A stretch of DNA of 64,000 bases, from NCBI GenBank assembly GCA_033675265.1, contig JAUJYZ010001050.1:130001-194000 (forward strand), given 5' to 3'. The DNA is from Actinostola sp. cb2023 (taxonomy: Eukaryota; Cnidaria; Anthozoa; Actiniaria; Actinostolidae). How positions within the stretch are numbered: position 1 is the stretch's first letter; every line of letters starts with the position of its first letter. The position numbers were made by a program, and so were the translations under genes. The notes below the pieces were generated by a model. The model did not search any database. It was not told the origin of the DNA and saw only the letters and a program-made list of their open reading frames with translations. Shown here piece by piece: positions 1 to 64,000 of this stretch.

Positions 1-139
1 GAAACTGCGAGAATTCCGGCAGTCTTACTACTCATTCTGTACACCATACTTTGGCTTTCCAAATATTGGTTAAAACAACCGCAAACAAATAACAAAGAAA
101 CCAAACCAAAAGTAAGATATAAATTATGTTCATTAATAC

Positions 140-250
140 CTTTTTCCCCTTCCGTTTCATGGTTCCTGTGAAAATTGATTCCGTGTGAGGCAAACTGCTT
201 GCGAAGATGATCAAAATAAGGGCTCCTAAAACGATTACTTTTACATTCAT
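140..250 (-). CDS. Candidate exon 1 of a third small secreted peptide gene
   Basis: The exon reads from ATG at 250 down to a donor (AAG|GTATTA) at 140/139, giving 37 codons in phase 0. The protein begins with a basic residue and a long hydrophobic run (residues 4-20), then PHTES, a plausible signal peptide, followed by a short basic tail ending MKRKGKK. Peptide genes A (24500) and B (39363) have the same plan: signal peptide, short linker, last codon AAG (Lys), phase-0 donor. A second exon would lie left of position 1 and is not in the window, so the diagnostic two-cysteine domain cannot be checked. Reading on past the donor adds a second hydrophobic stretch that looks like intron translation. 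Membership of the family is inferred from architecture only. Confidence 0.45.
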
Positions 251-981
251 TTTAGCAGGCTATTTCAGTGTAGTACAAATTGATGTAAGTGAGACGTGTT
301 TCCCACAAGGCTGCTCAGTTTAAGTATAGTATTATATTTGAAAGTCATGCTACTCCAACGCTTTTACCAGGGGCACTTTTAATTGAACAGTTAATTTCAT
401 TAACATTAGAAAGGCGTCTAAGTTCAAGCCGTTTTTACACTATGTACATTACACTATGGATCCAGAAGTGTTGTCGTTCTCAGCCTTAAGGGAAAATATC
501 GCGCTTTTAAGCGCGTTTAAAAATGCTGGCTAGTAAGAATAGTTTAAACTGACATTTCCCATTGTTGATGCATGTTTGCGCCGTACACAGGTGTCCGCTG
601 ATTAACTAGGACTACGCCTTCTAACGAAGTTAACGGTCAGTTTTTGAGTATGATCCCCTCAAGCAAACACAACTTGTGATGACGTGCGTTGAGAGTTCAA
701 TCGAGGAGATGAATGTCTGGGTTTGTTTTCGTTGTCTCATTTCAGCTGCTGAATTAATACTGACTGAAAAATAGAATATGAATGTACTTCTGTCAGCAAC
801 CCTAGAGAACTACCGCTGTAACTTTAAGCACTCTACGATTTATAGCAACTACGACTTGAATGAATTTAATAGATGTTCGAAACCCCAAAGGTCAGTTAAG
901 TCATTTGACTTGTTAATGGTACCGTACCTGTCAACGCTAATATATTGAATTAACTATAACTGGTTTCTTTATACCCACCTT
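251..981. other. Non-coding stretch, no recognised gene
   Basis: Apart from the possible promoter at 330-339, I see no coding exon, RNA gene or clear repeat. The open frames here are short and have no family resemblance. Confidence 0.5.
330..339 (-). promoter_or_regulatory. TATA-like element upstream of the 140-250 exon
   Basis: On the - strand the sequence reads AAATATAATA about 80 bases before the ATG at 250. The spacing is between that of the TATA boxes of peptide gene A (about 50) and peptide gene B (about 110). The match is weak and the region is AT-rich. Confidence 0.25.
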
Positions 982-1136
982 TGGCCCCAGTTGCACGAAA
1001 GATGAATAGCGCTATCCATCGGATAAGTCCTTTCCAACGGATAAAATTTATTGGATAACTGCATCAGTTTTATCCGTTGGATAAGACTTATCCGGTGGAT
1101 AGCGTTATTCGCCTTTCGTGCATGCAACCGGGGCCA
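982..1136. mobile_element. MITE with long terminal inverted repeats
   Basis: A 155-bp foldback. The left arm starts TGGCCCCAGTTGCACGAAAG and the right arm ends with the matching complement (CTTTCGTGCATGCAACCGGGGCCA, with a short indel). The pairing runs through GGATAGCG and GGATAAG blocks on both sides, leaving a small centre. It has no coding capacity. The superfamily is not determined because no clear target duplication is visible. Confidence 0.7.
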
Positions 1137-1652
1137 GGTGTTTTTCTCTAATTGATAAATTCCTAATTTAATATAAAAACAAATAATATACTAGAGAAAT
1201 TCAGTAATAGATGCTGTTGTCCTCTTCTCGCTTTTCTAACGGTTTATCACATCTCTAATGTTAACCTATTGTTGTCTTTTTCTTTCTACGCCTCGTTTTC
1301 CTAATCCATATACTAACGCTCCCTAATTGAACCATTACGCCCCCTACTCCAACGAAGGGCTAAGGCTCGAAACGTCAGAAAAGTTAAGTACTCTTAATTT
1401 TCACGGTGTTTTAGAGTTTCTTTTATTCATTATAATCATTGTATGAATTAATCATTATACACCGACGCAGCCCATACTAGTGTACTCGCTAGTTTCCATT
1501 TATAATGATTCACAAAATATACACTTTGTAAAGAACAACGCATTCCTTGCCAGTGTATTGGTGAATTATACTTACTGTAATATTTGTGGACGTGCAAAAT
1601 TTCCTAATTCTTTATGCCCCCATACTATTTGACTCAGCACCTTAATCTTAAT
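1137..1652. other. Non-coding stretch
   Basis: AT-rich sequence with no gene or element that I can support. Confidence 0.4.
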
Positions 1653-1821
1653 TAGCCTGTTCCTCACTAGCGACATAAGAACAAGCACAAGCAACATACG
1701 CAAACTCAGTAATACATTGCTCATTAAGGGTGCTTATCTTAATTTGTCAGACATATTGCATAAATGGCGTCCCGAGTCTGCGTATGTTGCTTGTGCTTAT
1801 GTCGCTAATGAGGACCAGGCT
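1653..1821. repeat. Inverted repeat with arms of about 50 bp
   Basis: The left arm, about 1653-1706, contains GACATAAGAACAAGCACAAG. The right arm, about 1774-1821, contains the complement CTTGTGCTTATGTC with scattered mismatches. A loop of about 67 bases separates them. This is a MITE-like hairpin. The 63-aa open frame across it is a by-product and has no support as a gene. Confidence 0.6.
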
Positions 1822-2595
<774 letters not shown>

Positions 2596-2752
2596 CAATG
2601 GTAGTGTCCACTAATTGAGCAATAGTTGACAGACTTTCTAAAAACGATGATGTAGGTTCCAAACACTTCAGGTAATAAAACTAAGTAACATGTGGTTCTG
2701 ATCAGCGGGCTGACCGCAGGGTACAGGAAACAAGAAACAAAGAGCAAACCTC

Positions 2753-5700
2753 TTAAGAACAGGTCTCTGTAAGAATCAAACAAAGTTGGAAATGAAATTT
2801 TTTACCCACCCTTGAAATTTTGTGTGCAGGTAGGCCACCTAGGGGGGTGCACAAAAACACCCCATGTTGGGGTCATCAAATGTATTGTTGCCATGGAAAC
2901 GGCAATTGTTCCTTCTGGCCCAGTCCCCACAAATTCAACCCAAAATTCCCTCCTGCAAAGTGCAAATGAATGAGGCTGGTTCTCCGGCGCATTTAAACCA
3001 ATTTTATTCAAATTTGTTTCCAAAGCAGGTCAACTCTTCTAGTTTTACAAATGGTTAATGACTACAATTGTCTTTGAGTATTCGCTCAGAAAATCGACAC
3101 TTGGCGAGGGGCCATGTCGGCCATTTTGACAGACAGGAAAAACAGGCACAAATGTTTCGCTTATAGCTCCGAAAGTACGCACTTCTGAGAACTTTTACTT
3201 TTATCACAACTTCTATAGACATCGATGTTACAGAATCCAGAAAAATCTCTTCGGGGAGTATGATAATTTTACTATGGGGATTCGTACCATTTGAGGGAAA
3301 TGTTCAAAATATGAAAAATTCGTCATGTTGTAGCTTGATTATTTCCCTCAAAAATTCCTTTCAATGACTGAATACAGCTATAAAGCTAACTCCTATTATG
3401 TAGTGTACCCATTCAATGCAATTATTGAAAGTCTGAAGATGCGATGTCTGAGAAATAAATATTCATTCAAGGCCTACCTTGCGAATTTGGGCAGTTTTCA
3501 CGATGTCAGTCTAATCGATGAAATTGTACTCTGATTGTTCCACATTCTCGGCTATACATGGTACAGACACTAACAGGCATGAAAGAGCTTTTATAGCGTC
3601 CAGATAAGCATCGCCAGAAATTTCGAATCTAAGTGGGTGGAGCTTAATATTATAAATAACTTGCAGTCAACCATAACGAATTGGCTGCCAATCAAAAGTA
3701 TTGTGTTATAGCGTATCTGAACAGGCATGGATTCAAAAATTAAAGAGCTTTTATATTACAACTTAAAAGCGTCCTGAAAACTTTTGGTTCTTCCGCTCAC
3801 ACAGACCGGCACACTATCGAACGACTGGTGAATAAGAACTGTGATATTGACGTTCACTCCAATCGAAGCAGAAAAATCCTTCCACAGAGCTGTATATATG
3901 GTCCATACACTTCGTAAGAGCTTCGTGGTGTATCCTGAGTACTGTACTGTGCTGAAATGTTCCCACAAGAAAATAGTGTTTGGTTCGTATTATCAAAACC
4001 GGAAATGTCATGCAATGTTAGCCGCTGACCGGAAGTGAGATCACTTGAAATACCTACCTGGTAGTTTAATTTTTATAGCTATAATAGAGAGCGATTTCTT
4101 ATTTGTTTGCAAAATTAATCATGAAATACTTATCCTTGTCCTGCGTTTGGTCGCGTCGGTTTGAAAAGTATGGAAGACAAAAAACAAGTTTATTTCATAA
4201 ATATGGCAAATAACTAGTCGCCAGAGGGTGTCCGTATATTCTGGGCCTTCGCCGCCTAGGCTTCGCGTCCCCTGACTTGACCCTTGGCTCTATTAAATAT
4301 CTCCCTGTATCCCTTACCTTGTTTTCACGTATGGCTTAGAATTGACTGAAATCATATATTGGCAAAAACTGAACAACACTCATTGGGGTGGATTTATTAA
4401 TAGGCACTTTTTAAAAGCATCGAGGACGGGGAAGTGAGGACGACGGCAGAGAAACAATAGCACTAACTACAAAATTCAATAACTTCTTCAGTGGGCACTC
4501 AAGTCTACAACCAAGAAAGTTAGATTTAGTGAAAAACAGAAGACCTTTCTGGACTGTAAGTATAACGTTGGCGAACAGACTGGGAAGAAAACGAACGGCA
4601 AAGAAGTTGCGCGAGTCGAGCTCGCGGAAAGGACGGCAAACGATTGTTTACCATTGAAGAATTTCTATCTTCTCACCAAATCGCGTCCTATCTTTCTCGT
4701 GTAACAGCCAAACGGAGGAACCTGACGGTTCTGGAATGTCAAGCGCAAGAACAATTGGAAGTGCTTAGAGAAGTGACGCAATAAGTTACCACTAGTCTTG
4801 TTACATCACGTGCCATTGAACCCCGTAGTTGTGACCTATTGGGGACTTTACATGTAATATAAAGCATCGAGGACGGGGACGTGAGGATGACGAATTAATA
4901 GAAGTTCGAATAAAGTGTTTTGTTGTCTATTGTTTTCGTATTGTTTTCTTTTTTCGTGTTTTTCACCAAATTTGCGCCCTCTTTGATGAATAAGTCGTCT
5001 TTTTGTCGTCCGGTTGACTGAAAACACCCGTCCTCGATGCTTTTAAAAAGTCCCTATTAACAAACTAAATCCACCCCAATGAGTGTTGTTCAGTTTTTGC
5101 CAATATATGATTTCAGTCAACTCTAAGCCATACGTGAAAACAAGGTAAGGGATACAGGGAGATATTTAATAGAGCCAAGGGTCAAGTCAGGGGACGCGAA
5201 GCCTAGGCGGCGAAGGCCCAGAATATACGGACACCCTCTGGCGACTAGTTATTTGCCATATTTATGAAATAAACTTGTTTTTTGTCTTCCATACTTTTCA
5301 AACCGACGCGACCAAACGCAGGACAAGGATAAGTATTTCATGATTAATTTTGCAATCAAATAAGAAATCGCTCTCTATTATAGCTATAAAAATTAAACTA
5401 CCAGGTAGGTATTTCAAGTGATCTCACTTCCGGTCAGCGGCTAACATTGCATGACATTTCCGGTTTTGATAATACGAACCAAACACTATTTTCTTGTTGT
5501 TTTAAAGATTTTATTGGGAACATTTCAGCACAGTACAGTACTCAGGATACACCACGAAGCTCTTACGAAGTGTGTGGACCATATATACAGCTCTGTGGAA
5601 GGATTTTTCTGCTTCGATTGGAGTGAACTTCAATATTTACAGTTCTTATTCACCAGTCGTTCGATAGTGTGCCGGTCTGTGTGAGCGGAAGAACCAAAAG

Positions 5701-6573
5701 TTTTCTTATCTGGACGCTTTTAAGTTGTAATATAAAAGCTCTTTCATGCCTGTTAGTGTCTGTACCATGTATAGCCGAGAATGTGGAACAATCAGAGTAC
5801 AATTTCATCGATTAGACTGACATCGTGAAAACTGCCCAAATTCGCAAGGTAGGCCTTGAATGAATATTTATTTCTCAGACTTCGCATCTTCAGACTTTCA
5901 ATAATTGCATTGAATGGGTACACTACATAATAGGAGTTAGCTTTATAGCTGTATTCAGTCAATGAAAGGAATTTTTGAGGGAAATAATCAAGCTACAACA
6001 TGACGAATTTTTCATATTTTGAACATTTCCCTCAAATGGTACGAATCCCCATAGTAAAATTATCATACTCCCCGAAGAGATTTTTCTGGATTCTGTAACA
6101 TCGATGTCTATAGAAGTTGTGATAAAAGTAAAAGTTCTCAGAAGTGCGTACTTTCGGAGCTATAAGCGAAACATTTGTGCCTGTTTTTCCTGTCTGTCAA
6201 AATGGCCGACATGGCCCCTCGCCAAGTGTCGATTTTCTGAGCGAATACTCAAAGACAATTGTAGTCATTAACCATTTGTAAAACTAGAAGAGTTGACCTG
6301 CTTTGGAAACAAATTTGAATAAAATTGGTTTAAATGCGCCGGAGAACCAGCCTCATTCATTTGCACTTTGCAGGAGGGAATTTTGGGTTGAATTTGTGGG
6401 GACTGGGCCAGAAGGAACAATTGCCGTTTCCATGGCAACAATACATTTGATGACCCCAACATGGGGTGTTTTTGTGCACCCCCCTAGGTGGCCTACCTGC
6501 ACACAAAATTTCAAGGGGGGGTAAAAAATTTCATTTCCAACTTTGTTTGATTCTTACAGAGACCTGTTCTTAA
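2753..6573. mobile_element. 3.8-kb foldback element with TTAA target duplications
   Basis: TTAA at 2753-2756 and at 6570-6573 flank an element starting GAACAGGTCTCTGTAAGAA and ending with its complement. The inverted arms are very long, about 2757-4430 and 5022-6569. They are nearly identical, including the GGTGGCCTACCTGCACAC block near each outer end and GCATCGAGGACGGG at each inner end. The spacer is about 590 bp. A TTAA duplication is typical of the piggyBac group, but no transposase is present and the long arms fit a foldback or non-autonomous derivative. Mirrored open frames in the two arms, for example 2802-3023 (-) and 6303-6524 (+), are consequences of the symmetry. Confidence 0.75.
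4632..4784 (+). pseudogene. Short unidentified coding remnant in the foldback spacer
   Basis: The frame from 4632 to a TAA at 4782-4784 reads GKRLFTIEEF LSSHQIASYL, then SRVTAKRR and a Gln/Glu-rich tail. It looks like a fragment of a transposon protein rather than random sequence, but I cannot name the family. It has no start codon or upstream exon. It sits between direct copies of GCATCGAGGACGGGG (about 4417 and 4864) inside the spacer, so the spacer may be an insertion. Confidence 0.25.
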
Positions 6574-6709
6574 TGCGTAAAAATAGCAAATGGCAGAAAG
6601 AAAGAATAACAAAACGAAGGAAGAAATATTGAATGTGTGTCTCACAAAAATCATAAAGAAGATGAAATAAATGTTACATTGTACATGCAGATAACCAAGA
6701 TCATACGGT

Positions 6710-6953
6710 ATTGCTCCAGTTTCGAGTTGTTTAGACACTGCTGTACTTCTTGACAAAAGACGCATTTGCTCAGCCTTAGCCTCAATCCAGAGAATAAACC
6801 CGTGGAATTAAAAAATGATTCTATTGTCCTATGTCAACATTTTTCACATTCTCGTTGGTATTTGTGAATAATTTATGCTGAATTGAGGCTAAGGCTGAGC
6901 AAATGCATCTTTTGTCAAGGTGCATAAACAACTCGAAACTGGAGTATTCAATT
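6710..6953. mobile_element. MITE with TIRs of about 75 bp
   Basis: The left arm has CTCCAGTTTCGAGTTG and GCTCAGCCTTAGCCTCAAT; the right arm has the complements ATTGAGGCTAAGGCTGAGC and CAACTCGAAACTGGAG. There is no coding capacity. It lies about 140 bp right of the TTAA foldback element. Confidence 0.65.
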
Positions 6954-7540
6954 CAATTTTTTTATTCACACATATAAAGAAAAATATTTACAAATAAAAA
7001 TATTATATGACGTTTATAATAAAATAGCTGTACTATAAGTATAATTGGAAGTGTCAACATTTGGAAACTGTGTGCAGTGGTGAAAAGAGCATAGCTTTCG
7101 TGTTGACCACTGCCTTAATTAATTAAAATGGTGAGCTCAAAACTCAATATCAAAATCCTGATATAAATAATTATTAGAATTTTGATACTAGGGTTCTGTA
7201 CAGTGCTTGAGTATTTAAATTTAATATTTATTATGTTCATTCACCTGACTTTATATATTAAAACGTTTTTGAATACTTTTCAGTAAAAAATAGGCAAAAG
7301 TGTATTGTGTTTTCTCTCAAACGGTTTCAGACAAAGCCCTGGTTCCAGGTAAATTATTCCTTCGAGAATTTTACGTCAAGGTGGGCAACAGCACAGCAAC
7401 CACAATGAAAATCAGTCTTACTTAAGTTGATTTGTTTTTGTTATATCACTACCATCTTAACCATTAAAAATTATCGACCCCCTACGAAAATTTCAAGGCA
7501 TACAAATCCCCTTATTCCTGCCAAGTATAACCCCAAAAAG
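6954..7540. other. Non-coding stretch
   Basis: AT-rich sequence with no supported gene. Confidence 0.4.
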
Positions 7541-7870
7541 GGTCACTAGGGATTTCTGAAAGTGTTCTGTGGGGGTTCTGAAAGGGTTCTGCAGGGGTTC
7601 TGAAAGGGTTCTTTATATGGGTTTAAAAGGGCCACTAGGGGTTTCTGAAAGTGTTCTGCAGGGGTTCTGAGAGGGTTCTTTATATGGGTTTATAATTAGG
7701 GCCACTAGGGGTTTCTGAAAGTGTTCTGTGGGGTTCTGAAAGGGTTCTTTATAGGGGTTTAAAAGGGCCACTAGGGGTTTCTGAAAGTATTCTGCAGGGG
7801 TTCTGAAAGGGTTCTTTATAGCCAGGGGTTTAAACTGTTTTAAGGTATCAGGGTACCCCAAAAACCTATC
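7541..7870. repeat. Tandem repeat of about 60-70 bp (GGGTTCTGAAAGGGTTCT type)
   Basis: About four units contain GGGCCACTAGGGGTTTCTGA, then TTCTGCAGGGGTTCTGAAAG and TTCTTTATA. The array ends in TTAAGGTATCAGGGTACCCC. A related block lies inverted at about 10217-10310 (GGGGTACCCTGATACCTTAA). The two blocks may therefore be the ends of one larger degenerate element of about 2.8 kb, within which the 8361-9721 element inserted. Confidence 0.6.
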
Positions 7871-8351
7871 AAAAGACCGGTTTCGATTTTTTTTGACAAT
7901 CAAATCTAATTGAATATTATCTATCATTTCCAACAATCAGAATCTAAAAATATTTTTTTCCTAAAAAGTTAGAATCAAAAAACGAATTTTGGATTTCATT
8001 TGATGCAAAAAGATGTTGACAAGCAAGCTGTCAACAACACTCACGCAACAGACTTTCCAAAGATTAAGATGCGAAGAAAGTATCCAAAAATCGTAACTGC
8101 TCACTCAAAATATCCTTGAATAACGATGCCAAACCACTCACGGTCAAAATGCTCGTATTTCCCGCCAGCAGTAACTTTGTTTTCCTGCCACGTTGTGTTA
8201 GGTACTGTAAGACGATCTTGTTTTGAATGCCATTCATATGTCATCAGGTATTGGATCACATATTTGTGGTGGATTATAGTCGCTTGTGCAAACAAAGCCG
8301 CCACTTGACTTGAAAAACAGTTTGGGCTTTTTCTCATAGAGCAAATTAACG
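7871..8351. other. Non-coding stretch
   Basis: No gene supported. Opposed 60-78-aa open frames at about 8101-8337 look like chance. Confidence 0.35.
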
Positions 8352-9730
8352 AAAATACGGGGCCACTACTAAATAGCGTTATGAGTTATGAGTTATGAGT
8401 TATGAGTTATGAGTTATGAGTTATGAGTTATGAGTTATGAGTTATGAGTTATGAGTTATGAGTTATGAGTTATGAGTTATGAGTTATGAAGTTATATCAA
8501 GTTATGAGTTATGAGTTATGAAGTTATATCAAGTTATCAGTTGTTTCGAAGTTAGACCAATGTACGAAGTTGAAATTTCTATTATGAAAATCCTATAGCT
8601 GTTACAAAGAGTACAAAAGAGTACAATACTTGTATGTTTTGTGGATCTGCAAGGATAATGTCAATCAATACGAGAAATGTCACGCAAGTTGTAACCGAAC
8701 AACTTTGTTATATTTTCGCTCTTTCGATTCTAACAAGCCCGCAACAGTGACAGTTTTTGGTGTCTGTGGCTATGTTAGTGTTACATCTTGCGAGATGTCA
8801 ATATATATAATATCATAATTTATGAATGCTCTAAAATCCGGTATATTTTAGATATTACTGAATTTTAACTGATCACACTAAAAAAAAAAACCGGGGGGGG
8901 GGGGGTACACTAAGGGAAGGGTGTGCCGCGGAGACCTCAAAACCCTGACCCTATCCCAGTCCTAAAATGTTGATTTTCCATACTCTATCCCAGACTAAAG
9001 CTTTAAAATGTATACCCTATCCCAGATTGAAAGCGTGATAAAGATATGTAAACTGATAGCGACTGATAATGGCCTTATTGCGGAAACCATACCCCGATAC
9101 CACACCAAAACGTACCCCATCCTAGACTAAAAGTCCAAAAACTATACCCTATCCCAGACCTAAGGAGCTCAAAAACCATACCCTATCCCGCGGCACATAC
9201 CCGTATAGCATATATATAGCATATAGTTGTATGGTGCATTGCATCATTCTCATGCGATCGAGTGATCAAAGTTTTTTTTTTAGTGTGATCAGTTAAAATT
9301 CAGTAATATCTAAAATATACCGGATTTTAGAGCATTCATAAATTATGATATTATCTCGCAAGATGTAACACTAACATAGCCGCAGACACCAAAAACTGTC
9401 ACTGTTGCGGGCTTGTTAGAATCGAAAGAGCGAAAATATAACAAAGTTGTTCGGTTACAACTTGCGTGACATTTCTCGTATTGATTGACATTATCCTTGC
9501 AGATCCACAAAACATACAAGTATTGTACTCTTTTGTACTCTTTGTAACAGCTATAGGATTTTCAAAATAGAAATTTCAACTTCGTACATTGGTCTAACTT
9601 CGAAACAACTGATAACTTGATATAACTTCATAACTCATAACTCATAACTCATAACTCATAACTCATAACTCATGACTCATAACTCATAACTCATAACTCA
9701 TAACGCTATTTAGTAGTGGCCAAAATACGG
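8352..9730. mobile_element. Foldback element with 9-bp target duplication (Mutator-like)
   Basis: AAAATACGG occurs at 8352-8360 and again at 9722-9730, directly outside an element of 1,361 bp (8361-9721) that begins GGCCACTACTAAATAGCG and ends with the complement. The arms are about 530 bp (to about 8893) and 460 bp (from about 9263). Each carries a heptamer array just inside the end: GAGTTAT about 16 times at 8379-8490, and the complement AACTCAT about 10 times at 9633-9703. The spacer holds repeats of TACCCTATCCCAGACT and a G12 run. A 9-bp duplication fits Mutator-like elements. No transposase is encoded. Confidence 0.75.
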
Positions 9731-10216
9731 GTGTTATTTTGAGCTCCTAAACAAACGGGTTTTATTCGATTCAGCTGAGATTTTTAGGACTTCATCTCTG
9801 ATTATTATTCTTCAAAATAGTGTCTCCGATTTTTGATATTTTAGTGATTTCATGAGTTATTAACTGATTAGTAAAAAAACAATGTATTTTTAGCGTACCG
9901 AAAGTTTCGCGGCAGATAAAAAAGCAACGGGGAAACGTATCGATAAACGGAGACATCGTTTTGATAATTGATATCTCTAGAGTGCATAAAGATAATGATC
10001 TTGAATTTCCGATAAAATGCGGTTGTCTGGGACCTCGCCGTACAACGCTATATGAAAATTCGTTGATCTCGACTTATATTTAAAACGCGTATGTACTTTT
10101 TGTTAATAGACCATTAGTTGGAATCTCCATTTATTTAGCTTTCAGAAAATGTATACTTTATTGGGGTTTTAATGGACGGATTCTGTGTTAAAGCGACTTG
10201 AATGCATCAGTACCGG
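9731..10216. other. Non-coding stretch
   Basis: No exon or RNA gene recognised. Confidence 0.4.
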
Positions 10217-10313
10217 TCGGTAGGGGTACCCTGATACCTTAAAGGGTCAGTCACTAGCGGTTTCTGAAATTGTACTGTAGGGATTCTGAAAGGGTTCTGT
10301 AGGGATAAGAATA

Positions 10314-10314
10314 A

Positions 10315-10399
<85 letters not shown>

Positions 10400-10400
10400 G
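10314..10400. repeat. (AAT)n microsatellite
   Basis: About 28 AAT units. On the - strand this is an (ATT)n run directly downstream of the LINE fragment at 10470-10985, so it is probably that retroposon's 3' tail. Confidence 0.8.
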
Positions 10401-10469
10401 TTAACATCAGTTTACAGTTATCTCGTATATATTAAAGTTATAAGCGCTATGTTCTGGAGGCTCCAACAT

Positions 10470-10985
10470 AATTATGTACAGGAAAAGTGAAAGAAAAATA
10501 TTTTTAGCTTAGTCTTGAAAGAATCAAAGCTAGTGGATTGCCTGGTGTCTGTTGGAAGATCGTTCCGGCAGTCTAGGAGCGCATACTGAAACTCGTTGTC
10601 CATATCTCTTCAGGTTGAACGGCTTTACAAAAAGGTGTAATGTAGTGGCAGCACGTAGATTCCTCATTGGCTTGTAAACTTTGATTATATCTTCCAAGTA
10701 AGAGGGTGCCAATCCGTGAAGTGCCTTGAATGTTATCCCATTTAGGATCTTCGGTATTTTATACGCATTTCAGCCGGGAGCCATGCAGTGAAGTGCATGT
10801 TGCGAGGGCAGGTGTGATGTGGTCATATTTACAAGTGTAAGTGAGGAGACATGCAGCAGAGATGAGGACAGATTTTAAAAGTAGCTTCTGAATTAGGTAC
10901 TTCAGTAGGGAGGCCAGATAAAAGAGCGTTACAATGATCCATCTTGGCAGTCACAAAAACATGGAATAAAGTTTCTGTGCACGAC
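10470..10985 (-). pseudogene. Degenerate LINE: C-terminal end of reverse transcriptase ORF (CR1/L2/jockey type)
   Basis: On the - strand the broken frames give, in order, FVTAKMDHCNALLSGLP, then HFTAWLPAEMRIKY, APSYLEDIIKVYKPMRNLR, NLKRYGQRVSVCAP, and after a frameshift NDLPTDTRQSTSFDSFKTKL with a TAA shortly after. These are the conserved blocks after the RT catalytic core in CR1/L2/jockey-like LINEs: the (V)xSKLDYCNSLLYGLP, WLP, (L)APxYL, RxLRS, YGxRAFS, WNxLPxxIR and SFKxxLK positions. Several frameshifts and stops make it non-functional. The 5' end is truncated. The (ATT)n tail is at 10314-10400. Confidence 0.8.
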
Positions 10986-11089
10986 AGGACTAATAGTTAT
11001 CGTTATAAATAACTTGTTACGGGGTTCCTGTGTCGGCCCAGGCCCCTATCGTTAAGTTGATTATACGTGTGAAATAAAACATGTTGTTC

Positions 11090-12160
11090 TAGCTATAAGA
11101 ATGGGTCACACTTTGTCAAAGGAGCTGAACACATCACGAGAACAGATTACCTACTGGAGTGACTCGATAACAGTGCTTCAATACATGAATTCGAATGGTG
11201 AGAGAACAAGATTCCATACATTTGTGTCAAACAGAATTGCAGAAATCAGAGAAGTATCGAGTCCACGAAACTGGAGACATGTTCCTGGACAGCAGAACAC
11301 GAACGTCGCAGATGACTGCTCACGAGGACTATCTGTAGAAGCGCTGCTTGCCAGCGACAGTAGATGGATTGCTGGACCAAGTTTCCTGAGACAACATGAG
11401 AGCCTCTGGCCAGAACAGAGAGTCTTCGCACCCCCAAAAGAGAACGACCCGGAAGTAAAAGCTAATTCATGGTGCGCCTTCACCTTCAGTACAGATGAAG
11501 ACTTCATTGACCCAACGAAAGTTTCATCTTATCATCACCCGATGAGAGTCACAGGCTGGATACGTAGGTTTACTCTCAGCTGTAGAGCACCAAAACACAA
11601 CCCACAAATTACAGGACTATTGACATTGGAGGAGATCGAAGATGCAGAACATTTGTGGATCAAAAGAGCGCAAACTCACTGACTACCCTGAAGACATAGC
11701 AAGGATCAAGGCCAAACGAAAGATAAGCCATAGCAGCTCTATTAAATCTCTGAACCCAACTTTGGATGAAAGAGACGTTTTACGAGTAGGAGGTAGAATC
11801 AAACATGCCCCCTTACCATACGATGCCAAGCATCAGATTATATTGCCAATAACCCACAGCATAGCAACACTTATCATATTTAGCTTACACAAGAAACTGA
11901 AGCACTCTGGTATTGAGCATGTCATATCGGAACTAAGGCAAAGATATTGGATATCACAAGTAAGGCCAGTCGTCAAGAAAGTCATCCGATCATGTCCTAC
12001 ATGCAAGAGAAACAGCGCTCAACCAGTACCACCAATGATGGCTAACTTACCACCTAGCAGACTACAAGCATTTACTGATTTGCAGATGATGTTAATGTGC
12101 GTTGACATGTATAGAATTTCGTCGAAAATGACGCCAATATTCTCACCATTTGAAGCTTGA
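11090..12160 (+). pseudogene. BEL/Pao retrotransposon pol fragment (RNase H and integrase N-terminus)
   Basis: Two overlapping frames (11101-11682 and 11642-12160) form one broken pol segment with a frameshift near 11640-11680. The first has RNase H features: WSDSITVLQYMNS, FVSNRIAEIREVSSPRNWRH (the strand before VPG), and ADDCSRGLS. The second has the linker RVGGRIKHAPLPYDAKHQII and the HHCC integrase zinc finger (H-x4-H in LHKKLKHSG; C-x2-C in SCPTCKR). This domain order and wording are typical of BEL/Pao. There is no reverse transcriptase upstream, and the integrase DDE core is missing because the sequence runs into the MITE at 12146. It is a 5'- and 3'-truncated relic. Confidence 0.85.
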
Positions 12161-12436
12161 TATAGAGATTGTGCAGTGTAAATTTATTGAAAAATCGAAA
12201 ATACGATAAATCGTTTTTAAAATGATTTAAAATTGGTGTATACACCATAGGGTAAAATTCAAACAGCTATAACTCGCTTAGTTTTAATCGTAGCGACATC
12301 AAATTTTCCCAAAAGTTAAATAAACTCACAAAGAACACATACAATCATTTTAAAAACGATAAATTTAATAAAATTTAATAAATTTACACTGCACAATCTC
12401 TATATAAAGCTTCAAATGGTGAGCTTGGGCTACCTG
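12146..12436. mobile_element. MITE terminating the BEL fragment; right end GCTTGGGCTACCTGTG
   Basis: An inverted repeat pairs CTCACCATTTGAAGCTT, GAGATTGTGCAGTGTAAATT on the left with AATTTACACTGCACAATCTC, AAGCTTCAAATGGTGAG on the right, around a centre of about 190 bp. The right end continues to GGGCTACCTGTG; the left end stops short of that motif. The right half recurs at 17377-17522, and the same terminal motif (CACAGG-x-AGCCCAAGC) ends the palindromic element at 46175-47185, so these appear to be one family. Confidence 0.65.
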
Positions 12437-12706
12437 TGATTAACAGTGACGAAATTACCTAGTAGTTTTTGACTAATGAGTATGAGTCAAATTCAGAAAA
12501 CGGAAGACTATATTAGCTATAATTTTAACGATTGATATCAATTAAAATTAAGAAATGTCGTATCGCGATATGTGATTTTCAGATCGCCATCAATTGTGTG
12601 TTTATGTATTGTACATATTACGCATTCTCTTGTAGTTAGCGTTCTCTGAACTGCGTACATATACTCGTACCTGTAATCGTTAATACCTCAAAAACTTCAA
12701 TACAAT
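12437..12706 (+). other. Presumed 5' region of the DIRS-like element
   Basis: AT-rich non-coding sequence before the gag ATG at 12707. It contains TTGTACATATTACGC and GTACATATACTCGTACCTG. I could not define the element's left terminal repeat. Confidence 0.4.
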
Positions 12707-13822
12707 ATGCCAGATCGGTCACCAAGGAAGGCTAAATCGCTTTGTCCTGGATGCAAAGAGCCGAAGTCATCACACGCATTCGGAAAGCCCCATAAATCCT
12801 GCCCTGGGCCAGCCGGGAACACGGCCAGCAAAACAAAGCCGGCGAAAGATGAAATTGCGACACTCAAAGAAGAAATGAACGACATGAAAGCAACTATCCA
12901 AGGCCTTGCCACCCTACTTCAAGGCCGCAAAACAAAAGAGGACGAATCTGCTGAACAGTTAACAATGAAAATGCCTTCAGAATCAATGAAACAAGATCTA
13001 AACGTCAATGACCTCCGAGCAATCAGGTCACTCGAGACCAAAGTTGATCATCAGATCGCTGAGCTGGGATTGGCAGGCACAGGCAAAGACAGCGACTCAG
13101 ATACTGACAGCAATGATTCCACCCCGAGCGATTCAACTCAAGAAGACTCCGAGAACGATAACAGGAAGGGCCATAAACAACCACACAAGCAACACGAGAC
13201 AAAACGCCAAGGTAAGAAGTTAAAAAGTGGTCTTGCCCGCAAAGCTTCTGATATAGTGTCAAAATACGTTCTATGGCCTCACGAGTATCTCTTGAACGCA
13301 CTGCCAAGCTCACAGGAACTCACGTACACAGATTTAACCTACGAGCAACTCATCGCCGGCGAACTCGACATAATCGTGTCTGGCCCCATAACTAAACACG
13401 AGCGTGACGGCCGTCTACGTCATTTAGCCGACTTGTCTAAGGATGCAACGGTGTACCCGTGGCCAACTGTCCGGAATTATCATAAGACCATCTTACAGCA
13501 GATCGAACGCGGCCAGCTACGGTGGAGCGACGATTTCGACGACTTGCACGCTCGATTCGTAAGGAAAATACCCCTCGTCGACCTCGTCGAGTCGCATGTT
13601 ACTGCCACTCTTCAAAAGTCACGCAATCGCACTCGATATTGTGGAGCCTTTCAGTCGAACCACTGCGATAAAGAGAAAGACCACCTCGTCGACGGGATTG
13701 TCGAAAAACACATCTGCGGGCCATCCATGCGCATCAGAAACATCGAGACACAACACGCTGCGATTGATTGCCCACACAAACCTCGAGGTTCACGTAAGGA
13801 ATCGACCACGAAACCCAATTGA
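12707..13822 (+). CDS. DIRS-like gag protein, 371 aa
   Basis: A structural/nucleic-acid-binding protein for retroelement particles, by position and composition. Near the N terminus is a Cys/His cluster, CPGCKEPKSSHAFGKPHKSC (C-x2-C-x6-H-x5-H-x2-C), a possible zinc-binding motif. Residues about 45-75 are rich in heptad-like Glu/Lys/Leu and could form a coiled coil. An acidic Asp/Ser-rich linker (about 125-150) and a Lys/Arg-rich patch follow, then a conserved-looking region (YVLWPHEYLL onwards, about 185-320). The C terminus has further Cys/His (YCGAF, NHCDKEKDH). The start is the first ATG after in-frame stops. A TGA separates it by 42 bases from the pol ATG in the same frame, so readthrough or reinitiation could express pol. 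Confidence 0.75.
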   Translation: MPDRSPRKAKSLCPGCKEPKSSHAFGKPHKSCPGPAGNTASKTKPAKDEIATLKEEMNDMKATIQGLATLLQGRKTKEDESAEQLTMKMPSESMKQDLNVNDLRAIRSLETKVDHQIAELGLAGTGKDSDSDTDSNDSTPSDSTQEDSENDNRKGHKQPHKQHETKRQGKKLKSGLARKASDIVSKYVLWPHEYLLNALPSSQELTYTDLTYEQLIAGELDIIVSGPITKHERDGRLRHLADLSKDATVYPWPTVRNYHKTILQQIERGQLRWSDDFDDLHARFVRKIPLVDLVESHVTATLQKSRNRTRYCGAFQSNHCDKEKDHLVDGIVEKHICGPSMRIRNIETQHAAIDCPHKPRGSRKESTTKPN

Positions 13823-13864
13823 CCACTACTTCACACTGAAAACTTAGACTGGACCTACGGACAC

Positions 13865-15988
13865 ATGTATCACCCGGAATTGACCAAGGACACAGACAGG
13901 CTCTTGTCCATGGACACGCCCTCGTCCATGGACCCGCCCTCAATCGCGGACACGCCCTCCACCACGGACACGCCCTCCACCACGGACACGCCCTCAACCG
14001 CGGACACGCCCTCAACCACGGACACGCCCTCAACCGCGGACACGCCCTCAACCACGGACACGCCCTCAACCGCGGACACGCCCTCAACCACGGACACGCC
14101 CTCAACCGCGGGCACGCCCTCAACCACGGACACGCCCTCACCCAAGGACACGCCCTCATCCACGGACACGCCCTCACCCAAGGACACGCCCTCATCCACG
14201 GACACGCCCTCATCCACGGATACGTCACACAATACAGTCGTCGACCATACCACATCGCATCTGGGTACTTCACCTCGGATTTCGTCAACGCACCTTCCTG
14301 TACAACAATCAGCCGCCCCATACATCGCACGACTTCACAAGCTCGTTCAGACTTCTCAGTCATATAATTACGCAGGCCTACGCATCCCAATAACGTCTCC
14401 ACTCAAAATTCCCGCTTGGCGAACGAGACTCCACGACTATCACGACAAAATCGTTGCCGAATTCCTTGAGTTTGGATGGCCTGTGAGCTATCAATCTGAC
14501 ACACTACCAATAACATTTATCAAAAATCATCCTTCGGCGGCGCGATTCAGCGACGCCGTTGACAAATACGTAACCAAGGAAGTCACTCTCGGGGCCACAT
14601 TCGGGCCTTACAGCAGAAACCCTCTTCACCAGCCGCTCGCCACATCTCCCCTCTCCGCCGTACCAAAGAAAAACTCTTGTGACATGAGAATCGTGATGGA
14701 TTTAAGTTTCCCACACTCGACATCAGTCAATGACGGCATACCTTCTGATCACTTTCTCGGCGAACCTTTCAAGCTCACATATCCTACAATTCGCACCTTG
14801 ATGGATATCATCCGCGATCACGGCCAAGGCTGCTTACTGTATAAGCTCGACCTACGGAGAGCATACCGTCAGCTTCCTGTCGACCCACATGATTACCACT
14901 TACTCGGATTTTGGTGGCGCGACTCATATTACGTCGATACGAGACTTCCATTCGGCCTTCGCTCAGCCCCTCAGGCCTGTCAACGTAGCACAAATGCCAT
15001 AGTCTACATGCACACGAAGAACGGTCATCACGCGGTGAACTACCTCGATGACTTCTGCGGAGTAAGTCCCTCATCTCAGGCATTGACAGCGTTCAACTCT
15101 CTGCGTGACCTACTCGTAGAACTCGGTCTAGAAGAAGCCACAGAGAAAACCGTTTCACCCACAACCCATCTCACATTTATCGGACTTGACATTGATACCG
15201 TCGCTATGACCGTCGCAGTGCCACCCGAGAAGCTCGCAGAAATCCGCTCAATCCTCATCACCTGGCAGGGACGACAGCGCGCTACTAGAAGACAACTACA
15301 ATCCCTCATCGGAAAGCTAGCTTTTGCTGCCGCCTGTATCCCACCCGGTCGAATCTTCATGTCACGCCTATTAACCGCCCTTCGGTCAGTCAAAAGGCCA
15401 CACCATCGCATCCGCCTCACAGCGGATTTCCGCATGGATTTACACTGGTGGCATACATTTAGTAGCCAATACAATGGAATCTCCCTGATCCTTGAACACT
15501 CAACCCCCAAAGCAGATGAGACCGTCGCATCAGACGCGTGCCTGACAGGGTGTGGTGCCTTGTACAACAACGAATATTTTCACAGAACATTCCCGCGACA
15601 TCTTCTTTCAGACTCCAACTTGCACATCCACCATCTGGAACTGCTCACCGTAGTTGTTGCCTGTCGTACATGGGGGCCCCAGTGGCAACGCAAACGCATT
15701 ATCATTAACTGTGACAACGCGGCCTCAGTTCACGCAATCAATGGCACACGAAGTAAGGATACCTTCTTGTCTACTTGCGTGCGCGAGCTGTGGTTCCTGT
15801 CATCTCAACATCACTTCGAAATCAAAGCCGTCCACATCGCAGGAATAGAGAACCGACTCCCCGATCTCTTGTCTCGGTGGCACCTGGGCTCGCATTACGG
15901 TGTCAACTTCCATAAGACCACAGCGGGCAAGCACCTTCAAGAGATACTCATTGAGGATAGAGCATTTGATTTTCACTCACCATATTGA
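13865..15988 (+). CDS. DIRS-like reverse transcriptase-RNase H, 707 aa
   Basis: Copies element RNA into DNA and removes the RNA strand. Residues about 15-120 are a Ser/Thr/Pro/Asp repeat (see 13905-14226). The RT domain follows: SAVPKKNSCDMRIVMDL (fingers), YKLDLRRAYRQLPV (first catalytic Asp), LPFGLRSAPQACQR, and the active-site motif NYLDDF at about residues 394-399. RNase H-like motifs are ASDACLTGCGALY (Asp), HHLELLTVV (Glu), NCDNAASVHAIN (Asp) and GIENRLPDLLSR. No integrase or methyltransferase domain is present. The frame is intact across 2.1 kb, which suggests recent activity. The 3' end overlaps the recombinase frame by about 90 bases, as is usual in this group. Confidence 0.88.
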   Translation: MYHPELTKDTDRLLSMDTPSSMDPPSIADTPSTTDTPSTTDTPSTADTPSTTDTPSTADTPSTTDTPSTADTPSTTDTPSTAGTPSTTDTPSPKDTPSSTDTPSPKDTPSSTDTPSSTDTSHNTVVDHTTSHLGTSPRISSTHLPVQQSAAPYIARLHKLVQTSQSYNYAGLRIPITSPLKIPAWRTRLHDYHDKIVAEFLEFGWPVSYQSDTLPITFIKNHPSAARFSDAVDKYVTKEVTLGATFGPYSRNPLHQPLATSPLSAVPKKNSCDMRIVMDLSFPHSTSVNDGIPSDHFLGEPFKLTYPTIRTLMDIIRDHGQGCLLYKLDLRRAYRQLPVDPHDYHLLGFWWRDSYYVDTRLPFGLRSAPQACQRSTNAIVYMHTKNGHHAVNYLDDFCGVSPSSQALTAFNSLRDLLVELGLEEATEKTVSPTTHLTFIGLDIDTVAMTVAVPPEKLAEIRSILITWQGRQRATRRQLQSLIGKLAFAAACIPPGRIFMSRLLTALRSVKRPHHRIRLTADFRMDLHWWHTFSSQYNGISLILEHSTPKADETVASDACLTGCGALYNNEYFHRTFPRHLLSDSNLHIHHLELLTVVVACRTWGPQWQRKRIIINCDNAASVHAINGTRSKDTFLSTCVRELWFLSSQHHFEIKAVHIAGIENRLPDLLSRWHLGSHYGVNFHKTTAGKHLQEILIEDRAFDFHSPY
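13905..14226 (+). repeat. 18-bp in-frame tandem repeat inside the DIRS pol ORF
   Basis: Units of the form ACGGACACGCCCTCAACC (18 bp) repeat about 18 times and encode TDTPST/TDTPSS/KDTPSS hexapeptides. The tract is a low-complexity linker ahead of the RT domain. Because 18 is a multiple of 3 and the unit lacks stops on either strand, the complementary strand is also open for over 200 codons. Confidence 0.9.
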
Positions 15989-16998
15989 CTATTCCTTTCT
16001 ACTCAGTACAGTTACACCACCAGCTCTCGAGCGCTTGGACAAAGACTCTCGTTGCTCGATGAGAGCAGCATTTCGACCCGGCACAGAGGCTAACCTCCGC
16101 ACACAACTACGCTCCTATCTTCTATTTTGCAACTACTTCAAACTGACCCCATTTCCAGCATCACCATATGTTTTTAGGTGCTTCATCCAACTTCTGTCTC
16201 GAACATTCAAGAGCCATCAATCCATCCGGAACTACGTCAGCGGAATCAAAACGTTTCATTCGTTACTTGGCCATAAAACATGTGCCTTCACGTCAATAGA
16301 CGTACTCCTCACTATGCGCGGCATAGCAAAACTTTCTACTCACCATCCTCGCCAGAAACTGCCAGTCACCCCTGATATGTTGCTCAACATGCACAAACAC
16401 CTGGACCTCGATGATTCTCTCGACACCACAGTCTACGCAGCCATTTTGATCATGTTTTTTTGCATTTCTCCGTCGATCAAACATTACCCCACGCTCCACA
16501 ACATCTTTTGACGTTCATCGAAACTTAACTCGACGGGATATTGTTGCCAATCCAGCCGGCCTTGGAGTCATAATCCGCTGGTCCAAAACTATTCAGTGCC
16601 ACGAGAGAGTGCTCACTATCCCCCTGACTGCCATCCCATCGTCACCATTGTGCCCAATAGCGGCTTACTCGAAAATGGTCCAACTAATTCCTGCAGCACC
16701 ACAGGACCCAGCTTTCGTCGTCCCGCACCGTGACAGTAAACTGCGCCCCTTAACACAAGCTCAGTTGGCCACTCGCTTCAAAGAACTGATATCTTCCATC
16801 GGCCTTGATCACAAGCTCTATTCCCTACATAGCCTGCGCCGAGGGGGAGCAACATTTGCAAGACTCGCTGGTGTGCCTACGGACCTTATAAAGATTCACG
16901 GTGACTGGAAATCCAACGCATATCAGTTGTATATCAAGGTCCCTTTTACGCAGCGCCTCAGTACGTCTCACTCAGGACATGGCAAGACTCATCCGTAA
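15900..16998 (+). pseudogene. DIRS-like tyrosine recombinase, one frameshift
   Basis: Would integrate the circular cDNA of the element. The N-terminal SAM-like core-binding region is at about 16060-16300 (RSYLLFCNYFKLTPFPASP, RNYVSGIKTFHSLLG). The catalytic domain begins before a run of seven T at 16455-16461. After that run the frame moves by one: the ORF as read ends at 16509-16511, while the adjacent frame carries FLRRSN, with the expected first catalytic Arg, just after the run. That frame continues to HSLRRGGATFARLAG (H-x-x-R) and IHGDWKSNAYQLY (His/Trp and the nucleophile Tyr), ending at TAA 16996-16998. All catalytic positions survive; only the T-run length is off. The true start is unclear because the frame opens with GTG inside the pol overlap. 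Confidence 0.8.
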
Positions 16999-17070
16999 CA
17001 AACTTGGATCGACCACAGTGCATAATACACTATAGATAGATAGACATATATATATATATTATTAACTTTT

Positions 17071-17138
17071 GTTTGGCGGTTTTGCTGGGAAGTTGAAGTG
17101 TTTTGAACCTCATTAATAAACACTTCCTACCGCCAAAC
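17071..17138. repeat. Hairpin 3' of the recombinase ORF
   Basis: GTTTGGCGGT at 17071-17080 pairs with ACCGCCAAAC at 17129-17138. Inside, AAGTGTTT pairs with AAACACTT. DIRS-group elements carry inverted or split terminal repeats here, so this may be part of that terminus. Confidence 0.6.
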
Positions 17139-17376
17139 ACGCGTACACTGTTTTATATAGCTATATGAGAATTACTGTATTACTAGGGACCATAACTGAA
17201 CTGATTAGTTCGTTATTACGGGACTACATACATACATACATATACTTTATTTCATGTGGGTGGCAAATCCATTTACAAGTACTGTTTGCAATTGATGCAC
17301 TGGGATAAAAAAAAAGGTTCATTATAACGGCAGACAGGTCAGCGATGACGTGTCTGCATCTGGGGCAATCTGTCTT
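17139..17376. other. Non-coding stretch with (CATA)n
   Basis: Contains a short ACATACATACAT run at about 17227-17242 followed by TATACTTTATTTCATGTGGG. No gene is seen. Confidence 0.4.
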
Positions 17377-17522
17377 CACCAAATTTTCTCAAAAGTTAAA
17401 TAAACTCACAAAGAGCAAATACAATCATTTTAAAAACGATTTATCGTATTTTCGATTTTTAAATAAATTTAAACTGCACAATCTCTATATAAAGCTTCAA
17501 ATGGTGAGCTTGGGCTACCTGT
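17377..17522. repeat. Second copy of the MITE right half (direct repeat of 12296-12436)
   Basis: Shares TTAAATAAACTCACAAAGA, ATACAATCATTTTAAAAACG, CTGCACAATCTCTATATAAA and GCTTGGGCTACCTGTG with the 12146-12436 element, in the same orientation. The DIRS-like element therefore lies between two direct copies about 5.1 kb apart. Confidence 0.7.
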
Positions 17523-17731
17523 GTGTTAATATGGTCAGATGTAGCTCCAATCAAACTCAAAATAATGCCGCAATGCCCGAAATATTAGCTTCACTGCTCA
17601 GTTTCGACTGCACTCACCGTCATAGTGGCCATATTGGTTCTCGACAACAAAGCAATCCTCATTAGCTTCTCTTGTCGGTTCATCCAACATGGCGGCTGCA
17701 GCTTTGTTGTTTATTTCTCAAGGGATTTTCG

Positions 17732-17823
17732 GTCACGTGGTTGCACACCATGGTGTGCAACCACGTGACTGAGAACCATTTACAATGAATTCTTGGCCAA
17801 GAATTCATTGTAAATGGTTCTCA
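17732..17823. repeat. Two abutting perfect palindromes (38 bp and 54 bp)
   Basis: Palindrome 1 spans 17732-17769, centre ACCA|TGGT, each half 19 bp with no mismatch (GTCACGTGGTTGCACACCA). Palindrome 2 spans 17770-17823, centre TTGG|CCAA, each half 27 bp with no mismatch (starting TGAGAACCATTTACAATG). Neither has a loop. They are adjacent. This could form a double cruciform. Confidence 0.9.
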
Positions 17824-19364
17824 ACTCTAGTTCAAGTTCAATCTTGTGAATTCTTCTTTGTTGGTTTGGGTGAACTAAGCCTACAAGTGATCACTGTTTA
17901 GCAGAACACAGCCGACCGGTACAAGTGTCACAGGGATTTCACGGCCTTCTCACCCCATTACCTTATTAAGAGAGGTTGACTGTAAACTTCGAAGATTGAG
18001 CGGAAAATGGGGGTCTTCCAAACTTAACCACCTTTTTGCCATAGATAAAGTATTGATAGCAGACAACAGCTGTGGGGTTGGTTTTTGCCTCACCCCTCAA
18101 GGTATGGTAAAAACGGGATTGGTATTTCCTATAGAGAGAGGGGCTGGGACGAGAGTAAAATAATTGCGAATTTATACATTTTGTTAAGCAAGCCACAGCT
18201 GATTAAAATGAATTTTAAAAAAAGTTTTGCAGCGTTTCGGAATATCTACATAAGGGCTTCTAATTTGTGGGATCTTTGTTAGTTGTCTGTTTTATATCGC
18301 TGATAAAAACGTTTGGCAAATATAGTCTTTTTGTATAAATCATTGAAGCTGATTTTAGTGTCTGAAGTTAAACCGATTTTAGGAATGTCTGACCAACTAG
18401 ACTGACTGAATTAGTGTCCATTCACAAGAAGGGGTATCTACCTTTCACATGGACTGACGTTTTTGAAGGGTAAATGTACTCGTTTTGTTATTCACGTGAA
18501 GCAACTTTAGTTAATTATGCAAATTTGAGGAGAATAACAAGTAACAAGCAAGAGCTGGCGCACCTCACTAATTGATACATTTGAATAACTTTATTCGTCT
18601 AGTTGTTGTTTCTGATTCGCAATAATAGTTACTACTAAAAGGAAAAACTAACTTCAGATATTATCGTACTGGAAAACTAAAAACTTGATACGAAAGTTTT
18701 CGCTATTCAAGATCATCCCCGGCAAAATGTTAGTTTAAAAAATGTATACTTTAACAACTGAAATGCTTCAAGATACTGATGATATATCGCACAATTAAAT
18801 GATCAAAGTGAACTGCTATGATACAAGCAGTTTTACAGCTTATTAGTTGCATGCCGGCGGCGGAATAAAAGCCCGAATAAAAGTTGCAATCTACACGAGT
18901 CAGACATACATTGTGTGCGTTTGTTTGTTATGTCGAAACGGAGCTAGCGTGAGCGATGTTAATCGGCCATTATAAAGGATTCCGAATCTTTATATATTGG
19001 CATGTGGTGTTCTTTTCAAGATTTGAGTGGCTCAGAATGTGGAGACGTATCAGAAAGTGTAAATCTACCTCATCATGTAGTGCCTCTGGGGTCGTGTACC
19101 AGTCTACCAGAGATATAACGAGACATCTCAGTACTATTCGAGTAAGTGACATTTAAACACTGAGGTCGAATTGATTTTAGCCAGAGTGGGTATTTTCTCT
19201 AACAACTTGGAATACTTGGCATCATTTACTATTTGTGCCAAGCATCGCTACAGTCTTGGTGGTGTTCTTGCCGCTGTTATTGTTGTTGATGGTGGTGATG
19301 TTCATGATGATGGTCATGGTGTTTAATGATGATGACGATGATGCCTGGGTGGTACTAAGGGCGT
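17824..19364. other. Non-coding stretch with simple (GAT)-rich tract
   Basis: About 19260-19345 is GATGAT/GGTGGT-rich. No supported gene; an open frame at 18955-19156 is discussed under rejected items. Confidence 0.35.
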
Positions 19365-19600
19365 ATTCGGATAGAGGTGTACGACGGACCCCCGACCCTC
19401 TCCCAGACCTAAAATTGCGATTTTCCATACCCTATCCTAGAAATGTTAACGTTCTTTCTGACGCTGTTTTATTTGGTAAAACTGTAAGTCGCAACAATGA
19501 TAACGCTGGTAGCCTCCTTTGCAGCAGCTCTTTGTGTTGATCGCTTTCCGACACAAAGGTCGGACCGACACAAAGAGCGGTGTAATTGGGCGCGTCAATT

Positions 19601-19911
19601 ATATATCCCGACCGCAAAAGGTACCCTATATCCCGACCGCAAAAGGTATCCTATATCCCGACCGCAAAAGGTACCCTATATCCCGACCGCAAAAGGTACC
19701 CCGCAAAAGGTACCCTATATCCCGACCGCAAAAGGTACCCTATATCCCGACCGCAAAAGGTACCCTATATCCCGACCGCAAAAGGTCCCCCAAAAGGTAC
19801 CTTATATCCCGACCGCAAACGGTACCTATATCCCGACCGCAAAAGGTACCTATATCCCGACCGCAAACGATCCCGCAAAAGGTACGCTATATCCCGACCG
19901 CAAAAGGTACC
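19601..19911. repeat. 25-bp minisatellite (TATATCCCGACCGCAAAAGG)
   Basis: About 12 units of CCCTATATCCCGACCGCAAA plus AGGTA, some truncated. All three + strand frames are open over 100 codons, purely because of the repeat. A looser relative (CCATACCCTATCCTAG) precedes it at 19380-19440. Confidence 0.9.
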
Positions 19912-21147
19912 CAATTAGCCATTTTGGAAATGAGTAAAGGACTGGGAACGAGTTTTTAAAATTAATATAATTGAAAAATGAACGGCCCATCACAAGAAAG
20001 AGCATATCAGAATTGGTAAGTTTCAGGAGTTTGATAGGGTTTGGACAAGTAGTAAATGAACTGCAGACATTCAGAAACTGCAAAGAAATGTATGGTTAGA
20101 GCAGCCTCCTCCAGTAGCCGGTCAAACGGTGAACGCAAGTTGATGCAATTAAGTTCATATGTTTCTTTACTCCAGCTAACTGTGGTTTATTCGTTCGGCT
20201 GAATTGCGAAGACACTTTCAGTGACTTGCGCATTGCGCATGCGTTCGCGTTTGCCGGTCAAACGGTGGGGGGGGGGGGGGGGGGGGGGGGGAGGTACTTG
20301 ACCCATGCTTGGGGTGTTTCTTGGTGCTACAGTCTGCATTGTATTTTTGGTTAGGTTTCTTTGTATGCAGGGTATTGTTTTGGTTCAAGTTCATTCTTCT
20401 CGTTCTTTGTGTTCATTGTCTAACGTCATCTGGTGTTCTGCAACACCAAGAAACCTCCCATGTTTGGGTATAGGGGTGCCGCTGAGGGTTTGAAAACCTG
20501 ACCCTGTTTGGGACAAAAATAATCTAAAATACATACACTGTCTAGGACAACACGTACCCTCTATTTTAGGACCCTGTTTAGGACGAAGGACAAAATACAC
20601 ACAATTCTAACGCGTTTTCATTGACTGATGACCTGCTAAAGACCGGCAAATCTCGGATCTCAGATATATGGCTAAATACCGGATAAAACCATATTTAACG
20701 ACGACAATCGTGCATTACCATACCCTGTTTAGGACAGACTCACATAAAATCATATACCCTGTTCTACCCTGTTCAGGACAGAGAGGCCAAAAATCATACC
20801 CTCTCCAGCGGCACGTCCCCGTATAGCGTCGATGCAAGTCCCTGCAAGTTTAATAGCGATCAAACGTCTACGCAAGTCAAAACTTGCATGAACTTGCAGC
20901 GACTTGCGTTTACGTTTGACCGGGGCTTTAGTCGAGGCTATGGTTACAGGGGACACATACACTTCTTTGCGGTAAATTTCGAGATGTTTGGAAAGCTGTT
21001 ATTCGTTCAATATCTAACTGAACCTATCGAAACTTTGTAAACTTACTAACGCTGACATGCTCTTTCTTGTGATGGGGTTCATTTCTTAATTAGATTAATT
21101 CTAAAACTCGTTCCCAGTCCTTTACTCGTTTCCAAAGTGACTAATTG
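19912..21147. mobile_element. 1.2-kb foldback element
   Basis: CAATTAG, TGGAAATGAGTAAAGGACTG and GGGAACGAGTTTT on the left face CAGTCCTTTACTCGTTTCCA, AAAACTCGTTCCC and CTAATTG on the right. The arms run about 220 bp with divergence; CACAAGAAAGAGCAT / ATGCTCTTTCTTGTG marks their inner ends. The centre contains a G25 run (20267-20291) and repeats with ACCCTGTTTAGGAC. There is no coding capacity. Confidence 0.65.
20267..20291 (+). repeat. G25 homopolymer
   Basis: Twenty-five consecutive G, inside the foldback element. It is likely to be length-variable or poorly resolved by sequencing. Confidence 0.9.
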
Positions 21148-22225
21148 TGACACACAATTTCTTCAAAAACAATCATATTCAATCTCCTTGATCCTCCTAA
21201 ATAATAAACCAAGCATCACAACTGTCTTGTTGTATTGGTATTATTTGCTCAAATGTCAAATTTCCTTTATTTCCAGAATAAAATGCAAAAACAATATTTT
21301 TTGTGTGTGTGATTTTCAGAGAATTTGACTGGATTTTTCAAACTTTCTATGAAATTACCCAGGAAAAACTTGATTTCACAAGCTTTCTTATACTTCGAAC
21401 TCTATAAATACTAAGAATCAAGTCCGCTGGATGATCAGACGTTTCGCCAAAACTTACTCTTCAAATACAATATTTTCATATTTTTTCTTAGACAAAAACC
21501 CTTTCTCAAAATAGAGCTGTAGATTCTTCGAAAATTTAACGTTTTGAAGAAAATTGTGCTAGATTTATTAGAAATAGATCAAATATAATACCAAATGTGT
21601 TTTTTGTTCTAATATCCTTATTGCGTACGAGTAACGACCCTTGAAACATACCCTAAATTTCCTATTTTCACTTCTCGCCCCAGGCCTCCTCAATACACCA
21701 AATTTGCATGGCCTGTAGATTGCCGGCATTATGATATTTTAATAAACTAATGCCGTGGATTTAATTTAGACCTCTAACACAAACTATGACCAAAACGTGA
21801 TTGAAATCAGCTAATCCTCATTTTCCGTCTTTCTTTCATTTTCTTCGAATTTTACAGTCAACCTCTCTTAATACCATTGTTACCTTGTTACCTAAAGATT
21901 TGTAAAAATAATGTCAATTAGCTCAGCTTTTCTTCGTGTTTCGTATTCACAGGATACACAAACTGACCGAAAGGAAGTGTAGAAGCATTTTTCTGTAATT
22001 TTCTGACAGAAAATACCATTCTTCAAAACGTTTTTCCTGACAAAACACTAAACGGCACAGATAAAAGTTGTCGAGTCGCTTGCCATTTTGATTTCTTTCG
22101 CGAGATTTGATTGGATATGATGGGCGATTTCTGACGCTTTTCAGGAGAATTGCAAATTTGATCAGTAGAATCTCACGTAAATAAAGGATCTTTTCGAAGA
22201 GAAATCATTGCAGTTATTTTATAAA

Positions 22226-22417
22226 AGAAATATGAAACAGTTATCCGTTTTATATACTCTGATCTAAAACACTTGGGATCGATGTTGGGAGAACACTTGA
22301 GAAGCTGGAAACCACTGCGCTTCGCGTCGTGGTTTCCTACGCTTCTCTCGTATTCTCCCAACATCCCGCGTTTAGATCAGACTGGTATATAAAACGGAAA
22401 ACTGTTTTACATTTCTT
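22226..22417. mobile_element. MITE hairpin with CTTCG centre
   Basis: The left arm has AAACAGTTATCCGTTTTATA, GATCTAAA, TGTTGGGAGAA and GGAAACCAC; the right arm has the complements. The centre is GCGCTTCGCG. It is nearly palindromic over 190 bp. Confidence 0.7.
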
Positions 22418-24440
22418 AACTAGTAACGTTTACTGAATTAGACACAAACTATATATATTGGGTCTTCGATCTCATGCAGAAACCATGTCGGGGATTTTCA
22501 ATTTCGTTTTAGTTTTCAAGTTATGAGCTTTTAATGCCAAAGTTTGAAAGTGTTCCACATTACCAGAAATTACGGACATCTGACGTCACGGTATTAGTTT
22601 TCAGTACGATCGACATTTCAAAATGGCCGCTCAACAACACAAAGAAATGTATGGGACTTCAAATGTAATTTGAAATTTTGACATTTATACAGCTTTGAAT
22701 TTTAGGTGCCGACTTCCAGACGTAAAATATAGTCTTTATAACATATTCTGTGAACATTTTTGCATCGTTTAATTCATTGCACTGGACGCAAAATGGATCC
22801 AAAACAACAACGAATATTGACAATACATGCCCCTTAATCGAGCAAAAAAAGTGTTACCTGCATTACTTTCCGAGCTTTAAACTTTCGATGATTGCATGGA
22901 TCCATCGGTGCCGACATCTCCAACATTGCCTCAACTCACAGTAAGTCTAAATCCGTCAAAATGATATGATTTCGATGATACAAAAGGCCGCAAACCACAA
23001 GTGAAAAAGCACTATTTCTCGGAGGCCTTGAGCAAACATCTGAGCTGTTGAATGTCCTGAAATCACCAAGAAATCACCCAAAATATAGCAATTTTCGCCG
23101 TTTGATTCCGACATTTTACAAGAACTTAGTAGCCTGGTAGTTTTATGTGTGATATTGCTGTTCAAAGAAGGTGAAGGCTCCTAAAAGCGGGAAATTCAAA
23201 CTCATAGTTCATGGATTGGGCTTCCTGTGTTCTTTTTAAAATTTCGAAGTGTCAAGAGTGAGTCGTTCGTACTCTGTGCCGAGCGTAAGCAAGCTCTTCA
23301 ATATTAAATCTATCAACCACAACACAAACGCTTGGTATTTCTAAACAAACTTAGAGTAGTTTGGTTTTGATGAATTGATTTATTTTGATATAAATTCGAG
23401 GAGAATTTCGGACTGCCAGTAGACCGCTGGTCATAATATCGCGGGAGTAAAATGTCCGTAATTTCTGGTAATGATCTCAAAAATCGCCATGACCGATTTG
23501 GAAAACCAACTGATGCAATGATCGATGAATATTCAGGATTCAAATTCATATTTGACCTCAACAGCGCTGATAGTTTATATGAAAACCGTCTCAGTTTTCT
23601 TCCGGCTTCGTTCTCAAAAGTGTTCAGTAAAACTTTTTGCAGAATTTTGATCATTTCACACTTGCTAAGCTTTACAATGACATACAACTTCTATGGTTTA
23701 TGCTTTTTCGAAAAGATGTTAAACCCTGGTGCCTACCATCCCTGTGAGATTGTTTTAAAATCTATTCAATTTAAACTGAATACGGTTGGAGGGTTCAGTA
23801 TTTTGTGATTTGAACCTTGCGTTTATGAGCCAGTATAGAGGTTTGAAATCTCAATATGCAAATCAGATGACGTCAACCTAGGAATTTGCCATAACTTATT
23901 CAGACTCAGTTTTCAAGAAGAGCTTATTTTTTGAAATGGGCAAAAAAGTTATTTACAGGCAACTCGGTTTACCTTAACAGGGTTTAACCTGAGTGTTAAA
24001 TCTTGAAAATCACAGTTTATGAAACATCCTATCGTCGAGAAATTAGTGCTAGAACTTACAAAAGGTAGGTTTTGGTGGCCAACTGTTTTGTGTGTCACGC
24101 GGTCAGTGAACTGATGTGATGGTTTTTCAGAGCAAATGAGATTGTTATTGAATCATTGAACCCAGACTATTATAGTTTCAGAGTAATCATCGGCACAGTT
24201 ATTGCGAACTAGTTATGTTATCAACTCGAAGGAGAACGTTAATTTTAAATGTGGAGAAATTGCAATCGGTTCACAGCCACGACACAGACGTCATAGTGAT
24301 AATCCCAATTACAAAACCCCAACTTCAGGCTCTCTTGTCAATTAACCTTGCTCTTTGAACACCAATTTTCACAGACTTGAATTATTTAAGAACACAGATC
24401 CACCTGACTAGCCATCAACGTACTCAATTAGCAACCACTC
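22418..24440. other. Upstream region of peptide gene A, no other gene seen
   Basis: Contains an inverted fragment pair (ACCAGAAATTACGGACAT at about 22562 and its complement at about 23452), so parts derive from repeats. The 118-aa open frame at 23452-23808 has no recognisable domain and overlaps an inverted repeat end. Confidence 0.4.
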
Positions 24441-24445
24441 TACCA

Positions 24446-24452
24446 TATATAA
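24446..24452 (+). promoter_or_regulatory. TATA box of peptide gene A
   Basis: TATATAA in ACCATATATAACACTCG, about 50 bases before the ATG. A start site about 25-30 bases downstream would leave a 5' UTR of roughly 25 bases. Confidence 0.6.
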
Positions 24453-24499
24453 CACTCGAAACTACGACAACAGTTTCATTTGTGAATTGCTGGTTAAAA

Positions 24500-24592
24500 A
24501 TGGTGCGCGGAATTTTCCTTGTGGCTCTCCTCTTTTTGGCGTACTTCACTACCCTTCCTGAGCAAGTCCAGGCACAATACAACATATTGAAG
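24500..24592 (+). CDS. Peptide gene A, exon 1 (signal peptide)
   Basis: 31 codons from ATG to the donor TTGAAG|GTACGG. Residues 3-20 are hydrophobic (GIFLVALLFLAYFTTLP), followed by EQVQA with a good signal-peptidase site after Ala25. The mature N terminus would be Gln26 (QYNILK), able to cyclise. The intron is phase 0. The exon joins in frame to 30089-30211, giving a 71-aa secreted peptide. The start is favoured by the TATA box at 24446 and by the signal sequence beginning exactly there; the longer open frame upstream has no ATG. Peptide gene B has the same exon plan and last codon. Not a family I recognise. Confidence 0.75.
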
Positions 24593-24615
24593 GTACGGTC
24601 TTATTACGGTATACG

Positions 24616-24856
24616 CAAAGGCCGGTTTACACTGGTGAGTTTGTCGCGCGATTCGTTTGTGAAATTGCGGCGAACTCGCGGTGATTTCACTGCATGCGAA
24701 TTTGCAGTCATTTCATAGTCAAAAGTTGTATGTTTAGACATTGAAATACTTGAACTAAATTTCGGAAAGTGACGACTTTCTTCGCGCTATTATCGCAGTG
24801 AATAAAATAGCTTATACACGCAGTCTATACAGAATCGACAGTGTAAACCAGCTTTG
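24616..24856. mobile_element. MITE in the peptide gene A intron
   Basis: CAAAGGCCGGTTTACACTG at the left faces CAGTGTAAACCAGCTTTG at the right, starting 23 bases after the splice donor. The interior is rich in CGCG motifs. No coding. Confidence 0.5.
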
Positions 24857-25894
24857 AAGAAGTCATATAGCCACGACGAGCTGTCCAGTTACGATAGTTA
24901 CGATCCTTGCGCGTGAGGGGAGTGGGCAAAGCCATGCGGTACGAGTCGTGATATGAGAGACCATGGAGCCACCATCAGTATCTGCAGGAGTTTCAAATAG
25001 TTTTTGGGTTTGATTTTTGTGGTCGGAAGTTATGAGAATTGGTTTTAGTACAGGGCGGTTCTCATTGACGCCGCCTGCTATTAAATCTCTTGACATTTCC
25101 TCAGCCAAAGCGTCTGTTTAGTTTCGTCGTTTGTAAACAACTGGAAACTTTTTATAAGTTAAATCACTTCCATTTCAGTGAGGAACAACTGAAGAACAAT
25201 ATATAGGCACTTCAGTTTTAAAAGTATTTACACTTGGTGGTTTACTGAAGTAAACGAGTTACCAAACCTTGGTAGAAATGAGTAAACATTTGTTTGTTGA
25301 GCGGTAATTTATGCCCCATTCACACCAAAACTTGTTTAGTTAAACTGGGTTTTTCTAGCTTCTATAATCTGAGAGCATCTAATTTCACAAGGATGAAACT
25401 ATCTGGTATTTATACTATGCAACACAAAGGAAAGTTTACCAGCAGTTTTGTGCCAAATGTTGCGTGGCGTTTGTAATTTTCTAAATCTGTTTCAGTTCAA
25501 CTACTTTAAAACATGTTTTAGCCTCGGTGTGAATTAGAAAGCGCTCAATTATAAACACGCCCTAGCTTGGTTACGCAATGCTGGATCAGTTACAACAGAC
25601 GAAAAATGCCCTACTACATTGCCTCTTGAGGCGGAATCAGCCTTACAAACTGTCTGAAATCGGCCCTACAACGTGGTCGCCGGAAGTTGCCAGTCAACGT
25701 GACGTCACACGCATACAAAACAATCCTTAATTCCGATTGGATAATTGAGGTCACGGTTGCGAAAATGGTTGATAAAAAAGTGTAAAGCGTTGCACGGTTT
25801 TAGTGTTGTACTAGTCTTACAGAATGCACACAGTCATCATATCCGTGAAACAAAATCAGAGAAGAATTGTTTAATTGTTCTTATTTATAGGCAA

Positions 25895-28800
25895 GTAGGT
25901 TGTTCTTATGGTGAAAGTAGTTTCTATTTAGTTAGACAAGTAGGTGATATCATTGAACCATAACATCATTCCTCACAGCCTCTTTTATTGTTCTTATGGT
26001 GAAATTAGTTTCTATTTAGTTAGACAAGTAGGTGATATCATTGAACCATAACATCATTCCTCACAGCCTCTTTTATTGTTCTTATGGTGAAATTAGTTTC
26101 TATTTAGTTAGACAAGTAGGTTGTATCATTGAACCATAACATCATTCCTCACAGCCTCTTTTATTGTTCTTATGGTGAAATTAGTTTCTATTTATAGTTA
26201 GACAAGTAGGTTGTATCATTGAACCATAACATCATTCCTCACAGCCTCTTTTATTGTTCTTATGGTGAAATTAGTTTCTATTTAGTTAGACAAGTAGGTG
26301 ATATCATTGAACCATAACATCATTCCTCACAGCCTCTTTTATTGTTCTTATGGTGAAATTAGTTTCTATTTAGTTAGACAAGTAGGTTGTATCATTGAAC
26401 CATAACATCATTCCTCACAGCCTCTTTTATTGTTCTTATGGTGAAAAGTAGTTTCTATTTAGTTAGACAAGTAGGTTGTATCATTGAACCATAACATCAT
26501 TCCTCACAGCCTCTTTTATTGTTCTTATGGTGAAATTAGTTTCTATTTAGTTAGACAAGTAGGTGATATCATTGAACCATAACATCATTCCTCACAGCCT
26601 CTTTTATTGTTCTTATGGTGAAATTAGTTTCTATTTAGTTAGACAAGTAGGTTGTATCATTGAACCATAACATCATTTTCTCACGGCCTCTTTTATTGTT
26701 CTTATGGTGAAAGTAGTTTCTATTTAGTTAGACAAGTAGGTTGTATCATTGAACCATAACATCATTCCTCACAGCCTCTTTTATTGTTCTTATGGTGAAA
26801 TTAGTTTCTATTTAGTTAGACAAGTAGGTTGTATCATTGAACCATAACATCATTCCTCACAGCCTCTTTTATTGTTCTTATGGTGAAAGTAGTTTCTATT
26901 TAGTTAGACAAGTAGGTGATATCATTGAACCATAACATCATTCCTCACAGCCTCTTTTATTGTTCTTATGGTGAAATTAGTTTCTATTTAGTTAGACAAG
27001 TAGGTTGTATCATTGAACCATAACATCATTCCTCACAGCCTCTTTTATTGTTCTTATGGTGAAATTAGTTTCTATTTAGTTAGACAAGTAGGTTGTATCA
27101 TTGAACCATAACATCATTCCTCACAGCCTCTTTTATTGTTCTTATGGTGAAATTAGTTTCTATTTAGTTAGACAAGTAGGTTGTATCATTGAACCATAAC
27201 ATCATTCCTCACAGCCTCTTTTATTGTTCTTATGGTGAAGTTAGTTTCTATTTAGTTAGACAAGTAGGTTGTATCATTGAACCATAACATCATTCCTCAC
27301 AGCCTCTTTTATTGTTCTTATGGTGAAAGTAGTTTCTATTTAGTTAGACAAGTAGGTGATATCATTGAACCATAACATCATTCCTCACAGCCTCTTTTAT
27401 TGTTCTTATGGTGAAATTAGTTTCTATTTAGTTAGACAAGTAGGTTGTATCATTGAACCATAACATCATTCCTCACAGCCTCTTTTATTGTTCTTATGGT
27501 GAAATTAGTTTCTATTTAGTTAGACAAGTAGGTGATATCATTGAACCATAACATCATTCCTCACAGCCTCTTTTATTGTTCTTATGGTGAAATTAGTTTC
27601 TATTTAGTTAGACAAGTAGGTTGTATCATTGAACCATAACATCATTCCTCACAGCCTCTTTTATTGTTCTTATGGTGAAGTTAGTTTCTATTTAGTTAGA
27701 CAAGTAGGTTGTATCATTGAACCATAACATCATTCCTCACAGCCTCTTTTATTGTTCTTATGGTGAAAGTAGTTTCTATTTAGTTAGACAAGTAGGTGAT
27801 ATCATTGAACCATAACATCATTCCTCACAGCCTCTTTTATTGTTCTTATGGTGAAATTAGTTTCTATTTAGTTAGACAAGTAGGTTGTATCATTGAACCA
27901 TAACATCATTCCTCACAGCCTCTTTTATTGTTCTTATGGTGAAATTAGTTTCTATTTAGTTAGACAAGTAGGTGATATCATTGAACCATAACATCATTCC
28001 TCACAGCCTCTTTTATTGTTCTTATGGTGAAATTAGTTTCTATTTAGTTAGACAAGTAGGTTGTATCATTGAACCATAACATCATTCCTCACAGCCTCTT
28101 TTATTGTTCTTATGGTGAAATTAGTTTCTATTTAGTTAGACAAGTAGGTTGTATCATTGAACCATAACATCATTCCTCACAGCCTCTTTTATTGTTCTTA
28201 TGGTGAAAGTAGTTTCTATTTAGTTAGACAAGTAGGTGATATCATTGAACCATAACATCATTCCTCACAGCCTCTTTTATTGTTCTTATGGTGAAATTAG
28301 TTTCTATTTAGTTAGACAAGTAGGTTATATCATTGAACCATAACATCATTCCTCACAGCCTCTTTTATTGTTCTTATGGTGAAATTAGTTTCTATTTAGT
28401 TAGACAAGTACATGTAGGTTGTATCATTGAACCATAACATCATTCCTCACAGCCTCTTTTATTGTTCTTATGGTGAAATTAGTTTCTATTTAGTTAGACA
28501 AGTAGGTTATATCATTGAACCATAACATCATTCCTCACAGCCTCTTTTATTGTTCTTATGGTGAAATTAGTTTCTATTTAGTTAGACAAGTAGGTGATAT
28601 CATTGAACCATAACATCATTCCTCACAGCCTCTTTTATTGTTCTTATGGTGAAATTAGTTTCTATTTAGTTAGACAAGTAGGTGATATCATTGAACCATA
28701 ACATCATTCCTCACAGCCTCTTTTATTGTTCTTATGGTGAAATTAGTTTCTATTTAGTTAGACAAGTAGGTTGTATCATTGAACCATAACATCATTCCTC

Positions 28801-29558
28801 ACAGCCTCTTTTATTGTTCTTATGGTGAAATTAGTTTCTATTTATAGTTAGACAAGTAGGTTGTATCATTGAACCATAACATCATTCCTCACAGCCTCTT
28901 TTATTGTTCTTATGGTGAAATTAGTTTCTATTTAGTTAGACATGTAGGTTGTATCATTGAACCATAACATCATTCCTCACAGCCTCTTTTATTGTTCTTA
29001 TGGTGAAATTAGTTTCTATTTAGTTAGACAAGTAGGTTGTATCATTGAACCATAACATCATTCCTCACAGCCTCTTTTATTGTTCTTATGGTGAAAGTAG
29101 TTTCTATTTAGTTAGACAAGTAGGTTATATCATTGAACCATAACATCATTCCTCACAGCCTCTTTTATTGTTCTTATGGTGAAATTAGTTTCTATTTAGT
29201 TAGACAAGTAGGTGATATCATTGAACCATAACATCATTCCTCACAGCCTCTTTTATTGTTCTTATGGTGAAATTAGTTTCTATTTAGTTAGACAAGTAGG
29301 TTGTATCATTGAACCATAACATCATTCCTCACAGCCTCTTTTATTGTTCTTATGGTGAAATTAGTTTCTATTTAGTTAGACAAGTAGGTTGTATCATTGA
29401 ACCATAACATCATTTCTCACGGCCTCTTTTATTGTTCTTATGGTGAAATTAGTTTCTATTTATTAGTTAGACAAGTAGGTGATATCATTGAATCATAACA
29501 TCATTTCTCACGGCCTCTTTTATTGTTCTTATGGTGAAATTAGTTTCTATTTAGTTGA
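25895..29558. repeat. 88-bp minisatellite, about 42 units, inside the peptide gene A intron
   Basis: The unit contains TTAGTTTCTATTTAGTTAGA, CAAGTAGGT, ATCATTGAACCATAACATCA, TTCCTCACAGCCTC and TTATTGTTCTTATGGTGAAA. Units differ mainly at two sites: GGTGATATC versus GGTTGTATC (or GGTTATATC), and GAAATTAG versus GAAAGTAG or GAAGTTAG. The array fills about two thirds of the 5,496-bp intron. A higher-order period of exactly 440 bp (five units) is visible in the middle. It ends where TTTAGTTGATGG diverges. Confidence 0.95.
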
Positions 29559-29669
29559 TGGTTTGGTAGCATTAAGTACGAACTATTTTGTGTCTAACCA
29601 TAGGTTTATTTTATAGTTAAATTCCGTAGGTTATATACATAGGATATTTTGACTTTGTAATGCGCAATA

Positions 29670-29810
29670 GAGTACAAACCATATTTCCGTGAAATACTAC
29701 TAATACTAAATAGTACTAAATAGTGTTATCTCCATTGTTTTCTATTGTTTCATCAGTGCTATTTAGTACTAATTAGTTAGTACTGTTTCACGGACATATG
29801 GTTTGCACTC
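29670..29810. mobile_element. MITE related to 49341-49491
   Basis: GAGTACAAACCATATTTCCG faces CGGACATATGGTTTGCACTC. The centre has ACTAAATAG repeats and TTGTTTTCTATTGTTTCAT. It shares this centre with the MITE at 49341-49491, which has different ends. Confidence 0.65.
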
Positions 29811-29811
29811 T

Positions 29812-29985
29812 CAGGGCCGTACATAACCCAAAATCCAAGGGGGGGGGGGGGGGGGGGGGGGGGCAGTACGTATACAACAGCAAAATATAAATAAAAATAG
29901 TACAGTTCTCAGTACTTTTAGGTATCTTTTTCGGGGGGGGGGGGGGGGCAACTGCTCCCCTGCCCCTGTGCTGTGTATGGCCCTG
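29812..29985. mobile_element. Short TIR element with two poly-G tracts
   Basis: CAGGGCCGTACATA at the left faces TGTATGGCCCTG at the right. Inside are G runs of about 25 and 17. It abuts the MITE at 29670-29810 with one base between. Confidence 0.5.
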
Positions 29986-30088
29986 ACTCTAGATCATTCA
30001 CATGCTTTTTGCGCAATATAAGAAATACTTTTTTTATTATTATTATTATTATTTTTTTATTTTTTCTAACACAAACTTTCGTTTCTAG

Positions 30089-30211
30089 TACGGGAGATCG
30101 CTTACTCTACGCAAGAGAGCTCGACTCGCTGACAAGGTTGTAGCTCATATATGCAAACTATCAAGAGAGCTTCACTGCGATGATCTGCAGAGGGCGGCAA
30201 TCGTGAAATAG
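30089..30211 (+). CDS. Peptide gene A, exon 2 (two-cysteine domain)
   Basis: Begins after the acceptor TTTCTAG at 30082-30088 and ends at TAG 30209-30211; 40 residues. It starts YGRSLTLRKRARLADKVV, then AHICKLSRELHCDDLQR, ending in Lys. The two cysteines have seven residues between them. Aligned with peptide gene B exon 2, it shares a basic RK stretch and IC-x-L-[SA]-R-x-L-x-C-[DE]-x-L. The spacing of Leu, Ile and Cys suggests a helix. RKR at mature residues about 13-15 is a possible prohormone-convertase site. An AATAAA follows at 30282. The product is probably secreted; a hormone-like or defence-like role is possible but not shown. Confidence 0.72.
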   Translation, partial: YGRSLTLRKRARLADKVVAHICKLSRELHCDDLQRAAIVK

Positions 30212-30281
30212 ATGAGCTCGATCGACCACGATATTATCACAGGGCAATATTGCTATAGACTGACAAAGACAGTTGTTGTGA

Positions 30282-30287
30282 AATAAA
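30282..30287 (+). promoter_or_regulatory. Polyadenylation signal of peptide gene A
   Basis: AATAAA about 70 bases after the stop codon, in GAAATAAAATAAAG. Confidence 0.65.
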
Positions 30288-30299
30288 ATAAAGTAAAAA

Positions 30300-31630
30300 A
30301 TATATAACCAAAACAGATTCTATGACTTCTGAAAATACTTGGTGATTTAGCTGTTAGAAACACTAGCTAAATATATACGCTATGTTCTTACGAAATGCTG
30401 TAATCTCCAGAGTAAGTTATCATTTAATTAACATGGAATCACTCCTGTAAAGAACAATAATGGTGTTTAAGTCTTGATGCAAAAATAAAAGATGTTGAAT
30501 GGAGTTCCAGACTCAGGGGGAGGTGGTAAAGGTTTTTACAGCTGGTACAGCAGAACAATCTACACTACCAGGGGCGTTACCAGGGGCCGGTTTGTCCAAC
30601 TGCATGATTTTAAAAATTCCCAACTAGACGCTTTTGTCAAGCGTTCACTCGTGCCCTGGTGCGATTGAATACCGGGATGCACTGCATCATGAAAGATGCA
30701 TACTAGTTGATATCAGTCATCAGTTATGGTTTATTATATTGTTCCTTACATTCGTGCTCGCAGGCTTAGATCGTGCAGTGTATATGAAAGCTTTGGTTCA
30801 AGACTGATTGAGATCTCTGTGGTAGTGTGGATTTCGGGAGGCCTGGCTCAGTTTCATTTTCGTTTCTAGAAAGCCTCCCTTTTCTACCTTGTTCTTCAAA
30901 TACTTGCTACAAATATAGATTGATAGTTATTTGAGGGTTTGAGCACAGCAACAACACACAACGGTAAACTTGTTTGAAAATAATAAAAATCAATAAATAA
31001 TGAATATGGCAATCAATACACAAAATAATGCAATAACGCAAATTCAATTCCAATTCATCTTCAAGTTAGCATGTACATGTATGTAAGCTTAATATTGATT
31101 GTGCTCGAGTCTCTAAGTTTTTGGGTAAGCTCCATGTGTCTCTGTTTCAGTTCGCGAATATCTTAGGCATGTCAGTTGACATCGAGCGAAGCCAGTCGCT
31201 ACGTAGCGACCATCACTTTGCTGATCTCTTCGTTCTTCACAGTTCCTTCACGAATGGAAGGGGGTGACGATCTCAAGTTTGAAGATCTTCTCGTCTTTGA
31301 CGACTACACACTAAACACAGACTATGACGAGTACTGGAATAGTGCAAGATTTCCCTCTAAAAATTCCACATGAAGCGCCTTGATCGTGTCTTGCGAAGCC
31401 ATTTTCCATGGTCTAGTTCCCAGTCCCACTCGATTGCAGATTTGTGTAGCCGAACTGACAACAACAAAAAACGAGCTGCGTTTTTCAACTCGTGCCGGCC
31501 AAAGGCCTGGGCACGAGTAATGACGTCCCAGTCCTCTGGTTCATTCACAAATCCCTTATCGTTTCCAAATACTGATGAAGCAGTGTTAATAAGTACAATT
31601 TAAGTTCTAGTAATATTAATGCAATCATTG
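30300..31630. other. Intergenic stretch, no supported gene
   Basis: A pyrimidine tract and CAG at 31150 resemble a splice acceptor, but the frames after it hit stops. The acidic open frame ending at 31373 (MEGGDDLKFEDLLVFDDYT) has no upstream exon that I can join. Confidence 0.35.
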
Positions 31631-31635
31631 CAATA

Positions 31636-32082
31636 GAATGGGCACTTTGATTGGCTGCATTAAAACAGTACGGGAACTTTGATTGGCTACATTAAAACAG
31701 TAAGGGCATTTTGATTGGCTACATTAAAACAGTACGGACACTTTGATTGGCTACATTAAAACAGTACGGGCACTTTGATTGGCTACATTAAAACAGTACG
31801 GGCACTTTGATTGGCTACATTAAAACAGTAAGGGCATTTTGATTGGCTACATTAAAACAGTACGGGCATTTTGATTGGCTACATTAAAACAGTAAGGGCA
31901 CTTTGATTGGCTGCATTAAAACAGTACGGGAACTTTGATTGGCTACATTAAAACAGTAAGGGCATTTTGATTGGCTACATTAAAACAGTACGGACACTTT
32001 GATTGGCTACATTAAAACAGTACGGGCATTTTGATTGGCTACATTAAAACAGTACGGGCATTTTGATTGGCTACATCATATC
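31636..32082. repeat. 32-bp tandem repeat array 1 (14 units, each with ATTGG)
   Basis: Unit: TACGGGCATTTTGATTGGCT plus ACATTAAAACAG. Every unit has GATTGGCT, the complement of a CCAAT box, repeating every 32 bp (about three helical turns). Confidence 0.95.
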
Positions 32083-34321
32083 AAACTTATGTCCTGCATC
32101 ATTGAACATTTGCTCCTGTTGGGATCCAGTATCACGCGGACAACGTTTTTTGTTAATGCTTTGTTTACTAATGCACGTGAGGCCCGATTGATCCAGCAAT
32201 TTGTTCACTATGACCGCTAAATAAAGCAGATTCGTACGTGACTGGTTTATCATTTCTGAATTCATATTTTTCCTTTGACAATGTGTAAATCAGGTAGCTA
32301 AAATATAAGAGAGGATGGAAAAGCTGCATATGTTTCCTCAACGGGAAAATATATCACAAATCCGAACTAACTTATTGATCTCGTGCGTGTAAATATTGGA
32401 AATTGCCTTCAAAAAACGTCCTTTCCGAGCCATAATTTATTTGCGAATTCGCCGGCCTATGTAGCTTCTACATACAGACCGAGATACAGAGCACCAATAT
32501 GATGTTCACAATTACCAAACAAAGAGTTTTAGATTTCATTTTGCCACCGCTTAATTAAGTTTAATATACATGTATTTTATATCAAAATGCGCGTACAATT
32601 ACAGAGCATTAGAATCCGGCGGTAGGTTTTTGATTGACACAATTCCCAAAGAATTCAGAGGGATTTTGTGTGCAGCGTATGTCACGCTCTCCTACATCTC
32701 TTCTGAGATTTCAGTTCGATTGACTTTGAAGAAACGGAAAATGCCACCTTCAAACCTCTTTATTTGTGCTTGAATTGCCAGCTTATTCATTCCTTACATA
32801 TTCGTCTTTGATATTCCGTTGGTAGGTTTTTTATTTGTATTTTAACAATGCAGTAAAAAGCAAAAATGTATCAAAATCATGCTGTTTTTCGCCTAAACAA
32901 GACTCGCCTCATCTGCATATGTGAAACAATGACCTTTTGTATAACATAAGTTTGATATGAAAACAGTAAGGGCATTTTGATTGGCTACATTAAAACAGTA
33001 CGGGAACTTTGATTGGCTACATTAAAACAGTAAGGGCATTTTGATTGGCTACATTAAAACAGTACGGACACTTTGATTGGCTACATTAAAACAGTACGGG
33101 CACTTTGATTGGCTACATTAAAACAGTACGGGCACTTTGATTGGCTACATTAAAACAGTAAGGGCATTTTGATTGGCTACATTAAAACAGTACGGGCATT
33201 TTGATTGGCTACATTAAAACAGTAAGGGCACTTTGATTGGCTGCATTAAAACAGTACGGGAACTTTGATTGGCTACATTAAAACAGTAAGGGCATTTTGA
33301 TTGGCTACATTAAAACAGTACGGACACTTTGATTGGCTACATTAAAACAGTACGGGCATTTTGATTGGCTACATTAAAACAGTACGGGCATTTTGATTGG
33401 CTACATCATATCAAACTTATGTCCTGCATCATTGAACATTTGCTCCTGTTGGGATCCAGTATCACGCGGACAACGTTTTTTGTTAATGCTTTGTTTACTA
33501 ATGCACGTGAGGCCCGATTGATCCAGCAATTTGTTCACTATGACCGCTAAATAAAGCAGATTCGTACGTGACTGGTTTATCATTTCTGAATTCATATTTT
33601 TCCTTTGACAATGTGTAAATCAGGTAGCTAAAATATAAGAGAGGATGGAAAAGCTGCATATGTTTCCTCAACGGGAAAATATATCACAAATCCGAACTAA
33701 CTTATTGATCTCGTGCGTGTAAATATTGGAAATTGCCTTCAAAAAACGTCCTTTCCGAGCCATAATTTATTTGCGAATTCGCCGGCCTATGTAGCTTCTA
33801 CATACAGACCGAGATACAGAGCACCAATATGATGTTCACAATTACCAAACAAAGAGTTTTAGATTTCATTTTGCCACCGCTTAATTAAGTTTAATATACA
33901 TGTATTTTATATCAAAATGCGCGTACAATTACAGAGCATTAGAATCCGGCGGTAGGTTTTTGATTGACACAATTCCCAAAGAATTCAGAGGGATTTTGTG
34001 TGCAGCGTATGTCACGCTCTCCTACATCTCTTCTGAGATTTCAGTTCGATTGACTTTGAAGAAACGGAAAATGCCACCTTCAAACCTCTTTATTTGTGCT
34101 TGAATTGCCAGCTTATTCATTCCTTACATATTCGTCTTTGATATTCCGTTGGTAGGTTTTTTATTTGTATTTTAACAATGCAGTAAAAAGCAAAAATGTA
34201 TCAAAATCATGCTGTTTTTCGCCTAAACAAGACTCGCCTCATCTGCATATGTGAAACAATGACCTTTTGTATAACATAAGTTTGATATGAAAACAGTAAG
34301 GGCATTTTGATTGGCTACATT
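31662..34321. repeat. Tandem duplication, two 1,330-bp copies
   Basis: Copy 1 is about 31662-32991 and copy 2 about 32992-34321. Everything I compared is identical at an offset of exactly 1,330: the 14 repeat units in the same variant order, then about 880 bp of unique sequence. The open frames at 32035/33365, 32071/33401 and 32570/33900 are exact pairs and have no recognisable domain. The copies are either a very recent duplication or an assembly duplication. Confidence 0.92.
32968..33412. repeat. 32-bp tandem repeat array 2 (14 units)
   Basis: Same unit as array 1; part of duplication copy 2 except at its left edge, where it begins directly after TTTGATATGAAAACAG. Confidence 0.95.
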
Positions 34322-34833
34322 AAAACAGTACGGGCATTTTGATTGGCTACATTAAAACAGTAAGGGCATTTTGATTGGCTACATTAAAACAGTAAGGGCA
34401 TTTTGATTGGCTACATTAAAACAGTAAGGGCATTTTGATTGGCTACATTAAAACAGTAAGGGCATTTTGATTAGCTACATTAAAACAGTAAGGGCATTTT
34501 GATTGGCTACATTAAAACAGTACGGACACTTTGATTGGCTACATTAAAACAGTACGGGCATTTTGATTGGCTACATTAAAACAGTACGGGCAAGTTTTGA
34601 TTGGCTACATTAAAACAGTACGGGCATTTTGATTGGCTACATTAAAACAGTACGGGCACTTTGATTGGCTACATTAAAACAGTACGGGCATTTTGATTGG
34701 CTACATTAAAACAGTACGGGCATTTTGATTGGCTACATTAAAACAGTAAGGGCATTTTGATTGGCTACATTAAAACAGTAAGGGCATTTTGATTGGCTAC
34801 ACTAAAACAGTACGGGCACTTTGATTGGGTATT
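34298..34833. repeat. 32-bp tandem repeat array 3 (17 units)
   Basis: Same unit, but with a different order of variants after the first unit, so it is not part of the perfect duplication. One unit has ATTAGCT instead of ATTGGCT and one carries a 3-base insertion. Confidence 0.95.
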
Positions 34834-34849
34834 TTTTAATTGTATTTGT

Positions 34850-37800
34850 ATTTAAGTAATTATTTATTTTATTTTTATTTTTATTATTATTATTATTTTT
34901 ATTTTTATTTTTATTTATTTATTTATTTACATCTTTACAGAAAACGGCGACAGACTCATTAGTTTTAACGTCTTCAGAAAACTGTTCTTGTTCAAAGTAT
35001 TCTAATTTGTCTTTGTGTTATTATCTGACGAGAAAGAAAATAGTTTTGTCACGTGGCTTGAAATGGAAACACATCGTGCGAGCTGACAAGGACTATACTT
35101 CACTATCTAGGAAGACAATATGTTCCGATGTCAACTTGTAGAGTATTACTAATTATAAACACACATTTGTCATAGCAGCTGGTGTAGGAATGACTCATTG
35201 ATTCACGTATTGGTTTGCTCACCAATTCATTCACTCATTCGATTGTTTATTCATTCAATAACTAGCGAGGTCATTCTTCACGCAACTAAGCTATTTATCG
35301 AGCCATGTATTCAACAATCAGTCATTCCTTATAGTCGAACTAGTTGGTGGAGTTTTTTTAAATTGAAAAACGAAGAAAGCTAAAGAGTTACAATAAGAAA
35401 ATCAAGCACCACAAATCGGACTATTGTTGTTGGGCTGCAAATTACTTTGTTTTCGCAATTTAAAATGGCTATATTACAACAATTATTGCATGAATTGGCG
35501 AACAAAATAAATCGTTTTTTGAGTGGTTTTCTTGAGGAATTCTTTCGATCAAGAATTACTATTTCAAACTAACAATGAATTAAACGGTAAACCTCTCCGT
35601 TTAATATGAGTGGTTTAGTATCCTACTGTGATGAATAGATGCTATGGGAAAAGAAAAGCCGAGGTGAAATAATTAGAAGGCGATCATCTGCCCGTTCAAG
35701 TTAGTATTACATGGGTTTATATGGACCTGAGGTTAATTAGCGTAACACATATACCACTACTTATATAGTGTGAAACGTACGTCGTGGCACGTACGTAGGC
35801 TGTTACAAATGCCAAGAAAACGCAGAACAAACATGCAAAACGACGCGTAACTATATATAAAGTTGTAAAGATCCGTTATGTAATAAGCGCCCGCCATGCA
35901 GTGGTACTTATATAGTGTTCCAAAAAACGTATTACATATTAATTAGACAATTTTTTGTAAATTGTAGCTAGCTACACAGAGGTTTCTGTGCATTTCTTTT
36001 TTCCGAGAGCTTTTCCAATACAAGAAACGCATAGAACTAAGAACTGAATACTGTAGCCATCTGTGAGCCGATCTGTGTACTTTGTGTTTCGAATTCTGTC
36101 TCCTTTTTTGAAGTTCTAGGTCTTTCAAAGAAGTAGCGCACAGAATACAGTTTGCATGTTGTATCAGCACAGAGTTAGATTATTAATAAACCCTAGAAAG
36201 ATCTAAGTTATATCGTGTCTGATTATAATCGAACTTTATTAGAAGTACCGCTGTGGGGTGGTTAAATTGGCAAAAAGTCGGTCGATCAAGGTAATTTTAA
36301 TTTCAACGAACAAAAAGAAATGTTAATTTATTATAAAGATAAGTCATTTATATCGCACGTTAATCGACATATTAGAAAAAGAAAACGAACCATTCAGAAA
36401 AAGCTAATTTAAGGCAAAAACGGAAAAGACGTTCAAGATGATTGAGTACTTACACCTAACACTTTTAACTAATCTGATCGATGATCCCCGTTCTTTCATC
36501 GTATTTTTTTCAGTTTTCACAAGCGTCATGCTTTTTATCCGATTCAGAATAATGAAGTAGTTCTCCTACTGCCATCGTTATTCCAATTGCTTTCTTTACA
36601 ATTGCTTTCTTTACAGCTTCAGCCCAGTATGTCTCCACAAAAGATTCAACGAATTTTCTCTAATATCTTTGATGTTTTATAACGTTTTCGTGATTAATTT
36701 TGCACTCTGTTCGTTGCTCGTTAGTACTATGTTCCTATTATCCTAACACTGATTTCTATCTCATCATCCCTTGCTTAGCCGATACCGTTATCGTTATCGC
36801 CGGGTTTTTTTCAATTATAAGGTCATCAATCGTGGCAACGCTAGTTGTCGGCTGTAGATAACAGACAATCAAACTGTGCTAACCGTTTCGCTGAAAGTGT
36901 GGCCATGTAAGTGACCTATACGAACAAAAATAAATGACAGTTGAGTTACTCTTCTTCTGCATAGTCGTTGCATACGTACTATGACTCAAGCGAACTCTCA
37001 AACAGGTTGACTGATACGGCTGCATCTGATCAAAACTCGCGTCTACGTCAGGCCAGGGCCGTCATTCTTATCTGGTAATCAAGGGAGGCAGTTCAACAAT
37101 AGTGGAGGCGTTTGTAATATCCTCACTTGAAGAGCCCACTCTCAGTTGGACGTTTCACGATCCTGCTTCACGGACTATTGAGCGTATTCTAATTTAGTCA
37201 CCCTATTGTCGCATTGGGCTGAAGAATTCAACAAGGTTTTCCTAGAGAATTACAAACGATAAATCTATCCATATAGATAGTGTCAGGCTTTTTTTTGGAA
37301 AGAAATGATCGTTTGCTGGCCTGTACAGCGCGCGGGCGGAAATCTGGAAACAGGAGCTTCACATGAGATCATCTGATATCGTAGATAAAGTTTAATAACT
37401 GAAGAGTGAAAAACTTTAATCAACGGAAATAACAGGTATATGGAGGACTATCAAAGAATGGACATGTTGATTAAATCCTTCTCAATACAAGAGGAACTAG
37501 GATGATTGCTAGTCTGTGAGTTCAATTTATGATCACTCAAATCCGACAGTCCGGCGATATCTGCGTCCTCAATAATAAACCTGATCATTGGAGCATGTGT
37601 TATTTAACGGAAAAACCAATCATGTCGATTTTTACTAGCTTCAAGCGATATGATTTCAGTTTGATGGACGTTAGTGATTAGCCTCGCGAATTCTATACTC
37701 TTCGAAAGCAAACGCGTAATCAGAGGCAACCAATAAGAGTTGTTATATAAAAAGCAGTTCTTATGATTTCATAGAAGAATTTCTGAAGAAAAGCTCCACT

Positions 37801-39240
37801 GTAACGTTTCCTATTAGGAAAGTTCGCGCGCCTCTCCACGCTTGTCCTATATAAACTTTTTGGCGGGAAATTGAACGCTTGATATTAGAAGAAAGATAAC
37901 AGGTGCTAGAAGGAACTAACAGCTCTTTCCGCCCATATGCTGATTGGGTGATCTTCAAAGAAGACCTGCGAAAAAATGCGTACTATTTTAAAGCATCCTT
38001 GGAGAGTGTTCTTAGTGATTTAGAAGCATTGCGCGCGCTTAGTTAACTATATGAAGTATGATTTTCAGAAGTTGAAACTACTCATAAAGACAAAATACTG
38101 ATCGGTATTTTTAATAGTTTTATCAGTGGAATCACTTAAAACACTGACGGTCATATAACAGATAATTAATCAAATATCGAGCATACTGTGTGTCGTTTGT
38201 CGGATGGGTTTCATAGGCACGGGGCGCGGGAACGTCCCTAATAGGAAACACAATGTGACTTTGTTTGTTGCCATGTATTTGAGCTATTAAACTAAATTGA
38301 ATTAGTCTCATGTGGAAATTTGATTTCTTAATAAAACACTGTGACACAACAAGCGTATAAACTCGTAATGAATGTCTGTAACAGATGGGTTCTAAACCCG
38401 AATATAACAAATGATAAAACGCTCAACATTTTAACGACAAAAGATAACATGTTGAATTTAACCATAAACAGAAGAAGTTAAACTACGTCTAAAGGTTCGC
38501 TGTTGAATTACTGCATTACCAGGTTAATAAAACGAAAGCTTTTCTAATAACTTCGCACTTATAATTCTCAAGAAGATAAAAGAACGTCAACTGTAGAACA
38601 TTCAGTTGACACTAAATAATGTGAATTGTGCTTGATATTGAGAATTAGTGTAGAGATCGAACTGATGAAACCTGTTGTTTATCTTAAGAGAGAGAGAGAT
38701 ATGCATTAATATGTGTGCATAGATCAAAAATACGTTAAAAGACTTTCAATTCTTGGTAAGCATCGTTAGATGGCTATTGAATTCGCTGCGATATATCGAA
38801 AAGACTGCTCGAGGTAATTCGCTGATACCAACTACGTTTAGAACACTTTACAATGAGATTATTATGAAGTGATCTCCTTCATCCCTACTCGATTTTCCAC
38901 TTATCGCTTAACTACTATAGATCAAGAAAATTATATAGACGATATCTCTGCTTGCATCGGGTCAAGGCACGCCTCAAGGCGCGTCAACGTACAAGACCCC
39001 ACAGTGAGTAAAGGAAATACATCCAAAAGATAATTACGTGATCTGATGTACAATCAGTACCACAATCGTAATCTCAAATAGTCGGCAAAAATCGCACAAA
39101 CGTAGTGAGAGCACGAGTTTTGTTTATAGATTTGTGCAACGGAGCACTCCTTCCTCGTGAAGTTCATTACCGGGTATTGGTATAGAGGGTTATTAAAACA
39201 ATCGAGGGTGCAGGTGGGTCGCCTCCGCGGGAGCTTGGCA
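34850..39240. other. 4.4-kb intergenic region, no gene recognised
   Basis: AT-rich, with (TTTA)n at about 34855-34930 and short TTCATTCA runs. Open frames are all under 100 codons and lack recognisable domains or plausible splice partners. It includes the promoter-proximal part of peptide gene B. Confidence 0.4.
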
Positions 39241-39249
39241 TCACAAGGA

Positions 39250-39257
39250 TATAAATA
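39250..39257 (+). promoter_or_regulatory. TATA box of peptide gene B
   Basis: TATAAATA in AAGGATATAAATATTTG, about 110 bases before the ATG at 39363. Confidence 0.65.
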
Positions 39258-39362
39258 TTTGACGCGCCACGTCAGTCATCCACTAAACACATCAACTGTA
39301 TCCCCAACAAGCAACTTTAGTTACTATTTGCCTAAGCACTGGACGAAGCTAGACGTTTTATC

Positions 39363-39500
39363 ATGAACACCAAGAAGCTCACTCTAGTCGTGCTTGTATC
39401 TACACTCATGGTGTTAGTGCGAGACAGCCAAGCCATGGTGACCGGTGTCCTCAGTGGAAAACGTGATGCAGATCAAACACACGGACAGCTAGCCCTTAAG
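39363..39500 (+). CDS. Peptide gene B, exon 1 (signal peptide and linker)
   Basis: 46 codons from ATG to CTTAAG|GTAAGC. Residues 6-19 are hydrophobic (LTLVVLVSTLMVLV) followed by RDSQA, so cleavage after Ala24 is likely. The mature start is MVTGVLSGKRDADQ. Gly-Lys-Arg at residues 32-34 is the classic signal for dibasic cleavage plus C-terminal amidation, so a short peptide (MVTGVLS-amide) could be released; that is inference. The intron is phase 0 and ends the exon on Lys, as in peptide gene A. It joins in frame to 45020-45127, giving 81 aa. Confidence 0.75.
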
Positions 39501-40011
39501 GTAAGCACGCGTTTTCGACTACTCTAGCTAGACTCAAGACCATGTCAAGCTGATATATCAATTGTGTTCATTAATACCAAACAAATAAGGCTTAGGGTGT
39601 AATACACTACTTTGGGATGATTTCATATATAGTGTAGATCAGTACATAAATGACCATTAGCTCCTAGATACACGTACATCTTTGGAACGAGCACCCCAGC
39701 TCAACAATGTCTTTCGTGTTTAAATAAAGTTATACAAAGTTATACGATCGCAAGCTTGCTTTAATACTGACTTGCGGCACAAGCTTCATGAATAAAAGCG
39801 CAAGTGGGCTCATATATGAAAACGAGGATCCGTACGTAATTTACGGTATGGACCTAGCACGAGTTAATTCCGATAACTGTGTATTGCATGTGTAGCTTTG
39901 TTTTCAATTTATAAGCGATTAGGTTCTTTCGCGGGATACGATATCTAAGTAATTATGGATATAGCAAGTGGGTGATTATTAAGTGTGATCTGACGACGAG
40001 ATAAATCTATA

Positions 40012-40132
40012 TGAATGAATGAATGAATGAATGAATGAATGGATGAATGAATGAATGAATGAATGAATGAATGAATGAATGAATGAATGAATGAATGAAT
40101 GAATGAATGAATGAATGAATGAATGAATGAAT
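40012..40132. repeat. (TGAA)n microsatellite in the peptide gene B intron
   Basis: About 30 units with one TGGA variant. The opposite strand reads as a Phe-Ile-His-Ser repeat and is not a gene. Confidence 0.95.
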
Positions 40133-41309
40133 AGACTTTATTTAATGAGGGTAGCACGTGACAGTTTGTACAAACTGATGACCCTGTGGCCCTCCAATAA
40201 CTATATTTAAGATATGATCGAAAAACTGTGTAAAATCGAATAGTCCACGTACCGAGAAGGCGGGTCCATAATGAATTTGTATTGTCCAATTAGTTTTATT
40301 GGTGCTAAATATTTAAAAAGGCAGTTGGACGAAAAACGTGTCCTTCAAGATTAATCCAAAACCACGTGTTTTTACAGGCGTAACCGAACTCTGGCGTGCA
40401 CTTGTCTAATGTTATGCCACCTAATAATTAAGATAGTTTCAGCGGAATTCTTGTTCGTTGTTCTGTAAGCCACACCACAGATCTTCCCGTATAATCTTAA
40501 TCTAACACAGTTTGCTTGAATAGAGGAATCAAAACTTACTCGCGGGTACGTGGAGAGAGACACAAAGAGAAAAGAAGCAAAATTAAAAGAAACAAGAAGA
40601 AGAGAAAAGAAGAACGAAAAAAAACTTGACCACATTTTCAAACATTCTTTAAAAAATGCATGCATGTTTCTATCACTTCCTTGTGACAGGAAAACAAAGC
40701 CAAATTATCAATGGTATTGCGGAGAAAATCACTTGGTATATCTTGAGAGCACAAACAGCACTGAACCGTTTCACGATGACTACAACTACCAGAATGCTTT
40801 GGGAATTTTCAGACCGATTTTCAGACTTTTATTATATCCCTTATGAGAATAGTAATTATCTAATTACTAGGTAATACTGAATAATCGAACATATCACATG
40901 TCTGATACGATAACCTATTGAACGAGTTATTAAAATGACAATCAATTTGGAACTGGTCTGAAGTCATAGAACTGTCAGACGGTCGTAAAACATCCAATAC
41001 CAGCGTGCAGGTGAACTTGACTCACTTCTGACTTGTACAAAATTAAATATCATGGGTGAACGAAAGAGAAAGAATGGAAAAATGATATTCAAAAGCGGAG
41101 AGAAAGAAAACAAACGATGATAGTAAGAGAGAAAGTGACTGAGAGGATGATGATATGACATAGATATCAGTTCTGACATAAATGCTCTATGATTGTGCTT
41201 TGCAACGAAGTGCTTTTTGTCGGACAGCTAATTATTTTAATAATTTTAAAAAGGCACGATTTGCAGCCACGCGGCTTACAATGTTATCATAAAAAGAGGA
41301 TAAAAAGAA

Positions 41310-41790
41310 AGAACCTAAACATAAGTGCAACCATCTCCAAGGCTTCTAAACGTTCTCCGTGTCCTACGCCATGGTGGCGTTCCAGTTGAAGATCTCCTGG
41401 CTATCTACTCCGCACCGTTACACGTTCCGTGTTGGACGGTACTGCTGTCGGTGGTGTGGCACCACGCCCTACCTTCCTTCCTACATCTCTGAACAGGTAT
41501 AACGTGTCCAGAAACGCGGTTTTAGAATTATCCTACAAGGACAGACCTACAATGATGCTCTAAAGATGTTGCCATAGTCCAGACAAAAGACGTTATGAAC
41601 CCGGTACTATTAAGAAAATTACTAAAGGGGGTCCTCTTTCGAGGCATCTTCCTGAAACCAGATCATCATGCGCTATCGTTCCTCAATATAATACTAGGAA
41701 CTCGAACTCTCGCACGTTGTTCAAATGCCGAACGGACACCCAAGGTTTTTCCCCAAGTTCAGAAATTTTGCTCAATTGAATGTGGGGTTT
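41310..41790 (+). pseudogene. Degenerate LINE reverse transcriptase C-terminal fragment
   Basis: Broken frames in order give KASKR, then GVPVEDLLAIY, VVWHHALPSFL / YLPSYISEQV, RVQKRGFRIILQG, QTYNDALKMLP, and after shifts LFRGIFLKPDHHAL and RTPKVFPQV. These are the post-catalytic blocks of jockey/CR1-like LINEs (GVP-EDL, RVQKRAxRII, YxDAL, KPDH). Several stops and frameshifts are present. It lies in the peptide gene B intron just before the 47-bp minisatellite. Confidence 0.75.
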
Positions 41791-41810
41791 TCAGACATAT
41801 CGTTTACGGG

Positions 41811-42950
41811 GAGTTATGGGACTGTTGTAGTGGACGCTGGTCTTGGATGTTTTACGGGGAGTTATGGGACTGTTGTAGTGGACGCTGGTCTTTGATGTTT
41901 GACGGGGAGTTATGAGACTGTTGTAGTGGACGCTGGTCTTGGATGTCTTACAGGGAGTTATGAGACTGTTGTAGTGGACGCTGGTCTTGGATGTCTTACA
42001 GGGAGTTATGGGACTGTTGTAGTGGACGCTGGTATTGGATGTTTACGAGGAGTTATGGAACTGTTGTAGTGACGCAGGTCTTGGATGTTTACGAGGAGTT
42101 AAGGGACTGTTATAGTAGACGCTGGTCTTGGATGTTTTACAGGGAGTTATGGGACTGTTGTAGTGGACGCTGGTCTTGGATGTTTTACAGGGAGTTATGG
42201 GACTGTTGTATAGTGGACGCTGGTCTTGGATGTCTTACGGGGAGTTATGGGACTGTTGTAGTGAACGCTGGTCTTGGATGTTTACGAGGAGTTATGGGAC
42301 TGTCAGTAGTGGACGATGGTCTTGGATGTTTTACAGGGAGTTATGGGACTGTTGTAGTGACGCTGGTCTTGGATGTTTTCAAGGAGTTATGGGACTGTTG
42401 TAGTGACGCTGGTCTTGGATGTTTTACAGGGAGTTATGGAACTGTTGTAGTGACGCTGGTATTGGATGTTTACGAGGAGTTATGGGACTGTTGTAGTGAC
42501 GCTGGTCTTGGATGTTTTCAAGGAGTTATGGGACTGTGTTGTAGTGGACGCTGGTCTTGGATTTTCATGCTACGTGGAGTTATGGGACTGTTGTAGTGGA
42601 CGCTGGGCTTAGATGTTTACGGGGAGTTATGGGACTGTTGTAGTGACGCTGGTCTTAGATTTTTACGGGGAGTTATGGGACTGTAATTGTAGTGGACGCT
42701 GGTCTTAGATGTTTACGGGGAGTTATGGGACTGTTGTAGTGATGCTGGTCTTAGATGTTTACGGGGAGTTATGGGACTGTTGTAGTGACGCTGGTCTTAG
42801 ATGTTTACGGGGAGTTATGGGACTGTTGTAGTGATGCTGGTCTTAGATGTTTACGGGGAGTTATGGGACTGTTGTAGTGACGCTGGTCTTAGATGTTTAC
42901 GGGGAGTTATGGGACTGTTGTAGTGGACGCTGGTCTTGGGTAGGGTTGTG
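41811..42950. repeat. Minisatellite of about 44-48 bp, about 24 units
   Basis: Unit: GGGGAGTTATGGGACTGTTG plus TAGTGGACGCTGGTCTTGGA and TGTTTTAC. Left-half units have TGTTTTACAG or TTACGAG joins; right-half units have TTTACGGG and GGTCTTAGA, so variants are spatially segregated. Confidence 0.95.
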
Positions 42951-43399
42951 GGAGTTTTGTAGTGTTGTAGTATAAATGCCCGCTTGTCCAAAGTAGGTGC
43001 ACTAAAATATGTTTCCCCATATTTACTGTAAATAGACAGAAATGGCGTCCCCTAAAACGGCCCCCCGCACTTCTCCATGCAACATGTTAGTTGTCTGTAC
43101 CCTAATATATTCGACAGATCGATTCACTGTCAGAAAGTACATTTGTATCTCATCCGTTTAGTAATGGAGAGTCATCATGTAAAAGTCAACGTCCGAGGCG
43201 TTGGGTAGCTTTGTTGATCACAAGTCAAAAGGTCTAATCCAGCAATCGTTGGCTGCAGACCTATGCCACAGATAGCCCACGAGCACTTGTGATGCATTCT
43301 CATTACGTAGAGTAACTCGATTGTCTCGCTTATTATAAATAATAATAAATAAATAAATAAATCACTTTTTTAACGTGTCATTGTATTTAGCAGTACATG

Positions 43400-44820
43400 C
43401 TAATTGGGGACACGACTCTCGCACTTCTTACTACATTCTATATTCTGTACACCCAACACTCATCTCACTAGTGGGGACACGACTCTCGCGCTCACTTCTT
43501 ACTACATTCTATTCTATACACCCAACACTCATCTCACTAGTGGGGACACAACTCATACTCACTTCTTACTACATTCTATATTCTACACACCCAACACTCA
43601 TCTCACTAGTGGGGACACGACTCTCGCGCTCACTTCTTACTACATTGTATATTCTGTACACCCAACACTCATCTCACTAGTGGGGACACGACTCTCGCGC
43701 TCACTTCTTACTACATTGTATATTCTGTACACCCAACACTCATCTCACTAGTGGGGACACGACTCTCGCGCTCACTTCTTACTACATTCTATTCTATACA
43801 CCCAACACTCATCTCACTAGTGGGGACACGACTCTCACACTCACTTCTTACTACATTGTATATTCTATACACCCAACACCCATCTCACTAGTGGGGACAC
43901 GACTCTGACACTCACTGCTTACTACGTTCTATATTCTGTACACCCAACACTCATCTCACTAGTGGGGACACGACTCTGACACTCACTGCTTACTACATTC
44001 TATATTCTGTACACCCAACACTCATCTCACTAGTGGGGACACGACTCTCACACTCACTTCTTATTACATTCTATATTCTGTACACCCAACACTCATCTCA
44101 CTAGTGGGGACACGACTCTCACACTCACTTCTTACTACATTCTATATTCTGTACACCCAACACTCATCTCACTAGTGGGGACACGACTCACACAATCACT
44201 TCTTACTACATTCTAATATTCTATACACCCAACACCCATCTCACTAGTGGGGACACGACTCTCATACTCACTGCTTACTACATTCTAATATTCTATACAC
44301 CCAACACCCATCTCACTAGTGGGGACACGACTCTCACACTCACTTCTTACTACATTCTATATTCTGTACACCCAACACTCATCTCACTAGTGGGGACACG
44401 ACTCTCACAATCACTTCTTACTACATTCTAATATTCTATACACCCAACACTCATCTCACTAGTGGGGACACGACTCTCACAATCACTTCTTACTACATTC
44501 TAATATTCTATACACCCAACACTCATCTCACTAGTGGGGACACGACTCTCACAATCACTTCTTACTACATTCTAATATTCTATACACCCAACACTCATCT
44601 CACTAGTGGGGACACGACTCTCACAATCACTTCTTACTACATTCTAATATTCTATACACCCAACACTCATCTCACTAGTGGGGACACGACTCTCACAATC
44701 ACTTCTTACTACATTCTATATTCTATACACCCAACACTCATCTCACTAGTGGGGACACGACTCTCACACTCACTTCTTACTACATTCTAATATTCTATAC
44801 ACCCAACACCCATCTCACTA
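43400..44820. repeat. Minisatellite of about 70 bp, about 20 units
   Basis: Unit: CTCACTAGTGGGGACACGAC, TCTCACACTCACTTCTTACT, ACATTCTATATTCTGTACAC, CCAACACTCAT. The left half is rich in CTCGCGCTC, the right half in CTCACAATC. It ends directly at the SINE (CTCACTAG|TTCGTTC). Confidence 0.95.
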
Positions 44821-44986
44821 GTTCGTTCTTATTGAGGGAGGAAAACCGGAGTACTCGGAGAAAAACCCTCGAAGCAAGGGAGAGAACGAACTGACAAACT
44901 CATGCAACTCACATGAAGCGCCCGGTCCAGGAGTTGAACCAGGCACCACAGTGGTGAGATGCGAGAGGCATAACCACTCGGCCACC
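44821..44986 (-). ncRNA. tRNA-derived SINE
   Basis: On the - strand the element starts GGTGGCCGAGTGGTTATGCC, with a pol III A box TGGCCGAGTGG, and has a B box GGTTCAACTCC about 35 bases on. This is the 5' half of a tRNA-like (Leu/Ser style) promoter. The body then has TCGAGGGTTTTTCTCCGAGT and ACTCCGGTTTTCCTCCCTCA, a tail also common to other invertebrate SINEs as far as I recall. It is not a functional tRNA because no complete cloverleaf follows. It lies 34 bases before exon 2 of peptide gene B, in antisense orientation. Confidence 0.75.
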
Positions 44987-45019
44987 TATAATTAAAATTA
45001 TATATGTTTTGTCTTTTAG

Positions 45020-45127
45020 AGAAAAGCACAAGAACGAGCGTCACGCATTTGTTCTCTTGCAAGGATTCTTCAGTGTGAAGGATTACTTGTAAAACAAGAT
45101 GCTTCTCAAGGTGTGAACAGCTACTAA
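45020..45127 (+). CDS. Peptide gene B, exon 2 (two-cysteine domain)
   Basis: Starts after the acceptor GTCTTTTAG (ending 45019) and ends at TAA 45125-45127; 35 residues. It reads RKAQERASRICSLARILQCE, then GLLVKQDASQ and a short tail. C-x7-C spacing and IC-x-L-A-R-x-L-x-C-E-x-L match exon 2 of peptide gene A. The intron sits at the same position relative to the basic stretch. Two such exons with matched motifs, phase, signal peptides and TATA boxes are hard to explain by chance. Function unknown; a secreted signalling peptide is the simplest idea. Confidence 0.74.
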   Translation, partial: RKAQERASRICSLARILQCEGLLVKQDASQGVNSY

Positions 45128-45303
45128 CGTAACTACTAGCAACATCATTGCGGTCAACACAAGCGTTAGCTCTTCATCGATCGACTCACGAGATATTTTA
45201 GAGAGTATTTTTATTGCATCTATACAAAGTATTTTAGAATATTCACGACGTACAGACCCTTTGAGATGGAGAAGACGCTTTTCACTGTCTAGACAAGTGT
45301 TTC

Positions 45304-45309
45304 AATAAA
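45304..45309 (+). promoter_or_regulatory. Polyadenylation signal of peptide gene B
   Basis: AATAAA about 177 bases after the stop; a second one is at 45395-45400. Confidence 0.5.
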
Positions 45310-45438
45310 GGAATAGTTTTAATTGGCCGGACAGTTAATACATTAGGTCTTCATGACCTCAGTAGTCGTTGTCAAATGATCATTTCCAAACCAAAATAAA
45401 GTAGAAAATTCATCCTCGACTTAGTCTCGTGGCGTAAT

Positions 45439-45500
45439 TAGCCTGCAAATATACAGCCACTTTTTGGCGCTCGCCAAAAAGCGGCTGTATTCGCAGGCTA
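45439..45500. repeat. Hairpin TAGCCTGC...GCAGGCTA
   Basis: GCCTGCAAATATACAGCC and TTTTTGGCG pair with CGCCAAAAA and GGCTGTATTCGCAGGC across a 1-3 base loop, flanked by TA on both sides. A small MITE-like hairpin. Confidence 0.75.
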
Positions 45501-45896
45501 CATGACGTACAAATAATAATAATAACAATAATAATATACAATTTTGTTCTCTGACGTCATCAGTGCATCTGTAAAGCCGCGTCTACACGAGCAAGTTTTC
45601 CTTGACAAGTTTTTCTTGATGTAAGTTTTCACCAGGAAAACTTGTTCGTGCAAATGGAGAAAAATGCTCAATCTTTCTTTGACAAGGAAAAGCTGGCATG
45701 CTAGCTTCTCCTAGCCTGCGCTCGCATCCAAACTAAACCACGGTATAGTCCGTCTGCGAATCAGTGCATGATTCCTTGTTGTGGACCCCGGCCCATAATA
45801 GTTTTTGATTGTCTATCGCCAATTATCATTCTTACGCGTGTCCTGATTGGTTGTGGTACTCGCGCTATGTTTACTGCCAATTACTTTTAGATATCT

Positions 45897-45995
45897 GGAC
45901 ACAGCATTTACAGCCGACGACAGGCTATAAGAACATTCTTTGAGAAAAACAACGTGTCTGTAAATCTCCCCACAGGCTACGGCAAGTATCTATGA
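45897..45995 (+). pseudogene. RecQ-like helicase N-terminal remnant (left arm)
   Basis: The frame gives AIRTFFEKNNVSVNLPTGYG then K and a stop at 45993-45995. LPTGYGK is a RecQ-type Walker A. Compared with the right-arm copy it has lost about 45 bases between TTTACAGCC and CGACAGGCTATAAG. Confidence 0.6.
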
Positions 45996-46068
45996 TATTC
46001 CAAACCTCGTGGTTCAAGTGTTGTTGTTGTAATTACTTTATAAATAAATTACTTTTTTAACGTGTCAG

Positions 46069-47400
46069 TCGATTTAGCAGTACTGCTAATTCCCCATTGA
46101 GATCCTTGACGGACGACCAGGTTCTTTTTATTAGCAATATGGGAATTCCAGCGGAGTATTTGATAATGTATAAACACAGGGAGCCCAAGCTTACTATCAG
46201 TGTATATATACATGTGACTTTGAAATGTGCAAATAAAAGTCATAATTTTCATCAAAAGTATTTGTTGTTGCTATATCTTATGTTTAAAATCCTCTCTGAG
46301 TTGCCTGGAGTTGTTATTTGAGTAGTTAAATTTGATTTTTTTCTTTTTTACTTACCTTTTTCTCCCTATACATAGTAAAGGGTGGAAACCGAGACCAACA
46401 TCGAAGCCAACCGGCCCAACAAAATGTCCCGTTTCACCAACAAATATACTTCCAATCACGTTCAGATCCACACAGCTCACGGCCAGACAATGCACTTACA
46501 CGGTCCTGCACAGAAAACGATGAAAAGTGAAGCGATTCTAATAAATACATCGAGAGCAATCGTTTAGAACTTGCATTTTCGATGCCACTAACACACAATC
46601 GGGCCGATCTGCGCGGACGGTACTGGGACCCAGCACCAAAAGTATTTCCACCGGGAGGTCCTGTGGTAATTTTGAACGAAACAAATTATGCCCCGTCAAC
46701 AGGACCTCCCGGTGGAAATACTTTTGGTGCTGGGTCCCAGTACCGTCCGCGCAGATCGGCCCGATTGTGTGTTAGTGGCATCGAAAATGCAAGTTCTAAA
46801 CGATTGCTCTCGATGTATTTATTAGAATCGCTTCACTTTTCATCGTTTTCTGTGCAGGACCGTGTAAGTGCATTGTCTGGCCGTGAGCTGTGTGGATCTG
46901 AACGTGATTGGAAGTATATTTGTTGGTGAAACGGGACATTTTGTTGGGCCGGTTGGCTTCGATGTTGGTCTCGGTTTCCACCCTTTACTATGTATAGGGA
47001 GAGAAAGGTAAGTAAAAAAGAAAAAAATCAAATTTAACTCAAATAACAACTCCGGGCAACTCAGAGAGGATTTTAAACATAAGATATAGCAACAACAAAT
47101 ACTTTTGATGAAAATTATGACTTTTATTTGCACATTTCAAAGTCACATGTATATATACACTGATAGTAAGCTTGGGCTCCCTGTGGTATAAATAGAAGTG
47201 TCTTGGAATATTTATTTCAGTGCCGCTCCTCGGTGAGTGTCAATCGATTTAGTAGTACTGCTGATTCTTAACGGACGACCAGGTTCTTTTTATTTAATAG
47301 CAATATGGGAATTCCAGCGGAGTATTTGAATGCATGAAAACGATAATGTATAAATAGAAGTGTCTTGGAATATTTATTTCAGTGCCGCTCGTTAACTCGG
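46069..47400. repeat. Direct duplication: occupied copy and empty copy of the same site
   Basis: Copy 1 (46069-46174 plus 47186-47233) has GTCGATTTAGCAGTACTGCT, GACGGACGACCAGGTTCTTT, GGGAATTCCAGCGGAGTATT, then GATAATGTATAAA, the inserted element, and GTATAAATAGAAGTGTCTTG. Copy 2 (47247-47400) has the same sequence uninterrupted: GATAATGTATAAATAGAAGT. Confidence 0.8.
46175..47185. mobile_element. Nested 1,011-bp palindromic element with 7-bp target duplication
   Basis: Starts CACAGGGAGCCCAAGC and ends with the complement. Arms of about 490 bp (46175-46664 and 46699-47185) are almost perfectly complementary, with a 34-base centre. GTATAAA flanks both sides (46168-46174 and 47186-47192). The uninterrupted copy at about 47343-47360 confirms the insertion point. 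The mirrored open frames at 46382-46567 (+) and 46796-46981 (-) are identical by symmetry and have no recognised domain. Confidence 0.8.
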
Positions 47401-47580
47401 TGAGTTTGACTACCGAGCCGGCTCGCAATCTATCTTCAGATTGGGCCCTGTATTATGTTGTCTAGTCATTCCAGCTACAGTATATCCATTGGAGGGGAGG
47501 ACGAAGAAACGATACAACAAGTCTTAACGGGAACTATGTTGTTATGTTTGGCTCACCTGAATGTTTGTTATCGACTTCAA

Positions 47581-47683
47581 CACGTTGTTTTTTCTCAAAG
47601 AATACTCTTATAGCCTGTCGTTGGTCTGGATCAAGACTTTCCAATTCAAACTGGTCATGTACGGCTGTAAATACTGTGTCCAT
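47581..47683 (-). pseudogene. RecQ-like helicase N-terminal remnant (right arm)
   Basis: From ATG at 47683 the - strand reads MDTVFTAVHDQFELESLDPD, then QRQAIRVFFEKKQRV, after which one extra A relative to the left arm shifts the frame and the Walker A is lost. FELESL-x(3)-QRQAI is how RecQ-like proteins in such elements usually begin, as far as I recall. Confidence 0.55.
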
Positions 47684-48646
47684 ATATCCTCGCTAAAAGG
47701 AGGAGGCCATTTTGAAAATAAACATAGCGCGAGTACCACAACCAATCAGGACACGCGTAAGAATGATAATTGGCGATAGCCAATCAGAAACTATTATATA
47801 TAATCGTGCTACTATGCTGGGGGTCCAGAACAAGGAATCATGCACTGATTCGCGGACGGACTATACCGTAGTTTAGGTTGGATGCGAGCGCAGCTAGCTT
47901 TTCCTTGACAAGTAAGGAAAAATTGTCAAGACGTCGAAATTTGCTCGTGTAAACGACAACAAGGAATTATTAAGGAAAATGTGGCAAGGAATATTAATGA
48001 GTTCAGTTCCCAGTCTTTACAGACGCCATTTGTTTTTGCTCGACAGGAGACTCGAATTTAATTTTGTTTGTTGTTCCGCTGATTGAAAGGCATTGCAGGC
48101 ACAACCAAAACTTGATGTAAATTCTTTACGAAGTAATGACTTTAGTGACAGTTGATTGACTGGAAAAAAATACCAATACACACGTATTAACTATCGAGTT
48201 TGTTACTAAATCTACAATTTTAGTGTTTCGAATTCAAGTCATTTTACTTACTTACTTTACTTTTATAGGCTAATTCTTTGCCAAAACAAAAATCACCTTC
48301 GCAAAGCGAGCACGATTCATTTTATCTTGGCCAATTAATTTTGTATTGGTTTTTGAGACTCTAAGATATTTTTATTTATCCAAGGGATTTTAATTGGTAA
48401 TGATGGTATACGCTATAAATTGCGAAAGGTAGTCGTGGAACGATGAGTTAGCACTTCTATTAACGATGACCCAGCACTCCTAGTCTTCGAACCTAGAGCT
48501 AGAGAGCAATACTTCGGATTTAGTTTGATATACGTTCGGAAACTATTAGGCGTTCGGATATCATCGCCCCCGTTTTCAGCCAATCTTTCGCCCCCGTTTT
48601 CAGCCAATCGAAGCCCTGAAACGGACATTAATATTCCTGAGTTATT

Positions 48647-48675
48647 ACTCGGGCACTTCCGGAGATAGCCCGAGT
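48647..48675. repeat. Short hairpin ACTCGGGC...GCCCGAGT (family member 1)
   Basis: ACTCGGGCACTTCCGGAGAT then AGCCCGAGT, followed by TATAAAATG. Related hairpins lie at 51623-51650, 57329-57359 and 57379-57407. Confidence 0.7.
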
Positions 48676-48996
48676 TATAAAATGAGCTTTCTTATTTTTA
48701 TTTATTTTTAATTTTTTTCTGTTGTACACAAAATGCCAGTTTCGTACCAGAAAATCATCAGGTGGAAGCTGCAGGAGGGAAACTGTTTTATATTCCAATT
48801 TATTTTATTTGGCAGGTCCAGCCACACTGACAGTTAATTTTAAGTCCCGACCCCTCCCTCCGTTGACCACTAGAGAACGGCTATTTTAAGACCCCGTCCC
48901 CCACTATGTTTGATATTGGATGTCATTAATGACTTTTTAATCCTTTATGAACAATGACCCCCTCCCCTACTATATGTGATATTTATAAAACGAGAG

Positions 48997-49064
48997 GCCG
49001 TGTTGTATCGGTGGATATAGATACGAGGCGAAGCCGAGTATCTATATACCCGATACAACACGGC
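48997..49064. repeat. Stem-loop with GAGGCGAAGCCGA loop
   Basis: GCCGTGTTGTATCGG and GGATATAGATAC pair with GTATCTATAT and CCGATACAACACGGC; the loop is about 13 bases. Confidence 0.8.
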
Positions 49065-49340
49065 ATGGAGTTTTATAAATGACTTCTAAAACCCAACATT
49101 CATTTAAACTGATATTTAATAATTTCCGATGGAAAAAGTTAAAGAAAATCACAAATTTGTAGGTAAGAGATGACTGTTACACTGCGATCATGCGCACTGA
49201 ACACCACAACTCGTCCCACATTTGAAAGAGGTATTGTAGGTGTCAGAAGGAACCGAGTAATATTATTACAAAAATGCCTATGTGAAGGTCAGTGGTGCGA
49301 TACTAAAACTGAGACCTTTGCATAAAGGCGTGTTCGGGTA

Positions 49341-49491
49341 GAGTGCAATTTAGAAAAGTTTGAAAACTAAATAACTAATTAGTACTAAATAGCACTAATG
49401 AAACAATAGAAAACAATAGAAATAGCACTATTTAGTACTATTTAAAGTTAGTACTATTTCACGCTTTTCTAAATTGCACTCTAGTCAGTTC
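49341..49491. mobile_element. MITE (GAGTGCAATTTAGAAAAG ends)
   Basis: GAGTGCAATTTAGAAAAG faces CTTTTCTAAATTGCACTC. The interior ACTAAATAGCACTAATGAAA and CAATAGAAAACAATAGAAAT is shared with the element at 29670-29810. Confidence 0.7.
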
Positions 49492-49908
49492 TAGAACTGC
49501 TTAACGAAACATGAGTGTTCTATCACTTTTAGTTATAACACTCATGTTTTATTAATCAGTTCTATAACTAAAACCTGGCAGGTCTGTATGGGGGTTTCTC
49601 AAACTCATTAATTATTCATGAGGTAATCAGCCAATCCGATGCATCAAATCCGGTCACATGATGGACCTTTGAAATGCATTTCAAAGTCCAAGGACTTAGA
49701 AATGATGGATTTCAAAGTACTCTTTCCTGAGTACGTTCTTATCCCTCATATAACAATCATCGGGACCAATCATCACTCTGTCCGAATATGCAGACTGGAA
49801 TTCTTGCTTTTCCGGGCTAAAATCTTGCAACTCTTTATTTATTGCCTTTAGGCCATTGCATGTAATAATTAATGAGTATGAGAAGTCGTTCCAAAACCTC
49901 GAATTCGG
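49492..49908. other. Non-coding stretch
   Basis: Contains a short inverted pair (AACATGAGTGTTCTATCACT / AGTTATAACACTCATGTT at 49508-49548). No gene supported. Confidence 0.4.
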
Positions 49909-49967
49909 ACTAGACGGGGTTTCCAGTCCTCGGCTTCGCCTCGGACTGGAAACCCCGTCTAGTCCTC
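49909..49967. repeat. Stem-loop with CTCGGCTTCGCCTCG loop
   Basis: GGACTAGACGGGGTTTCCAG pairs perfectly with CTGGAAACCCCGTCTAGTCC. The loop is a near complement of the loop at 48997-49064. Confidence 0.85.
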
Positions 49968-50226
49968 ATTCTCGGCTTTGAAACATTACATAAAGGTCCA
50001 TGCACCTTACCAAATGGACAGCTCCCATTGGCCTAATAGCCGTATCTCTATATCTACCGATAGAGTGATGGCACTTAACCCGTGAAACATAATTACACTC
50101 GTTCTCAGTAACACGCGCCCAAAGCTACATTTGTCTCGACGACAAAGTTGACTTTTGGTGGACGTCAATCAAACAGTTTTCACGACAATAGACAGAATCG
50201 GCTAACGCAATCAGTTAGTTCTTTAA

Positions 50227-50801
50227 AGTGCTACTATGATGAAATTTTGCGAAGTTGATGTTTTTGCATTTTTAGTATCCTGGTAGTATGTTTATTAAAA
50301 TTATCCAAACTGTTTTTCGTTACGATAAAAATAACTTCCACAAAATGTACAAATTTTGTACAAATTTCAAGCCCGCCATTATTCAAACTGGTTCCTGGCC
50401 GGTGACTAATTGTACAATAGAAGTGACGTCAGTTTCTCAACATCGTTCTTCGCAAATTCGTCGTATTGCTGATTTACACGCATGAAAACTGCGATTTTTT
50501 GGCGATTCAAGACACTGTTTCTTGTTCAAATGTTTTAATCATAATTAAACTAAAAATACAGTGCAGCAAGCCGTGAAGCGACGCGTTCACATTGAGAAAC
50601 TGACGTCACAGTCTATTGTTCGTAGGAACACGATTTTGTAATGGCGGACGTATTTTTGCCTGTTTTGAGAGTCCAATATTTCACTCCTTTATTCTTATAT
50701 CGACTTAAAAACAACTAAAACTGCTATCTTGGAGCTTAATAGACTATTTTACGAATGAATAATTTATTTAGCAATGGTACGAATTTCATCATAGTAGCAC
50801 T
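50227..50801. mobile_element. MITE with TTAA duplication, nested in the Tc1-like element
   Basis: TTAA at 50223-50226 and 50802-50805 flank AGTGCTACTATGATGAAATT and its complement. The length is 575 bp. The TTAA preference points to the piggyBac group. No coding. Confidence 0.75.
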
Positions 50802-50929
50802 TTAACCTAATTCAAAACCTTTGAGAATAAGAGCTTTTTGTTCCAAACATTTCCATTTCATTATCATGTCAATGTTCTACTGAAATCGAAATACAACAGA
50901 GAAAGAATCGTATTCCCAAAAGGTTTGCA

Positions 50930-51378
50930 ATGGTCAAAGAATGTAAACAGTGCGTCATCCGATTTGGTCTATCACATCATCCCGGAGTAGTCAGTAATTC
51001 AAGCGGGAGTTTCAAGCCTTTTTCGAATTCGTTTCGATGGCGAGTTATAATGTTAAAGCAGAGAGGCATGTCTACAAAAGGTATTGCTATTCTTTGCGTG
51101 AGCGAAACATTCGTAAAAAAAGTAATTCGACTGTACGAAAACACAGCCGACATCAAAGATCCTCCGCGGAGAAAGTCCAAGGCACGAACGATTACAGGTA
51201 AAGAAAAATGCCATTTTCTAAATGCGAACTGCTTCTGTTTATCTGTCTACATGCAGCTTTGATTGTTCCTCATTTAGCAACCGAAATTCGACTCATTCGC
51301 CGGGTGATTGAGGACAATCCGATCCGGAACTTTATTTTACGTCAAATGGCGGGATATGCACGTGGAAATGTGCTGTGA
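50930..51378 (+). CDS. Truncated Tc1/mariner-like transposase: DNA-binding domain only
   Basis: Two exons: 50930-51197 (donor ACAG|GTAAAG) and 51278-51378 (acceptor CATTTAG), phase 1, 122 aa. Residues about 35-85 form a helix-turn-helix: FRWRVIMLKQRGMSTKGIAI, then SETFVKKVIRLYENTADIK and a basic tail RRKSKARTIT. Exon 2 has TEIRLIRRVIEDNP, matching the segment that follows the HTH in IS630/Tc1-like transposases, then stops at TGA as the right TIR begins. The catalytic DDE/D domain is absent. It may be a decayed deletion derivative, or a short DNA-binding product that could compete for the TIRs. The splice call is my inference from frame restoration. Confidence 0.55.
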
Positions 51379-51622
51379 TTGTCATGGAAACTGTTTGCAT
51401 GACGTCCACCAAAAGTCAACTTTGTCGCCCAGACAAATGTACCTTTCGGCGCGTGTTACTGAGAACGAGTGTAACTAGGTTTGTTGTTGAGCTTAGACGC
51501 TCTGAAAATGTCAGCTTTAGCATTCCTCGAAGTAAAACACAGTCGCTACTAGCTCATTGCTTTGTTATCAGTAATTTGCCAACCCGGCATCATTGCCATC
51601 ATTATAATAGCTCTCGCTAATT

Positions 51623-51650
51623 AGTCGGGCTTCCTGTGGAAGACCCGACT
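51623..51650. repeat. Short hairpin AGTCGGGC...CCCGACT (family member 2)
   Basis: AGTCGGGCTTCCTGTGGAAG then ACCCGACT, followed by CTAAAAATGAG, like the sequence after the 48647 hairpin. A (GTC)n run follows at about 51674-51700. Confidence 0.65.
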
Positions 51651-51699
51651 CTAAAAATGAGAAGCGTTCTTTGTCGTCGTCGTCGTCGTCGTCGTCGTT

Positions 51700-54125
51700 G
51701 ACCTCAAATCAGGGTTCTACAGCGCATGCGCCCTGTGCCGGCCGCTAAGCCGGATAATCACCGAAGGACACGATTTATCAATACGAGACTGGTCGAGTCT
51801 GAATTCACAAACCTTGTTGGAGGAAGTTTATGTCGTCTTGTTTTCAAAATAACCACAATAATTCATAGAGATATGGATTTATCAATCCAGTACTACTGAC
51901 TGCAAAGGGTTTAGAGATCTTCAGAACTTAGAACGAAGTGAGTTGATACACGCAGCCGGCGGTAAGAGAACAGTTGTAAGGTTTTCAGCCGACCGATAAC
52001 CGTCGAGGTAAACCCATATTTACACTTCATCCCGAACATTGTTTAATCACTCTGCGATGTCTAGTTTATGTATACGGTATTTGTATTTGTATGGATATAT
52101 TTATGGTAACAAATAAACTATGTCATTGTCATTCATGCCTGTTCGCTGAGTTTGTGAAATCGCGGTACTGAAATTGCAAGGAAAGCATGTTCTATCGAGC
52201 TTGCAACGACGAGCAACCAAAAACTGTTTTAATCGCACTATAAGATATCTATATTTAGTTCAAATAGGTTACATTTTATTTGCTTTATTTCATCAGTCAT
52301 TCGATCTCTAGTTCACACATTAATAACGATGGCTTGTACGTCACATTGACATCGCTATTTGGCCGATTTCAGTCTGGATTATATAATTTCTTACAATGCC
52401 ATTTTCAGTGTTCATAAGCCCCTCTCCTGGATAATTAATTCAGTTTTTTTATGACCCCACTTAACGATCTCAAACAATTCCAAGTACCCCTTTTCAGCCA
52501 AGCTCCCCTCTTCATGAGATTGGAAACGTTACGATTTATCTACAATAATATTTTGGTCAGAACTCAATCAAAATGTCCACCATTGCTTATATACTATCTA
52601 CTGCAGGACAACCACCAATCAATCTGAATTCTGATCAGTAGCTAGGCGCATTCCGGCTATATTCAGGATTCAGGGGGGGGGGGGGGGGGGGCAAAGTCAG
52701 TATTTGCCCCGTTTTCGCAATTTTTCTGAAGGCAATTTTGTCGCGCGATTTAAGCGGCGTTTTCAATAGCGATGTTATTGCAAATCCAAATGGCGATTTT
52801 CGCGGCGACTCGGCACTGCGATAAGTCGCGCAAGTAGTTGCAAGTACCAAAGATCGCTTCCGTTCCGTTCCGTGCGCACTATATGTGTCGTGCACTTCGT
52901 TTTAAGTGGTTCTAAAGATCTCTAAACCCATTGACAACTGGTTTGGTGGATCGATTAATCCATATATCAATGAATTGTTATTTTTAAGATTTTTAAAATA
53001 TGCAAGGTTCATTTGCAGTAGAATCACCGCGAAATCGCTGATAGTTTACACAATGGCGCGAAATAACCGCCTGCATGAGCTCGACATTGAGCTCGACATT
53101 AAAAATGCAGATAAATCGCTAGTGTAGTGCAAACGGGGCTACAGGCTAGCACAAGGGATAACAGCGAAGTACTACTGTTACACAACAGAATTACTGATTT
53201 TACCGACACTATTAATTGCTGTATATTCTCAAAACACTTTTAGATAAAACAACTACATTCCTCTCATTTATTGATAAACTAAGTCAATGCCATTAAGACT
53301 TCAGTTCCATTAATGCCAGATTGTATTCTGACTAGATCAATTTCCTATTTTAGTCTACTCCTATTTTAGCATTGTTGACACACAATTATCTACCACGCCC
53401 AAAGACACTATACTTGTCAGAACTTCTTATTCCTATTTATCACTTACAATATTTCGACATAGTCAGATAACTTATAATTTTCACTATCCAGCAGTGTAAC
53501 TTTGTTGCAGTGTTTCAGAAGTTAACAATATAAAATATTCAGATTACTTGTACGACTTAACTGCGTATTTGATAATTGTAATCTAGAACTACATAGTATA
53601 TAGCCAATCATGAACCTAGATCAAACTGACATTGATATAATGATAGACAGCTAGTGCGCGTCACTATAAAGGTGACCGCACCTCAATTTGTAATTAGTCC
53701 TAGTTAGCCAGAGCTTGAATAAAGACAAGCAGAACCGATACCAGCCTACTTAGAGCCTCCCTTAACACTACATCTACAGCGAATAGCGTCATTCAGTTTG
53801 GACCAAAATTGTATCTCAGTAAAAATATCAGAAAGGAATACCAGGGTGTGGTACTTGCGCTCATCTGACTGATTATTGAATTGACGCCGCGAACGCTGCA
53901 TGCGGGCCAAACTTGTCGCTGCGCAAAGCAAAGTACTGAGATAAGTCATGTATCTAATAATTTCAGTTCATCATTTACAACTGAGTTGCACGCGACATTA
54001 CGAAATGTAGCTCGGAATTGCTCTCAGTACGTCACTCTGTAAATCGAACGGTTTCGGTTCTGCCCACTGTCGAAGTAAACCAAAGGTAACACAGTGCATG
54101 ATGCCCCAGTACATGCATTACGATA
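51700..54125. other. Intergenic; presumed 3' UTR side of PPP1R3
   Basis: No gene recognised. A G19 run lies at 52673-52691. CG-rich text at about 52690-52860 resembles the interior of the MITE at 24616. On the - strand an AATAAA lies at 53257-53262, a possible poly(A) signal for PPP1R3 about 870 bases past its stop; this is weak. Confidence 0.4.
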
Positions 54126-54923
54126 TTACGGAACTCTAGGCACTTTCCATCCCGCTTTATAATTAAACCCATTGTTGTTATCCCAGTACACGGCGTAGTT
54201 GACTTGGTAGCCAACTGCAAACTCAAGTAACCCATGTCCAGTAACTTCCTGGCCAGGCGATTTTGGACGAATCGCTAATCGAAATACGAACTTATCTGCA
54301 GTGCCGTCGCTACACTGGTAGATGAATTCAGCCTTCTCTTCTTGCTTATCTCTCCATCTATTCAAAGTATATCGTACGAAAACGTCTTTTTCGTAGGCAA
54401 CGTTCTTAACGCGTATAATTCCCACAAGTCCGTTGGTTGAACAAGAGAGTTCAAAAACATTCTCAAGGCAAACACCGTTTTTCTCAAACCGCATGTCGAA
54501 ATCTCTCCGGTAGATAGGCTGCGGCAGACAACATGAAAGAAATTTGATTGATCTCGAAGCGTCTTTTATGGTCGGCTTTTTATGCTCGCCAATTAACCCT
54601 TGAGCTTTCGAACAACACGAGGAATTGTTATTCAAGTCGGTGCTTTGGGCAAAGTGGTGTGGACTTTGGCTACACAAAGATGTCAAATTCTCAAAACTAG
54701 AGTTTGGAGTGATCGTTTTCACATATTCCAGTCGCTCTCCAACCAAATCAGCGAACGTAACACTCCGTCCCGTGGAATACCCGGTAGAACTCTTGCCGGC
54801 TTGTGTGAATTCCTTGTACAGGTCGTTGTATACTCCGATGTTTGGTCGTCGTTTGAGGCAGCTTGCTAGCATCTTGGATCGGTGATAGAAACAGAAATGG
54901 TCTTGGTTGCAGTTGAGTACCAT
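54126..54923 (-). CDS. PPP1R3: Protein phosphatase 1 glycogen-targeting regulatory subunit (PPP1R3 type), 265 aa
   Basis: Brings PP1 to glycogen, where it dephosphorylates glycogen synthase and phosphorylase and so favours glycogen storage; cytosolic. Two expected modules are present. The PP1-docking RVxF motif is RSVTFADL at residues 53-60. A CBM21 carbohydrate-binding domain covers residues about 150-256: VCLENVFELS, VGIIRVKNVAYEKDVFVRYT, W190, DGTADKFVFRLAI, LLEFAVGYQ and YWDNNNGFNY, the glycogen-binding signature. The length fits the short vertebrate paralogues (B/C/D class, about 285-320 aa), which also lack introns in the coding region. I chose ATG 54923; the frame stays open to about 55037 without another ATG, so an upstream spliced exon is possible. 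The linker (residues 80-130) is Ser/Asn-rich. The paralogue class (B, C, D or other) is not resolved. Confidence 0.9.
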   Translation of the reverse strand: MVLNCNQDHFCFYHRSKMLASCLKRRPNIGVYNDLYKEFTQAGKSSTGYSTGRSVTFADLVGERLEYVKTITPNSSFENLTSLCSQSPHHFAQSTDLNNNSSCCSKAQGLIGEHKKPTIKDASRSIKFLSCCLPQPIYRRDFDMRFEKNGVCLENVFELSCSTNGLVGIIRVKNVAYEKDVFVRYTLNRWRDKQEEKAEFIYQCSDGTADKFVFRLAIRPKSPGQEVTGHGLLEFAVGYQVNYAVYWDNNNGFNYKAGWKVPRVP

Positions 54924-55626
54924 GCACGAACCAGATGTATACTCAAGCGGCCGCCGGCGAACCGCGCTCCATCGGCGGAGCGTCACCACTTTTTTCAGCC
55001 GAATAAAAAGTGTTTGTACAGTGTGAGCTAGTCGACTTCAAGGTTGCGGCCCTCACGTAGCGACGTGTGCTTTAACAGACGTATTTGAAGGAGCGAAAAC
55101 TGATCAATTGAACTGCATGAATCTTTTCGTTTTCGTGCAATGAATAATTCAAATTCTAACGCTAATAATTCCATGTCATGTCAAGTGTTGAAGATTGATG
55201 GTTGAATTAATTATCTGGAATCGTGTCAGTCAGTTCCTGGATTTGTCACGGACATACGGTAGATACTACAGACAAGATACTATGACCATTTTTGTTCAGA
55301 GAAAGTATAGCCATTACCTAATCATGTTGATGAGTACATTTGCGCTGTCCAAAACGGGAAATAGATGGACTTCTAACTTTTCGATCTCCATTTATTCTGT
55401 CAGCAAGAACTATCACTTATCACGCATTGATTTCAACTATAAAGTATTAATAAAATATTAATGATCATAGTGTTTCCCATTTCAACTCCAAGTTCAAGTA
55501 TTTCCACATCGATCTGCACAAGAATGAGAAGGGATTCAGCAATTTTAATTGAGTGAAAACTCAAGGCCAATCATGACATTCCACAAACGATCGAACGTAG
55601 TCAGTTTGAGGTCAGCTGATTGGCCT

Positions 55627-55741
55627 ACACGAACAAGTTTTCCTTGACAAGTTTTCCTTGACACGGAAAAATTGACAATTTTTTTGTCATCTACACGAGC
55701 AAGTTTTCCTTGTCAAGGAAAATGTGCTCGTGTAGATTCGG
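55627..55741. mobile_element. Small foldback related to the 45590/47955 ends
   Basis: CTACACGAACAAGTTTTCCT at the left faces AAAATGTGCTCGTGTAG at the right, with an internal AAGTTTTCCTTGTCAAGGAA near-palindrome. The same CTACACGAGCAAGTTTTCCT sequence begins the foldback element at 45590. Confidence 0.65.
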
Positions 55742-55786
55742 CTTTACTCAACAAGGAATCTATTTTACAGACTCAAGTGCATTAAG

Positions 55787-56443
55787 GCCTGGGTTTCAAA
55801 ATGGCTGCCGTTTATTTGATGAGGGGGTAGTCTTTCTCTTTTTCTTTGTAATCTTTTACCTTAAAACTTTGACAAATAATATATAGTCACGACCTTAACA
55901 AAAATTACGTAACAGTTTCCATGGAAACTTGGTATGTGACCTTTGAACTCTAATTGAAATATCATTTTATAAAAGCCTTCTGCATTATAGTAAAGTGTTT
56001 TCATATGTCTGATATTTTTATGGATATGAATAGGGGGTAAGTCATTACTTATAACCCCAACGAGGGCGGTGAAGAAAAATAATTTTAAACAATCTTAAAT
56101 TGAGAGTATCATATTTCATTTCAGCCTAAATCATCCTTACCGATAATATTTGCAATTGCCCTCGTTGGATATATATACTATGGACTAACTCTGATTCACT
56201 TGTATAACAATTTCCTGCACATTAAAACGCTTTAATTAATGCAGGAGGCTTTTGTATCAATTATTTAAATTAGAGTTCAAAGGTCACATTCCATATTTCC
56301 ATGGCAACTATCATGTGTAATTGTCAACATCGTGGCTATATTGTAATTGCCAAAGTGTTAAGAGAAAATATTACAACGAGAAAGAATTAGACTACCCCCT
56401 CTTGAATTGCGGCGGCCATTTTGAAAAGTTTGAGACCCAGGCC
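55787..56443. mobile_element. MITE with TTAA target duplication
   Basis: TTAA at 55783-55786 and 56444-56447 flank GGCCTGGGTTTCAAAATGGC and GGCCATTTTGAAAAGTTTGA plus GACCCAGGCC. The length is 657 bp. It is absent from duplication copy 2, where ACAGAGTATTTCAG runs through the corresponding position (about 59014). Confidence 0.75.
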
Positions 56444-57328
56444 TTAATGTACTTGAGGAGTATTTCAGGAAGTTTTCTACTTTGGGGAATATATGGATAT
56501 ATGTACTTCTGCAAATAAACGTCAGCACTATTATAGATGCATGCGAGCACCTCGCTGTTGGCCTGGACATTTATGATAGAAAAATAATCGTTGGGGAATC
56601 AAATCTCTATAATTGGGTTGTGCTCGACTAAAGATGTACCTCGGGGTACCAATACAATGTTATATAAAGTGCACAAATACGCAGAACTGAAGTCACGGCA
56701 AGGCTGTCTCAAGTCCAGGAACTGATACATGTTCCTCACTCATCCATCGGGAACTGATCGGAGAACGCAATATATGCAAGGCTGTTTTCTAATGCAGGAT
56801 GTCTGCATACTGGTATATAGTTTTCGTGCCGTGCCGTGCCGTGGTGTTTGCTTTTCCAACAATTAAAGGATTGACGTCAAAACGAGAAGTGGTTTCAATT
56901 AAGTACCAAAATAGTTGTCATTGTAATGATTGGTTCTTGTATTCCATGCAATTTATCTGCTACTCAGTCACGCACGTCGTAGAACGATCTAGAACTGGTT
57001 TTCAATTTAGCTAATGTTTCAACCTCCTTCCACCCAGTCCTGACATTCCTAAAGCGTATTTCCTCTATTTTTAGACTTAATTGGGCATTTACTTCCCTGA
57101 ACGCAGAGGAACAGGCATAATTTTTAGGCCATTTTTCTACCTCCTTCCTGTTTTTTGTTTGTTTTTTTCTCGGGTGTTTCTCCCTCTATATTTTTAGCAA
57201 TTTCTCCCTCCACCGACACTGATCCGTTCCTCTCCGTTCTTCCATCAGTGGTTTACAGAGTTTCCCTTGGATTTCGCAATTCATAATCTTATCAACTCAT
57301 TAATAATTCCTGAGAAATCGTCCTCATT

Positions 57329-57407
57329 ACTCGGCCACTTCCGGTGGAAGTGGCCGAGTTATAAAATGCGCTCTTTTTACTCGGGCACTTCCGGAGGAAG
57401 CCCGAGT
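57329..57407. repeat. Two tandem short hairpins (family members 3 and 4)
   Basis: 57329-57359: ACTCGGCCACTTCC pairs perfectly with GGAAGTGGCCGAGT. 57379-57407: ACTCGGGCACTTCCGGAGGA then AGCCCGAGT. Each is followed by TATAAAAT and a CGCT block. Confidence 0.8.
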
Positions 57408-57570
57408 TATAAAATTCGCTTTCTTTTTTATATATTTTTATTTACGTAGTACACAAAATGCGAAGTATTTGATCGTATCGAGTTTCAAGATTACTCAGCA
57501 GATGTCGCTGTACTGTGCTTGCTGCATGACTGCCGTCACGCCGTGGTTTCAAAAACCCGTTTAAAAGGTA

Positions 57571-57800
57571 TTGTTATTCAAGTCGGTGCTTTGGGCAAAG
57601 TGGTGTGGACTTTGGCTACACAAAGATGTCAAATTCCCAGAACTAGAGTTTGGAGTGATCGTTTTCACATATTCCAGTCACATCTTGGATCGGTGATAGA
57701 AACAGAAATGGTCTTGGTTGCAGTTGAGTACCACGAACCAGATGTATACTCAAACGGCCCCCGGCGAACCGCGCTTCATCGGCGGAGCGTCACTACTTTT
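57571..57800 (-). pseudogene. Truncated copy of the PPP1R3 5' coding region
   Basis: Corresponds to the N-terminal coding part and upstream flank of PPP1R3 (54624-55010) but lacks the RVxF-to-linker segment (about 54736-54867) and everything encoding CBM21. The bases CCATGCACGAACC, which carry the start codon I chose for PPP1R3, read CCACGAACC here, so the start is lost. It cannot make a glycogen-targeting protein. Confidence 0.85.
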
Positions 57801-58329
57801 TTCAGCCGAAAAAAGACTGACAAGTGTTTGTACAGTGTGAGCTAGACTTCAAGGTGGCAACAGGTCAAAATCACTGATACCCTCACGTAGCGACGTGTGC
57901 TTTAACAGACGTATTTGAAGGAGCGAAAACTGATCAATTGAACTGCATGAACCTTTTCGTTTTCGTGCAATGAATAATTCAAATTCTAAAGCTAATAATT
58001 CCATGTCTTGTCAAGTGTTGAAGATTGATGGTTGAATTAATTATCTGGAATCGTGTCAGTCAGTTCCTGGATTTGTCACGGACATACGGTAGATACTACA
58101 GACAAGATACTATGACCATTTTTGTTCAGAGAAAGTATAGCCATTACCTAATCATGATGATGAGTACATTTGCGCTGTCCAAAACGGGAAATAGATGGAC
58201 TTCTAACTTTTCGATCTTTAAACTATAAAGTATTAATAAAATATTAATGATCATAGTGTTTCCCATTTCAACTCGGAGTTCAAGTATTTCCACGCGATCT
58301 GCACAAGAATGAGAAGGGATTCAGCAATA

Positions 58330-58821
58330 AGCCAGTTCACGCTGTCGGCCGCCATTTTGAATTGGGGCAAACGCGGCAAAATTGATAGAAATCTGGATCA
58401 CTTTGACTTGCCGTAACTCCGCTCGATTTCGTTGGATTTTCAAAATTTAAACTTCGATAATCAGCAGGTATGCATATGAGTTGTTGGAGTGAAAATAAGA
58501 CCAATGTAGGTGTTTTAACTACCTTTTACGAGTCAATCTTCTTTTCACGAATGGATATTAAAATTTTGAGCTAATTTGCATATTCACGTGCCGAACGTTT
58601 TATTTTGAAAACAAAAATCTATTTTTCTCGATTTGTAGCCTTCCAATACCCATCATATTATAGGACATCAATAACAAAGAGCACATATTTTCTAAAATGG
58701 TAAGTTTTTTAAAATCCAACGAAATCGAGCGGAGTTACGGCATATCAAAGTGATCCAGATTTCTATCAATTTTGCCGAGTTTGCCCCAATTCAAAATGGC
58801 GGCCGACAGCGTGAACTGGCT
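58330..58821. mobile_element. MITE with TA target duplication
   Basis: AGCCAGTTCACGCTGTCGGC and its complement GCCGACAGCGTGAACTGGCT form the ends, TA on both sides, with arms of about 130 bp (AATTGATAGAAATCTGGATC, TAACTCCGCTCGATTTCGTT). It is absent from duplication copy 1, so it inserted after the duplication or was lost from copy 1. Confidence 0.75.
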
Positions 58822-59925
58822 TATTAACTCAAGGTCAATACTAGTAATTCGTCTGGATCCAGTGAAAAGTCCATGGAACTCACCGGACATGGCTATTATA
58901 GCTTGAGTGATAGTGACGTACGTACATTCCACAAACGATCGAAGCTAGGGAACGTAGTGTTCGAGGTCAACTGATTGGCCTCTCTTATTACTCAACAAGG
59001 AATCTATATTTTACAGAGTATTTCAGATCGAAGTTTTCTACTTTGGGGAATATATGGATATATGTACTTCTGCATGCATATAAACGTCAGCACTAGATGC
59101 GAGCACCTCGCTCTTGGCCTGGACATGCTTGACTAATACGGACTAATACACAGAACTGAAGTCACGGCAAGGCTGTCTCAAGTCCAGGAACTGATACATG
59201 TTCCTCACTCATCCATCGGGAACTGATCGGAGAACGCAATGCAAGGCTGTTTTCTAATGCAGGTTGTCTGAACTGTTACTATAGTTTTCGTGCCGTGCCG
59301 TGCCGTGCCGTGCCGTGCCGTGCCGTGGTGTTTGCTTTTCCAACAATTAAAGGATTGACGTCAAAACGAGAAGTGGTTTCAATAAGCACCAAAATAGTTG
59401 TACGTCATTGTAATGATTGGTTCTTGTATTCCATGCAAATTTATCTGCTACTCAGTCACGCACGTCGTAGAACGATCTAGAACTGGTTTTCGATTTAGCT
59501 AGTTAAACCTCCGGTTGCGACCACTCTCGTAAGCGACCACCTCTCCTAAGCAACCAGCTTTCCAAAATACCAGTTCCAAGTCAAATCACTATAGTTGGAA
59601 CCTCTCGTAAGCGACCACCTCTCCTAAGCGGGCATTTCCTTCCCTGAACGGAGAGGAACAGGCATTTAAATATCCACCCTCCCTATAATTTTTAGGCCAT
59701 ATTTCTCCCTCCTTCCTGTTTTTTTTTTTTTTTCCCGGGTGTATCTCCCTCCTCCCTCTATATTTTTAGCATTTTCTCCCTCCACCGACCCTCAGATCCG
59801 TTCCCCTCCGTTCTTCCCTGGTTTACAGAATTTCCCTTGGATATAGCATTTACTATTTCGCAATTCATAATCTTATCAACTCATTAATAATTCCTGAGAA
59901 ATCGGTACAGAATCGTCCTCATTTG

Positions 59926-60805
59926 CATATATTTTAGCTTTGATTTTCTGCAGCCAAACTGATTCCTATCATCAAACTGAAAGTGATAGTAACACTGATC
60001 ATTGGATTTCATAAGTCATTTACACAATTCATGTCAGTTTTGTATCTGATCTATAGATACCAAAACCGCCACTCAATTTGTAACTAGTACTTCAACCCTC
60101 GATTGTATTGTTACAAAACCAACTGTTAGCTTCAGTCCGAGCCCCTTTGTCAGTACTCATCGTAGTTACTACTCCACTCGCATTGCACGAAGTAGATAGA
60201 GCGATTTACTAGTCATTTCATTTCTACAACAAAGCCTTGATTGTACCTCACCCATGGAATTCCTAGTGGGCGGTTCCAACATATTCGCAATTCCTGGTGT
60301 TTTGGTGTAGGAAGTGGGGATGCGGTTTTACCAAACAAACCACGTTTTGCATCGGAAATAACAAGGCTTTTACTCATTTTCAAGCAAATCCTTTCCATTA
60401 ACTTTAACAAAAAATTACTAACAGAAATTAATATTACTAACAGAAAAAAAGAGGTTAAAAATCACCCTAATATTCAAAGTCTCGCTACAATGTACAGTAT
60501 AGGTGTGTCAAACCAGTGGTAGCTTTGTTTTAATTTACTCAAGTTCGCTTCATTTCTTAACATTGTTCTGTGCAAAGGGGGTCCCATTCCAAATGGGATG
60601 GCCACGCCCCAGACCGGTTCATCGCAACATTGTTCATTTAAAACAGACCTCGATCCCCAATGTTGCTAGTTAGATTGTTTTAAAATATCCCTTAACTCGT
60701 CTTATGTATGACATAGAACAGCACGGTTTACGCGGATTTCTTGAAATTTCTCCAAACCGTGGGGAACACCAGAGCGTTGTGGCAATTCAACAATTCAAAT
60801 ATAAG
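59926..60805. other. Intergenic; 3' flank of OGT
   Basis: No other gene is seen. It would include the OGT 3' UTR; on the - strand an ATTAAA is at about 60530-60535 as a weak poly(A) candidate. Confidence 0.4.
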
Positions 60806-60956
60806 TTATTCGGTTATGTGATCCGGTTCGAGATTTTGCTCGTAGCGTCTCCACATCTTGAGAAACAAATCTTCGAGGTCACGTGTGTATTGCCGCGTGT
60901 TAAAGAGCGGGCTGATGAAGCGATTTCTCCATACTTTTGTGCGCACTCTTTCGTAA
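60806..60956 (-). CDS. OGT: OGT terminal exon
   Basis: Starts after ATTTGATTACAG (acceptor, 60957-60958) and supplies one base to complete the codon split at 61764. It encodes YERVRTKVWRNRFISPLFNT, RQYTRDLEDLFLKMWRRYEQ and NLEPDHITE before the stop at 60806-60808. This is the C-terminal helix region of O-GlcNAc transferase. The ending after PDHI is about ten residues shorter than the vertebrate C terminus. Confidence 0.93.
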
Positions 60957-61023
60957 CTGTAATCAAATAAAGGAAACAAAATGTGGTTAGTAAACACCAT
61001 AACAAAGATACCTAGGTGAACGT

Positions 61024-61638
61024 ATAACCTCTATTAAGCGGTCAACCTCTATTTAGCGTCCAGTGGTCAATGTTCGAAAGAATGCTTTAGCATTGTTTTA
61101 CACCTCTATTAAGCGGCCAACCTCTATTTAGCGTCCAGTGGTCAATTTTCGAAAGAGTGTTTTAGCATTGTTTTACACCTCTATAAAGTGGCCAACCTCT
61201 ATTTAGCGTCCAGTGGTCAATGTTCGAAAGAGTGCTTTAGCATTGTTTTACACCTCTATAAAGCGGCCAACCTCTATTTAGCGTCCAGTGGTCAATGTTC
61301 GAAAGAGTGCTTTAGCATTGTTTTACACCTCTATAAAGCGGCCAACCTCTATTTAGCGTCCAGTGGTCATATAATGTTCGAAAGAGTGCTATGGCATTGT
61401 CTTACACCTCTATTAAGCGGCCAACCTCTATTTAGCGTCCAGTGGTCAATGTTCGAAGAGTACTTTAGGATTGTTTTACACCTCTATTAAGCGGCCAACC
61501 TCTATTTAGCGTCCAGTGGTCAATGTTCGAAAGAGTGCTTTAGCATTGTTTTACACCTCTACAAAGCGGCCAACCTCTATTTAGCGGCCACATGCCAATT
61601 CCCCAAGGGTGGCCGCTTAATAGAGGTTCGATTGTACT
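61024..61638. repeat. 75-bp tandem repeat in the last OGT intron
   Basis: About seven units of CCTCTATTAAGCGGCCAACC, TCTATTTAGCGTCCAGTGGT, CAATGTTCGAAAGAGTGCTT and TAGCATTGTTTTACA. The outer ends, TAACCTCTATTAAGCGG and CCGCTTAATAGAGGTT, are inverted, so the array looks like a short TIR element with an expanded interior. Confidence 0.9.
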
Positions 61639-61763
61639 AAGTTTCTTGAAGCAAGAGCTAGAGAGTTGGTGCCAGAGAAATACTGCCATTCTTCCCCTTC
61701 CCCAGTACCCCTAGTCATTACCCCCACCCCCTGAGCATCAATGTTTCGTTGATCTATACTTAC

Positions 61764-62623
61764 AAAGCTCTATCGAGTCCCAGTCTTACTGCGATTTCTT
61801 CGTAGTTATTCCGCGTGTTGGCAATTAATTCAGAGCAGCCCAGAGCCGTGAGCTGTGAAGCTGCTACTCTTGATGCTAGAGTATCGAGAGGTAACGTAAT
61901 GACTGGACATCCAGCCCACAGGACATCCATGCACGTGGTGTGTCCATTACAGAGGGGCGTGTCCAGACACACATCAGCGAGCTGACCGCGACGTACATGC
62001 TCTTCTTTAGGGGCAACGGCCGAGAAAATCACTCTGCTCTCAGACACGCCCTCGGAAGCCATCTCAGCCTTGATGTTGGCTTCGCCAACAGCTGGGAATC
62101 GTAACAGCCATAACACTGAATTGGGCACTTTCCTTAGAATGTTCGCCCAGACCCTCAAAGTCTTGGGGTCGATTTTGTAAAGCTGATTAAAATTACAGAA
62201 GACGAACGCGTTCTCAGGAAGGCCATACTGCAATCGATTGATGGCGGGCGTGGCATTGGGGATCCTCTCGCCGCTGTCTTTACACCCTTCGTACTCTTCT
62301 TTCTTCGCTTCGACCAGAGCGGGTACTCTGTTGAGAAGGTTGGGATTCGTCTCGCCGTTCAAGAGACGGCTGATGGCGTGCGGCTGGTGTACCGGGCCGT
62401 TCTGACCGTTTTCAGCCACCACCACCTCGGTTTGTACAGTTCGTAAACTCTGCATTAAATGAGGGAACATTTGCTTGTGGTCACCTACAAAGAACGTGTG
62501 AGGCATGTAGCCGAATTTCTCTGAATACTGATCTGCACAATCCAACGGAGAGGTCATCTTGTCTGTGACGATGTAATCCATATACGGTGCACCGCTGGTG
62601 CCGGGATAGCCAAGCCACATGGT
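61764..62623 (-). CDS. OGT: OGT exon with most of the catalytic domain
   Basis: O-GlcNAc transferase (GT41) adds GlcNAc from UDP-GlcNAc to Ser/Thr of nuclear and cytosolic proteins. This 860-base exon (acceptor CTCTAG, donor TTT|GTAAGT, phase 2 out) starts TMWLGYPGTSGAPYMDYIVT, the end of the N-catalytic lobe, and contains HTFFVGDH. It then has about 75 residues of divergent intervening domain, and the C-catalytic lobe QYGLPENAFVFCNFNQLYKI, PNSVLWLLRFPAVGE, FSAVAPKEEH (the UDP-contacting Lys), QLADVCLDTPLCNGHTT (His of the sugar-nucleotide site) and DTLASRVAASQL. Odd points: the intervening domain is much shorter than the roughly 120 residues I recall in vertebrates, and TTCMDVLWAGCP has Cys at two positions usually Gly and Thr. 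Confidence 0.95.
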
Positions 62624-62856
62624 CTAGAGTAATACAAGTCAAATGGAAGAATATTAATCGGTGGGGCTACTGTATACCGGAAATCCAGATTAGTATAGAC
62701 CCCTTGCACAATTTCCGGGTCTTAGGGACAAGACAACGAAACAATCTCGCCTAGTAGTTGAGCGCTCTTCACATGCAAAACGTTTCCATTCTTTTGTGCT
62801 ACAAACTGGGAATTATTACGATAAGGAAAAAGTTTCACTCTCTAGGAGAAACAAAT

Positions 62857-63087
62857 CTGGGGTACTTTAGAAAAACCGGAAATTCCTGTTGAAAAAAAAT
62901 AAAATGGTGTGTCATTCCGAACGGAAAGTTCTGGAAAACTCGGTCTAGCGAGTGATGTAATCCCCTTTTCCCGTGTGTACCATTAATAGACCGAGTTTTC
63001 CGGAACTTTCCGATCTGAATGACATAACCTTTTGTTTTTTTCCAACCGGAATTTCCGGTTTTTCCGGGTAAATGGGAAGCACCCCAG
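62857..63087. mobile_element. MITE in an OGT intron
   Basis: CTGGGGTACTTTAGAAAAAC and CCGGAAATTCC at the left face GGAATTTCCGG and GGGAAGCACCCCAG at the right. Arms of about 95 bp include AAACTCGGTCT / AGACCGAGTTT. Confidence 0.7.
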
Positions 63088-63153
63088 AATTAACAAGTGA
63101 TAAACGAGATATGACTAAATAAATAATTGAGGTGAATAGGAATGGGTCCCTAC

Positions 63154-63369
63154 CTGGATTGGTGCTGGGCGAAGCGCAAATATCTCATTTCTTGCACCTT
63201 TAGTGTATCCATTCATGTTGACCAAAATGTGCACTCCATCGGCATTAATTCGATCTGCCACGTCACCGTGACACGTGGTCGACGAGAAATCAACGAAATG
63301 TTCTGTTTCTCGCGATATCTTTTTGCGAAAACTAGTATTGTCATCGGGCGTAAGGGCGTAACAAAACAC
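63154..63369 (-). CDS. OGT: OGT exon (N-catalytic lobe)
   Basis: 72 codons, phase 0 at both ends (acceptor TCTTCCAG, donor ATCCAG|GTAGGG). It encodes [18 protein letters not shown], then [20 protein letters not shown] with the active-site His, and [15 protein letters not shown]. It joins in frame to 62623. Confidence 0.93.
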
Positions 63370-63735
63370 CTGGAAGAAAGGATTTGTTTCGTATTATTCT
63401 TTAATTGCAAGTCAAAATACCTTTAAAATGTGGCTAAATTCATATTTAGGCTAAGTTAAAATCAAGGCACATGGGAAAAGCGCTCAGTCGTTCAGTTTCA
63501 GGGCCACGTGGCACCCATATTGCTGAACGTGCTTATCTACTCTAACGTAAAGCTGAGCAAAGATAGAAGACTTGGGTTAAAATTAAAGACTATATGGTTT
63601 TACAGGATTGAGTATTCAGTAACACGTTGATTGTAGTACTACAATATATCGAAATATACACTGTAGAACTCTGGGTAGAACATCAACCCTAGTCTTATGT
63701 TAAATTCCCTAATATCACAACCATTAGGTACCAAC

Positions 63736-63894
63736 CTCCACTCTACTTCTATCATGAAATCCAGGTATACTTTGCATCAGGTGTGACGTAGGGTGATTAC
63801 CAAAGTCACTAGAAACATAACCTATTCTTAATCGACCACCAGACTGAACCTGGTCCCTAGGGTAGTTGTATGGTGGTTTGCGAAGTAATGCAAC
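63736..63894 (-). CDS. OGT: OGT exon (start of catalytic domain)
   Basis: 53 codons, phase 0 (acceptor TTGATAG, donor GTGGAG|GTTGG). It encodes [20 protein letters not shown] then [20 protein letters not shown], with the His of the GNHPTSH motif, and [13 protein letters not shown]. Upstream exons for the TPR superhelix lie to the right of the window. The reading frame through all four exons is uninterrupted, about 460 residues. Confidence 0.93.
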
Positions 63895-64000
63895 CTATCA
63901 AGACAAACATGAAAATGTTGATATAATAACAGTAATATATACATGTAATATTAAACGTAAGCTCAAAATGCTCAAAAACAGTTGATAAAGTAACAAGTAC

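Follow-up and report, generated by a model that had tools for sequence, protein, structure and literature searches.

The window, by which we mean the whole 64-kb stretch of DNA analysed here, carries two gene models, A and B, on its plus strand. Each consists of two exons separated by a long intron, and together they encode predicted precursors of 71 aa (gene A, exons 24500-24592 and 30089-30211) and 81 aa (gene B, exons 39363-39500 and 45020-45127). In both genes the exons lie in frame, and the junction is GT/AG, in phase 0 after an AAG (Lys) codon. An earlier sequence-only reading had proposed these exons, frames and phase-0 introns, and each of them was recovered when we re-read the DNA directly. 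The features are listed below, with a slash marking a splice or cleavage point.

Gene A
24446..24451, plus strand: TATA-like box (TATATA), with the ATG 54 nt downstream
24500..24592, plus strand: exon 1, signal peptide and then six mature residues; donor AAG/GTACGG
24500-24574, plus strand: predicted signal peptide, cleavage VQA/Q (simple small-residue rule)
24593..24634, plus strand: alternative in-frame extension of exon 1, 14 codons more; donor CTG/GTGAGT
24593..30088, plus strand: intron A, 5496 bp, 67% tandem arrays
30089..30211, plus strand: exon 2, 40 codons plus stop
30092-30097, plus strand: GR in exon 2, amidation/cleavage signal
30110-30118, plus strand: tribasic RKR in exon 2
30149-30187, plus strand: two-cysteine motif in exon 2, ICKLSRELHCDDL
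30282..30292, plus strand: two AATAAA poly(A) signals (30282/30287) with one base shared, ~70 nt past the stop

Gene B
39250..39255, plus strand: TATA-like box (TATAAA), with the ATG 113 nt downstream
39363..39500, plus strand: exon 1, signal peptide, heptapeptide and GKR; donor AAG/GTAAGC
39363-39434, plus strand: predicted signal peptide, cleavage SQA/M
39435-39455, plus strand: heptapeptide, directly after the predicted signal peptide
39456-39464, plus strand: GKR, amidation/cleavage signal
39501..45019, plus strand: intron B, 5519 bp, 49% tandem arrays
45020..45127, plus strand: exon 2, 35 codons plus stop; the initial RK completes the tribasic K/RK
45047-45085, plus strand: two-cysteine motif in exon 2, ICSLARILQCEGL
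45304..45309, plus strand: poly(A) signal AATAAA, 176 nt past the stop

Neither model contains a stop or frameshift. Both need splicing, since exons 2A and 2B have no in-frame ATG and the frame upstream of each is closed by the TAG of its own acceptor. Scored with generic splice matrices, donor B (7.02) ranks in the top four of 3725 plus-strand GTs and its acceptor in the 99th percentile. For gene A, the donor at 24592 (4.22) also reaches the 99th percentile of those GTs, and the acceptor is mediocre, at the 90th percentile of AGs. Gene A had been described with a single donor, which did not hold: position 24634 offers a stronger one (6.07 vs 4.22), likewise in frame and in phase 0, and the longer exon that it defines would splice to exon 2A equally well. 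The 14 extra codons score -0.20 per codon, compared with +0.07 for exon 1A, which favours the donor at 24592 without settling the choice. The claimed TATA boxes are present as TATA-like sequences, and they lend modest support, since TATAWA occurs in the same interval upstream of 232 of the 2248 ATGs in the window. Elsewhere in the window lie an OGT exon (Pfam Glyco_transf_41, 61760-62620) and a CBM21 ORF, which by inference would mark an animal locus; a cnidarian origin is an assumption of the earlier reading. Scans of the window for tRNAs (bacterial settings) and against Rfam were empty at gathering thresholds, with three microRNA matches near 45.6 kb falling far below their own gathering scores.

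The first exons stand out from the rest of the window. The scan covered 2251 ATGs from the two strands and asked whether each is followed by a hydrophobic core, a credible cleavage site and a donor that is in frame and in phase 0; signal peptides in both genes were judged by the core and a small-residue cleavage rule. With a donor score of at least 5, exactly two ATGs passed, that of gene A (via the donor at 24634) and that of gene B. A looser scan (donor at least 4, KD at least 2.0) returned three, the extra one being a weak candidate at 207. As a control, 100 windows were simulated with a third-order Markov model. The loose setting yielded a mean of 0.47 candidates per simulated window, with two or more in 13 of the 100; the middle setting gave 0.17, with two or more in a single window; and at the strength of A and B the mean fell to 0.02, with no simulated window holding two. 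The signal peptides proposed earlier for both first exons pass the rule, and no other strong exon of this kind occurs in the 64 kb; the two share a strand, and each precedes its own exon 2. Their presence exceeds chance, a strong result that yields no clean probability because A and B had been seen before the thresholds were set.

The introns had been described as 5.5 kb of repeats. The lengths, 5496 and 5519 bp, agree with this, but tandem arrays make up 67% of intron A (an 88-bp unit in 41 copies, 25900-29556) and 49% of intron B (a 46-bp unit, 41802-42939, and a 71-bp unit, 43422-44822). The two introns have no blastn match to each other at E 0.01, so we take their near-equal lengths as coincidence. 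The exons themselves are not repeat copies and have no other copy within the window. The codon scores of exons 2A and 2B, 0.01 and -0.03 per codon, lie above a background mean of -0.12 (sd 0.16) but are unremarkable: among 805 open segments that follow an AG, the two training ORFs excluded, 17% and 25% score as well. These weak coding scores, together with large satellite-filled introns, would fit one or both genes being decayed or non-expressed copies, or chance gene-like patterns. Against this, the models are free of stops and frameshifts and the first exons lie far above simulated sequence, and we consider such an explanation very unlikely.

The second exons resemble each other, and how much weight this carries depends on how the pair was found. 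When 2851 six-frame segments were compared, exons 2A and 2B each had the other as best match, with a BLOSUM62 score of 44 vs 39 and 34 for the next segments matching A and B, respectively, so that no third gene copy stood out in the window. The score of 44 was reached in 5 of 20000 shuffles and that of the whole mature parts in 13 of 20000; a gapped alignment that matches the tribasic sites (15 of 20000) brought no gain in significance and puts the intron at different places in A and B. This significance weakens because the pair was picked from many. When only segments with an acceptor score of at least 0.5 were allowed, a cut set just under A's acceptor, the A/B pair topped 450 pairs at 44, with the next at 36, and one of 15 simulated 30-kb stretches reached at least 44 (it scored 45). 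Dropping the cut brought in five other pairs of 21306 that score 44-47, mostly owing to runs of glycine or aromatic residues, and each of three simulated stretches then reached 44-50. With the real window itself serving as the control, the maxima of 28 interval pairs were 291, 169, 53, 44 for A/B and then 43; a score of 44 is attained by three of the 27 other pairs, or by 1 of 25 once the two pairs of identical repeat copies are set aside. Homology of the second exons is therefore borderline if the acceptor cut is applied and no better than chance if it is not, and we regard it as only suggestive. The strict pattern IC.L[SA]R.L.C[DE].L is present at just two places in the six frames of the window, those of A and B, where it had been claimed, but it was written from these two sequences, and the bare C-x3-R-x3-C is found in 18 places (seven in one satellite array, three crossing a stop). 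A family of A and B defined by C-x7-C is plausible but unproven. Of the linked family proposed earlier, the common build of the first exons stands, and the second-exon similarity is no better than borderline. Taken as two secreted-peptide genes of the same build, A and B are well supported for exon 1 and plausible for exon 2.

It is possible, though rather improbable in our judgement, that the first exons are real secreted exons that are not joined to the second exons named here, with the likeness of exons 2A and 2B being a chance match between amphipathic helices. Gene A would then be an unspliced peptide of 73 aa (24500-24718) or be spliced elsewhere. The ORF of exon 1A is indeed open to 24718 without splicing, with an AATAAA at 24801, and the simulated stretches and interval pairs given above show how readily a score of 44 can arise. 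One database match points the same way. Among prokaryote genome contigs, a profile of A and B found 31 stretches, of which one was confirmed, a near-identical 12-residue motif within a 471-aa ORF of a Porticoccus MAG. By eye this ORF is photolyase-like, and we took the match as a chance look-alike; it is the profile's only confirmed match and illustrates that a helix motif of this kind arises easily. On the other hand, the stretch past donor A is non-coding-like (-0.16 vs +0.07 per codon for exon 1A), the frames of the second exons end upstream exactly at the acceptor TAG and are followed by poly(A) signals, and a tribasic site recurs in A and B.

That recurrence belongs to a larger arrangement, one that the sequence-only reading had overlooked along with the donor at 24634. 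Both precursors contain, in the same order, a signal peptide, seven residues, GR (A) or GKR (B), a tribasic site (LTLRKR/A in gene A, LALKRK/A in gene B) and the two-cysteine helix. Given the predicted signal cleavage, the amidation/cleavage signal begins at mature residue 8 in both genes, and each precursor has one such signal. In shuffled mature sequences, an amidation signal at residues 5-13 of both appeared in 0.24% of draws; an amidation signal followed further along by a tribasic site appeared in 0.65% of draws for A and 0.66% for B, a product of 4e-5. Both tests are post hoc. A tribasic run by itself is common in shuffles (36% and 14%). These tests are independent of the exon-2 similarity, and that of gene A depends on the splice since QYNILK/Y-GR spans the junction. 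The heptapeptide of A thus requires the donor at 24592, and use of 24634 would alter the peptide. The predicted mature part begins with Q in A and M in B; a protected start (pQ, Pro or a phenyllactyl precursor) would be expected of an Anthozoan single-copy precursor, and the Met of B offers no pQ or Pro protection. This counts against a neuropeptide reading, as does the dissimilarity of the two heptapeptides. A known family motif (RWamide, RNamide, RIamide or KAamide) is absent from both, the predicted ends being KY-amide and LS-amide. We consider the layout with an amidated heptapeptide, rather than the C-x7-C motif, to be the better functional lead.

A comparable layout is documented in anthozoans. 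In stony corals and sea anemones, parts of PMC7523074 report precursors in which a single amidated peptide immediately follows the signal sequence, with RWamides that mostly begin with Q. The processing sites GKR, GRR and GR appear there and in portions of PMC6909153, where N-terminal protection by pQ or Pro is given as usual in cnidarian peptides, and part of PMC11087051 reports that dibasic cleavage in Nematostella was confirmed by mass spectrometry. On the basis of this Anthozoan layout, these sites and this cleavage, we propose that the heptapeptides would be released as amides acting on receptors. As described in those parts of PMC7523074, the single-copy preprohormones of Antho-RWamide, Antho-RNamide and Antho-RIamide resemble A and B in the signal peptide, predicted in both genes, and in one short peptide after it that is followed by G and KR, RR or R (in A only with the donor at 24592). 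Gene A also shares the N-terminal Q, and several species have two or more genes per peptide type, as here. The heptapeptides of A and B differ from the Anthozoan peptides in having no known C-terminal motif such as RWamide, and the main text of PMC7523074 has no occurrence of "KYamide", "LKY" or "LSamide", nor of "cysteine", which bears on the two-cysteine C-terminal helix; "KYamide" and "LSamide" are likewise absent from the main texts of two further papers. The multi-copy type of preprohormone, which a passage of PMC7523074 defines by processing sites and three or more similar copies of a peptide, was ruled out by the single amidation signal per precursor.

The C-terminal parts of the precursors have just two cysteines each. 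AlphaFold models of moderate confidence predict helix in B at residues 2-19, up to the second cysteine (mean pLDDT 69.7, from two sequences), and two helices in A, at residues 7-24 and 30-38, separated by a break that falls between the cysteines (mean pLDDT 77.6, from one sequence). Along one straight helix, the cysteines would stand 80 degrees apart. The predicted break makes a C-x7-C disulphide that closes a helical turn possible in A; given the 80-degree separation, a bridge between two chains may be the other option. The hydrophobic moment of the A helix is 0.684, a value as high in 2.9% of shuffles, and that of the B helix is ordinary (37% of shuffles). Net charge is +7 for mature A and +4 for mature B, and past the tribasic site it is only +2 and +1.

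The charge of the mature parts and the moment of the A helix would suit a different function, in which the two-cysteine helix is an active, lineage-restricted secreted defence or venom peptide acting on membranes or a receptor and the N-terminal part is a throw-away propeptide. In its favour, portions of PMC10945409 report that Hydra antimicrobial peptides typically come from paralogous genes and that periculins and arminins are restricted to Hydra. The same portions state that most Hydra antimicrobial peptides have a complex cysteine pattern, in contrast to the two cysteines here. The ordinary moment of B and the low charge of the segment past the tribasic site also speak against it, and it leaves unexplained the GR or GKR found at residue 8 of both precursors. 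We think it unlikely that the helix acts in this way, and the idea does not fully exclude a neuropeptide function, as one precursor may yield two active products.

Small secreted precursors with cysteines are known from cnidarians. Coral SCRiPs are small secreted cysteine-rich precursors, and the ShK, SCRiP and SA8 frameworks have six or more cysteines. With two cysteines and no Pfam or PDB match, A and B were rejected as members of these toxin and antimicrobial families, in line with the earlier remark that they are unlike known cysteine-rich peptides. In the vertebrate melanin-concentrating hormone, a basic cleavage site is followed by a C-terminal ring that is closed by one disulphide and has an Arg at its centre. 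This ring is one residue larger than a ring in A or B would be, and the likeness is an analogy at most. In parts of PMC10210398, SA8 and ShK are small secreted precursors, like A and B, and SA8 also resembles them in its tandem paralogues and in a small number of short exons with large introns between them, one 17 kb long; hydramacin and periculin of Hydra are small secreted precursors too in the portions of PMC10945409. Sections of PMC6909153 describe the cyclic FRamides of cubozoans and scyphozoans (CxxxMCWFRamide), whose two cysteines are thought to form one ring, as may be the case in A and B. The FRamide ring, C-x4-C, sits at the N-terminus of a short peptide that is amidated, whereas the C-x7-C of A and B lies within a predicted helical region and is not amidated. 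It is argued in a passage of PMC11087051 that the peptide systems of cnidarians expanded independently of those of bilaterians, a point of difference from the vertebrate hormone.

Searches for relatives of A and B gave nothing usable. The protein database returned one candidate for B, with none at E <= 10, and no candidate for A. In viral contigs, B and the A/B profile gave 14 and 61 pattern-matching stretches, and in genome contigs B gave 154; none of these was confirmed. Apart from an FtsL hit at E 0.23, below that family's cut-off, Pfam had no match, NCBIfam had no convincing one, and PDB had none convincing by the B sequence, the best E of 0.82 for the exon-2 profile being chance. The viral, genome-contig and PDB queries were B, the A/B (exon-2) profile or both. 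As a control for the protein database, the OGT exon found a protein 90% identical over its whole length, so a relative of this animal is in that collection; the negatives there are nevertheless weak, since a short spliced peptide is listed only if somebody predicted it. A literature search with strings of the helix motif gave no matches, and the A and B peptides were not named in the literature listings. The lack of a convincing homologue is compatible with an unknown family and also with collections that contain few short spliced animal peptides; genes missed by annotation, fast evolution or wrong models would fit as well.

Together, A and B are likely secreted-peptide genes. The explanation that we prefer, and to which we give about an even chance, is that both are same-strand precursors that would release a heptapeptide amide plus a helical two-cysteine peptide, and that they are probably old tandem duplicates. 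The likelihoods that we attach to this and to the alternatives above are not fully exclusive of one another. The frames, splice signals, processing sites and predicted helix can be read from the sequence; from the layout of the two models we infer expression, splicing, cleavage, amidation, disulphides and receptor action. We hypothesize that exon 1 of each gene supplies the signal peptide, and that removal of this peptide and cutting before GR in A would yield (p)QYNILKY-amide, a peptide crossing the exon junction, while cutting before GKR in B would yield MVTGVLS-amide. A short linker would follow, and then the tribasic convertase site, beyond which the C-terminal peptide, 30 residues long in A and 33 in B, is predicted to be helical, with two cysteines eight residues apart, and amphipathic in A. 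Once a convertase has cleaved, the heptapeptide amide could serve as the receptor ligand and the helical peptide as a co-released or sorting segment, its cysteines closing a turn or bridging two chains. We speculate further, although we find it doubtful, that A and B represent an undescribed animal precursor family hidden from annotation, in which a heptapeptide amide is combined with a 30-33-residue helical peptide of the pattern IC-x-L-[SA]-R-x-L-x-C-[DE]-x-L, so that one chain would give two signals. Such a family would escape annotation through its tiny second exon, which follows a 5.5-kb intron with much satellite DNA.

If real, these genes would be two more peptide precursors, with a dual-product layout, and they would show that annotation can miss a peptide hormone when its second exon is short and follows a long intron filled with satellite DNA. 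A further pair of precursors would be unsurprising in itself, as precursors are still being found in well-studied cnidarians, with 35 precursor genes predicted by script in Nematostella according to part of PMC12440616. The surprising part would be a two-cysteine helix common to A and B behind an amidated heptapeptide.

The proposed intron of candidate peptide precursor gene A (24593-30088) encloses the whole of an 88-bp satellite. Where arrays of a 32-bp unit lie, open segments recur at an exact 1330-bp offset (32826 / 34156; 32478 / 33808). The repeats are as follows:

2753-3595 and 5731-6573, long inverted repeat (843-bp arms, 99.6% identity)
3739-4430 and 5027-5747, second inverted pair (95%), between the arms of the 843-bp repeat
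25900-29556, 88-bp satellite (41 copies, 97% match)
31640-34828, three arrays with one 32-bp unit common to all, spaced about 1.3 kb apart

A retroelement is also present:

11642-16998, retroelement ORFs, including
11642-12160, integrase H2C2 zinc finger
13865-15988, reverse transcriptase

By eye, recombinase-like ORFs come after the reverse transcriptase, an arrangement that resembles DIRS elements. The one such ORF tested, 15900-16511, had no Pfam match.

Toward the end of the window, the features are:

54126-54989, minus, CBM21 ORF (Pfam CBM_21)
54870-55543 and 57681-58328, duplicated stretch (87% identity, copies 2.8 kb apart)
61760-62620, minus, exon of an O-GlcNAc transferase gene with several exons (Pfam Glyco_transf_41, E 9.9e-125); a further exon at about 60955

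The transferase exon at about 60955 adjoins the one at 61760-62620 and was read by eye; in the protein database search, the nearest protein to the exon at 61760-62620 is 90% identical along the full query length. The CBM21 ORF, which is similar to glycogen-targeting phosphatase subunits, is overlapped at one end by one copy of the duplication.

Two further features bear on candidate peptide precursor gene B:

44986-44920, minus, tRNA-like sequence (A-box and B-box look, by eye)
L001 4746-6161, photolyase-like ORF (by eye) on a Porticoccus MAG contig

The tRNA-like sequence, which is perhaps a SINE head, ends 33 bp upstream of the acceptor of the second exon of gene B; neither ARAGORN, with bacterial settings, nor Rfam, at gathering thresholds, called it. 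The photolyase-like ORF contains CSLARELQCDGL, almost the same as the two-cysteine motif of gene B. We take this to be a chance look-alike, which serves as a warning.
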